Below, piece after piece: positions 1-64,000 of a DNA stretch of 64,000 bases (its first letter is position 1; the number at the start of each line of letters is the position of its first letter). A model generated the notes under the pieces. It made no database searches. It saw only the letters and a list, made by a program, of their open reading frames with translations, and was not told the DNA's origin. The translations under genes were made by a program, and so were the position numbers. Source of the stretch: Synechococcus sp. M16CYN (GTDB taxonomy: Bacteria > Cyanobacteriota > Cyanobacteriia > PCC-6307 > Cyanobiaceae); contig NZ_AP029048.1 in assembly GCF_040371545.1 (NCBI RefSeq), positions 248,001-312,000 on the forward strand, written 5' to 3'.

Positions 1-2703
1 GAGGCCCGTAGTTGGCTCGTCAATCAAATAAAGTGTCTTCCCTGTGGCACGACGGGAGAGTTCCGCTGCCAACTTGACTCGCTGAGCCTCACCTCCAGAG
101 AGCGTAGGTGCTGGTTGGCCAAGCTTCACATAACCAAGGCCAACATCCACCAACGTGTGCAATCGATCAGCGGCCTGGGGAATCGCTGAAAACACTTCGG
201 CGGCTTGCTCTACGGTCATCTGAAGCACATCTGCTATGGTGTGGCCCTTATACTTGGCCTGCAAAGTTTCGCGATTGAAGCGCGCCCCCTTGCAAACGTC
301 GCACTGAACGTAAACATTGGGCAGAAAATTCATCTCGATCATGTTTACGCCCTGACCGCGACAAGATTCGCACCGACCTCCCCTAACATTGAAACTAAAC
401 TGTCCGACCTGATAGCCCCGGGCTTTTGCTTCAACGGTGGCGGCGAACGCGTGACGAATGGGATCAAACGCACCAGTGTAAGTAGCAGGGTTGGATCGTG
501 GAGTCCTACCGATTGGACTCTGATCAACCACGATCACTTTATCGATAGATTTGATCCCGCGCAATTCGCCTAAGCCATGGGGGAAAGGTACTTTCAAACC
601 AAGACCATTTTCAAGAGCCGAGTGAAGCAACTCATTCACTAGTGTGCTTTTGCCGCTACCGCTTACGCCGGTTACAGATACAAGACGACCCAACGGAAAG
701 TCAACGCTGACGTTCTTGAGATTGTTACGTGTGCAATCAATCAACTGCAATCGTCGAGATCCCTCTTCTCGACGTTCGACTGGTGTGGGAATTGAACGAC
801 GACCACTGAGATAGGCCCCTGTTATAGAGTCTTTGCTGCTGAGCAAATTCTCAAAAGATCCCTCCGCAACAATTTGCCCACCATGAACCCCAGCGCCAGG
901 ACCGATGTCAACTACGTGATCTGCGGCACGAATAGTGTCCTCATCGTGCTCTACAACAACCAAAGTGTTCCCCAGGTCTCTTAAACGCTTAAGGGTGTTC
1001 AACAAACGGTCATTATCGCGCTGATGGAGACCGATACTTGGCTCGTCGAGGACGTATAGCACGCCACTCAAACCTGCACCAATTTGGGTAGCTAAACGGA
1101 TCCGCTGTGCTTCACCACCGGAAAGCGTCATCGCGGGTCGATCAAGGCTCAGGTAATCAAGACCAACATCCAGAAGGAAGCGTAACCGGAATCTAATTTC
1201 TCGGAGTACTAGATCACCGATCTTCATCTGGCGATCTGTTAGCAAAGGTTCTGAACCCTTATAGGCGCCAACCCCCATTAGCCTCTCGATTCGTTCCAAC
1301 GTCTGACCAACGCTGATAGAGGTGAGTTCTGGAATCCGAAACGGACCGACTTTTACTGCAAGGGCTTCAGGACGCAAACGCTGACCGGCGCAGCTAGAGC
1401 AAGGTACAAACTCTAAAAATTTTTCTAACTTCTGTCGTATCGCCTCACCGCTAGCGCCGCGGAGTTGACGTTCAAGAATCGGCAAGATTCCCTCGAAGGG
1501 ACGGGTGTATCCGGTCTTTCCTTTGTCATAGCGATTATCAGCTTGAATCAATATTGGGTCACGGCTGCCATGAAGCAGCACATCCCTCTGGTCGTCGGTC
1601 AGGTCTTTCCAAGGTGTTTTGATTTCAAAGCCGAAGGCTTCGCCGACGGAATAGAGGAGTGAGAAATAGTAGCTGTTGTCCTTTTCAGCCCAAGGAGCAA
1701 CTGCAGAATAAACTGGCTGGCTTGGATCTGGAACGACACGATCACAAGTAAATTTGCGAAGGTGGCCTATGCCGTGGCAGTCCTCACAAGCGCCATAGGG
1801 GCTGTTGAATGAGAACAAACGCGGAGAAAGCTCTTCAATGACGGACCCGTGAACGGCACACGCAAAATTCTCGGAGTACAGGTGCTCGCGCTCTACACCA
1901 TGCGGAAGCTCTTCATCCTTTCTAGGGACCACCTCCACTAAGGCTAAACCATCCCCTCGCTTTAGCGCAGTGCGTAGGGAATCGGTGAGACGTTCCTGAA
2001 TTCCCTCACGTGCTACTAAACGGTCCACCACCACTTCGATGTTATGGATCTGGTTCTTATCCAACTCAATGTTATCGGCAAGATCTCGCACCTCACCATC
2101 AACGCGAACGCGAACAAATCCTTCGGCAGTAAGCCCGCTGATCAATTTGGTGTGAGTACCCTTTTTGCCGCGAACCACAGGGGCTAAAAGCTGGTAGCGC
2201 GTCCCTTCCGGCAGCAAGAGAATCTGATCGACCATCTCGTCGATGCTTTGGGGCCGAATAGAGCGACCGCACTGCGGACAGTGGGGTTCACCTGCACGAC
2301 CAAACAAAAGACGGAGATAGTCCTGAATCTCCGTGACAGTGCCTACCGTAGATCTTGGATTGTGGCTGGTTGATTTCTGATCGATTGAAATCGCTGGGGA
2401 AAGGCCTTCAATGGCATCAACATCTGGCTTATCCACCTGACCAAGAAACTGCCGCGCATAAGCCGAAAGGCTTTCAACATAACGACGCTGACCCTCAGCA
2501 AAAATGGTATCGAAGGCTAGTGAGCTTTTGCCGCTGCCACTCACACCTGTGAAGACCACTAACTTATTTCGCGGAATAGTAAGGTCAATGTTCTTGAGGT
2601 TGTGCTGGCGTGCACCACGCACCCGGATCACATCCTCCAGAGTCCCGCCGGACAGGTTCACCGGACTCGACCCGTTGACACTCTTGGTAACAGCTCGCAC
2701 CAT
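1..2703 (-). CDS. uvrA: Excinuclease ABC subunit A (UvrA), 3' end outside window
   Basis: UvrA is the damage-recognition ATPase of nucleotide excision repair; it loads UvrB on damaged DNA in the cytoplasm. The minus-strand frame is open from the ATG at 2703 to the window edge, about 901 codons. Visible: a first Walker A (GVSGSGKSS, near residues 53-61), a CxxC pair near residue 140, two ABC signatures (LSGGEAQR), a second Walker A (GVSGSGKST, near residue 677), a later zinc module (CESCRGQG ... CDVCKG) and, at the very edge, the DEPTTGL Walker B. The protein is normally about 950-970 residues, so only the last 50-70 are missing. No stop or frameshift was seen. The next gene upstream is a decayed recN, so two repair genes sit side by side and only this one is intact. 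Confidence 0.96.
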
Positions 2704-2749
2704 GAGGCTTCGGTCACATGCAAGCAATCCTAAGGACAATCTACATGGT

Positions 2750-3700
2750 TCAGGCTGTTTTTTGTTTCAGCAAACAAGCCGCAGCGTATTCACCACCCGC
2801 CAACTCAACTAATTTCTGACGCTGCTGTTGAGTATCCCGCAGTGCAACACTTGCGAGTGAGTCGCCCCATCTCTCATTTGCTTGGAGAAACAGAGATGAC
2901 AATCTGCCACAGCTGCTGTTGATAGCGCCGCGCCAACAAGCGCAATAGCCCCGTTATCACTCACCCACCTGGACTGCTCACACCAATGTCAATTTCATCA
3001 GACAACGGAATGTTTGGCCGGTCTAGGACGACAATGAGAATAGTCCTCACAGTCAGAAATGAAGCGTGATACCCCCTAGCTAGACGTCTCCTCCCATGAC
3101 GAAACTAGTGGCTGACCAGAATTAACTGAGAACGAGGCCTAACAGAATAGGGTGACTTTGTTCTGCCGGCTTTGAAGCCAGTAGCTCCACCCCAAAAACA
3201 AAACATTGGCCAACCCTATCGGAAGAGCCAGGCCATCTTGACAGTCTCATTCTATGGACTAAGCCAAGTGCTCCTGTTTAAGCTGATATTCCTCACCAAG
3301 ACTATCAAGATCCGTTTGCTCGAGCGAATCCAACAGCCCCTCCTATTCCAATCGTTCTTGTCCGAACAGCTTGAAAAACTGGTGTCGTCCTAATGCTCCC
3401 GTTTGCGACTGAGCAACGACCCGTCGTCATCGTTGCGGTCCAACTGCCTTTCCAAATAACCACTGACGGACGGGAAACGAGAAGCTAAAGCTTAGCTTAA
3501 TCTTGGCCCGTTTCCAGCCACTACGCGCTTAGTTTAAGTCCCGTTTGCTCCTTGGGCTCCTCCCGGAACCGCGTCGAAGGCATCAAGAAGAATCGATGTT
3601 TCAGCTCTAGTTTCACCAGTAAAAACTGTGAAGCCATCACAAAATCCAGCTCAAAGCTATTTATCAAGGCGATATTTTTAAGTTGAAAACCGGTCAACAA
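2750..3700 (-). pseudogene. recN: Decayed recN (DNA repair ATPase)
   Basis: RecN is an SMC-like ATPase for double-strand-break repair, normally about 560 residues (1.7 kb). Only about 950 bp of remnants remain here. The 5' end is clear: from a TTG near 3700 the minus strand reads LLTGFQLKNIALINSFELDF, the usual RecN start; the P-loop region follows only after frame changes. A middle piece near 3430 reads NDDDGSLLSR. The 3' end, finishing at the TGA at 2750-2752, reads [17 protein letters not shown], the usual RecN C-terminus. Stops and frameshifts separate the pieces and roughly 700 bp must have been lost. The position between uvrA and the ABC1 kinase is where I recall recN in relatives. Small open frames inside this stretch are chance. 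Confidence 0.82.
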
Positions 3701-3777
3701 ATCAAACACTGACGGTGAAAGCAACCGTAGTTGCGATCCAATTCGTTTAGAAGGGGAGGGACTACACGCCCAAAACA

Positions 3778-5640
3778 ATGGCGGAGGAGCTCGGAGATTT
3801 TATCGAAGCGGCGGGTTTGCTCGAATACGACCCTACCGCCATCAAGCGCATCTATGCAGGCCATCCTCAACGCCTAATCCGACGTCTATGGCAGACGCTA
3901 GTTCCAATTGGCCTATTGCTTTTAGGAGTCTTCTTCGACTGGCTCTTACAACGTTTTAAAGATCAAAGACAGGCCAGAAAACGTGCCAAGGAATGTGCCG
4001 AATTGCTGGTAGATCTAGGCCCTGCTTTCATAAAAGCTGGGCAGGCCCTATCAACTCGACCTGATATTATTCCCCCTCTTCTGTTAGAGGAACTATCTCA
4101 ACTCCAAGATCAACTGCCCGGCTTCGATAGCGATTTAGCGATGGCCTGCATCGAAGAAGACCTTGGAGGGCCAATTGAATCCTTTTATAAGCAACTAGAT
4201 CGCAATCCGATTTCAGCAGCTTCGCTTGGTCAAGTACACCGGGGAATTCTTAAAGAGGGACAAAAGGTAGCAGTCAAGGTTCAACGTCCTGGATTACGTG
4301 AACAAATTACTCTTGACCTCTATATTGTACGTAACATTGCTGCTTGGCTCAATAAAAATGTAGGACTAATTCGTAGTGATCTCGTCGCACTAATTGATGA
4401 GCTAGGGCGACGTGTATTCGAAGAAATGGATTATCTGAATGAAGCAGCTAATGCTGAAAAATTCGCACGATTACATCAAAAAAATAATCGAATAGGAGTA
4501 CCTAAAATTTATCACAAAGCCACAAGTCGTCGTATTTTGACGATGGAGTGGATTGATGGCGTAAAACTAACAAATCTTGACGCGGTCCGTGAAATGGGAA
4601 TTGATCCTGATGATATAGTTGAAGTGGGAGTTAATTGTAGTCTCCAGCAATTACTAGAGCATGGCTTTTTTCATGCAGATCCACACCCGGGAAATCTTCT
4701 TGCTATGGCGGATGGGAGACTCTGCTATCTTGACTTCGGGATGATGAGTGAAGTTAGCAGAGAGTCCCGTACAGGTCTAATTCAAGCAGTTGTTCATTTG
4801 GTCAATCGCAACTTTGAAAGGCTTTCCAGGGATTTTGTTACTCTTGGCTTCCTGGCAAAAGATGTCAATCTCGAGCCAATAGCTCCTGCTTTTGAGAAGG
4901 TTTTTAGTCAGGCTATTCAAGCCGGAGTTGATCGGATGGACTTCAAAGCAGTCACCGACGACATGTCTGGTGTGATGTACAAATTTCCATTTCGAGTACC
5001 CCCCTATTACGCCCTAATTATTCGCTCTCTCGTAACTCTCGAGGGCATTGCACTAAGCGTAGATCCTGGGTTCAAAATTCTCGGGGCTGCGTACCCGTAT
5101 TTCGCGCGACGTCTTATGGAAGATCCTGATCCACAACTGCGCCAGAGTCTTAAAGAAATGCTTTTCGATGGAGAAATATTCCGTTGGAGTCGATTGGAAA
5201 ACCTTGTATCTAGTGCGGCTAATCAGTCTCAACTCGACCTCGACACGTTGCTAGATCAATTGCTTGATTTTCTATTTTCTCAGAAGGCTGGATTACTGCG
5301 TGATCAATTGGTAGATGCAACAGTTGATCATCTCGATGCTCTGGGCTGGTCAACGGTGCAAAGACTGGGACGACGCCTACCTAGACAACTTCAACCTGCA
5401 TTTTTTATATCGAGTCATGGTAGTGCATTAAATGATCCATTGATACAACTAGAGCCAATTCGTAAACTCATAGCTGTGTTGCAATCCCTGCCGGGCTTTA
5501 CTCCAAACCTTGTTATGAAACGGATGTCTCGAGTGTTTAACGAACCAAATACAAGGAGGATGAGTTTTCAAGTTGCCCAAGGTCTGGCCGAACGCGGAGT
5601 CGTTCGGCTGGTTCGCGCCGCAGCTGGAATAGCAACCTAA
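3778..5640 (+). CDS. ABC1/UbiB-family atypical kinase
   Basis: Member of the ABC1 (ADCK/UbiB) family of atypical kinase-ATPases linked to quinone and prenyl-lipid metabolism, usually membrane or thylakoid associated in cyanobacteria. The 620 residues match the family length. Visible: a hydrophobic stretch near residues 40-58, the family KxGQ motif in FIKAGQALSTRPD, the lysine motif VAVKVQRPG, the catalytic-type HADPHPGNL and the metal-binding DFG in YLDFGMM. The C-terminal 200 residues are the helical tail seen in cyanobacterial members. The start is the ATG at 3778. It is followed on the same strand, after 43 bp, by a DUF1400 protein. The exact substrate cannot be told from sequence. Confidence 0.93.
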   Translation: MAEELGDFIEAAGLLEYDPTAIKRIYAGHPQRLIRRLWQTLVPIGLLLLGVFFDWLLQRFKDQRQARKRAKECAELLVDLGPAFIKAGQALSTRPDIIPPLLLEELSQLQDQLPGFDSDLAMACIEEDLGGPIESFYKQLDRNPISAASLGQVHRGILKEGQKVAVKVQRPGLREQITLDLYIVRNIAAWLNKNVGLIRSDLVALIDELGRRVFEEMDYLNEAANAEKFARLHQKNNRIGVPKIYHKATSRRILTMEWIDGVKLTNLDAVREMGIDPDDIVEVGVNCSLQQLLEHGFFHADPHPGNLLAMADGRLCYLDFGMMSEVSRESRTGLIQAVVHLVNRNFERLSRDFVTLGFLAKDVNLEPIAPAFEKVFSQAIQAGVDRMDFKAVTDDMSGVMYKFPFRVPPYYALIIRSLVTLEGIALSVDPGFKILGAAYPYFARRLMEDPDPQLRQSLKEMLFDGEIFRWSRLENLVSSAANQSQLDLDTLLDQLLDFLFSQKAGLLRDQLVDATVDHLDALGWSTVQRLGRRLPRQLQPAFFISSHGSALNDPLIQLEPIRKLIAVLQSLPGFTPNLVMKRMSRVFNEPNTRRMSFQVAQGLAERGVVRLVRAAAGIAT

Positions 5641-5683
5641 GTTTCGGATCGAATCTCAAAGCTGGATATCCTCAGCCAAATCG

Positions 5684-6247
5684 ATGATAAGGACGATGCT
5701 TGCATGGTCAACTGGAATAAGCCTCACCTTGATGAACGCCATTATTCCCGGCCTGGCAGCTACAGATGTAGCGCTCGTAAGCGGAGGATTCCGTCGCTCA
5801 ATTCCTGTGAAGGAGATCAAGCACTTCGCTAAAACAGGTGAGGCAGCTGGGCTATTGGGCAGTATCTTAATGTTCTCCAAGCAAGATTCAAAGGAAGTTG
5901 CTAAACTGCTTAACCGAAGATTAAACGTTCCGTTGATTCTAACGAGCCGTTTGATTAACACACAAATTGGCGAAGCAATTGTTCGTCGCGTAGCACGGGT
6001 CATCTATCCGCTCTATACACCAAAAGCAGACATAGTCATCCCAGCAATCCGTGCTGGCATTATCAATGGCCTTCAAAGCGACGAAGGACTTACGGCTGTC
6101 AGCTTCCTGACAGCCTATCCCAACCAAGTGATGGCAATCAATATATCTGCGCTATTTGCTATGATCGAAACAATGGAATCCGTGGCCGGCCTAGTAAGAT
6201 CCTTTGCAGATTCTCCGCTTGATGGGTTGAAGAACAAGAACCGTTAG
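5684..6247 (+). CDS. DUF1400 (alpha/beta-hydrolase-associated) exported protein
   Basis: A 187-residue protein with an N-terminal hydrophobic stretch ending in IIPGLAA, consistent with a signal peptide. The remainder matches by memory the cyanobacterial DUF1400 domain, found alone or ahead of alpha/beta hydrolases: a beta strand with RRSIPVKEIKHFAKTGE, then a helical repeat with RLINTQIGEAIVRRV, ending NQVMAINIS. No serine-hydrolase GxSxG triad is visible, so this is the stand-alone domain without a hydrolase. It lies between the ABC1 kinase and thrC on the same strand and may be co-transcribed. Function is unknown. Confidence 0.7.
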   Translation: MIRTMLAWSTGISLTLMNAIIPGLAATDVALVSGGFRRSIPVKEIKHFAKTGEAAGLLGSILMFSKQDSKEVAKLLNRRLNVPLILTSRLINTQIGEAIVRRVARVIYPLYTPKADIVIPAIRAGIINGLQSDEGLTAVSFLTAYPNQVMAINISALFAMIETMESVAGLVRSFADSPLDGLKNKNR

Positions 6248-6299
6248 AGACATGTTGTCCAACGCCTCGTAGATTTCATACCATTCTGTCTAGACGCTG

Positions 6300-7406
6300 G
6301 TGTCCTTGCTCCAAAACCTTCGTCGGCGTTTCACGGCTAATGCTGTGATGCATAACTGGCCTGGTCTAATTGAAGCCTACAGAGGTTGGCTACCGGTCAG
6401 TGCAAAGACACCCGTCATCACTCTTCATGAAGGAGCGACACCTTTAATACCAGTTCCCTCAATCGCCGAGCGAATTGGGAAAGGCGTGCGCGTGTTTGTG
6501 AAATATGACGGTCTCAACCCCACTGGATCGTTCAAAGATCGAGGCATGACAATGGCTATTAGCAAAGCTAAGGAGGCTGGCTGTGAGGCTGTGATCTGCG
6601 CTAGTACAGGTAACACTAGCGCTGCCGCCGCTGCCTATGCCCGCCGCGGTGGGATGAGGTCTTTTGTCCTAATCCCTGATGGCTATGTTGCCCAAGGAAA
6701 GCTGGCCCAAGCCTTGATTTACGGAGCCGAAGTTCTCGCCATTCGCGGCAATTTCGATCGTGCACTCGACATTGTTCGCGAAGCGGCTGAAAAGTACCCG
6801 GTGACCTTGGTGAACTCCACTAATCCCTATCGGCTTCAAGGTCAAAAAACAGCTGCTTTTGAAATTGTGGATGCCCTTGGCTATGCTCCTGACTGGCTGT
6901 GTATTCCCATGGGCAACGCGGGAAACATTACTGCTTACTGGATGGGTTTCCAGGAATATCAACAGGGTGTTCACAATCACAAATTACCGCGAATGATGGG
7001 CTTTCAGGCCAGTGGATCAGCGCCGTTGGTTTACGACACTACCGTGGATAACCCCAATACAATCGCCACAGCAATTCGTATTGGTAATCCAGTAAATCGT
7101 GCCAAAGCTATAGACGCCCGCAACGCTAGCAACGGTGCTTTCTTCGAGGTTACTGATGCCGAGATCATCACCGCTTACCAATTTCTAAGTTGTAAAGAAG
7201 GAATCTTCTGCGAACCCGCGAGCGCGGCATCAGTAGCAGGTCTATTTAAACGAAAAGACGAAGTGCCTGCCGGCGCAACTGTGGTGTGCGTTCTCACGGG
7301 AAACGGACTAAAAGACCCTGATTGTGCCATTAATAACAACGACGCAGCTTTCCATACAAATCTCGATCCAGACCTGGACACCGTCGCAAACACGATGGGG
7401 TTTTAG
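6300..7406 (+). CDS. thrC: Threonine synthase
   Basis: PLP enzyme converting O-phosphohomoserine to threonine and phosphate, the last step of threonine synthesis. The 368-residue frame shows the PLP-lysine motif GSFKDRGM (Lys79), the phosphate-binding ASTGNTSAAAA loop, and GNAGNITAYWMG. The length fits the shorter (class II, plant/bacterial-like) cyanobacterial form. The longest start is GTG at 6300; an ATG at 6348 (MHNWPGLIEAY) is a reasonable alternative because strong similarity begins there. It is the last gene before the non-coding region leading into dnaN. Confidence 0.95.
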   Translation: MSLLQNLRRRFTANAVMHNWPGLIEAYRGWLPVSAKTPVITLHEGATPLIPVPSIAERIGKGVRVFVKYDGLNPTGSFKDRGMTMAISKAKEAGCEAVICASTGNTSAAAAAYARRGGMRSFVLIPDGYVAQGKLAQALIYGAEVLAIRGNFDRALDIVREAAEKYPVTLVNSTNPYRLQGQKTAAFEIVDALGYAPDWLCIPMGNAGNITAYWMGFQEYQQGVHNHKLPRMMGFQASGSAPLVYDTTVDNPNTIATAIRIGNPVNRAKAIDARNASNGAFFEVTDAEIITAYQFLSCKEGIFCEPASAASVAGLFKRKDEVPAGATVVCVLTGNGLKDPDCAINNNDAAFHTNLDPDLDTVANTMGF

Positions 7407-7839
7407 CTCCAAGCAGAGATCAAGTATCAGAGCCTCATTTGTTAATGTTTTAATGCCCTTTCTCCACAGACAGTCTACGAAGCGACTGCGGAATACACGC
7501 TAAAATCCTCCCAGTCAGCTGTGGAAATTTGCCATGAACTCCACAACTCGATCAACTCGGAAACTTCCACTTGCCGCAGAAAAACGAGAAGCAGCGATCT
7601 TTTCCACAACGTAGTTCTTTTATCCCAAAAAACAGAACTCACAAAAACCTAGTACCTGTCTAAAAAACGACCGTTTTTCCCCAATTCCCCAACCTCTACT
7701 ACGACTACTAGTTAGTTTTTCTGTTCAAAACCCTATTAAAAAACAGCCGAAAAGTAATGAAAAGAACAAGGCCATTGCGCTTCTCACGTCGCTGTGAAAC
7801 CTTGGAATACTTCTCCAGCACATTCAAGCCCGCAGCACG
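7407..7839. other. Candidate chromosomal replication origin (oriC) upstream of dnaN
   Basis: A 433-bp gene-free stretch holding several DnaA-box-like 9-mers: TTCTCCACA at 7460-7468, TGTGGAAAT (reverse of ATTTCCACA) at 7520-7528, AACTCCACA at 7537-7545, TTTTCCACA at 7600-7608 and the weaker TTATCCCAA at 7620-7628. TTTTCCACA is, as I recall, a common cyanobacterial form of the box. An AT-rich, A/T-tract-rich stretch follows at about 7610-7750. The position next to dnaN is the one known or inferred for origins of several cyanobacteria, and picocyanobacterial genomes are numbered from dnaN for this reason. Not proven; a GC-skew switch here would support it. Confidence 0.6.
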
Positions 7840-8997
7840 ATGAAAGTGGTCTGTTCCCAGTCGGAACTGAATACGGCGCTTCAGTTGGTCAGTCGAGCTG
7901 TGGCGACGCGACCAATCCACCCAGTGCTCGCGAATGTGTTGTTAACCGCTGATGCAGGAAGCAACCGCCTGAGTCTCACAGGATTTGATCTTAGCCTGGG
8001 CATCCAAACGTCCCTCGCCGCTAGTGTTCAAATCAGCGGAGCTGTTACCCTACCTGCCCGTCTCTTAGGTGAGATTGTTTCTCGCCTCTCCAACGCCTCT
8101 CCAATCACGCTCGCTGCGGAGGCATCAGGTGAACAAGTGCAGTTGACAAGTCTTGGTGGTAACTACCAGATGCGAGGGCTTCCTGCAGATGACTATCCCG
8201 AGTTGCCGATGGTGGAAAGTGGGATGACTTTGAAATTGCATCCTTCTGGCCTGGTTCAGGCTTTAAAGGGGACATTGTTCGCTAGCAGTGCTGATGAAGC
8301 CAAACAGCTGCTCACCGGTGTGCATCTGCGGTTTAATGCCAGGGCTTTGGAGGCGGCAGCCACAGATGGCCATCGTCTTGCGGTCCTTCAGGTGGAGGAT
8401 GCTCTGCAAGATGAAGCCGCTACCAATGACGAAACCTCAGAAGACTTTGCAGTCACACTGCCGGCCCGATCACTTCGGGAAGTAGAGCGATTGATGGCAG
8501 GATGGCGCTCGGATGATCCGGTGAGCCTATTTTACGATCGGGGCCAAGTGGTGTTTCTGGCTGCAAACCAAATGGTGACGAGCCGCACGTTGGAAGGCAC
8601 TTACCCCGACTATGACCAACTCATTCCAAGTCAATTCAACCGTACCCTGGTGCTAGACCGTCGCGCCCTGGTAGCGGCACTCGAGCGCGTCGCTGTGCTT
8701 GCCGATCAGCATAACAACGTTGTGAAGTTCAGTAGTCAGCCAGAAGATGGTGTAGTGCAGATAAGCGCTGATGCTCAAGATGTAGGGAGTGGTTCTGAGT
8801 CGCTGCCAGCAAGCTTGGCTGGAGACGCTATTCAGATTGCGTTCAACGTGCGCTACCTTTTAGATGGATTAAAGGCCATGGGACCGAATCGAGTTGTTTT
8901 GCATTGCAATGCGCCTACTACCCCCGCGGTTTTCAAACCGGAAGAGTCAGAAAAAGCGTTTACTTATTTAGTAATGCCAATTCAAATCCGTTCTTAA
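7840..8997 (+). CDS. dnaN: DNA polymerase III beta subunit (sliding clamp)
   Basis: Ring-shaped processivity clamp that tethers DNA polymerase III to template. The 385 residues fit the family and begin MKVVCSQSELNTALQ with three repeated clamp domains; conserved pieces include TDGHRLAVL, TYPDYDQLIP and the C-terminal YLVMPIQIR. It starts at the ATG at 7840, just after the candidate origin, and is followed 1 bp later by the PRC-barrel gene, so the two are probably one transcript. No defect is seen. Confidence 0.98.
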   Translation: MKVVCSQSELNTALQLVSRAVATRPIHPVLANVLLTADAGSNRLSLTGFDLSLGIQTSLAASVQISGAVTLPARLLGEIVSRLSNASPITLAAEASGEQVQLTSLGGNYQMRGLPADDYPELPMVESGMTLKLHPSGLVQALKGTLFASSADEAKQLLTGVHLRFNARALEAAATDGHRLAVLQVEDALQDEAATNDETSEDFAVTLPARSLREVERLMAGWRSDDPVSLFYDRGQVVFLAANQMVTSRTLEGTYPDYDQLIPSQFNRTLVLDRRALVAALERVAVLADQHNNVVKFSSQPEDGVVQISADAQDVGSGSESLPASLAGDAIQIAFNVRYLLDGLKAMGPNRVVLHCNAPTTPAVFKPEESEKAFTYLVMPIQIRS

Positions 8998-8998
8998 G

Positions 8999-9724
8999 GT
9001 GGTTCTACCCAGTCAGCTTTTACTGAGCGATCTGCTGGGTCGCACTGTCCGTTGTGAGCTGGGTTTAGATCATGGTCCCGGGCTGATGGCATGGATGCAT
9101 CCGCCAGTACATCGTTTACTCGGATGGGTAAGTCGACCTTCCGTTCTTCACATGTCTAGGGATGTTTGGCGATTAGACCAATGTCGTGGAATAACCGACC
9201 AGCAGGTTTTTGTTCGGGGTAAACCCGCTGTATCTGATCAGAATATATTGGATCGCTTACCTACACTGATAGGTGGAGATTTGATCAACCGAGATGGTAA
9301 GCGAATCGGCTTGCTGGTTGATCTGGCTTATGAATCATCCACAGGAACAATTCTTCACTACCTGGTCTCACGTAGTGATCCCCGCTTACCGGGGCATTCT
9401 CTTTGGCGGTTGCTGCCAGACCGGATCACAGAGCAACATTCTGGCTACGTGATGATTGGTTCAAGAACGCTAGACGACTTGCCACTGGTGCGCTCGAGTA
9501 TACGCCAGAGCCTATTACAACGCACGCAGCGTTGGCGAGATCAGTTGCAGGAAATAGGCAGTCGTGCGAGTGATCGCTTAGAGGGTTGGATGGAAGAGTC
9601 TCTGTGGAATGAATCTCGATCAAAACAACCTTTTGAATTAAACAAGCTAAGCAAGGAAGCTTCTGTAGAGGAGATCTGGGATAGTGACATCTGGTCAGAA
9701 TCGCCCTCTCAGCGCCGTAGCTAG
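8999..9724 (+). CDS. PRC-barrel domain protein
   Basis: A 241-residue cytoplasmic protein conserved in picocyanobacteria between dnaN and purL. The first ~85 residues and residues ~88-150 look like two PRC-barrel-type beta folds (VRGKPAVSDQNILDRLPTLIGGDLINRDGKRIGLLVDLAY), a fold found in RimM and photosystem-associated proteins. The C-terminal third is charged and helical. The GTG start at 8999 lies one base after the dnaN stop, so translation is likely coupled. The specific role is unknown; the placement in a replication/purine block is conserved, but I infer no function from that. Confidence 0.78.
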   Translation: MVLPSQLLLSDLLGRTVRCELGLDHGPGLMAWMHPPVHRLLGWVSRPSVLHMSRDVWRLDQCRGITDQQVFVRGKPAVSDQNILDRLPTLIGGDLINRDGKRIGLLVDLAYESSTGTILHYLVSRSDPRLPGHSLWRLLPDRITEQHSGYVMIGSRTLDDLPLVRSSIRQSLLQRTQRWRDQLQEIGSRASDRLEGWMEESLWNESRSKQPFELNKLSKEASVEEIWDSDIWSESPSQRRS

Positions 9725-9794
9725 CTATCGAGATGGGGACCCTTTGGAATAACAAACTTTTGGTAACACTGGGGAAAAGGTTTTTTTGGTTGTC

Positions 9795-12149
9795 ATGGTG
9801 TTTTCCTCTGCATACGACGTTTCCACTGCACTCAAACAGGAAGGTCTGAAACCCAGCTATTGGGATGAAATTTGTCGACGACTCGGGCGTCAACCTAACC
9901 GCGTTGAATTGGGTATGTTCGGTGTGATGTGGTCAGAACATTGCTGTTATCGTAATTCGCGGCCGCTTCTCAATGGATTTCCTACAGAAGGTTCAAGGGT
10001 TTTGGTTGGCCCCGGCGAAAACGCAGGGGTTTTAGACCTTGGTGAAGGGCGTCACCTTGCTTTCAAAATCGAAAGCCACAACCACCCATCCGCAATAGAA
10101 CCATTTCAAGGTGCTGCCACTGGTGTTGGTGGCATTCTTCGCGACATCTTCACGATGGGTGCTAGGCCAATCGCATTGTTGAATGCTTTGCGTTTCGGGC
10201 CGCTTGAAGAAAGCGCAAATGTTGGTCTAATGGAAGGCGTCGTGGCCGGCATTGCCCATTACGGCAACTGTGTGGGCGTTCCTATCGTGGGTGGTGAGGT
10301 GGGTTTTGACCCCTCATATTCAAGCAATCCTCTGGTTAATGCCATGGCTTTGGGCTTGATGGAGACCGAAGAGATTGTCAAATCGGGTGCCATTGGAGTG
10401 GGCAATCCTATGGTTTATGTGGGCAGCACAACGGGTCGAGATGGCATGGGTGGTGCCAGTTTCGCCAGTTTTGGGTTAAGTACAAATTCGCTGGATGACC
10501 GACCAGCGGTTCAGGTAGGTGATCCTTTTCTGGAGAAGGGCTTGATTGAAGCCTGTCTTGAAGCCTTCGCTAACGGGGATGTATTGGCAGCGCAGGACAT
10601 GGGTGCCGCAGGTTTAACTTGCAGTTGCTCGGAGATGGCCGCCAAGGGCGGATTGGGGGTGGAGCTGGATTTAGATCGTGTCCCTGCCCGCGAATCAGGT
10701 ATGACCGCTTACGAGTTTTTGTTGTCTGAGTCTCAGGAACGAATGTTGTTTGTGGTGAAGGCTGGCAAGGAAGACGTTCTGATGGCTCGTTTTCGTCGCT
10801 GGGGTCTTCAAGCCGCGGTAGTGGGACGTGTGTTGGAAGAACCGGTAGTGCGTGTTCTTCACCATGGTGAAATTGCAGCAGAGATCCCTGCAGCAGCCCT
10901 TACTGATGACACACCGATCGAGCATCATGAGCTGCTCAAGGAGCCTCCCAGAGACCTGCAGATGCTCTGGAGCTGGACCGAAAACCAGGTTGCCCTACCC
11001 GCCGCTGTTGACCACGACTGGAATGCTGCGCTGCTCAAGCTTCTCGATAATCCCACTGTTGCCAGTAAGCGCTGGGTGTATCGCCAGTACGACCAACAAG
11101 TTCTTGCTAACACTATTCTATCTTCGGGTGACGCGGATGCTGCTGTAATTCGACTGCGTCCCCAACAGGGCAAAGGATGCTTTAATCCTACTCAAAAGGG
11201 TGTTGCCGCAACCGTAGATTGTCCTAATCGTTGGGTAGCCCTCGATCCCGAAAGGGGGGCGATTGCGGCCGTAGCTGAAGCTGCTCGCAACCTGAGCTGC
11301 GTCGGAGCCAATCCGCTCGCCATTACAAACAACCTCAATTTTTCATCTCCGGAAACTTCCGAGGGCTACTGGCAATTAGCCATGGCTTGCCGTGGAATCA
11401 CAGAAGCCTGCAGGGAGCTCGAGGTGCCAGTGACTGGTGGCAATGTTTCGCTCTACAACGAGACCCGTCAGAGCGAGAGCGGTGTGCAGCCGATTCATCC
11501 CACACCTGTGATCGGCATGGTCGGTCTTGTCGATGATATTTCCTCCGTGACTGGTTTAGGATGGCGTCGAGCTCAGGACGTTGTTTTTTTGCTCGGTGTT
11601 CCCCCAGATGATGGGAACCATGAATCTCTTGGGCTAGCCGGTAGCGCTTATCAGCAAGTTTCAACTGGTATTTCTGCAGGCCGGCCTCCAAAGCTCGACC
11701 TCAAGCTCGAAGCTAGGGTCAGCGGTTTAGTAAGAAAATCCATTGCTAGGGGCATTTTGGCATCGGCCCATGATTGCAGTGATGGTGGATTAGCTGTAAC
11801 TCTCGCTGAATCCAGTATTGCATCAGATCTAGGAGTCGATATCAATCTCAAGATTAATAATGTTCGATTAGATCGTGCACTTTTTGCTGAAGGGGGAAGT
11901 CGTATTATTGTTTCAGTTAAAGTTGAGTATCTGCGTGAATGGTATGATTTGACTAATGAACTTGTGAATGTTCCAGTTACACGAATTGGTACCGTTACAG
12001 ATTGCAAATATTTAATGATTAGATCGGACGATAATCTAATCGTTCGACTTGATATCTTATGTTTGCATAACTCTTATAATAATTCGATTTCTCGGCGAAT
12101 CGACTGTTGTTGTTCCAAATCTTCATCGGACTCTGATATTTCAGAATAG
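9795..12149 (+). CDS. purL: Phosphoribosylformylglycinamidine synthase, large subunit
   Basis: Catalyses the ATP-dependent fourth step of purine synthesis (FGAR to FGAM), using ammonia delivered by the separate PurQ/PurS subunits. About 784 residues, the small bacterial PurL form without a fused glutaminase. Visible: [19 protein letters not shown], the ATP-binding [21 protein letters not shown] near residues 92-112, GGNVSLYNE, and [16 protein letters not shown] near the C-terminus. I place the start at the ATG at 9795; a TTG nine bases earlier is in frame. The last ~250 residues are encoded by clearly more AT-rich DNA than the rest, as is purF after it. The last ~30 residues are Ser/Cys/Asp-rich and not conserved. 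Confidence 0.97.
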
Positions 12150-12288
12150 CAGTTGCCTATCTTTGATAAGGTTGGTAATTCTCGCTTATTTTGCTCATGT
12201 ATTTATTTAATTTTTACGATGCAATTGACAGATTACGCTGGTATCTATAAGCGTTTCCTGAGTTTCGTTTTTTCTTGGAGGTTTAAGT

Positions 12289-13746
12289 ATGTGTGGAATT
12301 ATTGGAATATCTTGTGTCGATTCGGTCAACCAGCAGATCTATGATGATTTACTACTGTTGCAACATCGTGGCCAGGATTCCGCGGGAATTGTGACGATGG
12401 ATAACTATACCTTTCACCTTCATAAAGCAAGAGGAAGTGTTCGAGAAGCTTTCCGTACAAGAGATATGAGAAAGCTTTTTGGTAATGTAGGGATTGGACA
12501 TGTACGTTATGCAACACGAGGCGCTGCTGCATCTGATGAAGAAGTTCAACCGTTCTATGTTAACGCTCCTTATGGAATTACATTTGTTCATAATGGGAAT
12601 TTAACTAACACTCATCAGCTAGAGCAGGATTTATTCAAAGTTGATCGGAGGCATACAAACTCTTCTAGCGACACCGAGATGCTTTTAAATGTCCTAGCAA
12701 CTGAAATTCAGTCGTGTTTAACAGGTAAGGACCTTTCCCCTGATCAGCTCTTTGATGCCGTTGGTTTATTGCATCAACGTGTCCAGGGCTCTTATGCTGC
12801 GATAGCACTTATTGCTGGTCACGGCTTGCTTGCTTTTCGAGATCCTTGTGGCATCCGTCCCTTAATTTTGGGTCAAAGGAAATCGGAAAAAGGACGTGAT
12901 GAATGGATTGTAGCAAGTGAATCTTTAGTTCTCGAAAATAGTGGTTATCAAATTGTCAGAGATGTAAATCCTGGCGAGGCAATATTTATTGATAATGATG
13001 CAAATTTATATCAGCGTCAATGTTCAAAAAATTCGAAGCTTATTCCTTGCGCTTTTGAATATGTCTATTTAGCTAGACCTGATTCTGTAATGAACGGAAT
13101 ATCTGTTTATGGATCACGTTTACGCATGGGGGATTTACTCGCAAAAACTATTATTCAATCGCTTCCAAAGGGAGATATTGATGTTGTGATGCCAATCCCT
13201 GACTCAGCCAGACCTTCTGCAATGCAGGTAGCAAAAAAACTTGGAATTGAATATCGAGAGGGTTTTTATAAAAATCGTTATGTTGGTCGAACTTTTATTA
13301 TGCCAGGTCAAGCTGAAAGAAAAAAATCTGTACGTCAAAAATTGAATGTCTTAGGAACTGAATTCCTTGGTAAAAATGTTCTTATCGTTGATGATTCTAT
13401 TGTTCGAGGTACGACATCGAAGGAAATTGTTCAAATGGCTCGTCTTGCGGGCGCCAATAAGGTAACATTTACATCTGCTGCACCGCCTGTTCGATATCCT
13501 AATGTTTACGGAATTAATATGCCTACTAGAACTGAACTGTTAGCCCACGGACGTACGGTTGATGAAATTGCCGATCTTCTCGCGGCTGATCATGTCGTTT
13601 ATCAAACAAGAGAGGATTTAAAGAAGTCAATCATTAAAGATTCTGATATCAAGGATCTTGAAATGTCGTGTTTTGACGGTAGGTATATTAGTGGTGATAT
13701 TGATGAAGATTATTTTATTTGGTTAGAAAAACACTGTAACTCTTAA
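12289..13746 (+). CDS. purF: Amidophosphoribosyltransferase
   Basis: First committed enzyme of purine synthesis: glutamine plus PRPP gives phosphoribosylamine. It is an Ntn-hydrolase; the nucleophile Cys2 follows the initiator in MCGIIGISCVD. The PRPP-binding loop VLIVDDSIVRGTTS is near residues 364-377. The 485-residue length is normal. A good ribosome site (TTGGAGG at about 12275-12281) precedes the ATG. It follows purL on the same strand with a 139-bp gap and converges on the gyrA-like gene. The coding sequence is noticeably AT-rich compared with dnaN or argH. Confidence 0.98.
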   Translation: MCGIIGISCVDSVNQQIYDDLLLLQHRGQDSAGIVTMDNYTFHLHKARGSVREAFRTRDMRKLFGNVGIGHVRYATRGAAASDEEVQPFYVNAPYGITFVHNGNLTNTHQLEQDLFKVDRRHTNSSSDTEMLLNVLATEIQSCLTGKDLSPDQLFDAVGLLHQRVQGSYAAIALIAGHGLLAFRDPCGIRPLILGQRKSEKGRDEWIVASESLVLENSGYQIVRDVNPGEAIFIDNDANLYQRQCSKNSKLIPCAFEYVYLARPDSVMNGISVYGSRLRMGDLLAKTIIQSLPKGDIDVVMPIPDSARPSAMQVAKKLGIEYREGFYKNRYVGRTFIMPGQAERKKSVRQKLNVLGTEFLGKNVLIVDDSIVRGTTSKEIVQMARLAGANKVTFTSAAPPVRYPNVYGINMPTRTELLAHGRTVDEIADLLAADHVVYQTREDLKKSIIKDSDIKDLEMSCFDGRYISGDIDEDYFIWLEKHCNS

Positions 13747-13778
13747 GGTTTGAATTATAAGCATTAGCCGGCATTATT

Positions 13779-16307
13779 TTATATCGATTCAATTGTATTT
13801 AAAAGGTTGATAATTTTTTCATTTTTATGAAGTTTTAGTTGGTCGCTAAAATAGTTTCCTGGTTTTGACTCAGTCAGCGACATAGAATTGATTCGACCGT
13901 GACGCTGCTCACTACTCACCACATTAACTAAGTTACCTGCTTCAGCAATTCCGACCACTCGATCTTTATCGTCATTCAGTAATACAGCAATTGATCCAAG
14001 ATCTCCCCGTTGAGACAGGCGCTGGGGGCTGAGAGTAATGCGACTGATCCTTCCTTCTCTACTGATTACTACAAACGTTGATTCTATTAATATCAGTGCG
14101 CCTACTAAATGTTCATCGGGTAGCAGTCGCATTGTCATTGGACCCTGTGCTAGGCGACCCATCAGTGGAAGTGTGGCTTCGTTAATTGGCAAACGTAGAG
14201 CTCGACCGATGTCGCTAATGAGTAACAGGTCCTGATGTTCATGACAGATCATTGCACTTTTCAGCTGAACACCATCTTTCAGTTTCACCACGCTGGTCGC
14301 ACGTCCAGAAAGATCCAGGACCTCCGTGAGTGGTAACCGTTTGAATCGACCATCACTGCTTAACAATCCCAGACTAAGACCACTGCTGTCTTGATTTGGC
14401 AAAGGAGTGATTGCCACCACCGAATCTCTTTCTAAACCGCTGGGAAGGAATCGTTTAAGTGCCCCCGGTTGCTGACCGGCAAATTCCCAGCGCACCAAAG
14501 CAACGCGGCCATTGGCACTGATGGCCAAGAGTCGCGGAGAAGGTTCTATAGGAAGGATAATCCGAGCCGGTGAAGGTGCGTTGCCTACCGGGCAAGGATC
14601 ACTGAGGCGAAGACGGCCGAGCACTTGCGGTGTTACGATTCTCACCTGCCCGTCTGCTTGAATCAAAAGGCGACCATCGCCGGGTAAGGCAGCCAAAGCC
14701 TGTTGCCGCAATGCTTCTGTGTTAGGACGTTGGTTGGCTGCCTGTTCTGCCATCAATGCATCACCTCCCTCAATTAGGCGAGTGCGACGTGGTGTAGTAA
14801 AGCGTTTTTGAAGCGTTCTCAGTTCCCTGACCATGGTGTCAAGTAACTGATCGCGGTTCTCGAGCAGCAGTTTGAAATGCTCTTGTTTTCCCCTGAGGCT
14901 ATTGAGCTCTTTGCGTAAGTCTTCCCGTTCTAGCCCCGTCAACCGCCGGAGCGGCATTGCCAGGACAGCATCTGCTTGACTTTCGGTCAGTTCTAAGCGA
15001 ACCATCAAATTTGCCCGAGCTGAGTTGGCATCATTGACTTCCTGAATCATTGCGACTACGGCTTGAAGGTTGTTCAGAGCCGTGATCAAACCATCAACTA
15101 TCTTTAAACGACTCTCCGTTTTGCTTAGAAAGTGGCTGGTGCGCCGAATCAGGGTGAGTTCCCTGTATTCAAGGAAAATTTGAAGAAGCTGTCTTAGTGA
15201 AAGTTGCTGAGGTTGACCATTCACAAGGGCTAGCAAGATAGCGCCGAAATTGCTTTGTAATGCCGTCCGACGCTGTAGGTCTTTCAGCACCTTGTCAGGA
15301 TCCGCATCACGACGAAGTTCCACAACAACCCGCATGCCATCACGGTCGCTTTCGTCTCGGACGTCTACGACGCCGCCGATTTTCCCACCATTGACCAACT
15401 CAGCTAGTTTTTCAATCCAACCAGCTTTGTTGAGTTGATATGGTAGTTCGGTAACAACAACAGCATTACGTTTGTGTCTTCCTTTGCCGAGTTGTATTTC
15501 TTCGGTATGGGCTACACCTCGCATAGGGATGCTGCCACGACCATAGAGATAGGTGTCCTGTAACCCTGAACTGAGTAGCACTTCTCCACCCGTTGGAAAG
15601 TCCGGGCCGGGTATCAATTGTAGAAGTTGTTCGTCGCTAAGATCAGGTTTGTGAATTAGAGCGATGAGACCTTCTACCACTTCACTCAAATTGTGTGGTG
15701 GAATGCTCGTCGCCATGCCAACGGCGATGCCCGAACAGCCATTCAACAATAAAAATGGGAGTTGTGCTGGAATTACCGTCGGCTCTTGTTGAGACCCATC
15801 GAAATTGGATATGAATTCGACAGTATTGTCGCTTATTTCCTCAAGAAGAGCGTGGTGCGCTATCGGAGTCAAGCGTGTTTCGGTGTATCGCATAGCAGCC
15901 GGTGGATCATCATCGACAGATCCGAAGTTGCCATGACCATCTAGTAAAGGATGACGGCTAGTGAAGGTTTGAACAAGTCGAACAAGGGCATCATAGACTG
16001 CCTGATCGCCGTGGGGATGGTATTTCCCCAACACGTCGCCCACCACACGGGCGCATTTCCTATACGGCCGATCAGGAGTTAGCCCCAACTCCTGCATGGC
16101 GTAAAGAATACGTCGTTGCACCGGTTTTAGACCATCGCGAGCATCGGGTAAGGCCCGACCTACGATGACGCTCATAGCGTACTCTAAGTAAGAGCGCTGC
16201 ATCTCTTGATGCAGCGCAGTCGGTTGAATGCGCTCTTCAGCCATCCTGTCCACAGATATTGGAACGGAGGCTGATCGACTCACAGATGTCACTGACGTTT
16301 TTGCCAA
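13779..16307 (-). CDS. DNA gyrase / topoisomerase IV subunit A
   Basis: Type IIA topoisomerase A subunit, the DNA-breaking half that works with GyrB/ParE. Catalytic tyrosine: Tyr141 in AAMRYTE, with the DNA-gate helix motif [16 protein letters not shown] before it. The N-terminus ([33 protein letters not shown]) is the family signature. The C-terminal beta-pinwheel domain is present but I see no QRRGGKG-type GyrA box, so supercoiling activity is uncertain. Cyanobacteria often carry two A-subunit paralogues and this one, beside purF, is named gyrA or parC in different genomes. The longest start (16307) overlaps the TPR gene end by 19 bp; ATG at 16244 (MAEERIQP) may be the real start. Confidence 0.93.
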
Positions 16308-17170
16308 GTGGCATTTGCCTGAGCCCGTTCGACGCTGCTAGCGAGTGCTGCTTCACGCAACAAGTTTGCGGTGGCTTGACGCACATGGAAACCCCAGAGC
16401 TGTTCTTCTTGATGCAATGGCAACACGTAATTGGGATTTTTGGATAATGCTTCTTTAGCTAGCGCCAGAGCTTCGTTCTGTTGGCCTTTTTGATTAAGAG
16501 CCGCGGCTAAGGCAAGCATGGGCTCAGCGTTGTTTTCAATCCTGAGGACCTTGCGCCAGCGTCGGATCGCCTCGTTGTACTGTCTTAGTTCAAATAAAAC
16601 AAGTGCTTGATTATTAAGAGCTTCCCAAAATCTGGGTCTGAGTTTGGTGGCTTTCTCGAAAGATTGCAAAGCTTGTATAAGCTTATTCTGCATGATCCAG
16701 GCATTGCCTAAATCAAAGTAGGCTGCTGGATTATTAGAGTCCAGTTGCAAACCACGTTGGATGAGAGGAATAGCTGCTTCTGATTGTTTTGCTCGCAGCG
16801 CGATAGCGGCTTCAGCAAACCAAAGCCCGGCATTATTTGGGTTGATTGTTTTTGCTTTTATGAGTGATTGGCTCGCATTCTTAAGTCGGTTGTTACGAAG
16901 TTGTGCTTCAGCAAGAACAGTCCATAAACGTTCATCATTTGGATTTAGGCGAACAGCCAGGGCGGCCAACTGTGCAGCCTTTTTTGGTTGACCCATTTGC
17001 AACAGTTGAGCCGCGGTCCGCCCGATCCCGATAGATGATTTAGCAAGTTCTTCTTCTGTCGGTAAGTAGACATAGGGCACCAAGGCCTGGGCTGGAGAAA
17101 TGAGGCAAAAGGTGCTGAGACTGATCAGTGTTGCGGTTAGACTTCGTTTAAGTTCGATTCCTCGAAACAC
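16289..17170 (-). CDS. Exported TPR-repeat protein
   Basis: A tetratricopeptide-repeat scaffold protein of about 293 residues. From the GTG at 17170 it begins with a basic end and a hydrophobic stretch ([19 protein letters not shown]), a convincing signal peptide, so it probably works in the periplasm or lumen. At least five TPR units follow, for example [20 protein letters not shown] and [20 protein letters not shown]. Longer starts exist (ATG at 17230; a farther start at 17332 overlapping queG by 143 bp), but the signal-peptide spacing favours 17170, 19 bp past the queG stop. It lies between queG and the gyrA-like gene on the same strand, a conserved neighbourhood. Partner unknown. Confidence 0.85.
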
Positions 17171-17189
17171 GTTTGCTGCTAAATGTTTT

Positions 17190-18155
17190 TCAAAGCGTAG
17201 GGGTTTGATCAAGTTGTGCTGTAGCAGCATTTCTTCGCCACATCCAGGGTTTGATTCGCCGTAAGGTTGATCCACGCAACTTTTGATTCCAGGTTGCGTC
17301 GTCCCAGCGCTGAATGTTTTGATTGCTCGCATTCAGAAGCCACGGTCGTGGTTGCATGTCCGAATCGTTGCTGCAGGGCAAGTTACCGTGATTCCATGGA
17401 CAGACGTCTTGGCAGATATCACAGCCGGCGATCCAAGGCCCAAGAGCTGTTCTAATTTCATCCGGAAGCTCTGGATCTCGGTTTTCGATGGTGTGGAATG
17501 CCAAGCATCGTTTGGCATCAACTACAAACGGTTCGCGAATAGCGCCGGTAGGACATGCATCTATACAGGCGGTGCAACGCCCGCAGAGACTTCGGGCTGG
17601 CGCATCTGCTTGAAGTGGCTCCGTCGTTAATAAATGGCCAATCACCATCCATGAGCCCCGACGCGGATGGATCACGTTACTGTGCTTCCCGATCCATCCT
17701 AGTCCGGCTTCCTCAGCCCAGGCTTTATCCAGCAATGGCGAGGAGTCCACGCAAACGCGCCATTGGCATCCCGGTTGCTGTGTGGATAACCAACGGCCAA
17801 CTCGTCGAAGGCGTTTACTAACGACACGATGGTAGTCACGGCCCCAGCCGTAGCGGGCTACTTTTAAGGCTCTTGGATGTCTCTGAGTAGAAACATAATA
17901 ATTCAAACCTACTGCCAACAGACTTCGTGCACCATCTAGCAGGAGAGAAGCGTCGTGACGGCGTGGCGCAGTCATCCATGCCATGCTGGCTTGATAGCCA
18001 TGATCAAGCCAGCGTTGGAGTGCCTGCGTGCGCAGCTGCAACCGAGGACTCCCCGGTAATAGAGCAATGCCGACGGGATTGAAACCCTCCTCTAAAGCAC
18101 GCTGTTTCAGAGCCTGACTCAGTTGCACTCTTTCATTTGAGTCTCGCCATGCCAT
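17190..18155 (-). CDS. queG: Epoxyqueuosine reductase
   Basis: Last enzyme of queuosine biosynthesis, reducing epoxyqueuosine to queuosine in the tRNA wobble position with cobalamin and two [4Fe-4S] clusters. The 321 residues show the two ferredoxin-type cysteine clusters: CGRCTACIDACPTGAI near residue 190 and CDICQDVCPWN near residue 245, plus the N-terminal cobalamin-binding half. It starts at the ATG at 18155 and is divergent from the HpsJ-like gene 36 bp away, so the two promoters must overlap. Confidence 0.95.
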   Translation of the reverse strand: MAWRDSNERVQLSQALKQRALEEGFNPVGIALLPGSPRLQLRTQALQRWLDHGYQASMAWMTAPRRHDASLLLDGARSLLAVGLNYYVSTQRHPRALKVARYGWGRDYHRVVSKRLRRVGRWLSTQQPGCQWRVCVDSSPLLDKAWAEEAGLGWIGKHSNVIHPRRGSWMVIGHLLTTEPLQADAPARSLCGRCTACIDACPTGAIREPFVVDAKRCLAFHTIENRDPELPDEIRTALGPWIAGCDICQDVCPWNHGNLPCSNDSDMQPRPWLLNASNQNIQRWDDATWNQKLRGSTLRRIKPWMWRRNAATAQLDQTPTL

Positions 18156-18191
18156 CGACCGTAAGGTTGGAATTCGATTTCGTATCTTTAC

Positions 18192-18842
18192 GTGACGACG
18201 GCAACCGAAACGGGACGCCTGGCCTCGCTGCTTCGTTGGCTTGGACTAACGATGATTCTCGTTCTTTTGCTACAGATGATTGCGGTACTAGTTGGTGTTG
18301 ACTGGTCCGCAGGTGCCGCTCGCCCCCAAATCACCAGACCTTTAGTAGCTTTGGCGCCACTAGGTTTCATTGGCCTACTAACCTGCCTGATTGGGTCACG
18401 ACTTGAGACTCTGCAGCAGAGGACAACCCCTCTACGGGTTTTGGTTTGTGTTCTTTCAACTCTGCTGGCAATTGGCATGTTGGTGACTGTTCCAATGCCT
18501 TCGCATAAAGACACTGGTGAGGCTTCAAACGCCCAAAATCTAGAGCAAGGTCGTGCAGCAGTAAAGGATGCCCGGGCTTTTCGTAAAGATCCTAAAAAGG
18601 TTGCCCTTTTGGGTGAGCAGCTTGCTCAGGCTGGTCAGTTGACAGTTGAAGCCACTGCCGAAGACAAGCAGCGTGCTGCAGAAACGATGATTGATGAGCA
18701 GATCGCCCAAATGGAAGCTCAAATCACTCAAGTGGAATCTCAGCAAACTCGCGAATACCGTCAGAGATTGATTGGTGTTACGACTACTGCAATTGTTCTG
18801 GCGATTGCTTTTGTACTGCTCGCACTCACGGCAGTGATCTGA
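18192..18842 (+). CDS. HpsJ-like membrane protein
   Basis: A 216-residue protein with predicted membrane segments at residues ~17-36 (LTMILVLLLQMIAVLVG), ~50-66, ~80-99 and a last one at ~195-214 (IVLAIAFVLLALTAVI). Between them is a charged, glutamine-rich coiled-coil-like region (~110-185). This architecture matches by memory the cyanobacterial HpsJ family, named after a hormogonium polysaccharide-secretion gene; picocyanobacteria are unicellular, so that name says little about its job here. It starts with GTG at 18192 and is 49 bp ahead of the DUF502 gene on the same strand. Confidence 0.65.
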   Translation: MTTATETGRLASLLRWLGLTMILVLLLQMIAVLVGVDWSAGAARPQITRPLVALAPLGFIGLLTCLIGSRLETLQQRTTPLRVLVCVLSTLLAIGMLVTVPMPSHKDTGEASNAQNLEQGRAAVKDARAFRKDPKKVALLGEQLAQAGQLTVEATAEDKQRAAETMIDEQIAQMEAQITQVESQQTREYRQRLIGVTTTAIVLAIAFVLLALTAVI

Positions 18843-18891
18843 TTGCTGGTTAGGTTGGACAGCATTCCTCGACTCTGGGCGCAGAAGCTCC

Positions 18892-19626
18892 TTGGCTCAG
18901 TCTAATTCCAGACCTGATCTGCCGCTAAGCGAAAGGCTTCAGCAAGATCTAAAAAATGACCTGATTGCAGGGTTGCTAGTGGTAATCCCATTGGCAACCA
19001 CAATTTGGTTGTCCACGATCGTCAGTCGGTTTGTTCTGGCTTTTCTGACGTCAATCCCGAAGCAGTTCAACCCTTTCATCACCCTGAATCCGCTTCTTCA
19101 GGATCTAATTAACCTTACTCTTGGATTGACGGTCCCCTTAATGGGGATTCTGTTAATCGGCCTTATGGCTCGCAACATTGTTGGTCGATGGTTGCTCGAA
19201 TTTGGCGAAGGAACACTTACCCGGATTCCGCTTGCAGGTTCTGTTTACAAAACACTTAAACAGCTGCTCGAAACTGTTTTGAGTGGAAATTCGGCTCGTT
19301 TTCGCCGTGTTGTTCTTGTCGAATATCCAAGAGAGGGTTTATTCAGCATCGGCTTTGTGACTGGCGAGGTTGGTCTATCGCTGCAGTCTGATTTAAAAAC
19401 ACCGTTATTGAGTGTGTTTATTCCTACAGCTCCCAATCCAACCACTGGTTGGTACACACTTGTTCCTGCTGACTCGGTTCGCAAACTCGATATCTCTGTT
19501 GAGGAAGCATTCCGCACAATCATTTCGGCTGGCATTGTTAACCCGGACGAAAAAGAAGCACCTGTGAATCGAAGTTTTTCGAGCCTTATAGCTCAGCTGC
19601 GGAATTCTACATCTCCTTCCAGCTAA
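18892..19626 (+). CDS. DUF502 family membrane protein
   Basis: A 244-residue integral membrane protein with two clear membrane segments (residues ~23-45, DLIAGLLVVIPLATTIWL, and ~72-95, LTLGLTVPLMGILLIGLMA) followed by a soluble domain containing GNSARFRRVVLVEYPREG and FIPTAPNPTTGWYTLVP, both typical of DUF502. Function is not established; plant homologues are the LCV-like/COV membrane proteins. Start appears to be TTG at 18892; no ATG in a better place was found. The nusB gene starts 3 bp after its stop, so they form an operon with ftsY. Confidence 0.85.
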   Translation: MAQSNSRPDLPLSERLQQDLKNDLIAGLLVVIPLATTIWLSTIVSRFVLAFLTSIPKQFNPFITLNPLLQDLINLTLGLTVPLMGILLIGLMARNIVGRWLLEFGEGTLTRIPLAGSVYKTLKQLLETVLSGNSARFRRVVLVEYPREGLFSIGFVTGEVGLSLQSDLKTPLLSVFIPTAPNPTTGWYTLVPADSVRKLDISVEEAFRTIISAGIVNPDEKEAPVNRSFSSLIAQLRNSTSPSS

Positions 19627-19629
19627 CGA

Positions 19630-20265
19630 ATGGCCTCACGATCTCTTTCTCGCGAGCTAGCCTTACTAGCGCTTGGTCAAGTGTCAGAACAAAAGCAGTC
19701 TGCTGTGGCTGACCTGGCTATCGAAACCCTGCTTGAAAAGACCTTGGATAGCCTGACCTACCACTGGCGAGAAGCTCTTGACTCGTGCGCTATGGAGTTA
19801 GAACAGGCCCAGCAGAGCCTTCTGGACACCGAACTGCAGCGGGAGCGAGCGCCAACATCAACTATTGTATTCGATCATTTGCATTCCTCCCTCAAAGTGG
19901 CGGAACAGGTTTTGAACAGCCTTTCTGCAACATTGGAGCTTCCTCGACTTCTCCTTCTAGCCGATCAGGAACAGGTCCGTTCCGCAGCGGTAGAGCGAAT
20001 TTGCCAAGTAATTCTGCAACGCAAGAGCATAGATGCAAAGCTAGATCACGTAATGGAAGGTTGGAGGCTGGCGCGTTTACCGCGCATCGATCGCGACATC
20101 CTTCGCCTTACTGTTGTCGACATACAGACCATGGGTACACCTACGCCAGTGGCTTTTAGCGAAGCTGTTGAGCTAGCAAATAGATACAGCGATGAACAGG
20201 GGCGTCGAATGATCAATGGTGTGTTGCGTCGTTTCCACAATGCTCGATCCATTGCTTCGGACTAA
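19630..20265 (+). CDS. nusB: Transcription antitermination protein NusB
   Basis: RNA-binding factor that with NusE binds boxA and promotes rRNA antitermination. The 211 residues are longer than the E. coli protein (139) because of an insertion of roughly 70 residues after the first helix, as usual for cyanobacteria. Conserved parts: SRELALLALGQVSEQ at the start and RLPRIDRDILRLTVVDI ... NRYSDEQGRRMINGVLRRF at the end. The stop TAATG overlaps the ftsY start by one base, so the two are translationally coupled. Confidence 0.95.
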   Translation: MASRSLSRELALLALGQVSEQKQSAVADLAIETLLEKTLDSLTYHWREALDSCAMELEQAQQSLLDTELQRERAPTSTIVFDHLHSSLKVAEQVLNSLSATLELPRLLLLADQEQVRSAAVERICQVILQRKSIDAKLDHVMEGWRLARLPRIDRDILRLTVVDIQTMGTPTPVAFSEAVELANRYSDEQGRRMINGVLRRFHNARSIASD

Positions 20266-21764
20266 TGGTATTCAACTGGTTCGATCGCCAGAATTCCTCT
20301 CCGGGGAAAACCACTCCAAAGGTGCCTTCTTCGCAGGAGTCATCACTAGCTTCGGCAGACGATTCTTCAACAGCTTCTGCATCGACGGTTGTTGATCTGC
20401 AACCCGCTAACAGTACCGCTCCAGTCGATCCGATCGCTTCTGGCTGTTCTTCAGAGACGACATTGTCTCAAGAAGAAGAGGATGAGGCTTTGGTTTGGGC
20501 ACGTGAAGCTTATGCGTGTTTGAAAGCGCAGCAACAACAGGCCACCGCAGGTTCTCGACCAACAACTCCAGAGCAGAAGCCCAAGCCACCAGCCCCGAAC
20601 TCATCAGCTAGTCCTTCATTGCTTGAACAGGCTGCAGCACAGCGTCAGCAGCGCCAACATGAGCAGGAAGTTAGGGCCCTCGAGGTTGATACAGAACCAA
20701 CGCTGACGCACAAGGCCCCTGCAGCAACTACAGACCCCGTTAAGTTAACTCTTGGAGCATTTGATAGCAATTTTACCTGGTCCGCTGAAGTACTGGCAGC
20801 TCAAGGCCGTCGTGTTGATCAGATTTCACTAGAAGAAATCGATTGGCTTGGGCGTTTACGTCGTGGTCTAGAAAAAACCCGACGGGGCTTTGTTACTGGT
20901 TTACTGGAGAGCTTTGGCGATGATCCACTAACTCCGGCAGTACTTGAAGATCTTGAAACCCTTCTGCTTCGGGCTGACGCCGGCGTTCAGGCCACCGATC
21001 AGATGCTGAAAGCCTTGCGTCAGCGCATGAATGAGGAAATTGTCGATCCAATCGAGGGAATTCGCTTTCTTAAGAACCAACTGAGGGATCTACTAGATGC
21101 TCCCATTCAGGCCAGTGGGGTGTCTCTTTTAGCGCCGGAGCGAGACCACCTTAATATCTGGTTGATGGTTGGAGTGAACGGTGCTGGTAAAACCACGACA
21201 CTTGGAAAACTGGCAAATCTGGCTGTGCGTAGTGGGTACTCAGCACTGATTGCAGCAGCGGACACGTTTCGCGCTGCAGCTGTTCAGCAGGTCCAAATAT
21301 GGGGCGATCGCAGCGACGTCTCAGTAATCTCCAATTCCAGCAGCAATGCCGATCCAGCTGCTGTTGTGTTTGATGCTATAGGTTCAGCTCGGTCTCGCGG
21401 AATCGATTTACTGTTGGTGGACACGGCAGGGCGCCTACAGACTAAGCACAATTTGATGGAAGAACTTCAAAAAATTCGAAATATCATCGACCGTTTGGCT
21501 CCTAAGGCAAACGTTGAATCACTGTTGGTACTCGATGCCAGCCAAGGACAAAATGGTTTACGTCAAGCGATGGCTTTTGCTAGGGCGACCCGTTTGACTG
21601 GTGTCGTCATAACCAAGCTTGATAGTACGGCCCGTGGTGGTGTTGCCTTAGCAGTGTCATCGGAAGCGGGTTTACCTATCCGCTTTATTGGTGCTGGTGA
21701 AGGTATCCGTGATCTTCGGCCGTTTAACAGTTTTGAATTCGTTGAGGCTCTGCTAGCTAGATGA
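20265..21764 (+). CDS. ftsY: Signal recognition particle receptor FtsY
   Basis: SRP receptor GTPase that docks ribosome-SRP complexes at the membrane. 499 residues: a long, acidic, low-complexity N-terminal region (about residues 1-165, rich in Ser/Ala/Gln) followed by the NG GTPase domain. G1 GVNGAGKTTTLGKLA is near residues 303-317, DTFRAAAVQQ follows, and the VDTAGR motif is near 384-389; TKLDSTARGG is near the C-terminus. Its ATG overlaps the nusB stop. The phosphatase gene starts 7 bp downstream. Confidence 0.97.
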   Translation: MVFNWFDRQNSSPGKTTPKVPSSQESSLASADDSSTASASTVVDLQPANSTAPVDPIASGCSSETTLSQEEEDEALVWAREAYACLKAQQQQATAGSRPTTPEQKPKPPAPNSSASPSLLEQAAAQRQQRQHEQEVRALEVDTEPTLTHKAPAATTDPVKLTLGAFDSNFTWSAEVLAAQGRRVDQISLEEIDWLGRLRRGLEKTRRGFVTGLLESFGDDPLTPAVLEDLETLLLRADAGVQATDQMLKALRQRMNEEIVDPIEGIRFLKNQLRDLLDAPIQASGVSLLAPERDHLNIWLMVGVNGAGKTTTLGKLANLAVRSGYSALIAAADTFRAAAVQQVQIWGDRSDVSVISNSSSNADPAAVVFDAIGSARSRGIDLLLVDTAGRLQTKHNLMEELQKIRNIIDRLAPKANVESLLVLDASQGQNGLRQAMAFARATRLTGVVITKLDSTARGGVALAVSSEAGLPIRFIGAGEGIRDLRPFNSFEFVEALLAR

Positions 21765-21771
21765 TAAGTCA

Positions 21772-23205
21772 TTGCCACGTTGCGTTTTCCAAGAGGGTGT
21801 AACGTTGAGCAGCAATCACCCCCGCTGCTTTTCCCCCATACCTCGGCGGAACAGGCCGTCCTCGTCTCGGGCGAGCACCTCCTTGCGCCAGCTGCTTGAC
21901 AATCTAGATAACGACCAACGACGCAGCCAGGACCTCTTGGTTTCTCTCGTCTTTGCTCTACGCAATTTTACCAATTTGCATCGTTTCTTGGAGCTGGTGC
22001 CGGTCGTGGTGTCTCGATTAGTTGGCGTCGATGGCGCTCTAATTGTACCCTTTCAACCCGATGGACGAGTTTGGCGAGACCAGCTTCAGGCTGTTCCCGT
22101 CGAGCCCTCTCAAGATCTTTTTCGATGTCTGATTGGTTTCCAACCTGGTGAATCTGCTGGATTTGGAACGGACGATGACCAAGTGCTGGCCTTGGATCGA
22201 CTAATTCAGTGTTGTCTTCCCAAAGCGGGACTGTTTGCCACATCTGTAGTCGTTCGTGGCCGATGCCGTGGCCGTCTTTATGTCTTTGATTTGTCATCGA
22301 GAATCGTTTGGACAGATGCGCACCGCCGTCATGCTCAATTAGTGGCAGATTTGGCAGGTGTAGCGATCGAGAATGATCAAATGTTTCGGGATGCCCGTCG
22401 CCATGAACGAGTCGACCGTCAGCTGAGTACTGGAGCCGAAATCCAAGCTCAACTACTGCCTGATCATTGTCCCATCATCAAGGGCGTGGATTTAGCGGCT
22501 CGCTGCCGTCCAGCCTTCCAAGTTGGTGGTGATTACTACGATTTTATTCCTATGCAACCCGAACTCATTGGCCGTCGGCGGGAGTGTGGTCGTTGGGCTC
22601 TGGTGATGGGCGATGTGATGGGCAAGGGCATTGCCGCTGGCCTCCTGATGACCATGCTTCGCGGTATGCTGCGAGCTGAGGTCCTCAGTGGATTACCGCC
22701 GGATCGCATTCTGCACGACCTCAACCAACTCGCTCAAGAAGATTTAGCGCAGTCTCGTCGATTTGTAACATTATTTTACTCGGACTTTGATCCTTTAACC
22801 TATCGTTTGCGTTATGCCAACGCGGCTCATAATCCACCTTTGCTCTGGTGTTATAAGCGCAAGAGCATCAGTAGATTAGACGCTGCTGGCTTGCTTATTG
22901 GTCTTCAACCGGAGGCCAATTACAGCCTTAGTGAAATTTATTTGGCTCCTGGTGATGTCCTTTTGTATTACACAGATGGTGTGACCGAAGCTTCTAGTCT
23001 TACGGGGGATCGCTTTGGTGAGGCTCGATTGATTCGCGCTCTGCGTAGGATCTGCCGCAGTGGAGGAAGATCCCAAGTGATTCTCGACACACTATTTGAA
23101 CGTCTTGATCAATTTGTCGGCGCCAACCGACAACCAGAAGACGATGCCTCCATGGTCGTACTGAAAGTACCTGAAGCAATAGCGCTTTCAAATATGCTTG
23201 TTTAA
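21772..23205 (+). CDS. GAF-domain PP2C-type (SpoIIE/RsbU) serine phosphatase
   Basis: A 477-residue regulator: a GAF-like sensor domain (residues ~50-210) and a C-terminal PP2C-type SpoIIE domain. Phosphatase metal-binding motifs are visible: VGGDYYDF, VMGDVMGKGIAAGLLM, YYTDGVTEA and the final DDASMVVLK. Such proteins dephosphorylate anti-sigma-factor antagonists in partner-switching pathways; no partner is encoded nearby. The longest start is TTG at 21772; a TTG at 21805 preceded by AGAGGG is an alternative. It follows ftsY and is followed 54 bp later by argH on the same strand. Confidence 0.9.
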   Translation: MPRCVFQEGVTLSSNHPRCFSPIPRRNRPSSSRASTSLRQLLDNLDNDQRRSQDLLVSLVFALRNFTNLHRFLELVPVVVSRLVGVDGALIVPFQPDGRVWRDQLQAVPVEPSQDLFRCLIGFQPGESAGFGTDDDQVLALDRLIQCCLPKAGLFATSVVVRGRCRGRLYVFDLSSRIVWTDAHRRHAQLVADLAGVAIENDQMFRDARRHERVDRQLSTGAEIQAQLLPDHCPIIKGVDLAARCRPAFQVGGDYYDFIPMQPELIGRRRECGRWALVMGDVMGKGIAAGLLMTMLRGMLRAEVLSGLPPDRILHDLNQLAQEDLAQSRRFVTLFYSDFDPLTYRLRYANAAHNPPLLWCYKRKSISRLDAAGLLIGLQPEANYSLSEIYLAPGDVLLYYTDGVTEASSLTGDRFGEARLIRALRRICRSGGRSQVILDTLFERLDQFVGANRQPEDDASMVVLKVPEAIALSNMLV

Positions 23206-23259
23206 AGGCCTTGAGGCAATCATACTTTCGCTTGATAATTTGATGGCACTCATAAACCG

Positions 23260-24678
23260 ATGGCTGGTGAGGTCCAAGATAGCAGTACAAGCGTCTGGAG
23301 CAATCGCTTCAAGCAAAGTCTGCACCCTTTTATTGAGGTTTTTAACGCTTCAATTGGGTTTGATCTGACGTTGCTCCAAGAAGATTTAGATGGGTCGATT
23401 GCCCATGCACGGATGCTGGGCTCCTGCGGGGTGATCACTGCTCAGGAAGCCGAGCAGTTGGTTCAGGGTCTTGAGACGGTTCGGACTGAGGCTGATGCTG
23501 GGGTGTTTCAGCCCGGCCCAGCTGATGAAGACGTTCATTTCGCTGTCGAACGACGTTTAATTGCCCTGCTGGGACCGGTCGGTAAGAAGTTACACACGGG
23601 TCGAAGCCGCAATGATCAAGTTGGAACTGATCTGCGGTTGTGGTTAAGGAGGCGATTGGATGAATTGGAAGAGGATCTTCAACATTTGCAGCGAGCTCTT
23701 TTTTCTCAAGCTGATCAGCATCGACGCACAATGATTCCTGGGTACACCCACCTGCAACGCGCCCAGCCACTGTGTTTAGCTCATCATCTTTTGGCTTATA
23801 TTGAGATGTTGGAACGGGATCGGATGCGACTGCGAGATGTGCGTCGTCGGGTAAACATCTGTCCCCTTGGTGCTGCTGCATTGGCTGGAACACCAGTACC
23901 AATTAATCGTCAGCAGACGGCTAGAGAGCTGGGTTTTGAAGCTATTTATACTAACAGTCTGGATGCGGTGAGCGATCGCGATTTTTGTGTGGAATTTTCA
24001 GCGGCTGCATCACTAGTTATGGCGCACCTAAGCCGGTTGGCCGAGGAAGTGATAACTTGGGCCTCAGAGGAGTTTAAGTTCATTCGTTTAAGCGACCGCT
24101 GTGCCACAGGAAGCAGCCTAATGCCGCAGAAGAAAAATCCTGATGTGCCCGAGTTGGTGCGGGGCAAATGCGGGCGTGTTTTTGGTCACCTCCAAGGCCT
24201 ATTAACTATGATTAAGGGCCTTCCCTTGGCTTATAACAAAGATTTACAGGAAGATAAAGAAGCTCTTTTTGATGCATTTCGCACAACTCGTGATTGCACT
24301 AAAGCTATGGCTCTTTTATTTGAGGAAGGCCTCGAATTTCGCACACAAAATCTGAATGATGCTGTAGAACAAGACTTTTCAAACGCCACTGATGTGGCTG
24401 ACTACCTTGTGGCGCGAGGAGTTCCCTTTCGTGAAGCTTATCACCTTGTTGGTGCTGTCGTTCGTCGATGCCTCGATGAGGGTTGCTTGCTCCGAGATTT
24501 AAGCTTGTCGACTTGGAAGGAGTTGCATCCAGCGTTTGAGGCTGACTTAAATGCGATGCTCGCTCCCCGGGCAGTAGTAGCTGCTCGTCGGAGTCAAGGA
24601 GGCACTGGATTTGATCGTGTGGACGAGCAGTTAGAACATTGGTTGCAGCATCTGAACGTAACGCAACCAGTGGGATGA
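23260..24678 (+). CDS. argH: Argininosuccinate lyase
   Basis: Last step of arginine synthesis: cleaves argininosuccinate to arginine and fumarate. The 472 residues are normal for this tetrameric fumarase/aspartase-family enzyme. Visible: [26 protein letters not shown] and the family signature [20 protein letters not shown] containing the catalytic serine loop. The start is the ATG at 23260 ([17 protein letters not shown]). The RNA-binding-protein gene follows on the same strand after a 128-bp leader. Confidence 0.98.
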
Positions 24679-24806
24679 CCCATTTGCTCTACCGGGTCTA
24701 CGCTTGTCAAGCCAGAGGTACGTCACTTCTTTACCGGAGTCGTGGCCCCCATGGCGATGTTCCAGGTCCCTTCAGTCCATTTTTTCGTACCCGGTCCACG
24801 CAGAAC

Positions 24807-25337
24807 GTGAGCATTTTTGTTGGCAACCTTCCCTTCCGCGCTGAGCAGGAGGATGTGACTGAACTGTTTGCACAGTTTGGTGAAGTCGTGAGCTGTGCCC
24901 TTCCCCTTGAGCGTGATACGGGCCGCAAGCGTGGCTTCGCTTTTATTGAAATGTCTGATGAAACAACTGAAGAGGCTGCCATTGAAGGCCTACAGGGGGC
25001 TGAGTTGATGGGGCGTCCGCTTCGAATCAACAAAGCCGAACCCCGCGGCAGTGCACCGCGTCGGGGCGGTGGCTATAGCGGCGGTGGCTATAGCGGTGGC
25101 TATAGCGGCGGTGGCTATAGCGGCAGTGGCTATAGCGGCAGTGGCTATAGCGGCAGTGGCTATAGCGGCAGTGGCGATCGCCCTTCCGGCGCTCGTGGTT
25201 GGAAAGATCGCAGTTACGGCACTCGCAATGACGTTACTTCCCAGGGCAACGCTTACGACGAAGGACGTATCCGTCGTCGTCGTTCCTCTGGTGGCGGTAG
25301 CGACGAATTCTCTAACCACGACGGAGACGAAGGTTGA
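24807..25337 (+). CDS. RRM RNA-binding protein with glycine-rich tail
   Basis: A small RNA-binding protein of about 176 residues. From the GTG at 24807 it begins MSIFVGNLPF (RNP2 motif) and carries RGFAFIEM (RNP1) about residue 40, giving one complete RRM domain of roughly 80 residues. The tail is low-complexity: seven GGYSG-type units, then Arg/Gly-rich stretches. This Rbp type is common in cyanobacteria, often cold-induced and implicated in mRNA handling. A longer frame opens at 24639 inside argH, but family similarity begins exactly at the GTG. The 128-bp gap before it may be a regulated leader. Confidence 0.9.
   Translation: MSIFVGNLPFRAEQEDVTELFAQFGEVVSCALPLERDTGRKRGFAFIEMSDETTEEAAIEGLQGAELMGRPLRINKAEPRGSAPRRGGGYSGGGYSGGYSGGGYSGSGYSGSGYSGSGYSGSGDRPSGARGWKDRSYGTRNDVTSQGNAYDEGRIRRRRSSGGGSDEFSNHDGDEG
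25065..25166 (+). repeat. 15-bp tandem repeat encoding Gly-Ser-Gly-Tyr-Ser units
   Basis: Seven tandem units of GGC(G/A)GTGGCTATAGC, six of 15 bp and one shortened to 12 bp, inside the RNA-binding-protein gene. All stay in frame. They encode a glycine/tyrosine/serine tail. Such arrays change length by replication slippage, so unit number probably varies between strains. Confidence 0.95.
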
Positions 25338-25363
25338 TACCTCGCGCTGCCTTCTTCCTTCGT

Positions 25364-26368
25364 TTAGAGGCCGACGTCTTCCAGTTGCCGTTTGGCCTCT
25401 TCCAGGATGTTGAGATCAGCTCTTTTGTCCTGAGTTCGTTTGCTTAATTCACGGCGCCAGCGACGTGCGTCTCGAACACCTTTGACAAGATTGACAAGGT
25501 GTCGACATAAATCCCAAAGTCGCCCGCCTCGTTGCAAATGCAATGAGGCGTGGGGAACCAATCTCTCAACTACATTTGAAACCAGGATCCGTCGCGGTGC
25601 CTCTCCAAAAATCAGATGATCGACATCGACCCAACGCATGGGGTGGTTGTACACAGCTCGACCGACCATTGCACCATCGCATCCTTTGAGGGCTGATAAG
25701 CAGTCATCTGGTGTATTAAGACCACCGTTGAGCTCGATCACTAAATGAGGGCGTCGTTGTTTTAGAGCAATAATGCGGTTGTACTGAAGTGGAGGAACAG
25801 TTCGGTTCAGTCTAGGATTAAGACCTTTTAACCAAGCTTTGCGAGCATGAATCGTGAATCTGTGGGCACCGGCTGCAGCTACTTGGTCAACAAATGCAGT
25901 GAGTAGATTGTCGCTATCGAGATTGTCGATACCGATACGGTGTTTCACAGTGACCGGTAGCGAACCAGCTTTGACCATCGCCTCAACGCAACGGGCCACC
26001 AGTTCGGGTTTGGCCATCAAGCAAGCGCCAAAGTTACCTGTCTGCACCCTCTGGCTAGGGCAGCCTACATTCAGGTTGATTTCATCGTAACCCCAGTCCT
26101 GAGCAAGCCGAGCGGCATCAGCAAGTAAGGTAGGATCGTTTCCGCCAACCTGAAGAGCGATTGGCTTTTCAATATCATCAAAATCCAGTAGCCTGCTACG
26201 GTTGTCGGTGTGATGCAAGGCCTGGGCGACCACCATCTCCGAATAAAGCAATGCTCTGCTACTAATCTGTCGCATTAGTACGCGGAAGTGGCGGTCTGTA
26301 CAATCGAGCATTGGTGCCACACTGAAACGGTAGGCAGCAATGGTGTCGCCTTGTCCAACTTTGTTCAT
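25364..26368 (-). CDS. dusA: tRNA-dihydrouridine synthase A
   Basis: FMN- and NADPH-dependent enzyme reducing uridine to dihydrouridine in the tRNA D-loop. The 334 residues include the DusA N-terminus YRFSVAPMLDCTDRHFRVLMR, the LQVGGNDP strand, the catalytic-cysteine motif INLNVGCPSQRVQTGNFGACLM, and VKHRIGIDN. It is convergent with the rbp gene, 26 bp between stops, and divergent from msrB. Confidence 0.96.
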   Translation of the reverse strand: MNKVGQGDTIAAYRFSVAPMLDCTDRHFRVLMRQISSRALLYSEMVVAQALHHTDNRSRLLDFDDIEKPIALQVGGNDPTLLADAARLAQDWGYDEINLNVGCPSQRVQTGNFGACLMAKPELVARCVEAMVKAGSLPVTVKHRIGIDNLDSDNLLTAFVDQVAAAGAHRFTIHARKAWLKGLNPRLNRTVPPLQYNRIIALKQRRPHLVIELNGGLNTPDDCLSALKGCDGAMVGRAVYNHPMRWVDVDHLIFGEAPRRILVSNVVERLVPHASLHLQRGGRLWDLCRHLVNLVKGVRDARRWRRELSKRTQDKRADLNILEEAKRQLEDVGL

Positions 26369-26412
26369 GAATCAATTCAGAACCACTGGGATTTCTCTTT
26401 AAGGGCTGATCA

Positions 26413-26937
26413 ATGACCCTCAACCCGATTGTTGTCTCCCGTCGTTCGTTGCTGTTGGCAACAATAGTCAGTGTTTTCAGTGGTTTTTGGCGGTCGGAAG
26501 CAGTGTTGGCAGCTTCTAAAGCCAATGATCCACAGTGGGATCTCACTGATGAGACTTGGCGTAAACGCCTGTCTTCTCAAGCTTTTGATGTACTTCGCAA
26601 CGAAGGCACGGAACGGCCGTTTACCAGCCTACTTAACGATGAGAAGCGCGAGGGTACTTACCACTGTGCGGGTTGTGATTTGTCTTTGTTCTCTTCATTA
26701 ACCAAGTTTGATAGCGGCACCGGCTGGCCCAGTTTTTGGCAACCGCTCGAGCAAAGAATTGCAACGAGAATAGATTTCAAATTAATTGTTCCCCGCACGG
26801 AATATCATTGTCGTCGTTGTGGTGGTCATCAGGGTCATGTATTCAATGATGGACCTCGACCAACGGGAAAGCGGTACTGCAACAATGGAATTGCCTTGCG
26901 CTTCAAGGCAGCAGTAAGGTCTGATCATGACGGGTAG
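26413..26937 (+). CDS. msrB: Peptide methionine-(R)-S-oxide reductase MsrB, exported
   Basis: Repairs methionine-R-sulfoxide in oxidised proteins. The 174 residues contain the zinc pairs YHCAGC and YHCRRCGGHQGHVF, GTGWPSFW, and the catalytic cysteine in RYCNNGIALRF. The first ~35 residues (SRRSLLLATIVSVFSGFW) form a twin-arginine-like signal peptide, so the enzyme probably works outside the cytoplasm or in the thylakoid lumen. Start is the ATG at 26413, divergent from dusA 44 bp away. Confidence 0.95.
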   Translation: MTLNPIVVSRRSLLLATIVSVFSGFWRSEAVLAASKANDPQWDLTDETWRKRLSSQAFDVLRNEGTERPFTSLLNDEKREGTYHCAGCDLSLFSSLTKFDSGTGWPSFWQPLEQRIATRIDFKLIVPRTEYHCRRCGGHQGHVFNDGPRPTGKRYCNNGIALRFKAAVRSDHDG

Positions 26938-27437
26938 GATGGTAGCCATGCTGATTCATAGTCGCAACTATTAACGCGGAAAATACATGCAAAAGGCACT
27001 GATTTCGCAAAGCGCCCCACGCCGTTACCGAAGATGCGGACGGCAATAGCGAACGTTGCAGTGTGACGAATGCTCGTTTGCACCTTTATGAGCTGGTGAC
27101 CTTCTATTCACGCAGACAGAGCAGTTGACCCTTGTGCAGTCTGTTTAACGATCTTCCCCGTAGCGGCGCGCGCGCCACACTTGATTTGTTAAGCATGATA
27201 TGGCTCTGACGAAACAACTCTATGGACCAAGGCCTGAATCATTCATTTATATTCCAGAGAGTGATATTTATGGAAAGCAACTATTCCAATAGTCACAGAG
27301 TAGCTGAAAATTTTATTTAAATCGAAAACGGCTAAGTCAGGATCATCGATCAGAGAGCGAGGTGCGGGCTTCCGCAGCTTGTGGGAGTTGGGCTCTTTCC
27401 TTCAACATGTCTATATGTCAATCCCTAAGCGTTCAGC
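26938..27437. other. Non-coding gap between msrB and grpE
   Basis: 500 bp with no convincing gene on either strand. I looked for a CIRCE operator (TTAGCACTC-N9-GAGTGCTAA) ahead of grpE-dnaJ and found none. A GC-rich hexamer-like palindrome GGCGCGCGCGCC lies at about 27164-27175. Nothing else recognisable. Confidence 0.5.
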
Positions 27438-28229
27438 ATGAGCGGCGACGCCTCCACCTCAGCGCAGAACCAGAACGCCGAATCGAGCGACGTTCTTACG
27501 GCTTCAAACGTCGATGTTGGCAGTACCATCAATGACCCAGTCGCTAAGGCAACTCCTACGCAGGATATCAACCCAGCTTCAGTACAGAACCAGAACGCCG
27601 AATCGAGTGACGTTCTTACGGCTTCAAACGTCGATGCCGCTGGTGCCGCCAATGATCGAGTTGCTGAGACAGGTTTGACAGAAGAGAATGATTCTGCAAA
27701 TCGCTTGCAGCAGCTCGAGCAGGAACTGAGTTTATTGAAACAAGAACACGGGACGGTTCAAGCTCAATATGTCCGCATCGCAGCGGATTTCGATAATTTC
27801 CGCAAGCGCCAGACGCGTGACCAGAGCGACATGCGCCAGCAACTCATCTGTTCAACTCTTACCGAAATTCTGCCGGTGGTGGATAACTTTGAGCGTGCTC
27901 GTCAACAGTTGAATCCTGAGGGGGAAGAAGCTCAGGCGTTGCACCGTAGCTATCAGGGCCTCTATAAACAACTTGTGGATGTTCTTAAGCAGCAAGGTGT
28001 TGCACGTATGGAGGTTGTCGGTAAAGAGTTCGACCCGAACCTGCATGAAGCAGTACTTCGTGAAGAAAGTGAGGAGCACGCCGAAGGTATTGTCTGTGAG
28101 GAGCTGCAACGTGGTTATCACTGCGATGGCAGGGTGCTGCGTCACGCAATGGTGAAGGTTTCGATGGGGCCCGGTACTACGGCTGTCTCCGAAGACACTA
28201 AGGAACAGCCCCAGGCGGGGGATGCCTGA
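27438..28229 (+). CDS. grpE: Nucleotide exchange factor GrpE
   Basis: Exchange factor releasing ADP from DnaK. The 263 residues have a long disordered N-terminus and the GrpE core: coiled coil [21 protein letters not shown] (from residue ~88), then [16 protein letters not shown] and the C-terminal wing with [22 protein letters not shown] and [17 protein letters not shown]. The N-terminus contains a recent internal duplication: [18 protein letters not shown]-like units at residues ~9-27 and ~49-67. It ends TGATG, overlapping the dnaJ start, the standard grpE-dnaJ coupling. Confidence 0.96.
27465..27635 (+). repeat. Near-identical 51-bp duplication within grpE
   Basis: Two direct copies, about 27465-27515 and 27585-27635, spaced exactly 120 bp, both beginning CAGAACCAGAACGCCGAATC and ending TCAAACGTCGATG. 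They differ at a single visible base in that span (AGCGACG versus AGTGACG). Spacing is a multiple of three, so the duplication keeps the frame. Confidence 0.93.
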
Positions 28230-29359
28230 TGGCTAACTACTACGATCTTCTTGGTGTAAGTCAGGATGCGGACGCGGATTCTTTGAAGCGTGCCTACCGG
28301 CGAATGGCCCGTCGATACCACCCAGATGTCAACAAGGAGTCAGGCGCCGAGGACAAATTTAAGGAGATTGGGCGTGCCTATGAAGTTCTTAGCGATCCTC
28401 AAACCCGAGCCCGCTACGACAAATTTGGTGAAGCCGGGTTAGGGGGTGCCGCTGGTGTTCCGGATATGAACGATATGGGTGGGTTCGCTGACCTGTTCGA
28501 AACTTTTTTCCAGGGATTCGGTGGTTCTGGTACAGCGGGTGGACGGCAGAGGCGTCGGGGGCCTCAGCAAGGTGACGACCTTCGATATGATCTAACTATT
28601 GAGTTTGAACAAGCTATTTTCGGACAAGAACAGGAAATCAAAATCCCTCATTTAGAGACGTGTGATACCTGTGGGGGTAGCGGTGCCAGGCAGGGCAGCG
28701 GTCCGACAAGTTGCAGCACCTGTGGTGGTGTGGGCCAGGTGCGACGCGCGACACGGACTCCGTTTGGTAGCTTCACGCAGGTCGCGGAGTGCCCCAACTG
28801 CGACGGTAGCGGCCAGGTTGTTGCGGATCCCTGTGGATCCTGCGGAGGGCAGGGTGTTCACCAAGTGCGCAAAAAACTACGCATCAATATCCCAGCGGGT
28901 GTTGACACGGGCACACGCTTGCGGGTTTCCGGTGAGGGTAATGCGGGTCCTCGGGGTGGCCTGTCCGGCGATCTTTATGTGTTTCTCACGGTCAAACCCC
29001 ATCCACGTTTACATCGCGATGGCCTCAACCTTATCTCTGAAGTAAAGGTCAGCTATCTTCAGGCAATCCTCGGAGATACAATTGAGGTGGAGACCGTTGA
29101 AGGTAAAAAAGAACTAGAAATCCCTGCGGGCACCCAGCCGGCCACGGTTCTAACTCTGGTAAATCAGGGAATTCCCAAATTGGGTAATCCTGTGGCTCGT
29201 GGCGATCAGCGCATCACCATAACTGTGGAACTCCCCAAACAAGTGACTTACTCTGAGCGTAGCTTGTTGGAACAGCTGGCAGGTCACCATTCTGCTCGAG
29301 GCCAGCAGCATCATCATCACAACAGCGGGTTATTCGCTCGCTTGTTTGGTCAGAAATGA
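28229..29359 (+). CDS. dnaJ: Chaperone protein DnaJ
   Basis: Hsp40 co-chaperone that stimulates DnaK ATPase. 376 residues with the full type-I layout: J-domain with HPD in YHPDVNKE (residues ~30-37), Gly/Phe-rich linker (residues ~70-112), four CxxCxGxG zinc motifs ([32 protein letters not shown]; residues ~146-215), then the two substrate-binding beta domains. The C-terminus has a short histidine run (HHHHN). It overlaps grpE at the start and the TusA-like gene at the end (ATGATG). Confidence 0.97.
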
Positions 29360-29586
29360 TGGACTACCGTTCTCTCGATTTAAGAGGAACACCTTGTCCA
29401 TTGAACTATATCCGCTGCAAGCTCACTCTGGAGACAATGATCGAGGGTGACTGCCTTGAAGTTATTTTAGACCGAGGTGAACCGGAGGATATGGTCATGA
29501 GTGGTTTAAGGAGTGCAGGCCACCAGGTAGTGATGTCTGTTAATCATTCAGCCTGGATACATTTGCGGGTGATTTGTGGTGGTTAA
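29356..29586 (+). CDS. TusA/SirA-like sulfurtransferase family protein
   Basis: A 76-residue protein of the TusA/YedF/SirA fold. It has the family CPxP-like entry [20 protein letters not shown] with the candidate active cysteine in CPL near residue 14, and the alpha/beta sandwich continuing to [15 protein letters not shown]. TusA relays persulfide sulfur, for example in tRNA thiolation. Start ATG at 29356 overlaps the dnaJ stop; its own end overlaps the rsgA start by 11 bp, so dnaJ-tusA-rsgA are translationally coupled. Confidence 0.85.
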
Positions 29587-30469
29587 TGGCGCTGGCATCG
29601 TCGTGGCGCTGCAAGCAAACTACCTGGAAGTGGAGCTTAATACAGTTCCTAAAGGGTATCCAAAACGGCTGCTTTGCACTCGCCGGTCTCGTCTGAGCCA
29701 TCGCGGTATGGACGTACATGTAGGGGATCGAGTTCACGTAGAAGCCATTGATCCCAAGCAAGCTAGAGCTGTGGTGGTTGATGTTTCGCCTCGTAAGAGT
29801 TGGTTGACTCATCCATCGGTGGCAAATGCCTCGCTGGTGGTCGTTGTTTTAGCGGTCGATCAGCCGACTTTTGATCCTGATCAGGCCAGTCGCTTTTTAT
29901 TAGCAGCGGAACGCACTGGTTTGGATATACAATTAGTCCTCACTAAAGTCGATCTTATTTCCGAGGATGCGTTGACCCGTCTTTGCGGGCGCTTGCGTGC
30001 GTGGGGCTATGAAACTCTGCTTGTATCTAGCAAAACTGGTTTTGGAATAGAGATATTGAAACAACGCTTACAGAGAAGCACTCTTGCTGTTCTCTACGGC
30101 CCTTCAGGTGTCGGAAAAAGCAGTCTCCTTAACAATCTTTTGCCGTACTTATCTTTACGGGTCGGTACTATTTCTAAACGACTACAGCGCGGACAACATA
30201 CAACACGACATGTAGAATTGTTCCCATTAGGCAAACAAACATTAGTTGCAGATACTCCTGGATTTCATAGTTCAAATGCGATAGATGGCTTGATAGAAGT
30301 AGCGTCTTTATTTCCAGAACTCCGGTGTCAATTAGATCCGTGGCCTTGTCGTTTTCGCAATTGCTCGCATCAGAAAGAACCTGGTTGCGGTGTAGATCGT
30401 GATTGGGAACGATATAATTTTTATATTACTGAGTTTAATCAAGTAAAGAAACTTACTAGCTATAAATAA
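29576..30469 (+). CDS. rsgA: Ribosome small-subunit-dependent GTPase RsgA
   Basis: Circularly permuted GTPase acting late in 30S ribosome maturation. 297 residues: N-terminal OB fold, then GTPase motifs in permuted order G4 (LTKVD, ~residue 122), G1 (GPSGVGKSS, ~175-183), G3 (DTPGF, ~225), and a C-terminal zinc site (CRFRNCSHQKEPGC, ~258-271). GTG start at 29576 inside the preceding gene. The 3' third is markedly AT-rich and the gene is followed by the AT-rich gap. Confidence 0.95.
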   Translation: MVVNGAGIVVALQANYLEVELNTVPKGYPKRLLCTRRSRLSHRGMDVHVGDRVHVEAIDPKQARAVVVDVSPRKSWLTHPSVANASLVVVVLAVDQPTFDPDQASRFLLAAERTGLDIQLVLTKVDLISEDALTRLCGRLRAWGYETLLVSSKTGFGIEILKQRLQRSTLAVLYGPSGVGKSSLLNNLLPYLSLRVGTISKRLQRGQHTTRHVELFPLGKQTLVADTPGFHSSNAIDGLIEVASLFPELRCQLDPWPCRFRNCSHQKEPGCGVDRDWERYNFYITEFNQVKKLTSYK

Positions 30470-31669
30470 TATGATTAGATATTTAATCTATCTTTAATTT
30501 TTATATAAATTTTGTTCCTAAGCATTTAGAAGTTAATTTAATAATCCTTAAATTCATGTTTCATAATTACAAAGTTATAATTTATATACATGAATAAATA
30601 CTATTTAGTGTAATAGTTATTTAAATTCTTATAAAAAATTACTTGATATTCACTTGTAATTTTTTAAAAAGTTTGAATTAGGTTTTAAATATACAATAAT
30701 ACTATAAATAAATTTTATGGTATAAATTTATTCATAGTATAGGAAATACAACTATTTATACTGATTACTAATCAGGCTCTTAATTAGCATTAAAGATAAA
30801 CCATTAAACCTATAACGTGAATAGTAAATATTTACTCTATTAATTTTATTTATTATAGTATTATAGTGTTAATTAAGTTTCATAAAACTTATATGAAATT
30901 AGATAATTATAGCTAATTAAATTAGTTATCAAGAAAACTAAAAACCATTATTTTGATAACATGTGTTTAATATAATGTTCCATTCAATATGCATATCGCT
31001 AATTGATAGATAATAAGATGCAAATAAGTTCTCATTATTCTATTATTGATAAATATAAATTAGGATATTCAAGACTTTGATATTATTTTTTTCAATAAAT
31101 TTAACCACTATTAAATTTTAGTTGTCAACTTTATTAGTTTAGGTATTAAGAAGTAGAAATGTTTGAAACAGCATTAAAACTTTGTTAAACATAAGTGCTA
31201 TAATTATGAATTAATCATTATTTTAATATTTTAACCCTATCAAAACGAGGTTGTTTGTTTAAATAAGTTAGCATTTCTACTTTTAATTAAAGATAGCAAT
31301 AATTATATAGCTTGTCAGATTTGATATAATTAAATTTTATTTTAAGTTTTTATTAGTCCCGTGTGTAACTTAGTAGAAATTTAAATAAAACAACTGTTGC
31401 TTTATTTATTATTAATAATTACTAAAAGTTTTGTACAGATTAAAGATTTGATAAATTAATTTTATTAAATATATAGCTAATTATCACTGAAAAAACAGTA
31501 ACATCATAATATTTAGCTATTATTTATCTAGTTTAATCTTATAATATTCTTGCCTAATGTTATTAGAATCCAAGACTTTTCGTTAGTTCTGTTTACTTAA
31601 TTATTTGCTCTAAGTCTAAATTTTTCTGAATTCTTTGATATAGCAGAGTTTTAGTTGCTTAAAAAAATT
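30470..31669. other. Extremely AT-rich gene-free stretch
   Basis: 1.2 kb without any open frame worth calling. Three 60-base lines that I counted (from 30481, 31021 and 31201) hold about 9-12 G/C each, or 15-20%, against roughly half in surrounding genes. The content is mostly short A/T tracts. One feature stands out: an inverted repeat of 16-17 bp (arms at 31145-31161 and 31272-31287, one single-base indel) enclosing about 110 bp. The motif AGTAGAAAT occurs a third time near 31370. No RNA gene was recognised. Confidence 0.85.
31145..31287. repeat. Long-loop inverted repeat in the AT-rich gap
   Basis: The arm ending AAGTAGAAATG (31151-31161) is perfectly complementary over 11 bp to CATTTCTACTT (31272-31282), and the pairing extends to 16 bp with one base bulged (ATTAA-side). 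About 110 bp lies between. It could be the stem of a structured RNA or the ends of a small palindromic element. Because the region is AT-rich, chance similarity is a real risk, but the arms contain G and C bases too. Confidence 0.5.
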
Positions 31670-32011
31670 TTAGTTGCCCATTCCAGGAAGATTAAGATTA
31701 AGTCCGCCTGTGATTTCTTCCATACGGCATTTCATCGTTGTAATAGATTGTGTGTAAGCAGCTTGCAAAGCTTCAAGCATTGCTGACTCACAAGCTTGCG
31801 CACCATCGTGAATCAATGCTGGATCTAGACGTACGCTCAAAGGCTGCTGGTTTCCTGATAACCAAACACTGGCACGTCCATCAGCATTTTTCCCTTCGAT
31901 TTTCATGTCGTCTAACTCTTTTTGGAGTTCTTGAGCATCTTGCTGAATTTGTTGCACTTTGCGGAAGGATTCAGTGAGCTGACCGAAATTTGGAAGTCCG
32001 AAACCTGCCAT
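31670..32011 (-). CDS. YbaB/EbfC-family nucleoid-associated protein
   Basis: A 113-residue DNA-binding protein of the YbaB/EbfC family, dimeric and nucleoid-associated. Visible: [40 protein letters not shown] (helix with glutamine-rich coiled coil) and the core [19 protein letters not shown]. It is downstream of murB (26 bp) on the minus strand and ends against the AT-rich gap, where a terminator would be expected but none is obvious. Confidence 0.92.
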
Positions 32012-32036
32012 AATGATGTTGGATGATATTTAAAGA

Positions 32037-32933
32037 CTAAACGGCCGCAGCAAATCCCAATCGTTTCACTTCTGGGTGAAGATAAAGATTATGTTGTGAT
32101 TCAACGCGTTCTTGCACCAGATAAATCAGTTTGTTGATGTCGTTGGCTTGGGCATCGCCGACGTTGACAATGAAATTTGCATGCACCGTAGAGATCTCAG
32201 CACCACCAATGCGGGTACCTTTAAGGCCTAGAGTCTCAATGAGCTGTCCAGCTTTCTGAGGCTCTGGGTTGCGAAAGACGCTGCCACAACTGGGCTGTTG
32301 ATATGGCTGTGTGTTAGTACGATGGTTCAGATTGCAATGCGTTTTGCGACCAATTTGTTCTGGGTCATAACCGGGTTCGAGCTTGAAGCGTGCGGATAGC
32401 ACCACTAAATTCTCCTGCTGGAGTCGGCTATGCCGGTAAGCAAAGCTGAGTTCATTGTGATGGAGTTCAAAACTGTCTCCACCGTGTATAGGGATCACCC
32501 GGACAGACACTAACCGGTCTGCTATGCATCCCCCTTGAGCACCGGCGTTCATTACGGTGGCACCTCCAACGGTCCCAGGTATCCCAATGGCCCATTCGAG
32601 ACCGTGAAGCCCGGCGTGTGCCGCCCGGCGAGAGAGGGAAGAGATGGGTTCACCAGCAAGCGCCTCAATCATACCGCTATTGGTGTCGATAATGAGACAC
32701 TGCAATCTGCGTAAGCAAAGGCATAGTCCTGACAAACCATCATCGTGAATGAGTAAATTAGAGCCAGCTCCAATCACTTGGCAGCGAAGACCTTTCTCTT
32801 TACTCCATTCCACCCAAGCAATGGTTTCTTCGAGGCTCTTAGGTTCCGCTAACCATTCGGCTAGTCCACCGACGCGCCAGGTGGTGAATTTGGCTAGGCG
32901 AGCCTTTGCCCGAGGAACCAGCAACCTCGTCAT
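32037..32933 (-). CDS. murB: UDP-N-acetylenolpyruvoylglucosamine reductase
   Basis: FAD enzyme that with NADPH reduces UDP-GlcNAc-enolpyruvate to UDP-MurNAc, in peptidoglycan precursor synthesis. About 298 residues. Visible: [18 protein letters not shown]-loop [33 protein letters not shown] and the serine-containing [12 protein letters not shown] (type I-like proton donor). I choose the ATG at 32933 because it forms an ATGA overlap with the murC stop; a start at 32951 is also open. Confidence 0.96.
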
Positions 32934-34336
32934 CGAGCGAGTCGTCCCCAAAGGCTGTCGACGTCGCCGGCTCCCATGGCAAGTACGAGATCTTTTTGAC
33001 GGCTGTGTTGCTTTACTAGATCCGTGAGATGATCGAGATCGTCAGCAACAGCGATCTCGAGGTCAGGCTGCAAATTTTGAATACGTTTGGCGAGTGTGTT
33101 GCTGCAAATGCCTGGAATGGGTTTTTCTCCGGCGGCGTAAACTGGGGCCAGTAGCAGAGCGTCACAGTTCTGCAGCGCCTCGGCAAAAGCATCGAGAAAC
33201 TCTTGCATGCGACTGAAACGGTGCGGTTGAAACACCGCCACTAACCGCTGTGGAGGCGTGGGAAGTGGACTCTGTCCACTGCTCACCATCAGTTGTGCCA
33301 TTGACAAAGTTGCCCGAACCTCACTGGGATGATGGGCATAGTCATCAACGATATTTCTGCCTTTCCAAGTCCCCCTGAGGTCAAAGCGACGGCCAGGTGC
33401 TTGGAGTCGAGCAAGACCCTGCACCAATCGCATAAAGGGAATACCCTCCATGCGACAGGCGGCTAGAGCCGCTGTGGCATTACTCAGATTATGTAAACCA
33501 GCCATCGGCAAATTGAACTCGCCTACAGCCAGACCATCTTCGTAAAACAGTGCGGTGCACCGATCGCCATTCATTTTCACAGGTAGGGCAGCAAAGGCCA
33601 CGTTCTCGTTCTGTTGGTTGGACCACCAAGCAGTTGGTTGAAAATGCTCCTGGAGAATCGGGTCGTCACGATTTGCGAGTAGTCGCCTACAACCGCGACC
33701 AAAGCGCTGCAAAGTCGAAATCAAATCATCTAACCCATCGTAATAGTCGGTATGATCCAATTCTAGGTTGGTGATTACCCCAAGACTTGGGCTGAACTTC
33801 ACCAGAGACCCGTCAGATTCATCCGCTTCTGCTACCAATAAGCGACCTTTGCCAGAGTAACTGTTGCTTCCAAGGCAAGGGACAACCCCGCCGATCACAG
33901 CGGTTGGATCTTCTCCAGCCTCAATAAGTAGCGTGGTAATCAAGGTGCTTGTAGTGGTTTTCCCATGGCTCCCTGCTACAGCGATGGAGGCCTGTTGATC
34001 GATCAGCGCAGCCAGTAGATCCGAGCGATGCCAGATCGCAAGCTGATGGTTACGGGCGTGTTCCAATTCGGCATTGTTATGCGGAATTGCGGTGCTGATC
34101 ACTACCACCGGTGGATTCTTTCTAGATGCAAGAACTGCATTGATGCTTTCAGCCGTTTGTTCTGAAAATACGGTGACGCCTCGGTTGCGTAGCTGCTTAA
34201 CCGCAGGGCTGTTTTGAGGGTCCGAGCCACTAACGGGGTAGCCACGATCCACTAAAATTTTTGCCAGCGCCGACATCCCAATACCGCCAACACCGATGAA
34301 ATGAACTGGTGTCTTGGGGGCGAGTAAACGTGGCAA
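32930..34336 (-). CDS. murC: UDP-N-acetylmuramate--L-alanine ligase
   Basis: Adds L-alanine to UDP-MurNAc, the first peptide-stem step. 468 residues with the Rossmann-like [18 protein letters not shown] start, the ATP-loop [25 protein letters not shown], and RRFDLRG ... [13 protein letters not shown]. It is divergent from gap2 (160 bp between starts) and coupled to murB by an ATGA overlap. Confidence 0.97.
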
Positions 34337-34496
34337 CCGGCGGCTACGAAGGATTGTAAAGATAGTCCGGTTTTGCGGCCATGTTCTATGGGAGATAGAG
34401 CGAAGTAACCGAGATTTTGTAGGTCGAACGAAGAATTTCCGTCAACTTCTGTATGATCGGCGCCCAAAACCATTACACGGGTTTCCCGCTATTTCT

Positions 34497-35522
34497 ATGA
34501 CCCTGCGCGTTGCAATCAATGGATTCGGCCGAATTGGTCGCAATGTTTTGCGGGGTTGGATCAGCCGGGGAGCGGATACTGGTTTAGAAATCGTGGGAAT
34601 GAATTCCACATCTGATCCCGCAACCAGTGCACATCTGCTCACTTACGACTCAATTTTGGGTCGCTTGGATCCATCAGTGGACATCAAGACCACAGACGAT
34701 TCCATGTTCGTGAACGGCAAGGAAATTAAATTCTTTGCTGATCGCAACCCCCTGAACTGTCCTTGGAAAGATTGGGGTGTGGATCTTGTGATTGAATCCA
34801 CAGGCGTTTTCAACACTGACGAAAAAGCCAGCATGCACATCCAAGCTGGTGCTAAAAAGGTGATTTTGACCGCCCCTGGCAAAGGTGACGGAGTGGGTAC
34901 ATTTGTCGTTGGCGTGAACGAAGACCAATATCACTATGAGGACTGGAACATTCTTAGTAATGCCAGTTGCACCACCAATTGCCTGGCTCCGATTGTCAAA
35001 GTTTTAGATCAAAGCTTTGGCATGGAGTGGGGTCTGATGACGACCATTCACAGCTATACCGGTGACCAAAGGATTCTGGATAATAGCCATCGTGATCTGC
35101 GTCGTGCCCGTGCTGCCGCACTAAACATGGTTCCTACCACTACAGGCGCAGCCAAGGCTGTTGCTCTCGTTTACCCCGAGGTGAAAGGCAAGCTCACCGG
35201 ATTTGCCATGCGTGTTCCAACTCCTAACGTCTCTGCTGTTGATCTGACCTTCGGTACTTCTCAGGGTGTCACCGTTGAAGAAGTTAAGGCTGTGATGAAG
35301 AATGCCTCTGAGAACGGCATGAAGGGAATCATCAAGTACAGCGATCTACCATTGGTGTCTACCGATTACGCTGGTACCGACGAATCGACTATATTCGACG
35401 CCGATCTTACTTATGCGATGGGGGACAGAGCTGTAAAGATTCTGGCCTGGTATGATAATGAATGGGGCTACAGTCAACGTGTTGTTGATCTCGCTGAGGT
35501 CGTTGCTAGAAAATGGAAGTGA
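34497..35522 (+). CDS. gap2: Glyceraldehyde-3-phosphate dehydrogenase, type 2
   Basis: Calvin-cycle/gluconeogenic GAPDH using NADPH or NADH. 341 residues from the ATG at 34497 ([20 protein letters not shown]). Catalytic cysteine in the signature [12 protein letters not shown], substrate-binding [14 protein letters not shown], and C-terminal [16 protein letters not shown]. The R-rich S-loop ([18 protein letters not shown]) is the Gap2/GapAB type of photosynthetic organisms. A longer frame opens at 34314 but is not conserved. A strong hairpin terminator follows at once. Confidence 0.98.
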
Positions 35523-35542
35523 ACATAATCTAAACTGGTCGA

Positions 35543-35572
35543 AGACAACCCCCCCAAAGGGGGTTGTTGGTT
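35543..35572 (+). terminator. Rho-independent terminator after gap2
   Basis: Stem CAACCCCC (35546-35553) with GGGGGTTG (35559-35566), five-base loop, then GTTGGTTATT. It lies between the convergent gap2 and thiL stops, so it may serve both strands. Confidence 0.85.
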
Positions 35573-36566
35573 ATTCGCTGTGATCATTTTTGTAATGATC
35601 AAAACCCGCAACATAAACGATTTGCCGATTCTTCTGCCAACGAATCATGTTTGATTCTGCAGTGATGTGACCTATGCGACGACTTTGAGGCAAGGCTTCT
35701 AGCCATCTTTGAGCCCAGGTGGGGGGTAGGCTAACCACAATCTCGAAATCTTCGCCGCCAGCCAGACACCACCGATCCCAAAGTTCGCCAGCAGGCCAGT
35801 CGTCTGGACGTGGCAGTTGATCCCATACGAGCGAGGCTCCGCAGCCACTGCTGGTACAGAGCCCTTGGATGGCAGCTAGTAAGCCGTCGCTGCTATCTAC
35901 TCCGCCAGCACGCCACGGTAATGCTTCCGGTTTGCATCGGAGTAAAGTCTGGAGAGCTGCGAGTCGTGGGATTGGCCTCTGATGCTGGTTGATCGCCGTT
36001 ATCCGCAAAGCACTGGGTAAAGAGATCCCGTGCAGTGCCGCATCATTCCGAAGAAGAGCAAGTCCCAGTCGGCTGAGTCCATGGGGCCCGCTTGTAACAA
36101 GGATATCTCCCGGTTGTGCATCGCCGCGGTGGAGGCGTAGAGGTCCCAATCGCCCCAGCGCGGTTACTGACAACAACCGCTGGCAACCTTTAGAGCAATC
36201 CCCTCCCAACAACACCCCACCAAACTCATCGAGGGCGGCCTTCAACCCGTCATAGACACCGGCCACCCAGCTCCAGGGGGTATGACCTGGTGCAATCAGC
36301 GCCACGGTGATGCCATCAATGCTGATGGCTCCACTAGCAGCGAGGTCAGAGAAATTCGCAGCGACGGCTCGCCAGCCTACATCACTGGGTTGGGTGCTGA
36401 TGTCACTGAAATGGATGCCATCCACAAGAACATCGGTATTCACCAACAGGGGACGGGGATCAGATCCAATGGTTGCACTGTCGTCGATCAGTTGCCCTGG
36501 AGGAGCAAAGTAAGCCAGCCGTCTTAATAGTTCTGCTTCACCAAGTTCCGCCAAAGTTTTACTCAT
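35571..36566 (-). CDS. thiL: Thiamine-monophosphate kinase
   Basis: Phosphorylates thiamine monophosphate to the active cofactor. 331 residues of the PurM/ThiL fold; visible are IDDSATIGSD (metal-binding aspartates), VNTDVLVDGIHF, AANFSDLAASGA and LGGDCSKG, then GVDSSDGLLAAI and LAGGEDFEIV. The ATG overlaps the cyclophilin stop (ATGA), so it is coupled to the upstream cyclophilin gene. It converges on gap2. Confidence 0.95.
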   Translation of the reverse strand: MSKTLAELGEAELLRRLAYFAPPGQLIDDSATIGSDPRPLLVNTDVLVDGIHFSDISTQPSDVGWRAVAANFSDLAASGAISIDGITVALIAPGHTPWSWVAGVYDGLKAALDEFGGVLLGGDCSKGCQRLLSVTALGRLGPLRLHRGDAQPGDILVTSGPHGLSRLGLALLRNDAALHGISLPSALRITAINQHQRPIPRLAALQTLLRCKPEALPWRAGGVDSSDGLLAAIQGLCTSSGCGASLVWDQLPRPDDWPAGELWDRWCLAGGEDFEIVVSLPPTWAQRWLEALPQSRRIGHITAESNMIRWQKNRQIVYVAGFDHYKNDHSE

Positions 36567-37642
36567 GCGCGAGATTTGAGTTGACCGCCAATCTCATCGA
36601 TGAGAGTTACCGTTATAATCTTGTCGTCTACACCGAGCTCCTTGAGTACATCAAAGCCTTCGATCACATAGCCAAAGGCTGCATTGCGACCATCTACCAG
36701 GTTAAGACCAGCTGGTGTTAACTCTGGTTCATAAAGAAATATGAAGAACTGGGAAGAACCATCATCGAGGGCGTTGTCCGAGTGAGCCCATCCTAAGGTC
36801 CCAAGTGTGGCGAAGGGCAGAGTCGGTGTTGCTTTAAAAAATCCCACGTCCTCAAAGGTTTCGTTATATAGCGTCTCAGCTTTTTCAGGTATTCGAATTT
36901 CGAGGGGTATGTAGCGTTCCTGTTTCGTGGATGGATCGATGTACCCAATCTCCGGACCCTCGGGATCACCACTTTGAAGGACGTAAAAGTCCTCTGCCCT
37001 AGTGAAAGGAAGGCCGTCGTAGAAGCCTTTCAGAGCAAGGTCTACAAAAGCACCCGAAGTGAGCGGTGCGTTGTAGCCATCAACAACGGTGGTCAGCTCT
37101 CCTTTTGTGGTACTGATTTTGAGCTTAGCCCTCCCCTGTAGACGAGGCAGGGAATCGAACTCGGAGGGAATTATTCGCTCGAATCCGTCTTTCACTAATA
37201 AACTCTCCACCTCGCCGATTTGATGTAGCGTGACTCGTCTATCGATGATGAATCCGGGCTTGTCGGTTGCTTTCACTCGAGCGGCCATTTGCTCTAAGCC
37301 CGAACCCACCTCTGAAAGCCTCATATCAGCCTGCTCACGGAGAGGTTCTGGAATAGCGTCGAGAATTGTCTTGCGTCGTGTACTAAGCAAAGCCTGACCG
37401 CGTGACACGGTTCTTCCAAGCGCACTCCAACGCTTGGCACGTAAATCGTCGCTGGTGAGTTCAAGACGATGCTGCAACTGACGAATGTCGTCTTGTTCGA
37501 AGGGCAGTGCATCACGCAGGATTGCCGTTGGATCCTTTACGGCATTGCCTTGAGGTAGGCTAGCCCAGGCAGGAGATGTTAAGTCGAAGAACACGAAGCT
37601 GATCAAAGCGACCAAAACGGCCTTGAAACGCTGATGGGTCAA
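36563..37642 (-). CDS. Cyclophilin-type peptidyl-prolyl isomerase, lumenal
   Basis: A 359-residue peptidyl-prolyl cis-trans isomerase. It begins with a signal peptide ([20 protein letters not shown]), has an N-terminal helical domain (residues ~45-140) and a C-terminal cyclophilin domain (residues ~165-355) with [24 protein letters not shown] and SSQFFIFL. The layout resembles plant thylakoid-lumen TLP38/TLP40, whose N-terminal bundle regulates other proteins. It is divergent from efp and coupled to thiL downstream. Confidence 0.9.
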
Positions 37643-37709
37643 GGGGGGGAAAGCCAGTTATGAAGCGACTTTGGCACAGCCGTATGATCTTCCAAACCGT
37701 TCCGTTGGA

Positions 37710-38270
37710 ATGATCTCCAGCAACGACTTTCGCACCGGCACCTCGATTGAAATCGATGGCGCAGTTTGGCGAGTGGTTGAGTTTCTACACGTAAAGCCCG
37801 GCAAGGGATCCGCGTTTGTACGCACCAAGCTCAAATCAGTAAAGAACGGAAACGTAATTGAGAAGACGTTTCGTGCTGGCGAAATGCTTCCCCAAGCCTT
37901 ATTAGAGAAATCGTCTCTACAGCACACATACATGGATGGCGAGGACTTTGTCTTTATGAACATGTCCTCCTATGAGGAAACGCGGCTCACGGCGGCTCAG
38001 ATTGGTGATAGCTGTAAGTATCTCAAAGCAGGCATGGAGGTGAACGTCGTCTCCTGGAACGGTAGTCCTCTAGAAGTGGAATTGCCTAATTCGGTAGTTC
38101 TCGAGATTAAGGAAACTGATCCTGGTGTCAAGGGAGATACAGCGACAGGTGGAACAAAGCCCGCCGTGCTGGAAACTGGTGCCCAGGTGATGGTGCCTTT
38201 ATTTCTTTCCGCCGGTGAAAAGATCAAGGTAGACACTCGTAATGACTCGTACCTCGGACGTGAAAACTGA
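37710..38270 (+). CDS. efp: Translation elongation factor P
   Basis: Relieves ribosome stalling at proline runs. 186 residues from the ATG at 37710 ([17 protein letters not shown]), giving the usual three-domain tRNA-like form. The modification-loop tip is in [15 protein letters not shown] longer frame opens with TTG at 37671 but is not conserved. It overlaps accB by one base (TGATG), a coupling common in cyanobacteria. Confidence 0.96.
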
Positions 38271-38743
38271 TGGCCATGCATCTGGATTATGAACAACTTC
38301 ACCAATTACTTCAGGCGCTTGGAGAAAGCGACATTCAGGAGTTCCGGTTAGAAGGGGATGACTTTCGGTTAGAGGTCCGGCGCAACATCCCGGGGCAGGC
38401 TACCGCTGCATCAACTATGCCTACTCCGGTGGTGGCTGCGATTCCAGCGACATCATCAGAACCAGGTTCACCTCCTCCTGTAGCAACATCCATCCGAAGC
38501 GATCTATTAGAGATCACTGCCCCAATGGTCGGGACGTTCTATCGAGCCCCAGCGCCGGGTGAACCATCATTTGTGGAAGTGGGCACCCGTATCAGTGTTG
38601 GCCAGGCTGTGTGTATCCTGGAAGCCATGAAATTGATGAACGAACTTGAATCTGAAGTCAGTGGAGAAATAACAGAAATCCTAGTGGAGAATGGTACACC
38701 TGTTGAGTTTGGTCAAGTCTTAATGCGCGTCAAATCCACTTGA
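38270..38743 (+). CDS. accB: Biotin carboxyl carrier protein of acetyl-CoA carboxylase
   Basis: Carries the biotin of acetyl-CoA carboxylase, the first step of fatty-acid synthesis. 157 residues: an N-terminal helix, an Ala/Pro/Thr-rich linker (residues ~45-80) and a C-terminal biotinyl domain with the biotin-lysine motif EAMKLMNE. It is coupled to efp and its 3' end overlaps the convergent pdxA by about 31 bp. Confidence 0.97.
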   Translation: MAMHLDYEQLHQLLQALGESDIQEFRLEGDDFRLEVRRNIPGQATAASTMPTPVVAAIPATSSEPGSPPPVATSIRSDLLEITAPMVGTFYRAPAPGEPSFVEVGTRISVGQAVCILEAMKLMNELESEVSGEITEILVENGTPVEFGQVLMRVKST

Positions 38744-39762
38744 GTCAAGCTTAGTTCCCAAGCGGCCCGGATTGCGGCAATCATACTGTCCGGGCGTGCG
38801 GTCCCTTGCGTTGCTATATCAAACCCGGTGCCGTGATCAGGTGAAGTACGTAGGAATGGCAGTTCCAGCGTGGCATTGACAGCAGCATCAAAGGCCATCA
38901 ACTTCACCGGGATCAGGCCTTGGTCATGATAAAGCGCAAGGATCCCATCAGGTCCCTGTTGATTCTTATGTTGCCAAGCCCGAGCTGCACTCAGCCAACA
39001 GGTATCTGGAGATACAGGACCATCTAATCGAACCTCTGGATGCCTATTTCTCCAGTGCAAGACAAGTGGCGTGAGCCAGCTTATCTCCTCAAACCCCAGT
39101 CGTCCTGATTCCCCTGCATGTGGATTCAATCCGGCGATTACGAGATGTGGACAAGGTTGAAAGCGTCGACAGAAATCCAAGAGCACGGTCAGCTTGTGAT
39201 TCACTAACTCTGGAGTTAACGCCTGAGGAATCTGATACAACGGGATGTGGGTGGTCGCTAACAGTGTGTTGAGTCGCCATCCGGTGTAAGGTGAGACAGC
39301 TGTGAACAACATGGACGAGCGGTTACTGCCGGCTAGTTCCGCCAAACGTTCCGTTTGGCCAGGGTATTCGTGCCCGGCTGCATACCAGAGGTGCTTAGCA
39401 ATAGGAGCGGTCACCAGGGCGCGTCCTTTGATGTCCTGTAACAATTTTACTGCCCTGGTGAGCCAGCGGAATCCAGCTTCTCCACCGTGCGTGCTTGGCA
39501 CCCCAGATTCGATACCCATCTGAAGAGGTTGGTCATCAATAATAAGATGCCGTGGATCGGCTAGGGGTACTGACGTCTGTTGCTTTAAGCGGTTGTGGAC
39601 TGCCAGTAGACTACTGCGACAACCAACCAGGATTGGTTTCATAGATTTTGGTAAATCTCTTGAAGCCAGTGCCTTTAATACCACTTCCATGCCAATGCCG
39701 GCGGGATCGCCAAGAGCGATCACGAGGATCTGTCTAGGATCTTTGGCAACAGTGAAATTCAT
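38713..39762 (-). CDS. pdxA: 4-hydroxythreonine-4-phosphate dehydrogenase
   Basis: NAD-dependent step of the DXP-dependent pyridoxal phosphate pathway. 349 residues; visible are LGDPAGIGMEVVLKAL at the start, VTAPIAKHLW, GHTE-like HEYPGQTERLAEL, ITGLNPHAGE-like IAGLNPHAGESG, and LYHDQGLIPVKLMAFD with metal-binding histidine, then TSPDHGTGFDIA. It starts at 39762 and converges on accB. Confidence 0.96.
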   Translation of the reverse strand: MNFTVAKDPRQILVIALGDPAGIGMEVVLKALASRDLPKSMKPILVGCRSSLLAVHNRLKQQTSVPLADPRHLIIDDQPLQMGIESGVPSTHGGEAGFRWLTRAVKLLQDIKGRALVTAPIAKHLWYAAGHEYPGQTERLAELAGSNRSSMLFTAVSPYTGWRLNTLLATTHIPLYQIPQALTPELVNHKLTVLLDFCRRFQPCPHLVIAGLNPHAGESGRLGFEEISWLTPLVLHWRNRHPEVRLDGPVSPDTCWLSAARAWQHKNQQGPDGILALYHDQGLIPVKLMAFDAAVNATLELPFLRTSPDHGTGFDIATQGTARPDSMIAAIRAAWELSLTQVDLTRIKT

Positions 39763-39908
39763 TACTACGCTGCGCTTGTTACTCCGATAGGGGTCGTCGC
39801 AGAATTATGCAATCAACAACCGATACCCAGTTGGCGCCGCTTTGCCGATAGCCTCAGTTCTTCTGCCGATATATCAAACAAACAGCAGCTTGAGCCCAGG
39901 CAGTCAAT

Positions 39909-40844
39909 TTAGTGGCCCGTGGACGCTATTGGAGTCCAGTTAACTTTGTCTTGTTTTAGGCAATCCTTTAAGCCCTCTCGATAGGTTGGATGAAGTAGGG
40001 AATAGCCTAGTTCATGACAAAGAAGCCGGTTGCTGACGCGGCGGTTTTCATTCCAAAAAGACCTTGTCTTAGGGCTCATTTCATTGCATATGTCTTCGTA
40101 GTATTCTTGGCGAGGCGGCTTATAACCAAGAAGGTCAGCTGCATAGCGGACGAGATCAGCAGGCGCTGCAGGCTCATCATCCACCACATTGACGATTGTT
40201 GGTCGGTGTTCAGAACCGGAATCCTGGATCAGATGCCAGCATGCGCCAGCAATGTCTTCCACGTGAATACGACAAAAAACCTGCCCGGGTTTATTAATCA
40301 AGCGGGCTGTTCCCTGCCTAATTGAATCGAGAATAGAACGCCCAGGGCCATAGATTCCTGGTAAACGTAAGATCTGGACTGGTAAGCCTGAGCTCAACCA
40401 AGACCGTTCACAGTCCAATCGACGGCGACTGCGTTGTAGTTCAGGATTCGGACAGTCGCTCTCCCGGACCCATTCACCATTACGGTTTCCGTAGACACCA
40501 GTTGTGGAAAGATAGCCCGCCCATTTCAGAGGAAGTTTTTTCAACATTGGTAACAGCGTAGAAAGCACGGGATCGCCACCTCGCTGCTCAGGGGGGATTG
40601 TACTAAGCAGATGTGTGACACCTTGAAGAGCCTCTGGACTAGGTAACAGCCCCTTGCTGCTGTTGAACACCAAGTCAGCATCGCCCTCATCAGACTTTTT
40701 GGCTTGTCGCCTGGTACACAACACAGACGTGCCTAACAAGCGGGCTAGCTGTACTAAGTATCGGCCGCTGTACCCACCCCCCAATACGAGAAGGCGTGTA
40801 CCCGCTGGTAGAGGGCTATATCGCTCAACGAATGCCGACAGCAT
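39909..40844 (-). CDS. NAD-dependent epimerase/dehydratase family protein
   Basis: A 311-residue short-chain dehydrogenase-like protein of the extended (epimerase) type. Visible: the Rossmann loop LLVLGGGYSGRYLVQLARLLG, STTGVYGNRNGEWVRES with the YxxxK-type tyrosine region displaced, and LRLPGIYGPGRSILD. The glycine pattern GGGYSG resembles YeeZ-like members rather than sugar epimerases. Substrate is unknown. It sits 146 bp downstream of the pdxA start on the same strand, a conserved neighbour pair in picocyanobacteria as I recall. Confidence 0.82.
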   Translation of the reverse strand: MLSAFVERYSPLPAGTRLLVLGGGYSGRYLVQLARLLGTSVLCTRRQAKKSDEGDADLVFNSSKGLLPSPEALQGVTHLLSTIPPEQRGGDPVLSTLLPMLKKLPLKWAGYLSTTGVYGNRNGEWVRESDCPNPELQRSRRRLDCERSWLSSGLPVQILRLPGIYGPGRSILDSIRQGTARLINKPGQVFCRIHVEDIAGACWHLIQDSGSEHRPTIVNVVDDEPAAPADLVRYAADLLGYKPPRQEYYEDICNEMSPKTRSFWNENRRVSNRLLCHELGYSLLHPTYREGLKDCLKQDKVNWTPIASTGH

Positions 40845-41023
40845 TGGTAGTCTTGCATCGCTCCATTATAAGCGCGATACTTTAGTATCAGAGCCACCTG
40901 CTACTTGTATTTTCAAGACTTAGCTGGTTGGACTACGCAGCTTGGCATCTTAATCATGCTCAAGCTGGTTGAAAAACTAAAAATCCCCAGAAGGTAAACC
41001 ACAACCCGTTCGTTAGTTTAGGA

Positions 41024-41437
41024 CTACTTCGCTAATCTCTGCTTAGGCTGCCTAAAGCATGTTCGCTGATTAGCTAAGGGCGAGTATAGCTGATTCGGTT
41101 GGGTCCATTGCAGCAGACGTAAGGCAAGATGCAGATCGCCGCAGCGCCATGCACGAATAGCCATGGCACGGCGTGGGTCATAGAAGCGCTGGCAGCGATA
41201 CCACTCAAAGACGTCGGCATTTGACTTAAGACCATTGCAGGAGAGACAAGCCGGCACACAGTTTTCGGTAACGCTTAAGCCCCCTTTAGCGCGCGGAACA
41301 AGATGATCGATGGACTCTGACAGTTGACCGCAATAAATGCAACTTTTTCCGGTAAAAGTATGCAAAGATTGACGCCACTTCCGAACGCGCAACTTGGGAC
41401 AGAGCTCGTCAAGAAAAACTGCATCCCTACTATGCAT
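41024..41437 (-). CDS. HNH endonuclease family protein
   Basis: A 137-residue protein with a compact HNH module: CIYCGQLSESIDHLVPRAKGG ... NCVPACLSCNGLKSN (residues ~34-80), giving the His-His-Asn-type core framed by two CxxC zinc pairs. The remainder is helical. Stand-alone HNH proteins like this are conserved single-copy genes in cyanobacteria and need not be mobile; the function is unknown. Start taken as the ATG at 41437. Confidence 0.82.
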   Translation of the reverse strand: MHSRDAVFLDELCPKLRVRKWRQSLHTFTGKSCIYCGQLSESIDHLVPRAKGGLSVTENCVPACLSCNGLKSNADVFEWYRCQRFYDPRRAMAIRAWRCGDLHLALRLLQWTQPNQLYSPLANQRTCFRQPKQRLAK

Positions 41438-42290
41438 CCGAATTAATCGGTTGAAACCGGCATAGCTTAAACGGCATCTCGATTGGATCGCGGCTGCTCT
41501 GAAAAAACCATTTGCCTGGCGCTGCTGTACCTTACTGCCACTGTTTATCCATGTTTAGATTTTTCCAAATAATCATCAACTTTTTGTATCGGGAGCATAG
41601 TGTTCGCCGCTGCCCGTCACAACTTAGTGTAGTGTTTACCAGCTAACCGAGTCTAAACAGATAAATTTCTCACTTTCCTGTCAGAAGTTAGGCAACGGTG
41701 CCCTGCAAGGAAGTTTGACTTCTGATTACTCTTGCAGGAGTGACTTACGCTGCTCACTGATAGTGCAAAGCGAATGCACTTAACTGATTCCCACAGCCAG
41801 TTGACCCAGCCATCAAACACAATGTCGTCGGCCGTTATTCAGCCTCGACTCTAAAGTAAGACACATAATGTCCTAGCAGTTAATTTGAGTTTGCTATTTT
41901 AGCCTATCCGTTAGCTTTGTTTAGTGACCCAGGTAGAGTAAACAGTTTTAGTTTGGGTAGCTAAAATCAGCATCATTCAAGTTATTTTGCCGGCAAATAG
42001 AGCTAATAGACGTAACTATTGGGTTGATTAATGACGAGAAGGCATCGAAGAGCACGACTCGGGCGCCCACCACTAGTTGAGCACTGGGCAATGTTAGCAG
42101 CAATGTGCTTCACCATAGAATTGTAGTTATTTATTATTCAACGATTATTGTTGGCATGGCTACATGAGTAGGATAAAGTAATTGATTATGTTGTTTAATA
42201 TTCTTATCACACCACCTCAGCTTTTGGATTAGGCAAATAAGGCTGAGCCAATCGCATTCTGATGGATCTTCACATATAGAGTCTTCAGCG
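41438..42290. other. Long gap with no recognised gene
   Basis: 853 bp between the HNH gene and the lipoprotein gene with no supported open frame. I see no tRNA-like or terminator structure. A gene lost by decay is plausible, given the recN case, but I could not recognise any remnant. Confidence 0.5.
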
Positions 42291-42710
42291 TTAATTATTA
42301 CTGCGGGCAGTTAGCGAGTGCTCGCATGTGGCCTGACGCACCTCCAATTCGTAGTGCAGCATCGACCCGACGGTTGCCACTGCTCCTCGAATCAGCTCCA
42401 AGCCAGCAGCAACATCCGAACATGCCTCTTGATAATTGCCATTAAGGATGTGAACTAATGCTCGATCTCGCAACAACTCAGCTTGATTAGGAGTTGATAC
42501 AATGGCCTCATTGCACACTTTAAGGGCACCATCCAGTTCTGAGGTCTGGAACTGCTTCAGACAACTGGTTACTGCAGAGATAGGACTGTTATGCGGCACA
42601 GATCTGTTAGTCAGCTTCGACTGGCAGCCAGTACTAAACGGCAAAAGTAAAGCGGAAGCGAAGAAAAGTGCAGCGACTCTAAGATGCTCAATAGCTATAG
42701 CGCTCGTCAT
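42291..42710 (-). CDS. Small lipoprotein with TPR-like repeat
   Basis: From the ATG at 42710 a protein of about 139 residues begins with a signal sequence and a lipobox (VAALFFASALLLPFSTGC), so it is probably lipid-anchored. The mature part has one or two TPR-like helical hairpins (LDGALKVCNEAIVSTPNQAELLRDRALVHILNGNYQEACSDV). An upstream start at 42818 would bury the lipobox, so I reject it. It overlaps the end of the upstream gene by 23 bp. Function unknown. Confidence 0.72.
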   Translation of the reverse strand: MTSAIAIEHLRVAALFFASALLLPFSTGCQSKLTNRSVPHNSPISAVTSCLKQFQTSELDGALKVCNEAIVSTPNQAELLRDRALVHILNGNYQEACSDVAAGLELIRGAVATVGSMLHYELEVRQATCEHSLTARSNN

Positions 42711-43074
42711 TGATGGCTGTGGCGTTTGTGCCAACGGGTGTGGTTGAGGCTTTATTAGATGGACTGCTAAACAAATCGCCAAGGAATTGACCGCAATCAG
42801 GGAACTTTCTAGGATCATTGACCACAGCTTCAGTGATCATCACAGATGCATGTTCAGGTGATGTTCTGAACAAAGTTTTACCTTGTCGTTTGATGACAGC
42901 ATAAGCCGCGTTCCAACTCACAATGTGACTATTGCCACTCGAGCGCATGAAGCAATAAATCCTGGCGCCTTTCTCTTCGGTTGCATTACTTGCTCGTACA
43001 ACCTGAATGCCTCCAAATAGCGTACTGACAAGAGTAAGCGTCGTGAGGATAAACTGATAACCGAAGCGAGGCAT
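42688..43074 (-). CDS. Conserved exported protein (DUF6554-like)
   Basis: A 128-residue protein with a signal peptide (LTTLTLVSTLFGGIQVVRA) and the conserved core GARIYCFMRSSGNSHIVSWNAAYAVIKRQ ... TSPEHASVMITEAVV ... PDCGQFLGDLF. I recall this core from picocyanobacterial proteins grouped as DUF6554. Two or three conserved cysteines could form a disulfide. Function unknown. It is immediately upstream of, and overlaps, the lipoprotein gene. Confidence 0.72.
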   Translation of the reverse strand: MPRFGYQFILTTLTLVSTLFGGIQVVRASNATEEKGARIYCFMRSSGNSHIVSWNAAYAVIKRQGKTLFRTSPEHASVMITEAVVNDPRKFPDCGQFLGDLFSSPSNKASTTPVGTNATAINDERYSY

Positions 43075-43130
43075 AGGTCATGGGTTAGTTTGCCCAACGT
43101 ATAGGCTAGAGTTTCGCTGTTTGATCCTGA

Positions 43131-43664
43131 TTAGTGTTGCCCAAGGATTGATGAAAGAACGAGACGAACGATTAGGGGAAGCACTAATAAAACAGTGATC
43201 AGGCGGACTGCGTGTAAGGCGGCTACCGCTGCTCCGACTCCGAATTCAGCCCCAACTAGGCTCATGCCACTGATCCCTCCGGGTGCCGCTCCTAGAAGGG
43301 CCACTACTGGGTTGATACCGAACAGCCGACTGCTCCAAAGGCCAATCACAATCCCCGTAAGAACAAGAGTAACGGTAATCAGCAGGGCCGGTCTCCAAAG
43401 ACTGTGTAATTGCTCTAAAGATGCTCGTGTCAGCCCCGTGCCAATCACTGTGCCAATACCGATTTCGAGAGCGGTACGTGTTCCAGTTGGCCACACTGCC
43501 GAATCTAAGCGTTCACTCATGCTCACGATACCAGCCCCAAGCAGTGCGCCTGCGAGTGGCGCTGCGGGAATTCCACTTAACAATGCCAATAGTCCTAATG
43601 TAGTTCCAGCTACCAGGTAGAGCATTAGCGTTGCTAGAGGAGACATGGGAGTTAATGCAGCCAT
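43131..43664 (-). CDS. AbrB-family (AmoA-like) membrane protein, single-repeat form
   Basis: A 177-residue membrane protein with about five hydrophobic segments (LMLYLVAGTTLGLLALLSG, LAGALLGAGIVSM, LLITVTLVLTGIVIGLW, and others) and the family motif LLGAAPGGISGMSLVGAEFG. The AbrB/putative ammonia monooxygenase membrane family usually has two such repeats in about 350 residues; this is one repeat, as in several cyanobacterial paralogues. The name is unrelated to the AbrB DNA-binding regulator. Transport role is presumed, not shown. Confidence 0.72.
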   Translation of the reverse strand: MAALTPMSPLATLMLYLVAGTTLGLLALLSGIPAAPLAGALLGAGIVSMSERLDSAVWPTGTRTALEIGIGTVIGTGLTRASLEQLHSLWRPALLITVTLVLTGIVIGLWSSRLFGINPVVALLGAAPGGISGMSLVGAEFGVGAAVAALHAVRLITVLLVLPLIVRLVLSSILGQH

Positions 43665-44471
43665 ATCAGCTTGATTTGAGTCAGCACCATACTTAATTGA
43701 TTTGGTTTTAAGTAATGATTATCTGATTCTTGACATTGTTCATGTCCTTCCAAATCACCCACACCTATTGAGGGCTTGACTCAAGCCATCACGATTTTGT
43801 CTTGATTTATTCTCAGAGTTTAGCAGTGCTAGGAAACAAGATGGTGGCTATAGCTTCGTTATCAGCTCAAAAATGTGAGCAATGTGTCTAATAAAGTAGT
43901 TGGTTAGTCACTTCGAACGTAGTTGAGATTTTGTTCGGGGATGTTCCTGAACTACCGCAAAGCATAGACCCAGCTGCTTTAAATGCCGCGACGAACTGGC
44001 AGAACCCACAAGACGCGCTTGCCTTAAGATTAGTTCCTAGACCATGAGTCAGCACCACTGCTTCGCACAGCAGTAGCGAGAGATACCAGAAAGAGATGGG
44101 GGGGGGGACACAGTTGCTAGTGTTCGCCGTTTATACTCAAACACTGTCAGTTCTTCCGTTAAGTCTGTACAATAGGCGTGTTGACTATCTATCCCGAAGG
44201 CCTCCTTTATCAAAAATGGATTACTAACTGGAAAACTTGGATTTCGCCTTGGCACATACCAGGGTTTTGATGGGTTAGAGCCTGTTGCGATCTATTACGG
44301 GGATGTATCAGAGGTTCTGCGTGAAAACACATTTAGAACTGAATATCTAGTGGTCATTATTTCCTAACAGTTTCAGTCCGGTTGATGACTCTGGGGGCTT
44401 TTTAATAGAAAAATATTGGCTGTTAACCTTTTGGACGGTAGAATGGCTGCTAAAGATGCACCTCAACTCCA
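43665..44471. other. Long gap, possibly decayed sequence
   Basis: About 800 bp without a supported gene. It holds a run of ten G at 44098-44107 and a plus-strand piece near 44230-44365 that reads as a short coding-like segment (GKLGFRLGTYQGFDGLEPVA, ending at a TAA) without a clear start. I cannot identify it. Confidence 0.4.
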
Positions 44472-44684
44472 TTGTCGCTCATTCTGGCACGATCTGAGAC
44501 CGCTTCTGGGAAGCGACAGGATCATGAATCAGCAGCTCGTGATTTATTCGATCGGGCTCGTCAGTGTGCCGAAGCTGGGCAAATCTCAGATGCTGGTTCG
44601 CTCATTCTTCAAGCACTCAGCCATGAGCGGCGCGCTAGTGCAGTTGGTCCACAAGTGATACAACTGATTAAACCTCGTTCTTAA
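44472..44684 (+). CDS. Small hypothetical protein
   Basis: A frame of about 70 residues ending HERRASAVGPQVIQLIKPRS, preceded by a helix AARDLFDRARQCAEAGQISDAGSLILQAL. The pattern resembles a small helical protein I recall in other picocyanobacteria (repeat-like EAGxLILxALxxERRA). The start is uncertain: TTG at 44472 is the only one in frame after a stop at 44451. A different frame with an ATG at 44443 overlaps it, so a frameshift near 44470 is possible. Confidence 0.5.
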   Translation: MSLILARSETASGKRQDHESAARDLFDRARQCAEAGQISDAGSLILQALSHERRASAVGPQVIQLIKPRS

Positions 44685-44793
44685 AACGGCCGGATGGCCA
44701 GACCAGACCTAGATAATTTCATAGTTCCGGAGAATGGTGTGCGGCTGTCTATTTCATTTTAAGGCGATTTCACTCGCGTCCGTCAATTGTGTT

Positions 44794-45948
44794 TTAGATT
44801 TGGTTTAGTATCGCGGACACCGCTGCAACTCCAGAACCCACTTTGCTCTTTTGAAGGCCCAGGAACTGCAGAGCAACTTCGATAGCAGAGATAGTAGCCA
44901 GAATGTCACGATCGCACACATAACCCAGATGGCCGATGCGGAACACTCTTCCTTTGAGATGATCCTGCCCGCCGGCTAGAAGGATGTCAAATTTTTCCTT
45001 CACTACTTTGCGCAGTTGTTCTGCGTCAAGACTTCTTGTGGCAACGGCGGTGATAGCGGGGCTACCATAGCCTTGGGCAGCAAAAAGCGGTAAGCCGATG
45101 GCTTCCATACCTGCTTGAGCCGCTGTTCGATGACGTGCATGGCGCGCAAATATCGTATCAAGACCTTCCTCTTGCATCATCTCGAGAGCAGCTTCCAGGC
45201 CGAAATAGAGATTCACAGCTGGAGTGAAAGGATTACTGTCTTTGACAGCGGTCTTCTGGTAAGCGCCAAGATCTAAATAAAACTTAGGGAGATCTGATTG
45301 TTCGTAGGCCTTCCAAGCACGGCTGCTCATGGCGACGAAGCTAAGTCCGGGCGGAAGCATGTAGCCCTTCTGAGATCCTGAGACCACTACATCAATTCCC
45401 CAAGTGTCCATCGGGACGTTGGTGGCTCCGAGGCTAGTTACACAATCTGCAATAGTCAGCGCCGTTCCGTGTGCCTTGACGTGTCTGGTAACAGCCTCCA
45501 GGTCGTTGATCACGCCGGTGGAAGTTTCCGAGTGGGTGAGTATAACTGCTTTGATCTGCTTTGCCGTGTCTGCTTCAAGCGCGGTACGAAAAGCTTCAGT
45601 GTTAAGCGGTTGTCCCCACTCCGCTTTTATGACCTCCACCTCAAGTCCATAGGTGCGGGCCACCTTAACCCAGCGTTTCCCGAATTTGCCATTGTCTCCG
45701 CAGAGAACTTTGTCGCCACGACTGAGGGTGTTGATAATTCCTGCTTCCATGGCCGCCGTGCCACTGCCAGTGATCACTAACACATCGCCACTGGTCTGAT
45801 GTAGCCATCTTAGTTGCTTAGCTGTGCGTCGCACGACGGCCTGGAATTCACCGCTGCGGTGACCGATGGGATGACGACCCATCGCCTTGAGCACCGTTTC
45901 TGGAACCGGGGTTGGGCCCGGAATCATCAAGGTGAGCTTATCCTGCAT
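44794..45948 (-). CDS. Serine/alanine-glyoxylate aminotransferase
   Basis: PLP class-V aminotransferase, here most likely alanine- or serine-glyoxylate transaminase of photorespiration. About 384 residues from the ATG at 45948 (MQDKLTLMIPGPTPVPE). Visible: GHRSGEFQ, the phosphate-binding TGSGTAAMEAGI, and the PLP-lysine loop VVSGSQKGYMLPPGLS. An upstream start at 45993 adds 15 unconserved residues. It is divergent from cbiD (74 bp between starts). Confidence 0.93.
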   Translation of the reverse strand: MQDKLTLMIPGPTPVPETVLKAMGRHPIGHRSGEFQAVVRRTAKQLRWLHQTSGDVLVITGSGTAAMEAGIINTLSRGDKVLCGDNGKFGKRWVKVARTYGLEVEVIKAEWGQPLNTEAFRTALEADTAKQIKAVILTHSETSTGVINDLEAVTRHVKAHGTALTIADCVTSLGATNVPMDTWGIDVVVSGSQKGYMLPPGLSFVAMSSRAWKAYEQSDLPKFYLDLGAYQKTAVKDSNPFTPAVNLYFGLEAALEMMQEEGLDTIFARHARHRTAAQAGMEAIGLPLFAAQGYGSPAITAVATRSLDAEQLRKVVKEKFDILLAGGQDHLKGRVFRIGHLGYVCDRDILATISAIEVALQFLGLQKSKVGSGVAAVSAILNQI

Positions 45949-46022
45949 GGCGTGGGAAATGCCAAGCGACGATTCTAGAAAACAGTGCTTCATCCATCAT
46001 TGATAAGGCCATTCCAAATTCA

Positions 46023-47111
46023 GTGAGTTCCGGGTTGACTTTGCCGGTCTGGGTAGCTGCAGCGGCTAAAGCATCATTGCGTGCACTACTTGGACAGCCG
46101 TTTGCTGCTCAAGTGCAAGTAGAACTCTCAGATCGTCCCGACCCAGTCTCGGTGCCTGTGATCTCAGCAGCACAATTGGATAATGGCAAACAGGCTTTGG
46201 CGATTAGTTATTGCGACCCAGGGCTAATACTCGACCTCACTCGTAACCTCGAAATCTGGGTACGTGTGTCTTGGGGACCTGATAATCAGACAGGATTGCA
46301 GCTGTTGGCTGGAACAGGCGTTGGGACTAAGGGTCCAGGTGGTGACTTGTGCATTTCTACTTACGCCCGAGATTTGTTGGTACGTAATTTATTGCCCTTG
46401 GATCGGGCCCTAACTGTTGAGATTGTACTCCCGAGGGGGCGAGATTTGGCTTTACGGACCAGTAATGCTGCTTTTGGCGTTGTCGACGGACTGGCTCTTA
46501 TCGGAACTCAAGCCGAAGTACAACACAGTGCAGCGCCTAATCAACTGAAACAGGTGCTGTTAGAACTAGCCCGACTCAAAGCAGACCAGCAGTTTCAAAA
46601 GGACCTAGTGCTGGTCATAGGAGAAAATGGATTGGATTTAGCCCGTCAGGCTCAACTCAAGCCTTTGCTTAAGGTAGGTAACTGGTTGGGTCCGGTGATG
46701 GTTGCAGCAGCTGAAGCAGGTGTCCAGAACCTTTTGCTCCTCGGCTACCACGGTAAACTGATCAAGCTTGCTGGTGGAATTTTCCACACGCATCATCACC
46801 TTGCAGATGGACGCATGGAGGTGTTAACCGCCCTCGGTTTCGACGCAGGGCTGTCGTTGTTTCATTTACGTCTACTTCGTCAAGCCGCCTCGGTGAACGA
46901 TGCTTTAAAGCGACTGGAGGCATTAGATTCAGTCGCTGCTAATCACCTGTGGTTACGACTGGCATCAACAGTTGAGCAACGCAGTCAAGAGTATGTGGCT
47001 CGCTATGGTGATTGGCCGATGCAAATTGGTGCTGTGTTGTTTGATCGCAGCCGTCGTTTACGCTGGCGTGGACCGATAGCGGAAGAGCGGTTCTTTACAC
47101 TGATGGATTGA
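46023..47111 (+). CDS. cbiD: Cobalt-precorrin-5B C1-methyltransferase
   Basis: Anaerobic-type cobalamin (pseudocobalamin) ring synthesis; methylates C1 of cobalt-precorrin-5B. 362 residues beginning [16 protein letters not shown], with [11 protein letters not shown], and late [28 protein letters not shown], all typical of CbiD. Start is GTG at 46023. The guaA start follows 32 bp after its stop, so they may be co-transcribed. CbiD is compatible with queG in this window needing cobalamin. Confidence 0.93.
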
Positions 47112-47143
47112 CGATTGTCACAGCGCGGCACACACCTGGAGCG

Positions 47144-48730
47144 ATGTCCCAGCCCTCGTCCGACGGTCAGCGTCAGCCGGCCATCGTCATCCTTGATTTC
47201 GGGTCTCAATACTCGGAACTGATTGCCCGTCGCGTACGCGAAGCTGAGGTGTTTTCAGTTGTTCTTGGTTACACCACCACAGCATATGAGCTCTACCTGA
47301 TGGCGCCGAAGGGAATCATCCTTAGCGGTGGGCCGAACTCGGTTTACGCTGAGCATGCGCCTGTTTGTGATCCTGCGATCTGGGATCTTGGTATTCCGGT
47401 ACTGGGTGTTTGTTATGGCATGCAATTAATGGTTCAGCAGCTGGGGGGTGTTGTTGAAGCTGCTGCTGGTAATGCGGAATACGGCAAGGCCCCACTTGAG
47501 GTAGATGATCCCGCCGATTTGCTGATCAATGTGAATAGCGGCTCTACGATGTGGATGAGCCATGGTGATTCGGTCAAGACTTTACCTGAAGGCTTTGTGC
47601 GTTTGGCCCATACCGCCAAAACGACTGAGGCAACGGTGGCGCATTTGCAGCGCAGGTTTTACGGCGTGCAATTCCATCCAGAGGTGGCGCACTCTACAGA
47701 TGGGATGGTCTTGATTCGCAATTTTATTCACCAAATTTGTGGCTGTGATCCAGACTGGACAGCTGCCGCTTTTATTGATGAAGCTGTAGCATTGGTGCGC
47801 GAACAAGTAGGTGATAAACGGGTTTTACTTGCCCTTTCAGGAGGCGTTGATTCCTCCACGCTTGCTTTTTTGCTGAAAAAGGCAATAGACGACCAGCTCA
47901 TGTGCATGTTTATTGATCAGGGCTTTATGCGGAAAGGAGAACCTGAGTTTTTGATGGATTTATTTGATCGAAAGCTTAATATCCATGTGGAATACATCAA
48001 TGCGCGCAAGCGATTTCTTGACAAGCTGGAAAATATCACTGATCCAGAAGATAAACGTAAAATCATTGGTACTGAGTTTATTCGGGTGTTTGAGGAAGAA
48101 AGCAAGCGTCTTGGACCGTTCGATTACTTAGCTCAAGGGACGCTTTATCCAGATGTGATTGAGAGCGCTGGCACTAACTTCGATTCCAAAACCGGTGAAA
48201 GGGTAGCCGTAAAGATCAAAAGCCATCACAATGTGGGCGGTCTGCCCAAGGACCTGCAATTCAGATTGGTGGAACCGCTTCGCAGTTTGTTCAAAGACGA
48301 AGTACGCAAAGTCGGCCGCAGCCTTGGTTTACCAGAGGAGATTGTGTGTCGCCATCCCTTTCCTGGGCCTGGATTAGCTATTCGGATTCTTGGAGAAGTC
48401 ACTGATGAGAAGCTTAATTGTCTACGCGATGTAGATCTGATCGTACGTGAAGAGATTCGTGACGCAGGGCTGTATCATGATGTCTGGCAGGCTTTCGCCG
48501 TTTTGCTTCCTGTTCGTTCTGTTGGAGTGATGGGCGACCAACGCACTTATGCGTGGCCAATTGTATTAAGGTGCGTTTCCAGCGAAGATGGCATGACTGC
48601 GGATTGGTCACGCCTTCCTTATGACTTGATGGAAACGATTTCCAATCGAATTGTCAATGAAGTAAGAGGAGTAAATCGGGTTGTTTTGGATATTACGAGC
48701 AAACCTCCTGGTACAATCGAGTGGGAATAG
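47144..48730 (+). CDS. guaA: GMP synthase (glutamine-hydrolysing)
   Basis: Converts XMP to GMP. 528 residues: an N-terminal glutamine amidotransferase with catalytic cysteine in [11 protein letters not shown] and HGDSV/FHPE pieces, an ATP-pyrophosphatase domain with [14 protein letters not shown], and a dimerisation tail ending PPGTIEWE. I choose the ATG at 47144; a TTG at 47108 overlapping cbiD is in frame but unconserved. The final codons (IEWE-stop) form one arm of the direct repeat that bounds the island: integration used the gene's end and left guaA intact. Confidence 0.98.
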
Positions 48731-48731
48731 T
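48716..48731 (+). other. Left attachment repeat (attL) in guaA 3' end
   Basis: ATCGAGTGGGAATAGT, covering the last guaA codons Ile-Glu-Trp-Glu-stop plus one base. The identical 16 bases occur at 62250-62265. The flanks differ on both sides, so this is the core of recombination. Confidence 0.92.
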
Positions 48732-48768
48732 CACTGGGGGAAGAATCCAGTCATAGAACGGATCTGGT

Positions 48769-48850
48769 GGTTTCACGTAACCGACACGCGACGGATACTT
48801 CACCGATTTGACTGGGGTTTGGAGGGGTCGGTTTCACGTAGGTTTCACGT
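48769..48850 (+). other. Left arm-type repeats GGTTTCACGT
   Basis: Three direct copies of GGTTTCACGT at 48769-48778, 48830-48839 and 48841-48850; the last two are spaced 11 bp, about one helical turn. They lie 40-120 bp inside the attL core. Matching copies occur at the right end with the same 11-bp spacing. This is the layout expected of integrase arm-binding sites. Confidence 0.75.
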
Positions 48851-49000
48851 AGAGGTCTGCTCACCTCTCTATAGAGAACTCGTAGAGAAGCAGTTTTCTC
48901 TACGGGGTAGACCCCTTGTGTCCGTAGAGAAGTCATTGAGAAATCAACAACGTAGGAAGTGACTCTTCTACGAGTCATCGTAGAGAGATCGTCCTATAAT
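48848..49000 (+). promoter_or_regulatory. Operator-rich promoter of the integrase
   Basis: Holds repeated CGTAGAGA(A/G) motifs: 48848-48854 (7 of 9), 48881-48889, inverted copy TTCTCTACG at 48896-48904, 48923-48931 and 48979-48987. The second and third form an inverted repeat with a 6-bp spacer. A palindrome TCTCTATAGAGA lies at 48866-48877. A consensus -10 TATAAT is at 48995-49000, 16 bp past the start of the last motif, so a bound protein would block it. The same motif and spacing recur at 51460 and 61967. Confidence 0.72.
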
Positions 49001-50405
49001 GGAAATACGGTCGATAAGGAACTCGTTTTTAGTGGGAAGTCGGAACAACAGAGGGAACAACCAAAAGTCCTATGGGATGTATGAGGAACTGACTCACTTG
49101 CGTGTCAGTGCGGATGCGGAGGTTCCATATGTCTACAAGCGTTTGGACACACAAACTCACCTTCCAGTCGAAGACAGGACCTATCAACTTCGTATTCCTG
49201 TTCCTGGTTCTAAGGGGGTTCGGAAGTCCCTGAAGACCTCTGATAGGACAACTGCGATCGAGAAGTCAGAAGAGGAAGTCCTCCAGTTGAGAGTTCTTCT
49301 GAGACAGGGAGGAAGTCCCAATAAGGTTTCTGTTCTGGAACTGGTGAAGAAGTTCCTTAAGACCAAGGAGGTTCGGATTCGTGGAGAGTGGGAAGGGAAA
49401 GAGGATCGTGGAGATAAGAGTATTACTCAAGGAAGATATGAACTGGTTCGTGGGAAGTTGTCCAACTATTTCATTCGTTTCTTAGGTGAGAAAACGGATG
49501 TTCGGACGATTCCTTTATCCGTATGGAACGAGTGGGAAACCTGGAGGATCAATAACAACACAAGGAAAGAACTTGGAACGCCCAGTTCTGACACGATTAA
49601 GAATGAGATGGGTATAATCCGTGAAATCTGGAAATGGGGTATTGAGAACTCATACCTTCCTAATACTCCTAAACTTCCATTCCATGATGAGAACCTGACT
49701 CCGAACGACAAGGTTCGTCGGGACTCTTGGGAACCTCACGAATGGAAGATATTTTCTCGACGTGTCCGTGAGTGGGTGAGGTCGCTCAAAGGTAGTCAGG
49801 AAGAGGTTTGGGACTCTTGGATTTCTTATCAGATGATGTTCTTTCTTGCCAACTGTGGTATGCGTCCTGGTGAAGTTTGTAAGATTCGTAGGAAGGATGT
49901 TGAGTTCTATATTCGTAATAATCAAGATCATAAGTTTAAGAACCTGTGCTGTCTTGTCCAGGTCCATAAGTCAACAAAAACTGGTTCTCGTCAGGTCAAT
50001 GCCATGGGTGGTTCTTTCCTGAAGAGAGTGTTTGATAAGTCAAAGCATAAAAAGAAGAGTGATTTCGTTTTTTGCCACCTTGATGGAACTCCTCTCACTA
50101 CATCTGAGTTCCGAAACCAGTTTTACAAAATGACCAAGTTCACGAACGAAGATGAACGACTTGGGAAACGCCTAACGCCTTACGCACTCAGACATCTCTA
50201 TTACACAATCCGCCGATACAATGGAACAACTATTGAGGGTCTGAGTAAAAATATGGGTAGTGATTACACTTATCTAAAGAAACACTATGATCATACAGAG
50301 AATCGATTGGATACGGAGAATCTCACGAGGATGAATAATGCTCTTGGTTTGGGTGGAAAGTTTATCCCTGAAGGGGAAGATTTTATGGTTCCAGAGGAGA
50401 TCTAA
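48999..50405 (+). CDS. Tyrosine recombinase (integrase)
   Basis: Phage-type integrase of up to 468 residues, the enzyme most likely responsible for insertion at guaA. Catalytic residues are visible: Arg in NCGMRPGEVCKIR, Lys in VHKSTKTGSR, the His-x-x-Arg box as YALRHLYYTI, and the tyrosine nucleophile region in LKKHYDHTENR. An N-terminal arm-binding region and a SAM-like core-binding domain (residues ~105-240) precede. The first ATG (48999) overlaps the TATAAT promoter box, so GTG at 49032 or ATG at 49077 may be the true start. It ends tail-to-tail with the 320-residue gene, overlapping by 4 bp. Confidence 0.93.
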   Translation: MEIRSIRNSFLVGSRNNRGNNQKSYGMYEELTHLRVSADAEVPYVYKRLDTQTHLPVEDRTYQLRIPVPGSKGVRKSLKTSDRTTAIEKSEEEVLQLRVLLRQGGSPNKVSVLELVKKFLKTKEVRIRGEWEGKEDRGDKSITQGRYELVRGKLSNYFIRFLGEKTDVRTIPLSVWNEWETWRINNNTRKELGTPSSDTIKNEMGIIREIWKWGIENSYLPNTPKLPFHDENLTPNDKVRRDSWEPHEWKIFSRRVREWVRSLKGSQEEVWDSWISYQMMFFLANCGMRPGEVCKIRRKDVEFYIRNNQDHKFKNLCCLVQVHKSTKTGSRQVNAMGGSFLKRVFDKSKHKKKSDFVFCHLDGTPLTTSEFRNQFYKMTKFTNEDERLGKRLTPYALRHLYYTIRRYNGTTIEGLSKNMGSDYTYLKKHYDHTENRLDTENLTRMNNALGLGGKFIPEGEDFMVPEEI

Positions 50406-51364
50406 AGGGGTGGATTGATTCCACTATTTTTGATCATCAAATTATACCAAATAGACAACTCTTTTCGATCGCCTAAAACTTGTTCCAACCTTCGTTTGAG
50501 GTTGTGTCTGGTTCCTGCGTCTTCGGTGTGACCCATCAGGAAGCAGACCTTTGCGACGTAGGTCTGACCGTGTTTCTCCCAGAACTTCTCCCGTCCTCCA
50601 TCGACGTGGATCAGGAACCCCGTGAACTGACGGAGAGGTGTGTCTCTCACCTCGTCCACGTTCTTCAGGTCGAACTTCTTCTTGATGTCCTCAGGAACCT
50701 CCAGGAACCACTTCGGGGTCAGTTCCTTCTCCAGGACTCCTCTCCAGAAGACCGAGTAGTCACTCCACTCCCTCTGACGGATGGTGAGAGATCCCTCTGT
50801 GGTCGTCTTCTGGAGGAGCAACCCGTATTCCTTACAAACCCTCCTGAGGTCTTCCTCAAGCGTCTTCAGGGTCTCTCCTTCCAGAGGAACGTCGTCAGGT
50901 CGCAGGACGTTCCACATCACCTCGTGTTTTGACCCCCAACGTCCCTTCTCACCGTCTGGGGTGGTCAGGTGGGGTGATTTGACCTGACGGACGTATTGGG
51001 TGACTCCCTTAACGGTGGTGGAGGGGGTGACGTTCTTGGTTCGGACTGAGTTGAGGAGTTCCTCTGGTTTCAGGGAACACAGGATGTGGATTGTCGAATA
51101 GGAGGAGGGGAGACCTTTGATCAGTTCCTGACGGTGTTTCGTGGAGAGTCCTGAGAGGGTTTTTCCAATGACCCTCAACTTGGAGAAGATCTTGTCCTGG
51201 ATTCCCGATTCCTCCTTGTAGACCTGGTAGGTCGATGGATCCAGTCGTTCCTTCAGGTCAAACAGACCACAGGAGAGGTTCACGATCTGTTCTGTGGAAC
51301 CCGTGTATGGGTTCTCCACCACGAAACGTCGGAACGTCTGGAGTGAGTCGTCCTTCTTCTTCAC
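50402..51364 (-). CDS. Unidentified element protein, possible DNA-binding regulator
   Basis: 320 residues, not recognised with certainty. Residues ~80-115 (KGLPSSYSTIHILCSLKPEELL ... VTPSTTVKGV) resemble the LPxSxxTIYxL...LTxxxV helical motif I recall in ParB-like/DUF3102-type plasmid and phage proteins, which suggests DNA binding. The rest is charged and helical; a C-terminal stretch reads HNLKRRLEQVLGDRKELSIWYNLM. The coding strand is very purine-rich, like the two recombinase genes. It is divergent from the small acidic genes, sharing the CGTAGAGA promoter region. A role as the regulator that reads this motif is a guess. Confidence 0.6.
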   Translation of the reverse strand: MKKKDDSLQTFRRFVVENPYTGSTEQIVNLSCGLFDLKERLDPSTYQVYKEESGIQDKIFSKLRVIGKTLSGLSTKHRQELIKGLPSSYSTIHILCSLKPEELLNSVRTKNVTPSTTVKGVTQYVRQVKSPHLTTPDGEKGRWGSKHEVMWNVLRPDDVPLEGETLKTLEEDLRRVCKEYGLLLQKTTTEGSLTIRQREWSDYSVFWRGVLEKELTPKWFLEVPEDIKKKFDLKNVDEVRDTPLRQFTGFLIHVDGGREKFWEKHGQTYVAKVCFLMGHTEDAGTRHNLKRRLEQVLGDRKELSIWYNLMIKNSGINPPL

Positions 51365-51490
51365 CCCTGACCATCGTCGTCAGGGTCACTCTACTAATGG
51401 TCGTAGAGATTTCATAGAGGAAAAGTCGCACCGAAGAAGTGTCTCTTTCTACGGGACAACGTAGAGAAATCGTTTATTATATGGAAGTGG
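51365..51490. promoter_or_regulatory. Divergent promoter with CGTAGAGA operators
   Basis: Between the 320-residue gene (minus) and the acidic-protein genes (plus). Motif copies: CGTAGAGAT at 51402-51410, CTTTCTACG near 51445-51453 (reverse orientation, partial) and CGTAGAGAA at 51460-51468 continuing ATCGT to 51472, then a -10-like TATTAT at 51475-51480. The block CGTAGAGA-ATCGT plus a TATA-type box and GG is nearly the same as in front of the integrase. Confidence 0.68.
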
Positions 51491-51522
51491 TCAAGGGAGG
51501 GTTCCTTCCCAAGACAAACAAC

Positions 51523-51565
51523 AGTCGATAAACCGACTCAAAACCCTATCGGTGAGAGAACACCG
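51523..51565 (+). ncRNA. Two-hairpin RNA leader, copy 1
   Basis: AGTCGATAAACCGACT (51523-51538) folds as AGTCG/CGACT with a six-base loop. AAAACCCTAT follows, then a second hairpin CGGTG-AGAGAA-CACCG (51550-51565). It sits in the 5' leader of the 105-residue acidic gene. A second copy lies at 51928-51968 ahead of the next gene, where the base of hairpin 2 changes from C-G to T-A, preserving pairing. It is probably a cis-acting RNA or protein-binding site; no known riboswitch was recognised. Confidence 0.6.
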
Positions 51566-51600
51566 AGAAAAAACAAATCCCATATTCTTTTTCCAAACAA

Positions 51601-51918
51601 ATGGATTATCCGACTGCGACTTTTGTTCGTAATATGGTTCTGACTGATTTGATTAGTCAGCATCAAGAAAAACTTGACTACTCGATTGTGAGTAGTGTTG
51701 TCTGGAGTGAAAGCGAAGCACCCAAAGAGGGCACGAAAGAAGGAAACGATTTAATCAATCATATCGTTAAAAAGTTTGGTATTGATCTCGACGATTTCAT
51801 TTACACACAGATCTCGATTTTCGACCACTCTTTTGAGAACGACCCCGAATGGTTTGACGAAGAGGATACTGACGAAAAAGATCGTATCCGAGACAAAGTT
51901 CTCGAACTGATTGGTTGA
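51601..51918 (+). CDS. Small very acidic protein 1
   Basis: 105 residues, about 25 Asp/Glu against 10 Lys/Arg (net near -15), with an acidic C-terminus (FENDPEWFDEEDTDEKDRIRD). No family recognised. No clear Shine-Dalgarno stands before its ATG, which fits control by the leader hairpins. Acidic proteins of this size include DNA mimics (anti-restriction, anti-CRISPR), but that is only a suggestion from composition. First gene after the divergent promoter; the second acidic gene follows with the same leader. Confidence 0.7.
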   Translation: MDYPTATFVRNMVLTDLISQHQEKLDYSIVSSVVWSESEAPKEGTKEGNDLINHIVKKFGIDLDDFIYTQISIFDHSFENDPEWFDEEDTDEKDRIRDKVLELIG

Positions 51919-51927
51919 TTAATCAAT

Positions 51928-51968
51928 AGTCGATAAACCGACTTAAAACCCTATTGGTAAAAACACCA
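51928..51968 (+). ncRNA. Two-hairpin RNA leader, copy 2
   Basis: Repeats the copy-1 leader: the 16-base AGTCGATAAACCGACT hairpin is identical (51928-51943), AAAACCCTAT is identical, and hairpin 2 is TGGT-AAAAAC-ACCA (51955-51968). The compensatory C-G to T-A change in the stem supports pairing. It lies 9 bp past the stop of the first acidic gene and 40 bp before the second. Confidence 0.6.
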
Positions 51969-52007
51969 TAAGCATATTTTTCATTCACTTTATCGGAGTT
52001 AATCCTC

Positions 52008-52331
52008 ATGTCTAACGTCTTCCAAGAAACTATTTCCGAACTCACCAATGCTTTGGAGATTGCTAAGAATCTTTCCGATGAGCAAGTAAAGAACTTGTAT
52101 GGACTCTCAGACAAATATCAAACTAAGTGTAATGGAGACGATGTGTCCCCTTCTGATTTTGATGATTACCTTTCTGAATCAATCGGTTTTAGCAACTACA
52201 CCATTGCGACTCTTGTTCTTGATGGTGAATGTGGAAACCTGAAGGAAAGTATTTGTTCAGATGTTTGTGAAACAAACGAAGAAGAGAATCAAGTAGAAGA
52301 ACTTGTTGATCGTATCTTCGCCTGGGTTTAG
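52008..52331 (+). CDS. Small very acidic protein 2
   Basis: 107 residues with about 23 Asp/Glu against 6 Lys/Arg (net near -17). No family recognised; sequence similarity to the first acidic protein is not obvious, yet the leaders are copies. Contains four cysteines, three of them clustered (GECGNLKESICSDVCE), which could bind metal. GGAG at about 10 bp before the ATG is a fair ribosome site. Possible DNA-mimic or metal-binding regulator; not established. Confidence 0.68.
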   Translation: MSNVFQETISELTNALEIAKNLSDEQVKNLYGLSDKYQTKCNGDDVSPSDFDDYLSESIGFSNYTIATLVLDGECGNLKESICSDVCETNEEENQVEELVDRIFAWV

Positions 52332-52414
52332 TTCAGATCCAATCTGCCAACTCTGCTCTTATTTGAGCATTCGATAGGTGAATAAAAGCAAGGGAACCCA
52401 CCTTTATAACTCCT

Positions 52415-52446
52415 TCCTAAGAAATACATAAAACAATCCTTAGGAG
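52415..52446 (+). promoter_or_regulatory. Hairpin that would cover the ribosome site of the next gene
   Basis: TCCTAAG (52415-52421) pairs over 7 bp with CTTAGGA (52439-52445), 17-base loop. The Shine-Dalgarno AGGAG (52442-52446) for the ATG at 52455 lies in the 3' arm. Folding would hide it, so translation may depend on unfolding by a ribosome, protein or temperature. Confidence 0.5.
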
Positions 52447-52454
52447 TAGTCCTC

Positions 52455-53276
52455 ATGTCTAAGAAGAAGTCCAGAAAAACTGCTGGTAAGGGTTTTGGAA
52501 AACCTCAAAAACCGCACAAGTTGATTCGTCAAAATGGTCTGTTATTGATGGACCGCAAGACCCTTTTGGAATCACTCCGTTTCGTCAAGGAAAAGGAGCA
52601 AGATGGATTTGATATTGCTGATGCTGAAAAGGTTTCAGAAGACAAGTTCCATCAAAAGATTCTGAAACTGTCTTCCATGGGTCATGTCCGACACAATCGA
52701 GAAGCAGTTCCAGTTTCTGTCTTCCATAATCCAGAAACTGATAAAGCACTTTATTGTCCTCTTACCCGTGATGAGTTCTCACTCGTTCATGGAATGAGAA
52801 CTATGGACGAGGATGGAAACATAATCGAAAGTGTTGATGCTCCTAAGGTCCAATATGCTTATACGCAGGGAAATACTTTCTATTTTGATCTGGAAAAACT
52901 GGATGAGTTGGAGGAGATGCTTCCTTATAATGAACCCACTTTGGATGAACTGATTTATTTGGGTCAGATGGATGAGAGATTCACTCCTCTCTCAAAGGAA
53001 GAATACGACAATCATTTGGGTTTTATTATTCATTCTTGCGGTCGTGATTGGGACAAGTTTTCCCGTATGTATCGCACCAAAGATGCTGGTGATGGATTAA
53101 TCCATATTGCGACGGAGGTTCAGATAGGAACTGGTGGTGAGGAGTTCTATCAACCCCAGAAGACCCGTCATGCTTGGTCGAAGAATGTTTATTCAGTTCC
53201 TCTCTACTTTGAGGAGAGCGGACAGGTCTCAGTCCCTCCTTACGCATTAGTTGGATCGATTGAGAGTGCTGTCTGA
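52455..53276 (+). CDS. Unidentified element protein, 273 residues
   Basis: No family recognised. Basic, lysine-rich N-terminus (SKKKSRKTAGKGFGKPQKPHK) followed by an acidic, soluble body with no membrane segment or nucleotide motif. The basic tail suggests nucleic-acid or ribosome binding, by composition only. It has a good but hairpin-covered ribosome site, and the 87-residue gene begins 3 bp after its stop, so they are likely co-translated. Confidence 0.72.
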   Translation: MSKKKSRKTAGKGFGKPQKPHKLIRQNGLLLMDRKTLLESLRFVKEKEQDGFDIADAEKVSEDKFHQKILKLSSMGHVRHNREAVPVSVFHNPETDKALYCPLTRDEFSLVHGMRTMDEDGNIIESVDAPKVQYAYTQGNTFYFDLEKLDELEEMLPYNEPTLDELIYLGQMDERFTPLSKEEYDNHLGFIIHSCGRDWDKFSRMYRTKDAGDGLIHIATEVQIGTGGEEFYQPQKTRHAWSKNVYSVPLYFEESGQVSVPPYALVGSIESAV

Positions 53277-53279
53277 CCC

Positions 53280-53543
53280 ATGAAACCAGCACAGGTGAAC
53301 CGCAGGATTCAGAACTTCCTGCGGGACCTTGCTGACGAAGGAACATTCCGTATGCGAAAAAAGACAGGACACCCTGTCTGTGTTGCTTCTTATGGGGGTG
53401 AGCAGAGGTCTTTCTCTCTCTGCTGGACCCCTGGTCAGAACTACCAGAAGTATGCGGTCTGGAACCTGAATCAGTTTGTGCGGACACTCCCTTTGGACGA
53501 TCCGCCGAGGTTCTCACTACATAAGTTCTTCGAGGACTTCTGA
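53280..53543 (+). CDS. Unidentified small basic protein
   Basis: 87 residues, basic at the start (VNRRIQNFLRDLADEGTFRMRKKTGHPVCV) and rich in aromatic residues. No family recognised. It follows the 273-residue gene by three bases. Ends 67 bp before the convergent zinc-protein gene. Confidence 0.62.
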   Translation: MKPAQVNRRIQNFLRDLADEGTFRMRKKTGHPVCVASYGGEQRSFSLCWTPGQNYQKYAVWNLNQFVRTLPLDDPPRFSLHKFFEDF

Positions 53544-53610
53544 CCCTCGTTAAACCCTGGTTCTGGGGACCAGGAGACAGAAAGTAATAACTCCCCTTTT
53601 ATTCACTTAC

Positions 53611-53964
53611 TCAGTTGCTCGACTCCTGAGCAAGAAACTGCTTAGCAACCTCCTTCTCACGGATATATTTCCTGTAGAGAGGGGGGTTCCATTGTTTTAG
53701 GAAGGTCGAAAACTTCATTGTGTAGGAACACCTTTGATTTCCCTTCCCACCATTCAGACCACGATTACATGAAAAGAAGTAAGAGAAGGATTGAGGGACT
53801 GGGTAGATGACAGCACACTTCTCATTGCTTTTGGAATCGTTCTTTTGTGCGTCTCTACAGAATGGACAAGCAACCTTATATCCAGTCCCGTCTCTAAACT
53901 GGTGCTTCTGATATGGAGACAATGATCGAATAACTGCTTGGAGATATTGGTCTTGTAATGACAT
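53611..53964 (-). CDS. Primase-like zinc-ribbon protein
   Basis: 117 residues with CPFC near residue 33 and CNRGLNGGKGNQRC near residue 66, a CxxC ... C-x(12)-C zinc-ribbon layout. The order KVACPFCRDAQKNDSKS ... CSYTMKFSTFLKQWNPPLYRKYI resembles the N-terminal zinc module of T4-like cyanophage primases (gp61-type: CPxC, then xCxxCG, then FxxFLKxxDxxLYxxY). No catalytic primase domain follows, so it is a stand-alone module or a truncated copy. It may act in element replication or interfere with a phage primase; inference. Confidence 0.55.
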   Translation of the reverse strand: MSLQDQYLQAVIRSLSPYQKHQFRDGTGYKVACPFCRDAQKNDSKSNEKCAVIYPVPQSFSYFFSCNRGLNGGKGNQRCSYTMKFSTFLKQWNPPLYRKYIREKEVAKQFLAQESSN

Positions 53965-54342
53965 TAGAACCTTATTTCATTCTACTCGATATATTATAAG
54001 GGAAACATATTGACTTGACAAGGTGTAAAATAGCAAGTAAAATAACTCTGTCAGGGTTGATAGGGAACTTATAGGTAGATATAAAAGAGATAGATTCTGG
54101 AAATATCTATTTGTCTATATAATACATAGAGGTTTGACCAAATCATGTCTTAGTCCAGTAATAAATAATCAAAGAGATACGACCGAAGGGAGTTTCACCG
54201 AACGAAGTGAGGTGAAAGAACAATAAAAATGTCAAAATAAATATAGGCGTGTTTTGTATCTCTTGCGATCTAACACTGTGAAAACTATAGATCTCAAGTT
54301 CCCAATAAACCCCTCACGTATACCCAACAGAAATCAAAGAGA
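53965..54342. promoter_or_regulatory. Non-coding leader before the four-gene chain
   Basis: 378 AT-rich bases. A -10-like TATAAT is at 54118-54123 without a good -35. AATAAATAATCA at 54160-54171 resembles T4-type late promoters (TATAAATA) of cyanomyoviruses; the same 12-mer recurs at 55323-55334. A perfect hairpin TTTCACC (54193-54199)/GGTGAAA (54211-54217) follows, without a T run, so it is not a terminator. Confidence 0.4.
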
Positions 54343-54531
54343 ATGCTTTTGCCACCAAAGAATCAGAACAAGTTCATGATGTCCTATAAGACGAAGGAAG
54401 TTCCTATCTACCTTCCAATGGAGCAATACCTAATGGAAGATTTAGGTATTGCCACAAGGTGTGATGTTCATAAGTTTGCTCTAAAGCACCTCTATAAGAC
54501 CCGTAAGCAATCAAAACTGGAGTTGATATGA
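54343..54531 (+). CDS. Ribbon-helix-helix-like small protein 1
   Basis: 62 residues with a basic start and KEVPIYLPMEQYLMEDLGIATRCDVHKFALKHLYKTRK, which fits a CopG/Arc ribbon-helix-helix pattern (strand, helix, turn, helix). Likely DNA-binding. Its stop overlaps the next ATG (ATGA). First of four overlapping genes. Confidence 0.58.
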   Translation: MLLPPKNQNKFMMSYKTKEVPIYLPMEQYLMEDLGIATRCDVHKFALKHLYKTRKQSKLELI

Positions 54532-54671
54532 GCACAAAGACCATTACCGCAAGGGTGCCAACACCTGTTCATGCGATGTTCGAGGAAGAGAAAAAGAGAT
54601 ACAGGATGACCACTGACCAACTCATCACTGAGTTGATTGAGGAGTCATATGGGACCAGGAAGAAGAGATGA
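54528..54671 (+). CDS. Ribbon-helix-helix-like small protein 2
   Basis: 47 residues: starts STKTITARVPTPVHAMFEEE, then RMTTDQLITELIEES. A strand TITARVP followed by two helices is typical of RHH (CopG/MetJ-type) repressors and antitoxins. ATG at 54528 overlaps the previous stop, and its own stop overlaps the ATG at 54668. Too short for many gene finders, but the double ATGA coupling supports it. Confidence 0.68.
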   Translation: MSTKTITARVPTPVHAMFEEEKKRYRMTTDQLITELIEESYGTRKKR

Positions 54672-55120
54672 ACCAGCACCCTCACAACAAGACCTCACCA
54701 GCAGTGTCCTTCTATGCGGAGACCCTTCAGAACTTCGTTAAAGCAACTGGAGACGGACACTCCTACAGAGATGACTCCAGACCCCTCAATATCCGACTGA
54801 AACCAAATGAGTTGTATGCGGTCAGAGCACAGGATGACAAGCGGTTCTACCGCACAGTCATGATCAAAAAGAACCAACTGAATGGTGGGTTCCAAACTCT
54901 GGTCTCAAATCCTGTAATGGGGACCATTCCGGATGGGATACAGGAGGTTCCTCAGGAGCAGGTGTTTAAGCAGATGCGGGATATGAACTCCAGCATGGTC
55001 ACTGGACAGGACCTCAAAGCATTCCCCTTCACGGGTGCCATGGGACCTTCAGAGATTGCTCCTGGGAATGGTCTGGTCAGTCAGCACCACAAGAACCTTC
55101 AGAGGAGGAATGAGAGATGA
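54668..55120 (+). CDS. Unidentified element protein, 150 residues
   Basis: No family recognised. Soluble, rich in Gln and Asn; contains SRPLNIRLKPNELYAVRAQDDKRFYRTVMIKK, a possible beta-barrel strand series. Overlaps its neighbours by ATGA at both ends. Position after two RHH-like genes does not look like a classical toxin; I cannot say more. Confidence 0.66.
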   Translation: MNQHPHNKTSPAVSFYAETLQNFVKATGDGHSYRDDSRPLNIRLKPNELYAVRAQDDKRFYRTVMIKKNQLNGGFQTLVSNPVMGTIPDGIQEVPQEQVFKQMRDMNSSMVTGQDLKAFPFTGAMGPSEIAPGNGLVSQHHKNLQRRNER

Positions 55121-55302
55121 AAACTTTTGAGCAGTTCAGAAGCGATGTGGTCTTCGCACAGGAAAACCTGATTGCTGAAGCAAAGGGTTTTAAGGACGCA
55201 GTGAAGAGAAGACGCAAAGAGAGAAGGGAGTTTCTCAGTGCCAGGGATAAGAAGATACGCAAGTTAAGAAGTTCTGATTCCCACTGGTCGGGTTTGGTCT
55301 AA
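55117..55302 (+). CDS. Small basic protein with cyanophage-like N-terminus
   Basis: 61 residues, very basic (AVKRRRKERREFLSARDKKIRKLR). The opening MKTFEQFRSDV resembles the MKTFxQF start that I recall from many small cyanomyovirus proteins. Last gene of the four-gene chain; a terminator follows at 55408. Confidence 0.58.
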   Translation: MKTFEQFRSDVVFAQENLIAEAKGFKDAVKRRRKERREFLSARDKKIRKLRSSDSHWSGLV

Positions 55303-55407
55303 GAACTTGCTTCAGCACTCCAAATAAATAATCACATACAGAATGTTAGTGATGAAATCCATATAGGTTTTTCTACCACCTATTGCGAAATAACTCTCCA
55401 AAGTTAT

Positions 55408-55440
55408 AAACCCCGCTTTTTGCCGAAGTGGGGTTTTGCC
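55408..55440 (+). terminator. Hairpin terminator after the four-gene chain
   Basis: Stem AAACCCC (55408-55414) with GGGGTTT (55430-55436), then TTGCC. Likely rho-independent for the plus-strand genes. Confidence 0.7.
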
Positions 55441-55668
55441 ATTTTGACTAATGAGGAAGTCCCCTCATCAACCAAGATTCATATACAAAGAAAAGAAGAA
55501 AGAATATAACGATTCCTGCTACAAGAAGTTTTCCGTTCATTTGACCGTTGACGCTATCGCCCGTCTGATATTAAGTCAAAACAACAGATAGGGGTCAATA
55601 TAAAAACGATAGAGACCCAACCCTACAACGCACCTAAAGAGCAAACGAAATATCAAATCCACTTTGAC

Positions 55669-55703
55669 AAAAAAATCCCCCAGGATTTTTGAGGTCCAGG
55701 GGG
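55669..55703 (-). terminator. Terminator for the adhesin gene (minus strand)
   Basis: On the minus strand CCCCC (55703-55699) ... GGGGG (55681-55677), partly reinforced inside, is followed by A and seven T (55676-55669). Standard rho-independent form, downstream of the remnant and the adhesin. Confidence 0.75.
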
Positions 55704-55722
55704 TCGAGGGTTGTCTTGGGTC

Positions 55723-55833
55723 TTATCGGTTGCCCAGCAGTCGATCGATCTTCTGACCAATAGAAAGGTCTCTCTCGGTCTGCTGGTCGATGAAATCAGC
55801 AAATAGGTCTTGCTGGTGCGGAGACTCTGCCAC
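55723..55833 (-). pseudogene. Duplicated 3' remnant of the small membrane-protein gene
   Basis: The minus strand here reads ADFIDQQTERDLSIGQKIDR then LLGNR-stop, almost the same as the C-terminus of the intact 57-residue gene at 60034-60207. Only about 28 residues match; upstream the frame is unrelated and lacks the membrane segment and a ribosome site. The 61-bp nucleotide match is at 55741-55801 versus 60055-60115 (57/61 by my count). Confidence 0.72.
55741..55801. repeat. 61-bp direct repeat, copy flanking the adhesin (left)
   Basis: TCGATCGATCTTCTGACCAA ... ATGAAATCAGCA; the partner copy is at 60055-60115, with 4 differences. The two copies bracket the adhesin gene and about 4.3 kb in total, so the segment could have arrived by, or be lost through, recombination between them. 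Confidence 0.85.
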
Positions 55834-55864
55834 TGAGGATCTGAAGGTCTCTACTAATTGGGAC

Positions 55865-58800
55865 TTAGACGATCGTGAAGTCACTCGCACCTAATTCAGG
55901 TGCTCCTATGAGTTTTGCGAAAAAACCGCCATCGCCCCAACCTTTACTTGCGCCATTTTCATTGAAGTAAAGATTCCCATTCTTTTCGTTGTATATAAAA
56001 TCTACCGATGTTTTTGCGACTTGTTTCGCTGACTTTTTGTTCTCAACCGCCTCAAAGTCGAATGCAGAACTTACTCCATAGACGTCTCCATCGATAAGAA
56101 TTGAGTCGCCCTCCGTAGGGTCGAAATCAACGATATTATCTTTTTTACTTTTTCCAAAATCATCGCGCTTGTGGAACAAGAAACCATCTCCTCCACCCTT
56201 CCCTTCCAGTTGATCTTTATTCAAGCATCCAACAAGTATTTCTGCATCTTGTGTACCTGTGATGATGTCCTTTTTAGACGTCCCGAGAATGATATTTGAA
56301 ACAACCTGATTTCTTATTATAACTGCTTCTCTCAGTTCGTAGTTTGATATCTCATCCACCATGGGGAGATTATTGATGGATTGAACACCAGGGTTGATAG
56401 GACCAGGACCAGGACCAGGGTCTATTGGTATTGGTGCAGGATTAGCACCCCCTGGAGGACCAGGATCAGGATCAGGTTCTATTGGTGCACCCCCTGGAGG
56501 ACCAGGAGCAGGACCAGGGTCTCCTGGTGCAGGATTACCACTCTCTGGAGGGTCAATGGGTTCAGGGTCAATGGATTCAGAGTTAATGGGAGTTGGGTCC
56601 TGAGGTGGAAGGCATGCGCATGGTTCTGGTAATGGTCGTAGATAAAGTTTTATTTTCTTTCTATATCTGCCCCCATCAAGATCAATTGTGCGGATCCGAA
56701 TTCTATAAATCGTGGTGCTGTCTTCTGAGGTAGGTACTTCTCGTATCATCAAATTCTCGCCGTCGATCTTAAATTTGTGATTGTCTCTATCACCCCTTCC
56801 TTTGACTAACTTATATCTATGACGGTCAGCATGGTCCTGGTCTTGACTTGATAGTGCTGCAACTGTACGGACTGAACTAAAAGTTCCGGAATCCAATCCG
56901 TAATATGATGTAGCATTATCTATATCTACATAATGGTCATTGAATGTATCGCCGGAAGAAAGATATAAATCTGTTGGCGCATCATTGATGTCATTCACAC
57001 TCAAGTTGAATGACTTCTCGAAGGTCAGTCCACTTGAGTCTGTGGTTTGCAGTCGGACTGAGTAAGAAGACTTGGTTTCAAAGTCTGGTGACTCAATGAT
57101 CTTTAGTTTATCGTTCTCAATGGTGAAAGAAGCATTATCGGTATCTCCAGTTCCAGTGACCAGTGCGTAGGTATGGTTGTCTCCTGAATCTGGGTCTGAG
57201 GTGCTCAGGGTTACTACTGCAGAACCACTTGCGATGTTTTCGTCAAAGGATGATGCTGATATTGAGATATCCGTGGGTGACTTATTAAAGGCAAACCTAC
57301 TAATAAATGCATCAGCACTTCCACTATTTGTTTGCCCATCCAAATCCCCACTGGTAGAACCCGTGATGTAGATGGATTCATCATCAGAAATGCTGATAAA
57401 TTCTGCTTCGTCAGAATCTGACGTTCCTAGTAATTGTGTCCACTGCCTAGATCCGTCACTATTGTATTTACTAATAAATGCATCCGTATTTCCACTATTT
57501 GTTTGCCCATCTAAATCTCCACTGGTATAACCCGTGATATAGATGGATTCATCATCAGAAATGCTAATGGAGGATGCATAGTCATAATCTGATGTTCCAA
57601 GTAATTGTGTCCACTGCCTAGATCCATCACTATTGTACTTACTGATAAATGCATCAGCACTTCCACTATTTGTTTGCCCATCTAGATCCCCATAGGTATA
57701 ACCCGTGATGTAGATGGATTCATCATCAGAAATGCTAATGGAGGATGCATAGTCATAATCTGATGTTCCTAGTAAATGTGTCCACTGCCTAGATCCATCA
57801 CTATTGTACTTACTGATAAATGCATCAGCACTTCCACTATTTGTTTGCCCATCTAGATCCCCATAGGTATAACCCGTGATATAGATGGATCCATCGTCAG
57901 AAATGCTAATGGAAAATGCGCAATCGTGACTTGATGTTCCAAGTAATTGTGTCCACTGCCTAGATCCATCACTATTGTACTTACTGATAAATGCATCCGT
58001 ATTTCCACTATTTGTTTGCCCATCCAAATCTCCAGGGGTAGAACCTGTGATGTAGATGGATCCATCGTCAGAAGTGCTGATGGAAAATGCGTAATCGTGA
58101 CTTGATGTTCCTAGTAATTGTGTCCACTGCCTAGATCCATCACTATTGTACTTACTGATAAATGCATCAGCACTTCCACTATTTGTTTGCCCATCCAAAT
58201 CTCCAGGGGTAGAACCCGTGATGTAGATGGATCCATCGTCAGAAGTGCTGATGGAAAATGCGTAATCGTGACTTGATGTTCCAAGTAATTGTGTCCACTG
58301 CCTAGATCCGTCACTATTGTACTTACTGATAAATGCATCAGCACTTCCACTATTTGTTTGCCCATCTAGATCCCCCTTGGTAGAACCCGTGATGTAGATG
58401 GATCCATCATCAGAAGTGCTGATGGAAAATGCATAGTCATCATCTGATGTTCCTAGTAATTGTGTCCACTTTCTGTGTGGAATTGCTAATTGACTGGAAG
58501 GAGAATCTTCTAAGTCATTCACATTAAAAGTAAATGATTTTTCAAAGGTTAGACCACCAGAGTCTGTGGTTTGTAGTCGTATTGAGTAGGAAGAGTTGGT
58601 TTCAAAGTCTGGTGATTCATTAATGTGGAGTTGATCACCATCAATTGTGAATGCGCTGTTATCGGTGTCTCCAGTCCCAGTGACCAGTGAATAGGCATGG
58701 TTATCACCTGCATCTGAGTCTGTCGTGCTCAGGGTCGCGACTGCAGATCCACCTGCGATGTTCTCGTAAAAGGATGATGCTGATATTGAGATATCCGTGG

Positions 58801-59617
58801 GTGTAAAAGTTACTTTTGAGGGATCCTCATCCAGATCAATGACAGTCAAGTTGAATGACTTCTCAAAGGTCTGACCAGCAGAGTCCTTGGTTTGCAATCG
58901 AATTGAGTAGGACGACTTAGTTTCAAAATCTGGATAGTGATTTATAATTAATTCTGCAGGGATTGTGTTCGCATCGCCGGAATCTCCGGGAATGCCTCCG
59001 AATATATCTGTAGGGGCGCCCCAAAAACCATCTATTTCTGGGATATCGACTTCTGAAGGATTGTTGATGGAAAAAAGATGGTTGTCTACGCTGCCAGGAC
59101 CTTCTACTAGTTGATATGTATGCTTGTCATCCTTGTCCGCGTCGACTGTCGACAACAGTGCCACGATTGACAATGAATTTATGTTCTCATTAAAGGATAG
59201 AGAAGATAAGGTGATGTCAGTTGGTTCGCTGCTGCTCTCCTCGTATTCATATGTATACGGGTTTGACAAGTCGGTTTGCGAAACAGTTAATACCCCTCTT
59301 GAATCAAGTACTTCCGTGTTGCCTGCTTCGTCTGTGTATTCAGCAATTACGTACCAGTCATTCCACCCTACTGTGTTTTCCTTCCAGAGATTGAATGATA
59401 CTGCAATTCTTGCTCCATCTCGCCATTGCGTAACGCTCTTCTCGTAATTAATTGAGTCGTTCTTGAAAGCATAGGTTACGGGTTGATATATACTTATTCC
59501 GTCTTGATCTTGGATGCCGGGGGATATTATCGGAACATCTTCTCCAGGGAATTCGGTGGAAATCTTGTAATAAAGGTTATATCCGTCAAAAAGACCGAGA
59601 GTATTTAATGCGGACAC
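55865..59617 (-). CDS. Giant cadherin/beta-propeller adhesin, type I secretion candidate
   Basis: 1,250 residues. Order: N-terminal domain (~1-130); cadherin-like domains at ~131-260 and ~275-370 (PTDISISASSFYENI ... FTIDGDQLHINESPDFE); seven 57-residue SBBP-type repeats (~384-780, WTQLLGTSSHDYAFSISTSD ... ), enough for one seven-bladed propeller; cadherin-like domains at ~785-880 and ~882-990; a Pro/Gly/Asp-rich linker (~1000-1075, PDPGPPGG units); and a C-terminal domain with IITGTQDAEILVG ... GGDGFLFHKRDDFG ... GDSILIDG that resembles the calcium-binding, C-terminally secreted end of RTX-type proteins. No signal peptide, which fits type I secretion; no transporter genes are in the window. 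GTG start at 59617 with AGGAGG 8 bp before. Likely a surface protein for attachment or cell interaction. Confidence 0.9.
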   Translation of the reverse strand: MSALNTLGLFDGYNLYYKISTEFPGEDVPIISPGIQDQDGISIYQPVTYAFKNDSINYEKSVTQWRDGARIAVSFNLWKENTVGWNDWYVIAEYTDEAGNTEVLDSRGVLTVSQTDLSNPYTYEYEESSSEPTDITLSSLSFNENINSLSIVALLSTVDADKDDKHTYQLVEGPGSVDNHLFSINNPSEVDIPEIDGFWGAPTDIFGGIPGDSGDANTIPAELIINHYPDFETKSSYSIRLQTKDSAGQTFEKSFNLTVIDLDEDPSKVTFTPTDISISASSFYENIAGGSAVATLSTTDSDAGDNHAYSLVTGTGDTDNSAFTIDGDQLHINESPDFETNSSYSIRLQTTDSGGLTFEKSFTFNVNDLEDSPSSQLAIPHRKWTQLLGTSDDDYAFSISTSDDGSIYITGSTKGDLDGQTNSGSADAFISKYNSDGSRQWTQLLGTSSHDYAFSISTSDDGSIYITGSTPGDLDGQTNSGSADAFISKYNSDGSRQWTQLLGTSSHDYAFSISTSDDGSIYITGSTPGDLDGQTNSGNTDAFISKYNSDGSRQWTQLLGTSSHDCAFSISISDDGSIYITGYTYGDLDGQTNSGSADAFISKYNSDGSRQWTHLLGTSDYDYASSISISDDESIYITGYTYGDLDGQTNSGSADAFISKYNSDGSRQWTQLLGTSDYDYASSISISDDESIYITGYTSGDLDGQTNSGNTDAFISKYNSDGSRQWTQLLGTSDSDEAEFISISDDESIYITGSTSGDLDGQTNSGSADAFISRFAFNKSPTDISISASSFDENIASGSAVVTLSTSDPDSGDNHTYALVTGTGDTDNASFTIENDKLKIIESPDFETKSSYSVRLQTTDSSGLTFEKSFNLSVNDINDAPTDLYLSSGDTFNDHYVDIDNATSYYGLDSGTFSSVRTVAALSSQDQDHADRHRYKLVKGRGDRDNHKFKIDGENLMIREVPTSEDSTTIYRIRIRTIDLDGGRYRKKIKLYLRPLPEPCACLPPQDPTPINSESIDPEPIDPPESGNPAPGDPGPAPGPPGGAPIEPDPDPGPPGGANPAPIPIDPGPGPGPINPGVQSINNLPMVDEISNYELREAVIIRNQVVSNIILGTSKKDIITGTQDAEILVGCLNKDQLEGKGGGDGFLFHKRDDFGKSKKDNIVDFDPTEGDSILIDGDVYGVSSAFDFEAVENKKSAKQVAKTSVDFIYNEKNGNLYFNENGASKGWGDGGFFAKLIGAPELGASDFTIV
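57290..58468 (-). repeat. Seven tandem 171-bp repeats (SBBP propeller blades)
   Basis: Seven near-identical 57-codon units in the adhesin gene. Internal units differ in only a few codons (GSTPGDL, GYTYGDL, GYTSGDL, NTDAF/SADAF), so recombination or conversion among them is recent or frequent. Seven is the number expected for a closed propeller. Confidence 0.92.
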
Positions 59618-60033
59618 CTCTTCTTCCTCCTACAGATTTTCTTAATCTAGCATATCTGTGTTGTCTGATTGAGCGCTTATGCGGGATTCGCTGCAAATTT
59701 CTAATCCTTTGGACGAATGAAAATAACTTGACTGCTTTGCGCCTGAGGGTAAATCTCATCCTCTGCCTCTACGATTCTCTCGGAAATGCCTAGGATTTCT
59801 GGACGTCTATCTTCAAGTTGTCAGTGTAAATTATAAATGTATGGATTTCGCATGCATTCGCTCCTTTGAGTCGTTCTCTGCCAGTCGCGAGTGCATCAAT
59901 CACCCCCTTTACATCGTAGAGGAATTAGTGCTCTTGCACGTAATGCGTACTCGTGTTGCAGTTGTTGCCCAAGTTCGCAATGCAAATACCTTTCTCACTC
60001 CATCGAAAACAGGGACACTGAACTACTGACTCG
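59618..60033. other. Gap upstream of the adhesin
   Basis: About 416 bp without a supported gene. It must hold the adhesin promoter on the minus strand. AGGAGG at about 59626-59631 (minus strand) is its ribosome site. Short open frames here look random. Confidence 0.5.
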
Positions 60034-60207
60034 CTACCTCCTGTTCCCAAGCAATCGGTCAATCTTCTGACCAATAGAAAGGTCTCTCTCGGTCTGCTGG
60101 TCAATGAAGTCAGCAGACCCCCTCAGGAAGTTGGTGGTGAAGTTCCGTGCCTGAGGGTTGGTCCAAACCAAGTAACCACAAGCAACCAGCATCAGCAGTC
60201 GAATCAC
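60034..60207 (-). CDS. Small single-span membrane protein, cyanophage-like
   Basis: 57 residues: a hydrophobic start (MIRLLMLVACGYLVWTNPQA) as a membrane segment, then a short soluble tail (ADFIDQQTERDLSIGQKIDR). I recall similar GYLxWTNPxAR small proteins in cyanomyoviruses. GTG at 60207 overlaps the preceding stop (GTGA) and has GGAGG 6 bp ahead. Last of four coupled genes read leftward from the serine recombinase. A broken copy of its 3' end lies at 55723. Confidence 0.7.
   Translation of the reverse strand: MIRLLMLVACGYLVWTNPQARNFTTNFLRGSADFIDQQTERDLSIGQKIDRLLGNRR
60055..60115. repeat. 61-bp direct repeat, copy flanking the adhesin (right)
   Basis: Partner of 55741-55801; lies inside the 3' part of the intact small membrane-protein gene. 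Confidence 0.85.
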
Positions 60208-60764
60208 GGGGTACCTCCAAGACCAGAAGCAACGGCATCGAAAAGTTCTTTCGCCACCTCACGGGGCAAGTCATCCGGGAGTCCCAGAGAAAACAGCGCC
60301 TGGTTCCCTGCCGCTGCTGCGACCCGGAGTTGAGTTGCAGAAATGCCCTCAACGCCATCTGACTCCGGATCCCTATCCCCTCCGGAGACCACCTCGATCT
60401 CCTCCATGTCGTAGAGGTCTCCGTTGTATTTGGCGGTCAGAGCAGAGAAGGTCTCCAACCGGTCGCCTCCAACCACCATCACCGCTTTCTGGAACCCTTC
60501 CTCACTCGCCAGGGTCAGGACATCCAGAGCGGTCCGCACCCGTTCGTCATCCACAAAGCAAGACGCCATGGACGGGAACGCCAGTCGGAGGAAGTGGTGC
60601 TTCTGCTCTGGGGTCAGCGGGTTCTTCTTGGCGTCCTGGGTCCTGGACGGATAGACCCTCAACTCCCCATCACCAGCGAACTGCCGAGCAGCAACCAGAA
60701 GACGAGCGTGTCCCTTGGTTGGTGGTTGGAAGCGCCCAAAGACAAAGGTGAGGGTCTTCAGCAA
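60204..60764 (-). CDS. Nucleotidylyltransferase (NMN adenylyl/cytidylyltransferase-like)
   Basis: 186 residues from a TTG at 60764, which has GGGGAGGG just ahead and overlaps the previous stop. The HxGH-type nucleotide-binding motif appears as TFVFGRFQPPTKGHARLL (N-terminus) and the second motif as EGISATQLRVAAAAG (ISxTxxR, near residue 155). Proteins of this family are common in T4-like cyanophages and act as NMN adenylyltransferases or cytidylyltransferases; the substrate cannot be decided here. A longer upstream frame (to 60911) lies inside the glycine-zipper gene and is not conserved. Confidence 0.83.
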   Translation of the reverse strand: MLKTLTFVFGRFQPPTKGHARLLVAARQFAGDGELRVYPSRTQDAKKNPLTPEQKHHFLRLAFPSMASCFVDDERVRTALDVLTLASEEGFQKAVMVVGGDRLETFSALTAKYNGDLYDMEEIEVVSGGDRDPESDGVEGISATQLRVAAAAGNQALFSLGLPDDLPREVAKELFDAVASGLGGTP

Positions 60765-61249
60765 GTCGCCCTCCCCAGAAGGGCACCAGCAGCAGCACCG
60801 ATCGAGGTTCCCAGGATCGTCTTGTTCGACTTCCTGCCTCCCACGGCGTAGCGACCAGCAACTCCCCCAAGGATCCCACCAAGTCCCATCCGGGCAAGGG
60901 TTCCATCGCACCTTTGCTGCTGTGGAGCAATCGCCTGGTTATTGACCACCAGCGGTTGTGCCTGCTGTTGACCCACTGGGACTGGTGTGTGGGGATAGTG
61001 CGGGTGGTGGGCGACGACTGGAGCAGGAGTCCCATAGGAAGAGCAAGGGATTTCGACCTGCCCCTGAACTATCCGACCTGAAACCCAGATTCCATTGGGT
61101 AGGTAGTGCCCTGGTTTGTAGGTCTCGGTGTAGCGGTAAGCGTTACAGGTCTCCCTCACGACTTGGTGGTGATGAGCAAGTGCCCCAGTTGGTGAGACCA
61201 GAACTGAAGTTGGGAACAGGAGTGTTCCCATGAGGAAGAGGTGTCTCAT
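60758..61249 (-). CDS. Exported glycine-zipper protein
   Basis: 163 residues from the ATG at 61249. Signal peptide MRHLFLMGTLLFPTSVLVSP through GALA, then a Cys/Tyr-containing middle, a Pro/His/Gln-rich linker and a C-terminal glycine zipper (GLGGILGGVAGRYAVGG ... TSIGAAAGALLGRA), as in Rickettsia 17-kDa-type surface antigens. Likely inserts in or perturbs a membrane. Directly follows the recombinase stop (ATG 1-2 bp later), so it is co-translated. Unusual partner for a recombinase. Confidence 0.76.
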   Translation of the reverse strand: MRHLFLMGTLLFPTSVLVSPTGALAHHHQVVRETCNAYRYTETYKPGHYLPNGIWVSGRIVQGQVEIPCSSYGTPAPVVAHHPHYPHTPVPVGQQQAQPLVVNNQAIAPQQQRCDGTLARMGLGGILGGVAGRYAVGGRKSNKTILGTSIGAAAGALLGRATC

Positions 61250-61250
61250 C

Positions 61251-61916
61251 TCAAACCACCTCCAGTGTTTTGACCATTCGAGAAACCAGTGAGGGGTGGA
61301 ATCTGGTCCCACGCTCAGTGGTCATCCCAGAGGAGTTCAGAACCTCACAGATTCCACGCAAGGACATCCCCCGACGACGTAAGGGAACGATCACGTCGGA
61401 GACCTTCTGACAGTCCTGACGGTGTTTCTCCTTCTTCCCCTCTGCCAGACGTTCGAGGTTCCATCTGGGTGTTCCGAGTTTCACTCCTCTCTCCTTCAGG
61501 GACTGGAGACCCGACTTCGTTCTCTGACTGATGAAGTCCCTCTCCTGTTCCGACAGACAGGGATAGATGTGGAGTTGGAACTTGGAGGAGTTGGGAAGGG
61601 AAGAAACGACCAGTTCCAGGTCTTTGTCCTCCATCAGTTTTGAGATGAAACTGACTTTTCTGGAGAGTCGGTCGAGTTTGGAGACGATCAGGATTCCCTT
61701 CACCTCCTTCGCCAGTTGGATGGACTTGAGGAGTTCTGGTCTGGAGTCGTCAGACCCTGAGTGAACCTCCACGAATGTCCCGACGACTTCGTAGGGGGAA
61801 TCCTTGTGGTGTGTATCCAGGTAGTGGGTGATGTCCCTCTCCTGTCCCTCCAGACCCAATCCAGAACGACCCTGCTCTCGGGTTGAGACCCGCAGATACT
61901 TCACATAACGAGTCAT
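61251..61916 (-). CDS. Serine recombinase (resolvase/invertase family)
   Basis: About 221 residues from the ATG at 61916, which has AGGAGG 7 bp ahead; an upstream ATG at 61955 lacks one. Catalytic serine in YLRVSTREQGRSGLGLEGQ, then SKLDRLSRKV and LSEQERDFISQRTKSGLQ; a C-terminal HTH with RGMSLRGICEVLNSSGM binds DNA. Length and form fit small serine resolvases. It could resolve multimers or invert DNA within the element, or act in excision with the tyrosine recombinase. First gene of a four-gene leftward operon. Confidence 0.9.
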   Translation of the reverse strand: MTRYVKYLRVSTREQGRSGLGLEGQERDITHYLDTHHKDSPYEVVGTFVEVHSGSDDSRPELLKSIQLAKEVKGILIVSKLDRLSRKVSFISKLMEDKDLELVVSSLPNSSKFQLHIYPCLSEQERDFISQRTKSGLQSLKERGVKLGTPRWNLERLAEGKKEKHRQDCQKVSDVIVPLRRRGMSLRGICEVLNSSGMTTERGTRFHPSLVSRMVKTLEVV

Positions 61917-61955
61917 TGGAACCTCCTGTCCTGAAACGAAACGAGCGTTTGACAT

Positions 61956-62045
61956 AGGACAACTCTACGATTTTCTCTACGTAGAGACACGTAGAGAATC
62001 CAGAAATCAACCTGTCATATGGTCTACGAATCTCTACAGAGAATC
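61956..62045 (-). promoter_or_regulatory. Promoter of the serine recombinase with CGTAGAGA operators
   Basis: On the minus strand CGTAGAGAAAATCGT spans 61981-61967 (ACGATTTTCTCTACG on plus), matching the integrase and divergent promoters. Plus-strand copies: a perfect palindrome TCTCTACGTAGAGA at 61974-61987 and CGTAGAGAA at 61990-61998; TCTCTAC at 62031-62037 is a partial copy. Confidence 0.7.
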
Positions 62046-62112
62046 GCATAAGAAATCTCTATCCATCCACTCGTTTGGGTCGGATCGCCCATGACGCCAT
62101 TTCTCACCGTTC

Positions 62113-62133
62113 GGTTCCACGTGGGTTTCACGT
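62113..62133 (+). other. Right arm-type repeats GGTTTCACGT
   Basis: GGTTCCACGT at 62113-62122 and GGTTTCACGT at 62124-62133, spaced 11 bp as at the left end, about 115 bp inside the attR core. Confidence 0.72.
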
Positions 62134-62249
62134 GGAAATCAGGGTTTTATCCGATCCATATTTGTGTGTATATGACACTGATATGACCCTTACAAGCACC
62201 AGATACGGGGTTAATCCGTTGTCCCTCTGAAACCTGGGTAGATCTCACT

Positions 62250-62265
62250 ATCGAGTGGGAATAGT
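62250..62265 (+). other. Right attachment repeat (attR)
   Basis: ATCGAGTGGGAATAGT, identical to the guaA end at 48716-48731, with no guaA coding sequence ahead of it. Downstream GGGGG at both sites gives weak further similarity. Confidence 0.92.
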
Positions 62266-62666
62266 TTAGGGGGTAAAACTCTTGTCTTTCCCTCAAAGAG
62301 GGCACTACAGATAAAATCTCATTCTAGGCATGATCAGGGTTTTATCTCCCGACTACACACGCACTATGTATGGCGTGGAAATCGCTTCTCCACCGAGGAA
62401 TCGTAGATTGCTTTTTTCTCTATGACTAAAGCGAGTGTCTACTAGGAATGCCAAGGAGAAGACCCGCGCCTTTTATGAGGAACTGGGTAACCTGCTAGTT
62501 GCTCCAGCTAAAAACAGTGTTAGTGAAGCTATAGCAACCGAACACTGTTATTTAGAACACCCTAATTTCAGTGCTTGATAGTTTTGCTCGCGTTATCGCA
62601 ATCACCCAATCAGGGGAGGCGTAATCACCATGCGAGATCCAAAATCAGAGCAAGCAGTAGAACTCC
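62266..62666. other. Non-coding stretch between attR and broken hsdM
   Basis: Includes a second copy of ATCAGGGTTTTATC (62333-62346; first at 62138-62151, on the other side of attR). A 47-codon frame (62435-62578, GTG start, TRAFYEELGNLLVAP) may be a gene remnant. A very short frame with a good ribosome site (ATG 62630, 18 residues, MRDPKSEQAVELRDGLGN) overlaps the hsdM start. Confidence 0.5.
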
Positions 62667-64000
62667 GTGACGGACTCGGCAACTAACCCTTTTGCTCAAG
62701 GAGCGGACCAGACACCTACTGGTCTGGATGACTTACTGGCATCTGTCCGCACAGGCGAAGACGAGCAACCCAAGAAGCTAGGGCGGAAGAAGAAGGTTGC
62801 CGCTGCCGAATCAGGACTGACCTTCTAGATCGGTCAGAAACTGACCCTCTCTCAACTGGAGTCGTTCCTTTGGAAGAGCGCGGACATATTGCGGGGAAGC
62901 ATGGATGCCTCGGAATTCAAGGACTACATCTTCGGGATGCTGTTCCTGAAGCGCCTGTCTGATGCCTTTGAGGAGGCACGGGAAGGGGTCATCGCCTATT
63001 ACCTGGGCAAGGGCAAATCCCAGTCAGAGGCAGAAAACCTTGCAGATAACCAGGATGAGTACGACAAGACCTTCTATGTGCCCGCGAAGGCGAGGTAGCA
63101 GAACCTCAAGGACCTCAAACATGACATTGGTGCAGAACTCAACAAGGCGACTGAGGCGATTGAAGAGCACAACAGAACCCTGGAAGGGGTGATGGTGTCC
63201 ATTGACTTCAATATCAAGAACAAACTCAACGACCGTAAACTCAGGGATCTGCTCTCCCACTACTCCACCTTCAGGTTGAGGAACGAGGACTTTGAGCGGG
63301 ACGATCTGCTGGGTGCTGCATACGAGTACCTGATCAAGATGTTTGCCGATTCAGCAGGCAAGAAGGGCGGCGAGTTTTACACGCCCAACGAGGTGGTCAA
63401 ACTCCTGGTGGCACTGCTGAAACCTCATGCAGGAATGCAGGTGTATGACCCCACCTGTGGATCAGGGGGCATGTTGATCCAGACCAAGAACTACCTGGCA
63501 AGTCATGGCGAGAACCCAGCAAACCTCCAGTTGTTCGGGCAGGAGATGAACCTGAGCACCTGGGCAATCTGCAAGTTGAACATGTTCCTGCACGGCATCA
63601 TCAGTGCCGACATCAGGAAAGGCGACACGCTTGGAGACCCTCAGCATGTGGAGAACGGAGAGATCAATCGTTTTGATCGGGTGGATTGCTAAACCTCCGT
63701 TCTCGCTGAAGAACTGGGGGCGGGACCTCGCTGAGAACGACGGATATGGGTGCTACCGCTGTGGGGTGCCGCCTAAAAATGTTGGCGACCTGGCATTCGT
63801 TCAGCAAATGATTTCGTCTCTGAACCAGGTGAGAATCATGGGTGTTGTCGTTCCTCATGGCGTTCTGTTCCGTGGTGGGCAGGAAGGGGATCTTGCAAGA
63901 CGACTTGATTGAAGCAGTGATCGGTCTGCCTTCAGGATTGTTCTACGGAACGGGGATCCCTGTAGCACTGCTGATCCTGAACAAGATAAAGAGTGTTGAA
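62667..64000 (+). pseudogene. hsdM: Broken type I restriction-modification methyltransferase gene (hsdM)
   Basis: HsdM is the N6-adenine methyltransferase subunit of type I systems. From a GTG at 62667 the frame reads DSATNPFAQGADQTPTGLDD and continues well, but has TAG at 62826-62828 where Glu is expected and TAG at 63096-63098 where Trp is expected (KARWQNLKD). The N6-methylase core follows: FADSAGKKGGEFYTPNEVVK and DPTCGSGGML. Near 63684 one extra G breaks the frame at the catalytic NPPF, which reads KPPF in the shifted frame. A further shift near 63885 restores the C-terminal reading (ILQDDLIEAVIGLPSGLFYG) to the window edge. Non-functional as it stands. Composition is more GC-rich than the island. 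Confidence 0.9.

Follow-up and report, generated by a model that had tools for sequence, protein, structure and literature searches.

Two adjacent genes for small acidic proteins in Synechococcus sp. M16CYN are preceded by the same short leader sequence, which raises the questions of whether this repeated leader is a structured RNA, how widely it occurs and what it does for the genes behind it. The stretch analyzed, referred to below as the window, comprises 64,000 nt of contig NZ_AP029048.1 (positions 248,001 to 312,000 of the forward strand), and all window positions are counted from its first letter. A preliminary description, made from the letters alone, had reported two leaders of 41–43 nt with an identical AGTCG/CGACT hairpin, an identical linker and a second hairpin whose closing pair changes from C-G to T-A. 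From this change it had inferred a structured RNA of a class that was not recognized.

Type A leaders of the window

The leaders were found at exactly the positions reported, and all of their described features were present in both copies. Copy 1 (51523-51565, + strand) reads AGTCG-ATAAAC-CGACT / CAAAACCCTAT / CGGT-GAGAGAAC-ACCG. It consists of hairpin P1 (51523..51538, AGTCG-ATAAAC-CGACT), the conserved unpaired linker CAAAACCCTAT (51539..51549) and hairpin P2 (51550..51565, CGGT-GAGAGAAC-ACCG), in which a fifth and a sixth pair, inside and outside, are possible. Copy 2 (51928-51968, + strand) reads AGTCG-ATAAAC-CGACT / TAAAACCCTAT / TGGT-AAAAAC-ACCA, with P1 at 51928..51943, the linker TAAAACCCTAT at 51944..51954 and P2 at 51955..51968 (TGGT-AAAAAC-ACCA). 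The closing pair of P2 is thus C-G in copy 1 and T-A in copy 2. This plan of a P1 hairpin, a AAAACCCTAT linker and a P2 hairpin within 41–43 nt is referred to as type A. Copy 1 precedes the gene for a 105-aa acidic protein (51601..51918, + strand), whose start is 35 nt past P2 and whose product has only a weak match to DUF5513, below the cut-off. Copy 2 begins 9 nt past the stop codon of this gene and precedes the gene for a 107-aa acidic protein (52008..52331, + strand), which starts 39 nt past P2. The folding z scores relative to dinucleotide shuffles were -3.9 for copy 1 and -3.5 for copy 2, and no shuffle was equally stable. When the whole genome of 1.96 Mb was searched with the covariance models described below, type A was found only at 51523 and 51928, and the sister class, type B, only at 53531.

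Homologs of type A and covariation of their stems

A pattern search of 59 relatives identified type A copies in two genomes of the same genus. Covariance model R1, built from three type A copies, was then run over 34 genomes of the genus and 400 of the family. It identified 17 type A copies in 12 genomes, which are the two of the window and 15 in 11 other picocyanobacterial genomes. The covariance search proposed in the preliminary description therefore did yield further copies in related elements. The genome of the window (G000) contained two copies, G016 and G148 three each, and G013, G087, G197, G261, G292, G312, G317, G350 and G366 one each. A pattern scan of GTDB contigs placed Synechococcus sp. 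AG-670-A05, AG-670-B23 and AG-686-F08 among the carriers. One window copy was used in the training of R1, so that its own score is high by construction, and the copies outside the training set (those of G197, G148, G366, G312, G261 and G087 and others) scored 33–54 bits.

The refined type A model, R2, was applied to 390 class-level and 399 family-level genomes. True copies scored at least 49 bits, except for that of G292 with 33 bits, versus at most 26 bits for the background. Outside the family, no R2 match above background was found in the 390 class genomes. R1 and R2 matches below about 27 bits, such as those of G027, G022 and most of the class level, were taken as background, with the exception of G277 and G297, which were also detected by the type B model R3. 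Given that E-values of the models built in this study are rough, we relied on bit scores, covariation and permutation. The genomes are samples of the family, and metagenomes were outside the scope of the search.

In the alignment of the 17 type A copies, 98.5% of the pair cells held standard pairs and 5 of the 9 pairs had double-sided changes. The cells of P1 were 100% paired, and its double changes were UA/AU and GC/AU at pairs 3 and 5. Those of P2 were CG/UA, GC/CG and UA/AU. When the partner was slid by 1–3 columns as a control, 18–36% of the cells were paired and 0–1 double changes remained. The alignment was fitted to the structure and is biased in that direction; nevertheless, the stems are readable by eye. 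A double change between two copies is weak evidence alone, and it is the set of 17 homologous copies that settles the conservation of pairing inferred in the preliminary description. Broken stems in the homologs would have refuted that inference; instead, the stems are maintained by compensatory changes. One type A homolog, L075 (G292), had no recognizable P2.

The (N)(A/T)AAACCCTA linker was nearly invariant across the 17 copies. The stems differed while fold and linker were kept, often between two copies in one element, as in the window, G016 and G148. For instance, G016 carries AGTCG..CGACT with CGCA..TGCG in one copy versus AGACG..CGTCT with CGGT..ACCG in another. Thus, it is the structure and the linker rather than the letters of the stems that are conserved. 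Wobble pairs were few, and the G-U pairs lay on the sense strand, as expected for an RNA of that strand.

Two further pairings were considered and rejected. An extra upstream hairpin, P0 (TCGCCA..TGGCGA in G261, G317, G350, G016 and G087), was not assigned to the core, since its covariation was modest, rested on 6 sequences and did not clearly beat the controls. P0, in the form TCGCCA-ct-GCA..TGC-tc-TGGCGA, lies 5' of the type A leaders in L071, L072, L073, L074 and L077 and is preceded by an AT-rich conserved block (AAAATAAAATAC), which could be a -10 region. By inspection, a switch that pairs the 3' arm of P1 with the 5' arm of P2 was possible in some copies and not in others.

Database, viral and literature searches

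No family of Rfam 15 matched the leaders, either at the gathering threshold or at permissive E-values up to 5–10, in agreement with the class having gone unrecognized. The cyanophage link to which the preliminary description had pointed was not borne out. Exact-pattern scans of IMG/VR returned 11 and 5 matches, which on inspection did not have the leader plan and are thus attributed to chance, and three further patterns returned 0 matches; BLAST of phage records likewise revealed no cyanophage link. The viral collections were scanned by exact patterns only. One scan of GTDB contigs also returned non-cyanobacterial matches (Bacteroidales, Clostridiales and others), at about the number expected by chance and without a matching P2. 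Such leaders were not described in the open-access literature, although this search was limited to open-access articles and is no proof. Structured leader RNAs as a general kind are already known; what appears to be new is the family, its occurrence in picocyanobacterial islands as multiple, mostly intercistronic copies and the pseudoknot of type B. As far as sequence comparison can establish, the 43-base leader repeated in the window is genuinely a folded RNA, and its family is outside Rfam.

Type B leaders and their predicted pseudoknot

The island of AG-686-F08 (L041, identical to L069) contains further leaders of the same plan before other genes. In these leaders, termed type B, P1 is TGACG-ACCTCAGAC-CGTCA with a loop of 9 nt, and it is followed by the linker NTAAACCC, as in type A, and by P2. 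R3, a covariance model of the type B P1 and linker, was used together with a pattern search and identified about 25 copies in 16 family genomes, the weakest of which are uncertain. G026, G366 and G119 contained 4 copies each. In L125 of G119, at least 4 near-identical type B leaders lie within 2 kb (12013-13870), each before a different small gene, and the genes downstream of this array include two homologs of the 105-aa protein of the window.

The window itself has a type B copy 1.6 kb downstream of the type A leaders. The preliminary description had missed this sister class, as well as the location of most leaders between cistrons and the integrative elements that carry them, both described below. 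P1 of this copy (53531..53549, + strand, CGAGG-ACTTCTGAC-CCTCG) overlaps the stop codon of an 87-aa gene and scored 41.8 bits with R3, in the construction of which this copy was used. The linker TTAAAC, P2 (53556-53574) and the pseudoknot strand follow at 53550..53582 (+ strand). The strand, CAGAA at 53578-53582, is complementary to, and could pair with, TTCTG at 53538-53542 in the loop of P1.

Covariation of the type B P1 was as strong as that of type A, with 98.8% of cells paired and double changes in 3 of 5 pairs. Moreover, the loop was complementary to a strand 3' of P2 with letters that differed between copies: CGCAA/TTGCG, ACCTG/CAGGT, TCCTG/CAGGA, ATCCCG/CGGGAT, AACTCAG/CTGAGTT, ACCAG/CTGGT and TTCTG/CAGAA. 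When the loops were permuted among the downstream sequences, the observed pairing sum was reached in 0 of 20000 trials, and with one representative for each of the 13 distinct loops the median z was 5.1. These results support a predicted pseudoknot between the P1 loop of type B and the strand 3' of P2. The pseudoknot was poor in some type B copies (L069 5375, L117 15143), and no equivalent was visible in type A.

Both types occur in one element in the window and in L069. Homologs of the 105-aa protein follow a type A leader in the window and in G148 and a type B leader in G119, and R2 and R3 match identical places in G277 and G297. Given these homologous genes with either type and these shared matches, types A and B look equivalent or interchangeable, at least by their sequences.

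The variation of the stems and the pseudoknot also bear on whether the repeats act as RNA at all. With their similar size, the dyads P1 and P2 might be palindromic DNA operators of a dimeric repressor such as AlpA, the more so as alpA is the gene immediately 5' of leaders in L066, L068, L070, L076 and L135. However, copies within a single element have different half-sites, and conservation is higher in the loops and the linker than in the stems. The presence of G-U pairs also speaks against operators, and the pseudoknot of type B would be meaningless in duplex DNA. The fixed distances from stop and start codons described below likewise fit an mRNA. Largely refuted by the covariation, operators are barely tenable as an explanation.

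Placement of the leaders relative to genes

For the majority of the 17 type A leaders, a likely start codon is 32–43 nt 3' of P2, and in 5 copies the upstream stop codon is 8–9 nt before P1. L069 has a TTG at 34 nt and no ATG, L074 a GTG at 33 nt or a later ATG and L075 an ATG at 16 nt, while no ORF of at least 35 aa was found behind the leader of L078. The type B leaders are mostly likewise just 5' of coding sequences, with the upstream stop codon 5 nt before P1 in 6 copies, except that the window copy at 53531 has no ORF behind it. Where the context was readable, the leaders are mostly 5–9 nt past an upstream stop codon. These distances were derived from automatic ORF calls. In the window, copy 1 lies behind a divergent gene and is therefore not intercistronic but the first in its operon; the promoter-like site upstream of it is no more than expected by chance. 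The proteins encoded downstream are small, often acidic and mostly unrelated to each other.

Several conventional roles were not supported. An intrinsic terminator is ruled out, since no T-run follows P1 or P2 on the sense strand. Neither a conserved anti-Shine-Dalgarno sequence nor an alternative fold was detected. There is likewise no support for base pairing between the linker and 16S rRNA or an antisense partner, as the complement of the linker is absent from 16S rRNA and not clearly enriched in the elements.

We consider it fairly probable (about 0.6) that the leaders, carried by integrative elements of marine picocyanobacteria (the family of Synechococcus and Prochlorococcus), are a new, cis-acting and mostly intercistronic family with one common partner, which acts after transcription, on translation or on the mRNA. 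The fold is established by covariation, and several copies stand before unrelated genes in one island with a defined stop/start geometry where this is readable; the function is inferred. That the leaders act in cis with a common partner follows from the repeated structure before unrelated genes, the constant distance to the start codon and the finding that loop and linker are best kept while the stems covary. The leader probably controls translation of the downstream gene, although mechanism, ligand and protein partner are inferred and RNA-seq, probing and reporter data are lacking. The RNA would fold into a 5-bp P1, an unpaired (N)UAAACCC(UA) linker and P2, locked in type B by the P1-loop pseudoknot, and would lie in the mRNA just upstream of the ribosome landing site. 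There it could determine how the downstream gene is translated, or how its mRNA is processed. Numerous small accessory genes within one island might then answer jointly to one host, helper or element-encoded factor that recognizes the loop, the linker or the pseudoknot. No such trans factor was identified, and no ligand is suggested, since the downstream genes are unrelated and of unknown function. It can be proposed only tentatively that the leaders are a new class of small pseudoknotted RNA switches or self-processing RNAs that picocyanobacterial satellites place before each accessory gene, and that one signal, such as helper-phage infection, switches the whole island on.

The intercistronic site a few nucleotides past a stop codon, repeated along operons, could also indicate an element of mRNA processing or stability. 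P1 and P2 would then mark an intercistronic cleavage point or cap a processed 5' end, so that each gene of a polycistronic mRNA receives its own protected 5' end; the extreme form would be a self-cleaving ribozyme. The compact pseudoknotted fold of type B and the invariant unpaired linker agree with this idea. It remains doubtful, however, because no ribozyme or other family of Rfam matched even at permissive E-values, there are no cleavage data and copy 1 of the window is the first in its operon.

Another possibility is that the leaders act on RNA polymerase as elements of transcription antitermination or attenuation, like nut sites or the put RNAs of HK022, which are two-stem-loop leaders present in two copies in a mobile genome (PMC9378689). 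Islands need long operons. However, put RNAs occupy the start of early operons and exert their effect over a long range, whereas the leaders of this study precede individual genes within operons, with a fixed spacing to the start codon, and no T-run terminator is right behind them on the sense strand. Antitermination is thus unlikely.

The integrative elements that carry the leaders

The tyrosine integrase gene of the element in the window (48999..50405, + strand) adjoins the 3' end of guaA (48730); a direct repeat that would define the opposite end of the element was not detected. Repeats of TCTACG...CGTAGAGA at 48881-48905, 48967-48986, 51390-51409 and 51448-51467 flank the pair formed by the integrase gene and the gene next to it and are possible integrase arm sites or terminators. 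This next gene (50402..51364, - strand), divergent from the leader operon, encodes a 320-aa protein of unknown family that is predicted to be all-helical and had no match in Pfam, PHROGs, PDB sequences or PDB folds. Its homologs in L118, L069, L117 and L129 are near leader-bearing genes and mostly divergent from these. The 320-aa protein is a candidate island regulator. As a universal partner of the leaders it was rejected, since it is absent from the examined stretches of several leader-bearing elements.

The leaders are surrounded by tyrosine integrases, AlpA regulators, small acidic genes and, in 2 elements, a DUF5906-type (helicase-like) protein. Given these neighbors, the carriers are integrative elements with a satellite-like content, although mobilization by helper phages is not established. 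The integrases found are phage-type. tblastn revealed no phage relatives of two island proteins, and a PADLOC scan of five island proteins from the window gave no match. The AG-670-A05 contig with two type A leaders (L077) also encodes a C5 DNA methyltransferase (5504-6838, - strand; PADLOC type II / DruM matches). Just beyond the island genes of the window is the gene for a 1250-aa repeat protein (55865-59617, - strand) that combines proline-rich stretches with several repeats of cadherin-like and SBBP-like type; these names rest on the appearance of its sequence only.

The same type B leader follows homologs of the 87-aa gene in L129-L131. A comparison of 53531-53640 of the window with 1501-1610 of L129 revealed a close match to 53610, after which the window switches to a convergent gene. 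The break suggests an exchange of genes in which the leader was retained. A match that ends exactly behind the leader, together with near-identical leaders before unrelated genes across genera, is also what would be expected of integron-like recombination junctions of exchangeable gene cassettes, whose hairpins would be folded single-stranded sites. However, a mere junction would not need the constrained distance to the start codon or the placement in mRNA, no integron integrase was found among the genes scanned, and the break is accounted for by homologous recombination within a leader that both sequences have in common. Cassette junctions are thus very unlikely.

Significance and comparison with known systems

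Few phototrophs are as abundant as marine Synechococcus and Prochlorococcus, and little is known of the way in which their integrative islands are silenced or activated. A leader RNA before unrelated island genes marks the members of a regulon, and its covariance model can be used to find such islands. The partner of the leader, whether protein or ligand, can be fished out with an RNA of 45–80 nt.

The targets of T4 RegA and the operators of phage coat proteins are hairpin regulons that are read by one RNA-binding protein. Similar to these, one small RNA structure is found here before several unrelated genes of one mobile genome, which suggests a common trans factor. Different from these, no such protein has been identified for the leaders of this study, and their structure is larger and, in type B, pseudoknotted.

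The Downstream-peptide motif (glutamine-II riboswitch, RF01704) is a marine cyanobacterial RNA in the 5' UTRs of many short ORFs of unknown families (PMC2864571). The leaders described here are also cyanobacterial and marine and also precede short ORFs of unknown family, but they have no Rfam match, are on integrative elements, are often intercistronic and have their own linker, UAAACCC. The manA and wcaG motifs, known from marine metagenomes and from T4-like cyanophages, are candidate cis-regulatory RNAs (PMC2864571). They too are structured leaders and are associated with the mobile genomes of marine cyanobacteria, but are found in cyanophages before metabolic genes, whereas the leaders of this study precede small unknown island genes and have neither an Rfam match nor a specific match in the phage collections scanned. 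Finally, the put RNAs of HK022, which are about 70 nt long, are at the start of early operons and act on RNA polymerase (PMC9378689), resemble the leaders in having two stem-loops, two copies per mobile genome and action in cis. Different from put RNAs, however, the leaders of this study are about 42 nt long, mostly intercistronic and before single genes, and those of type B have a pseudoknot.
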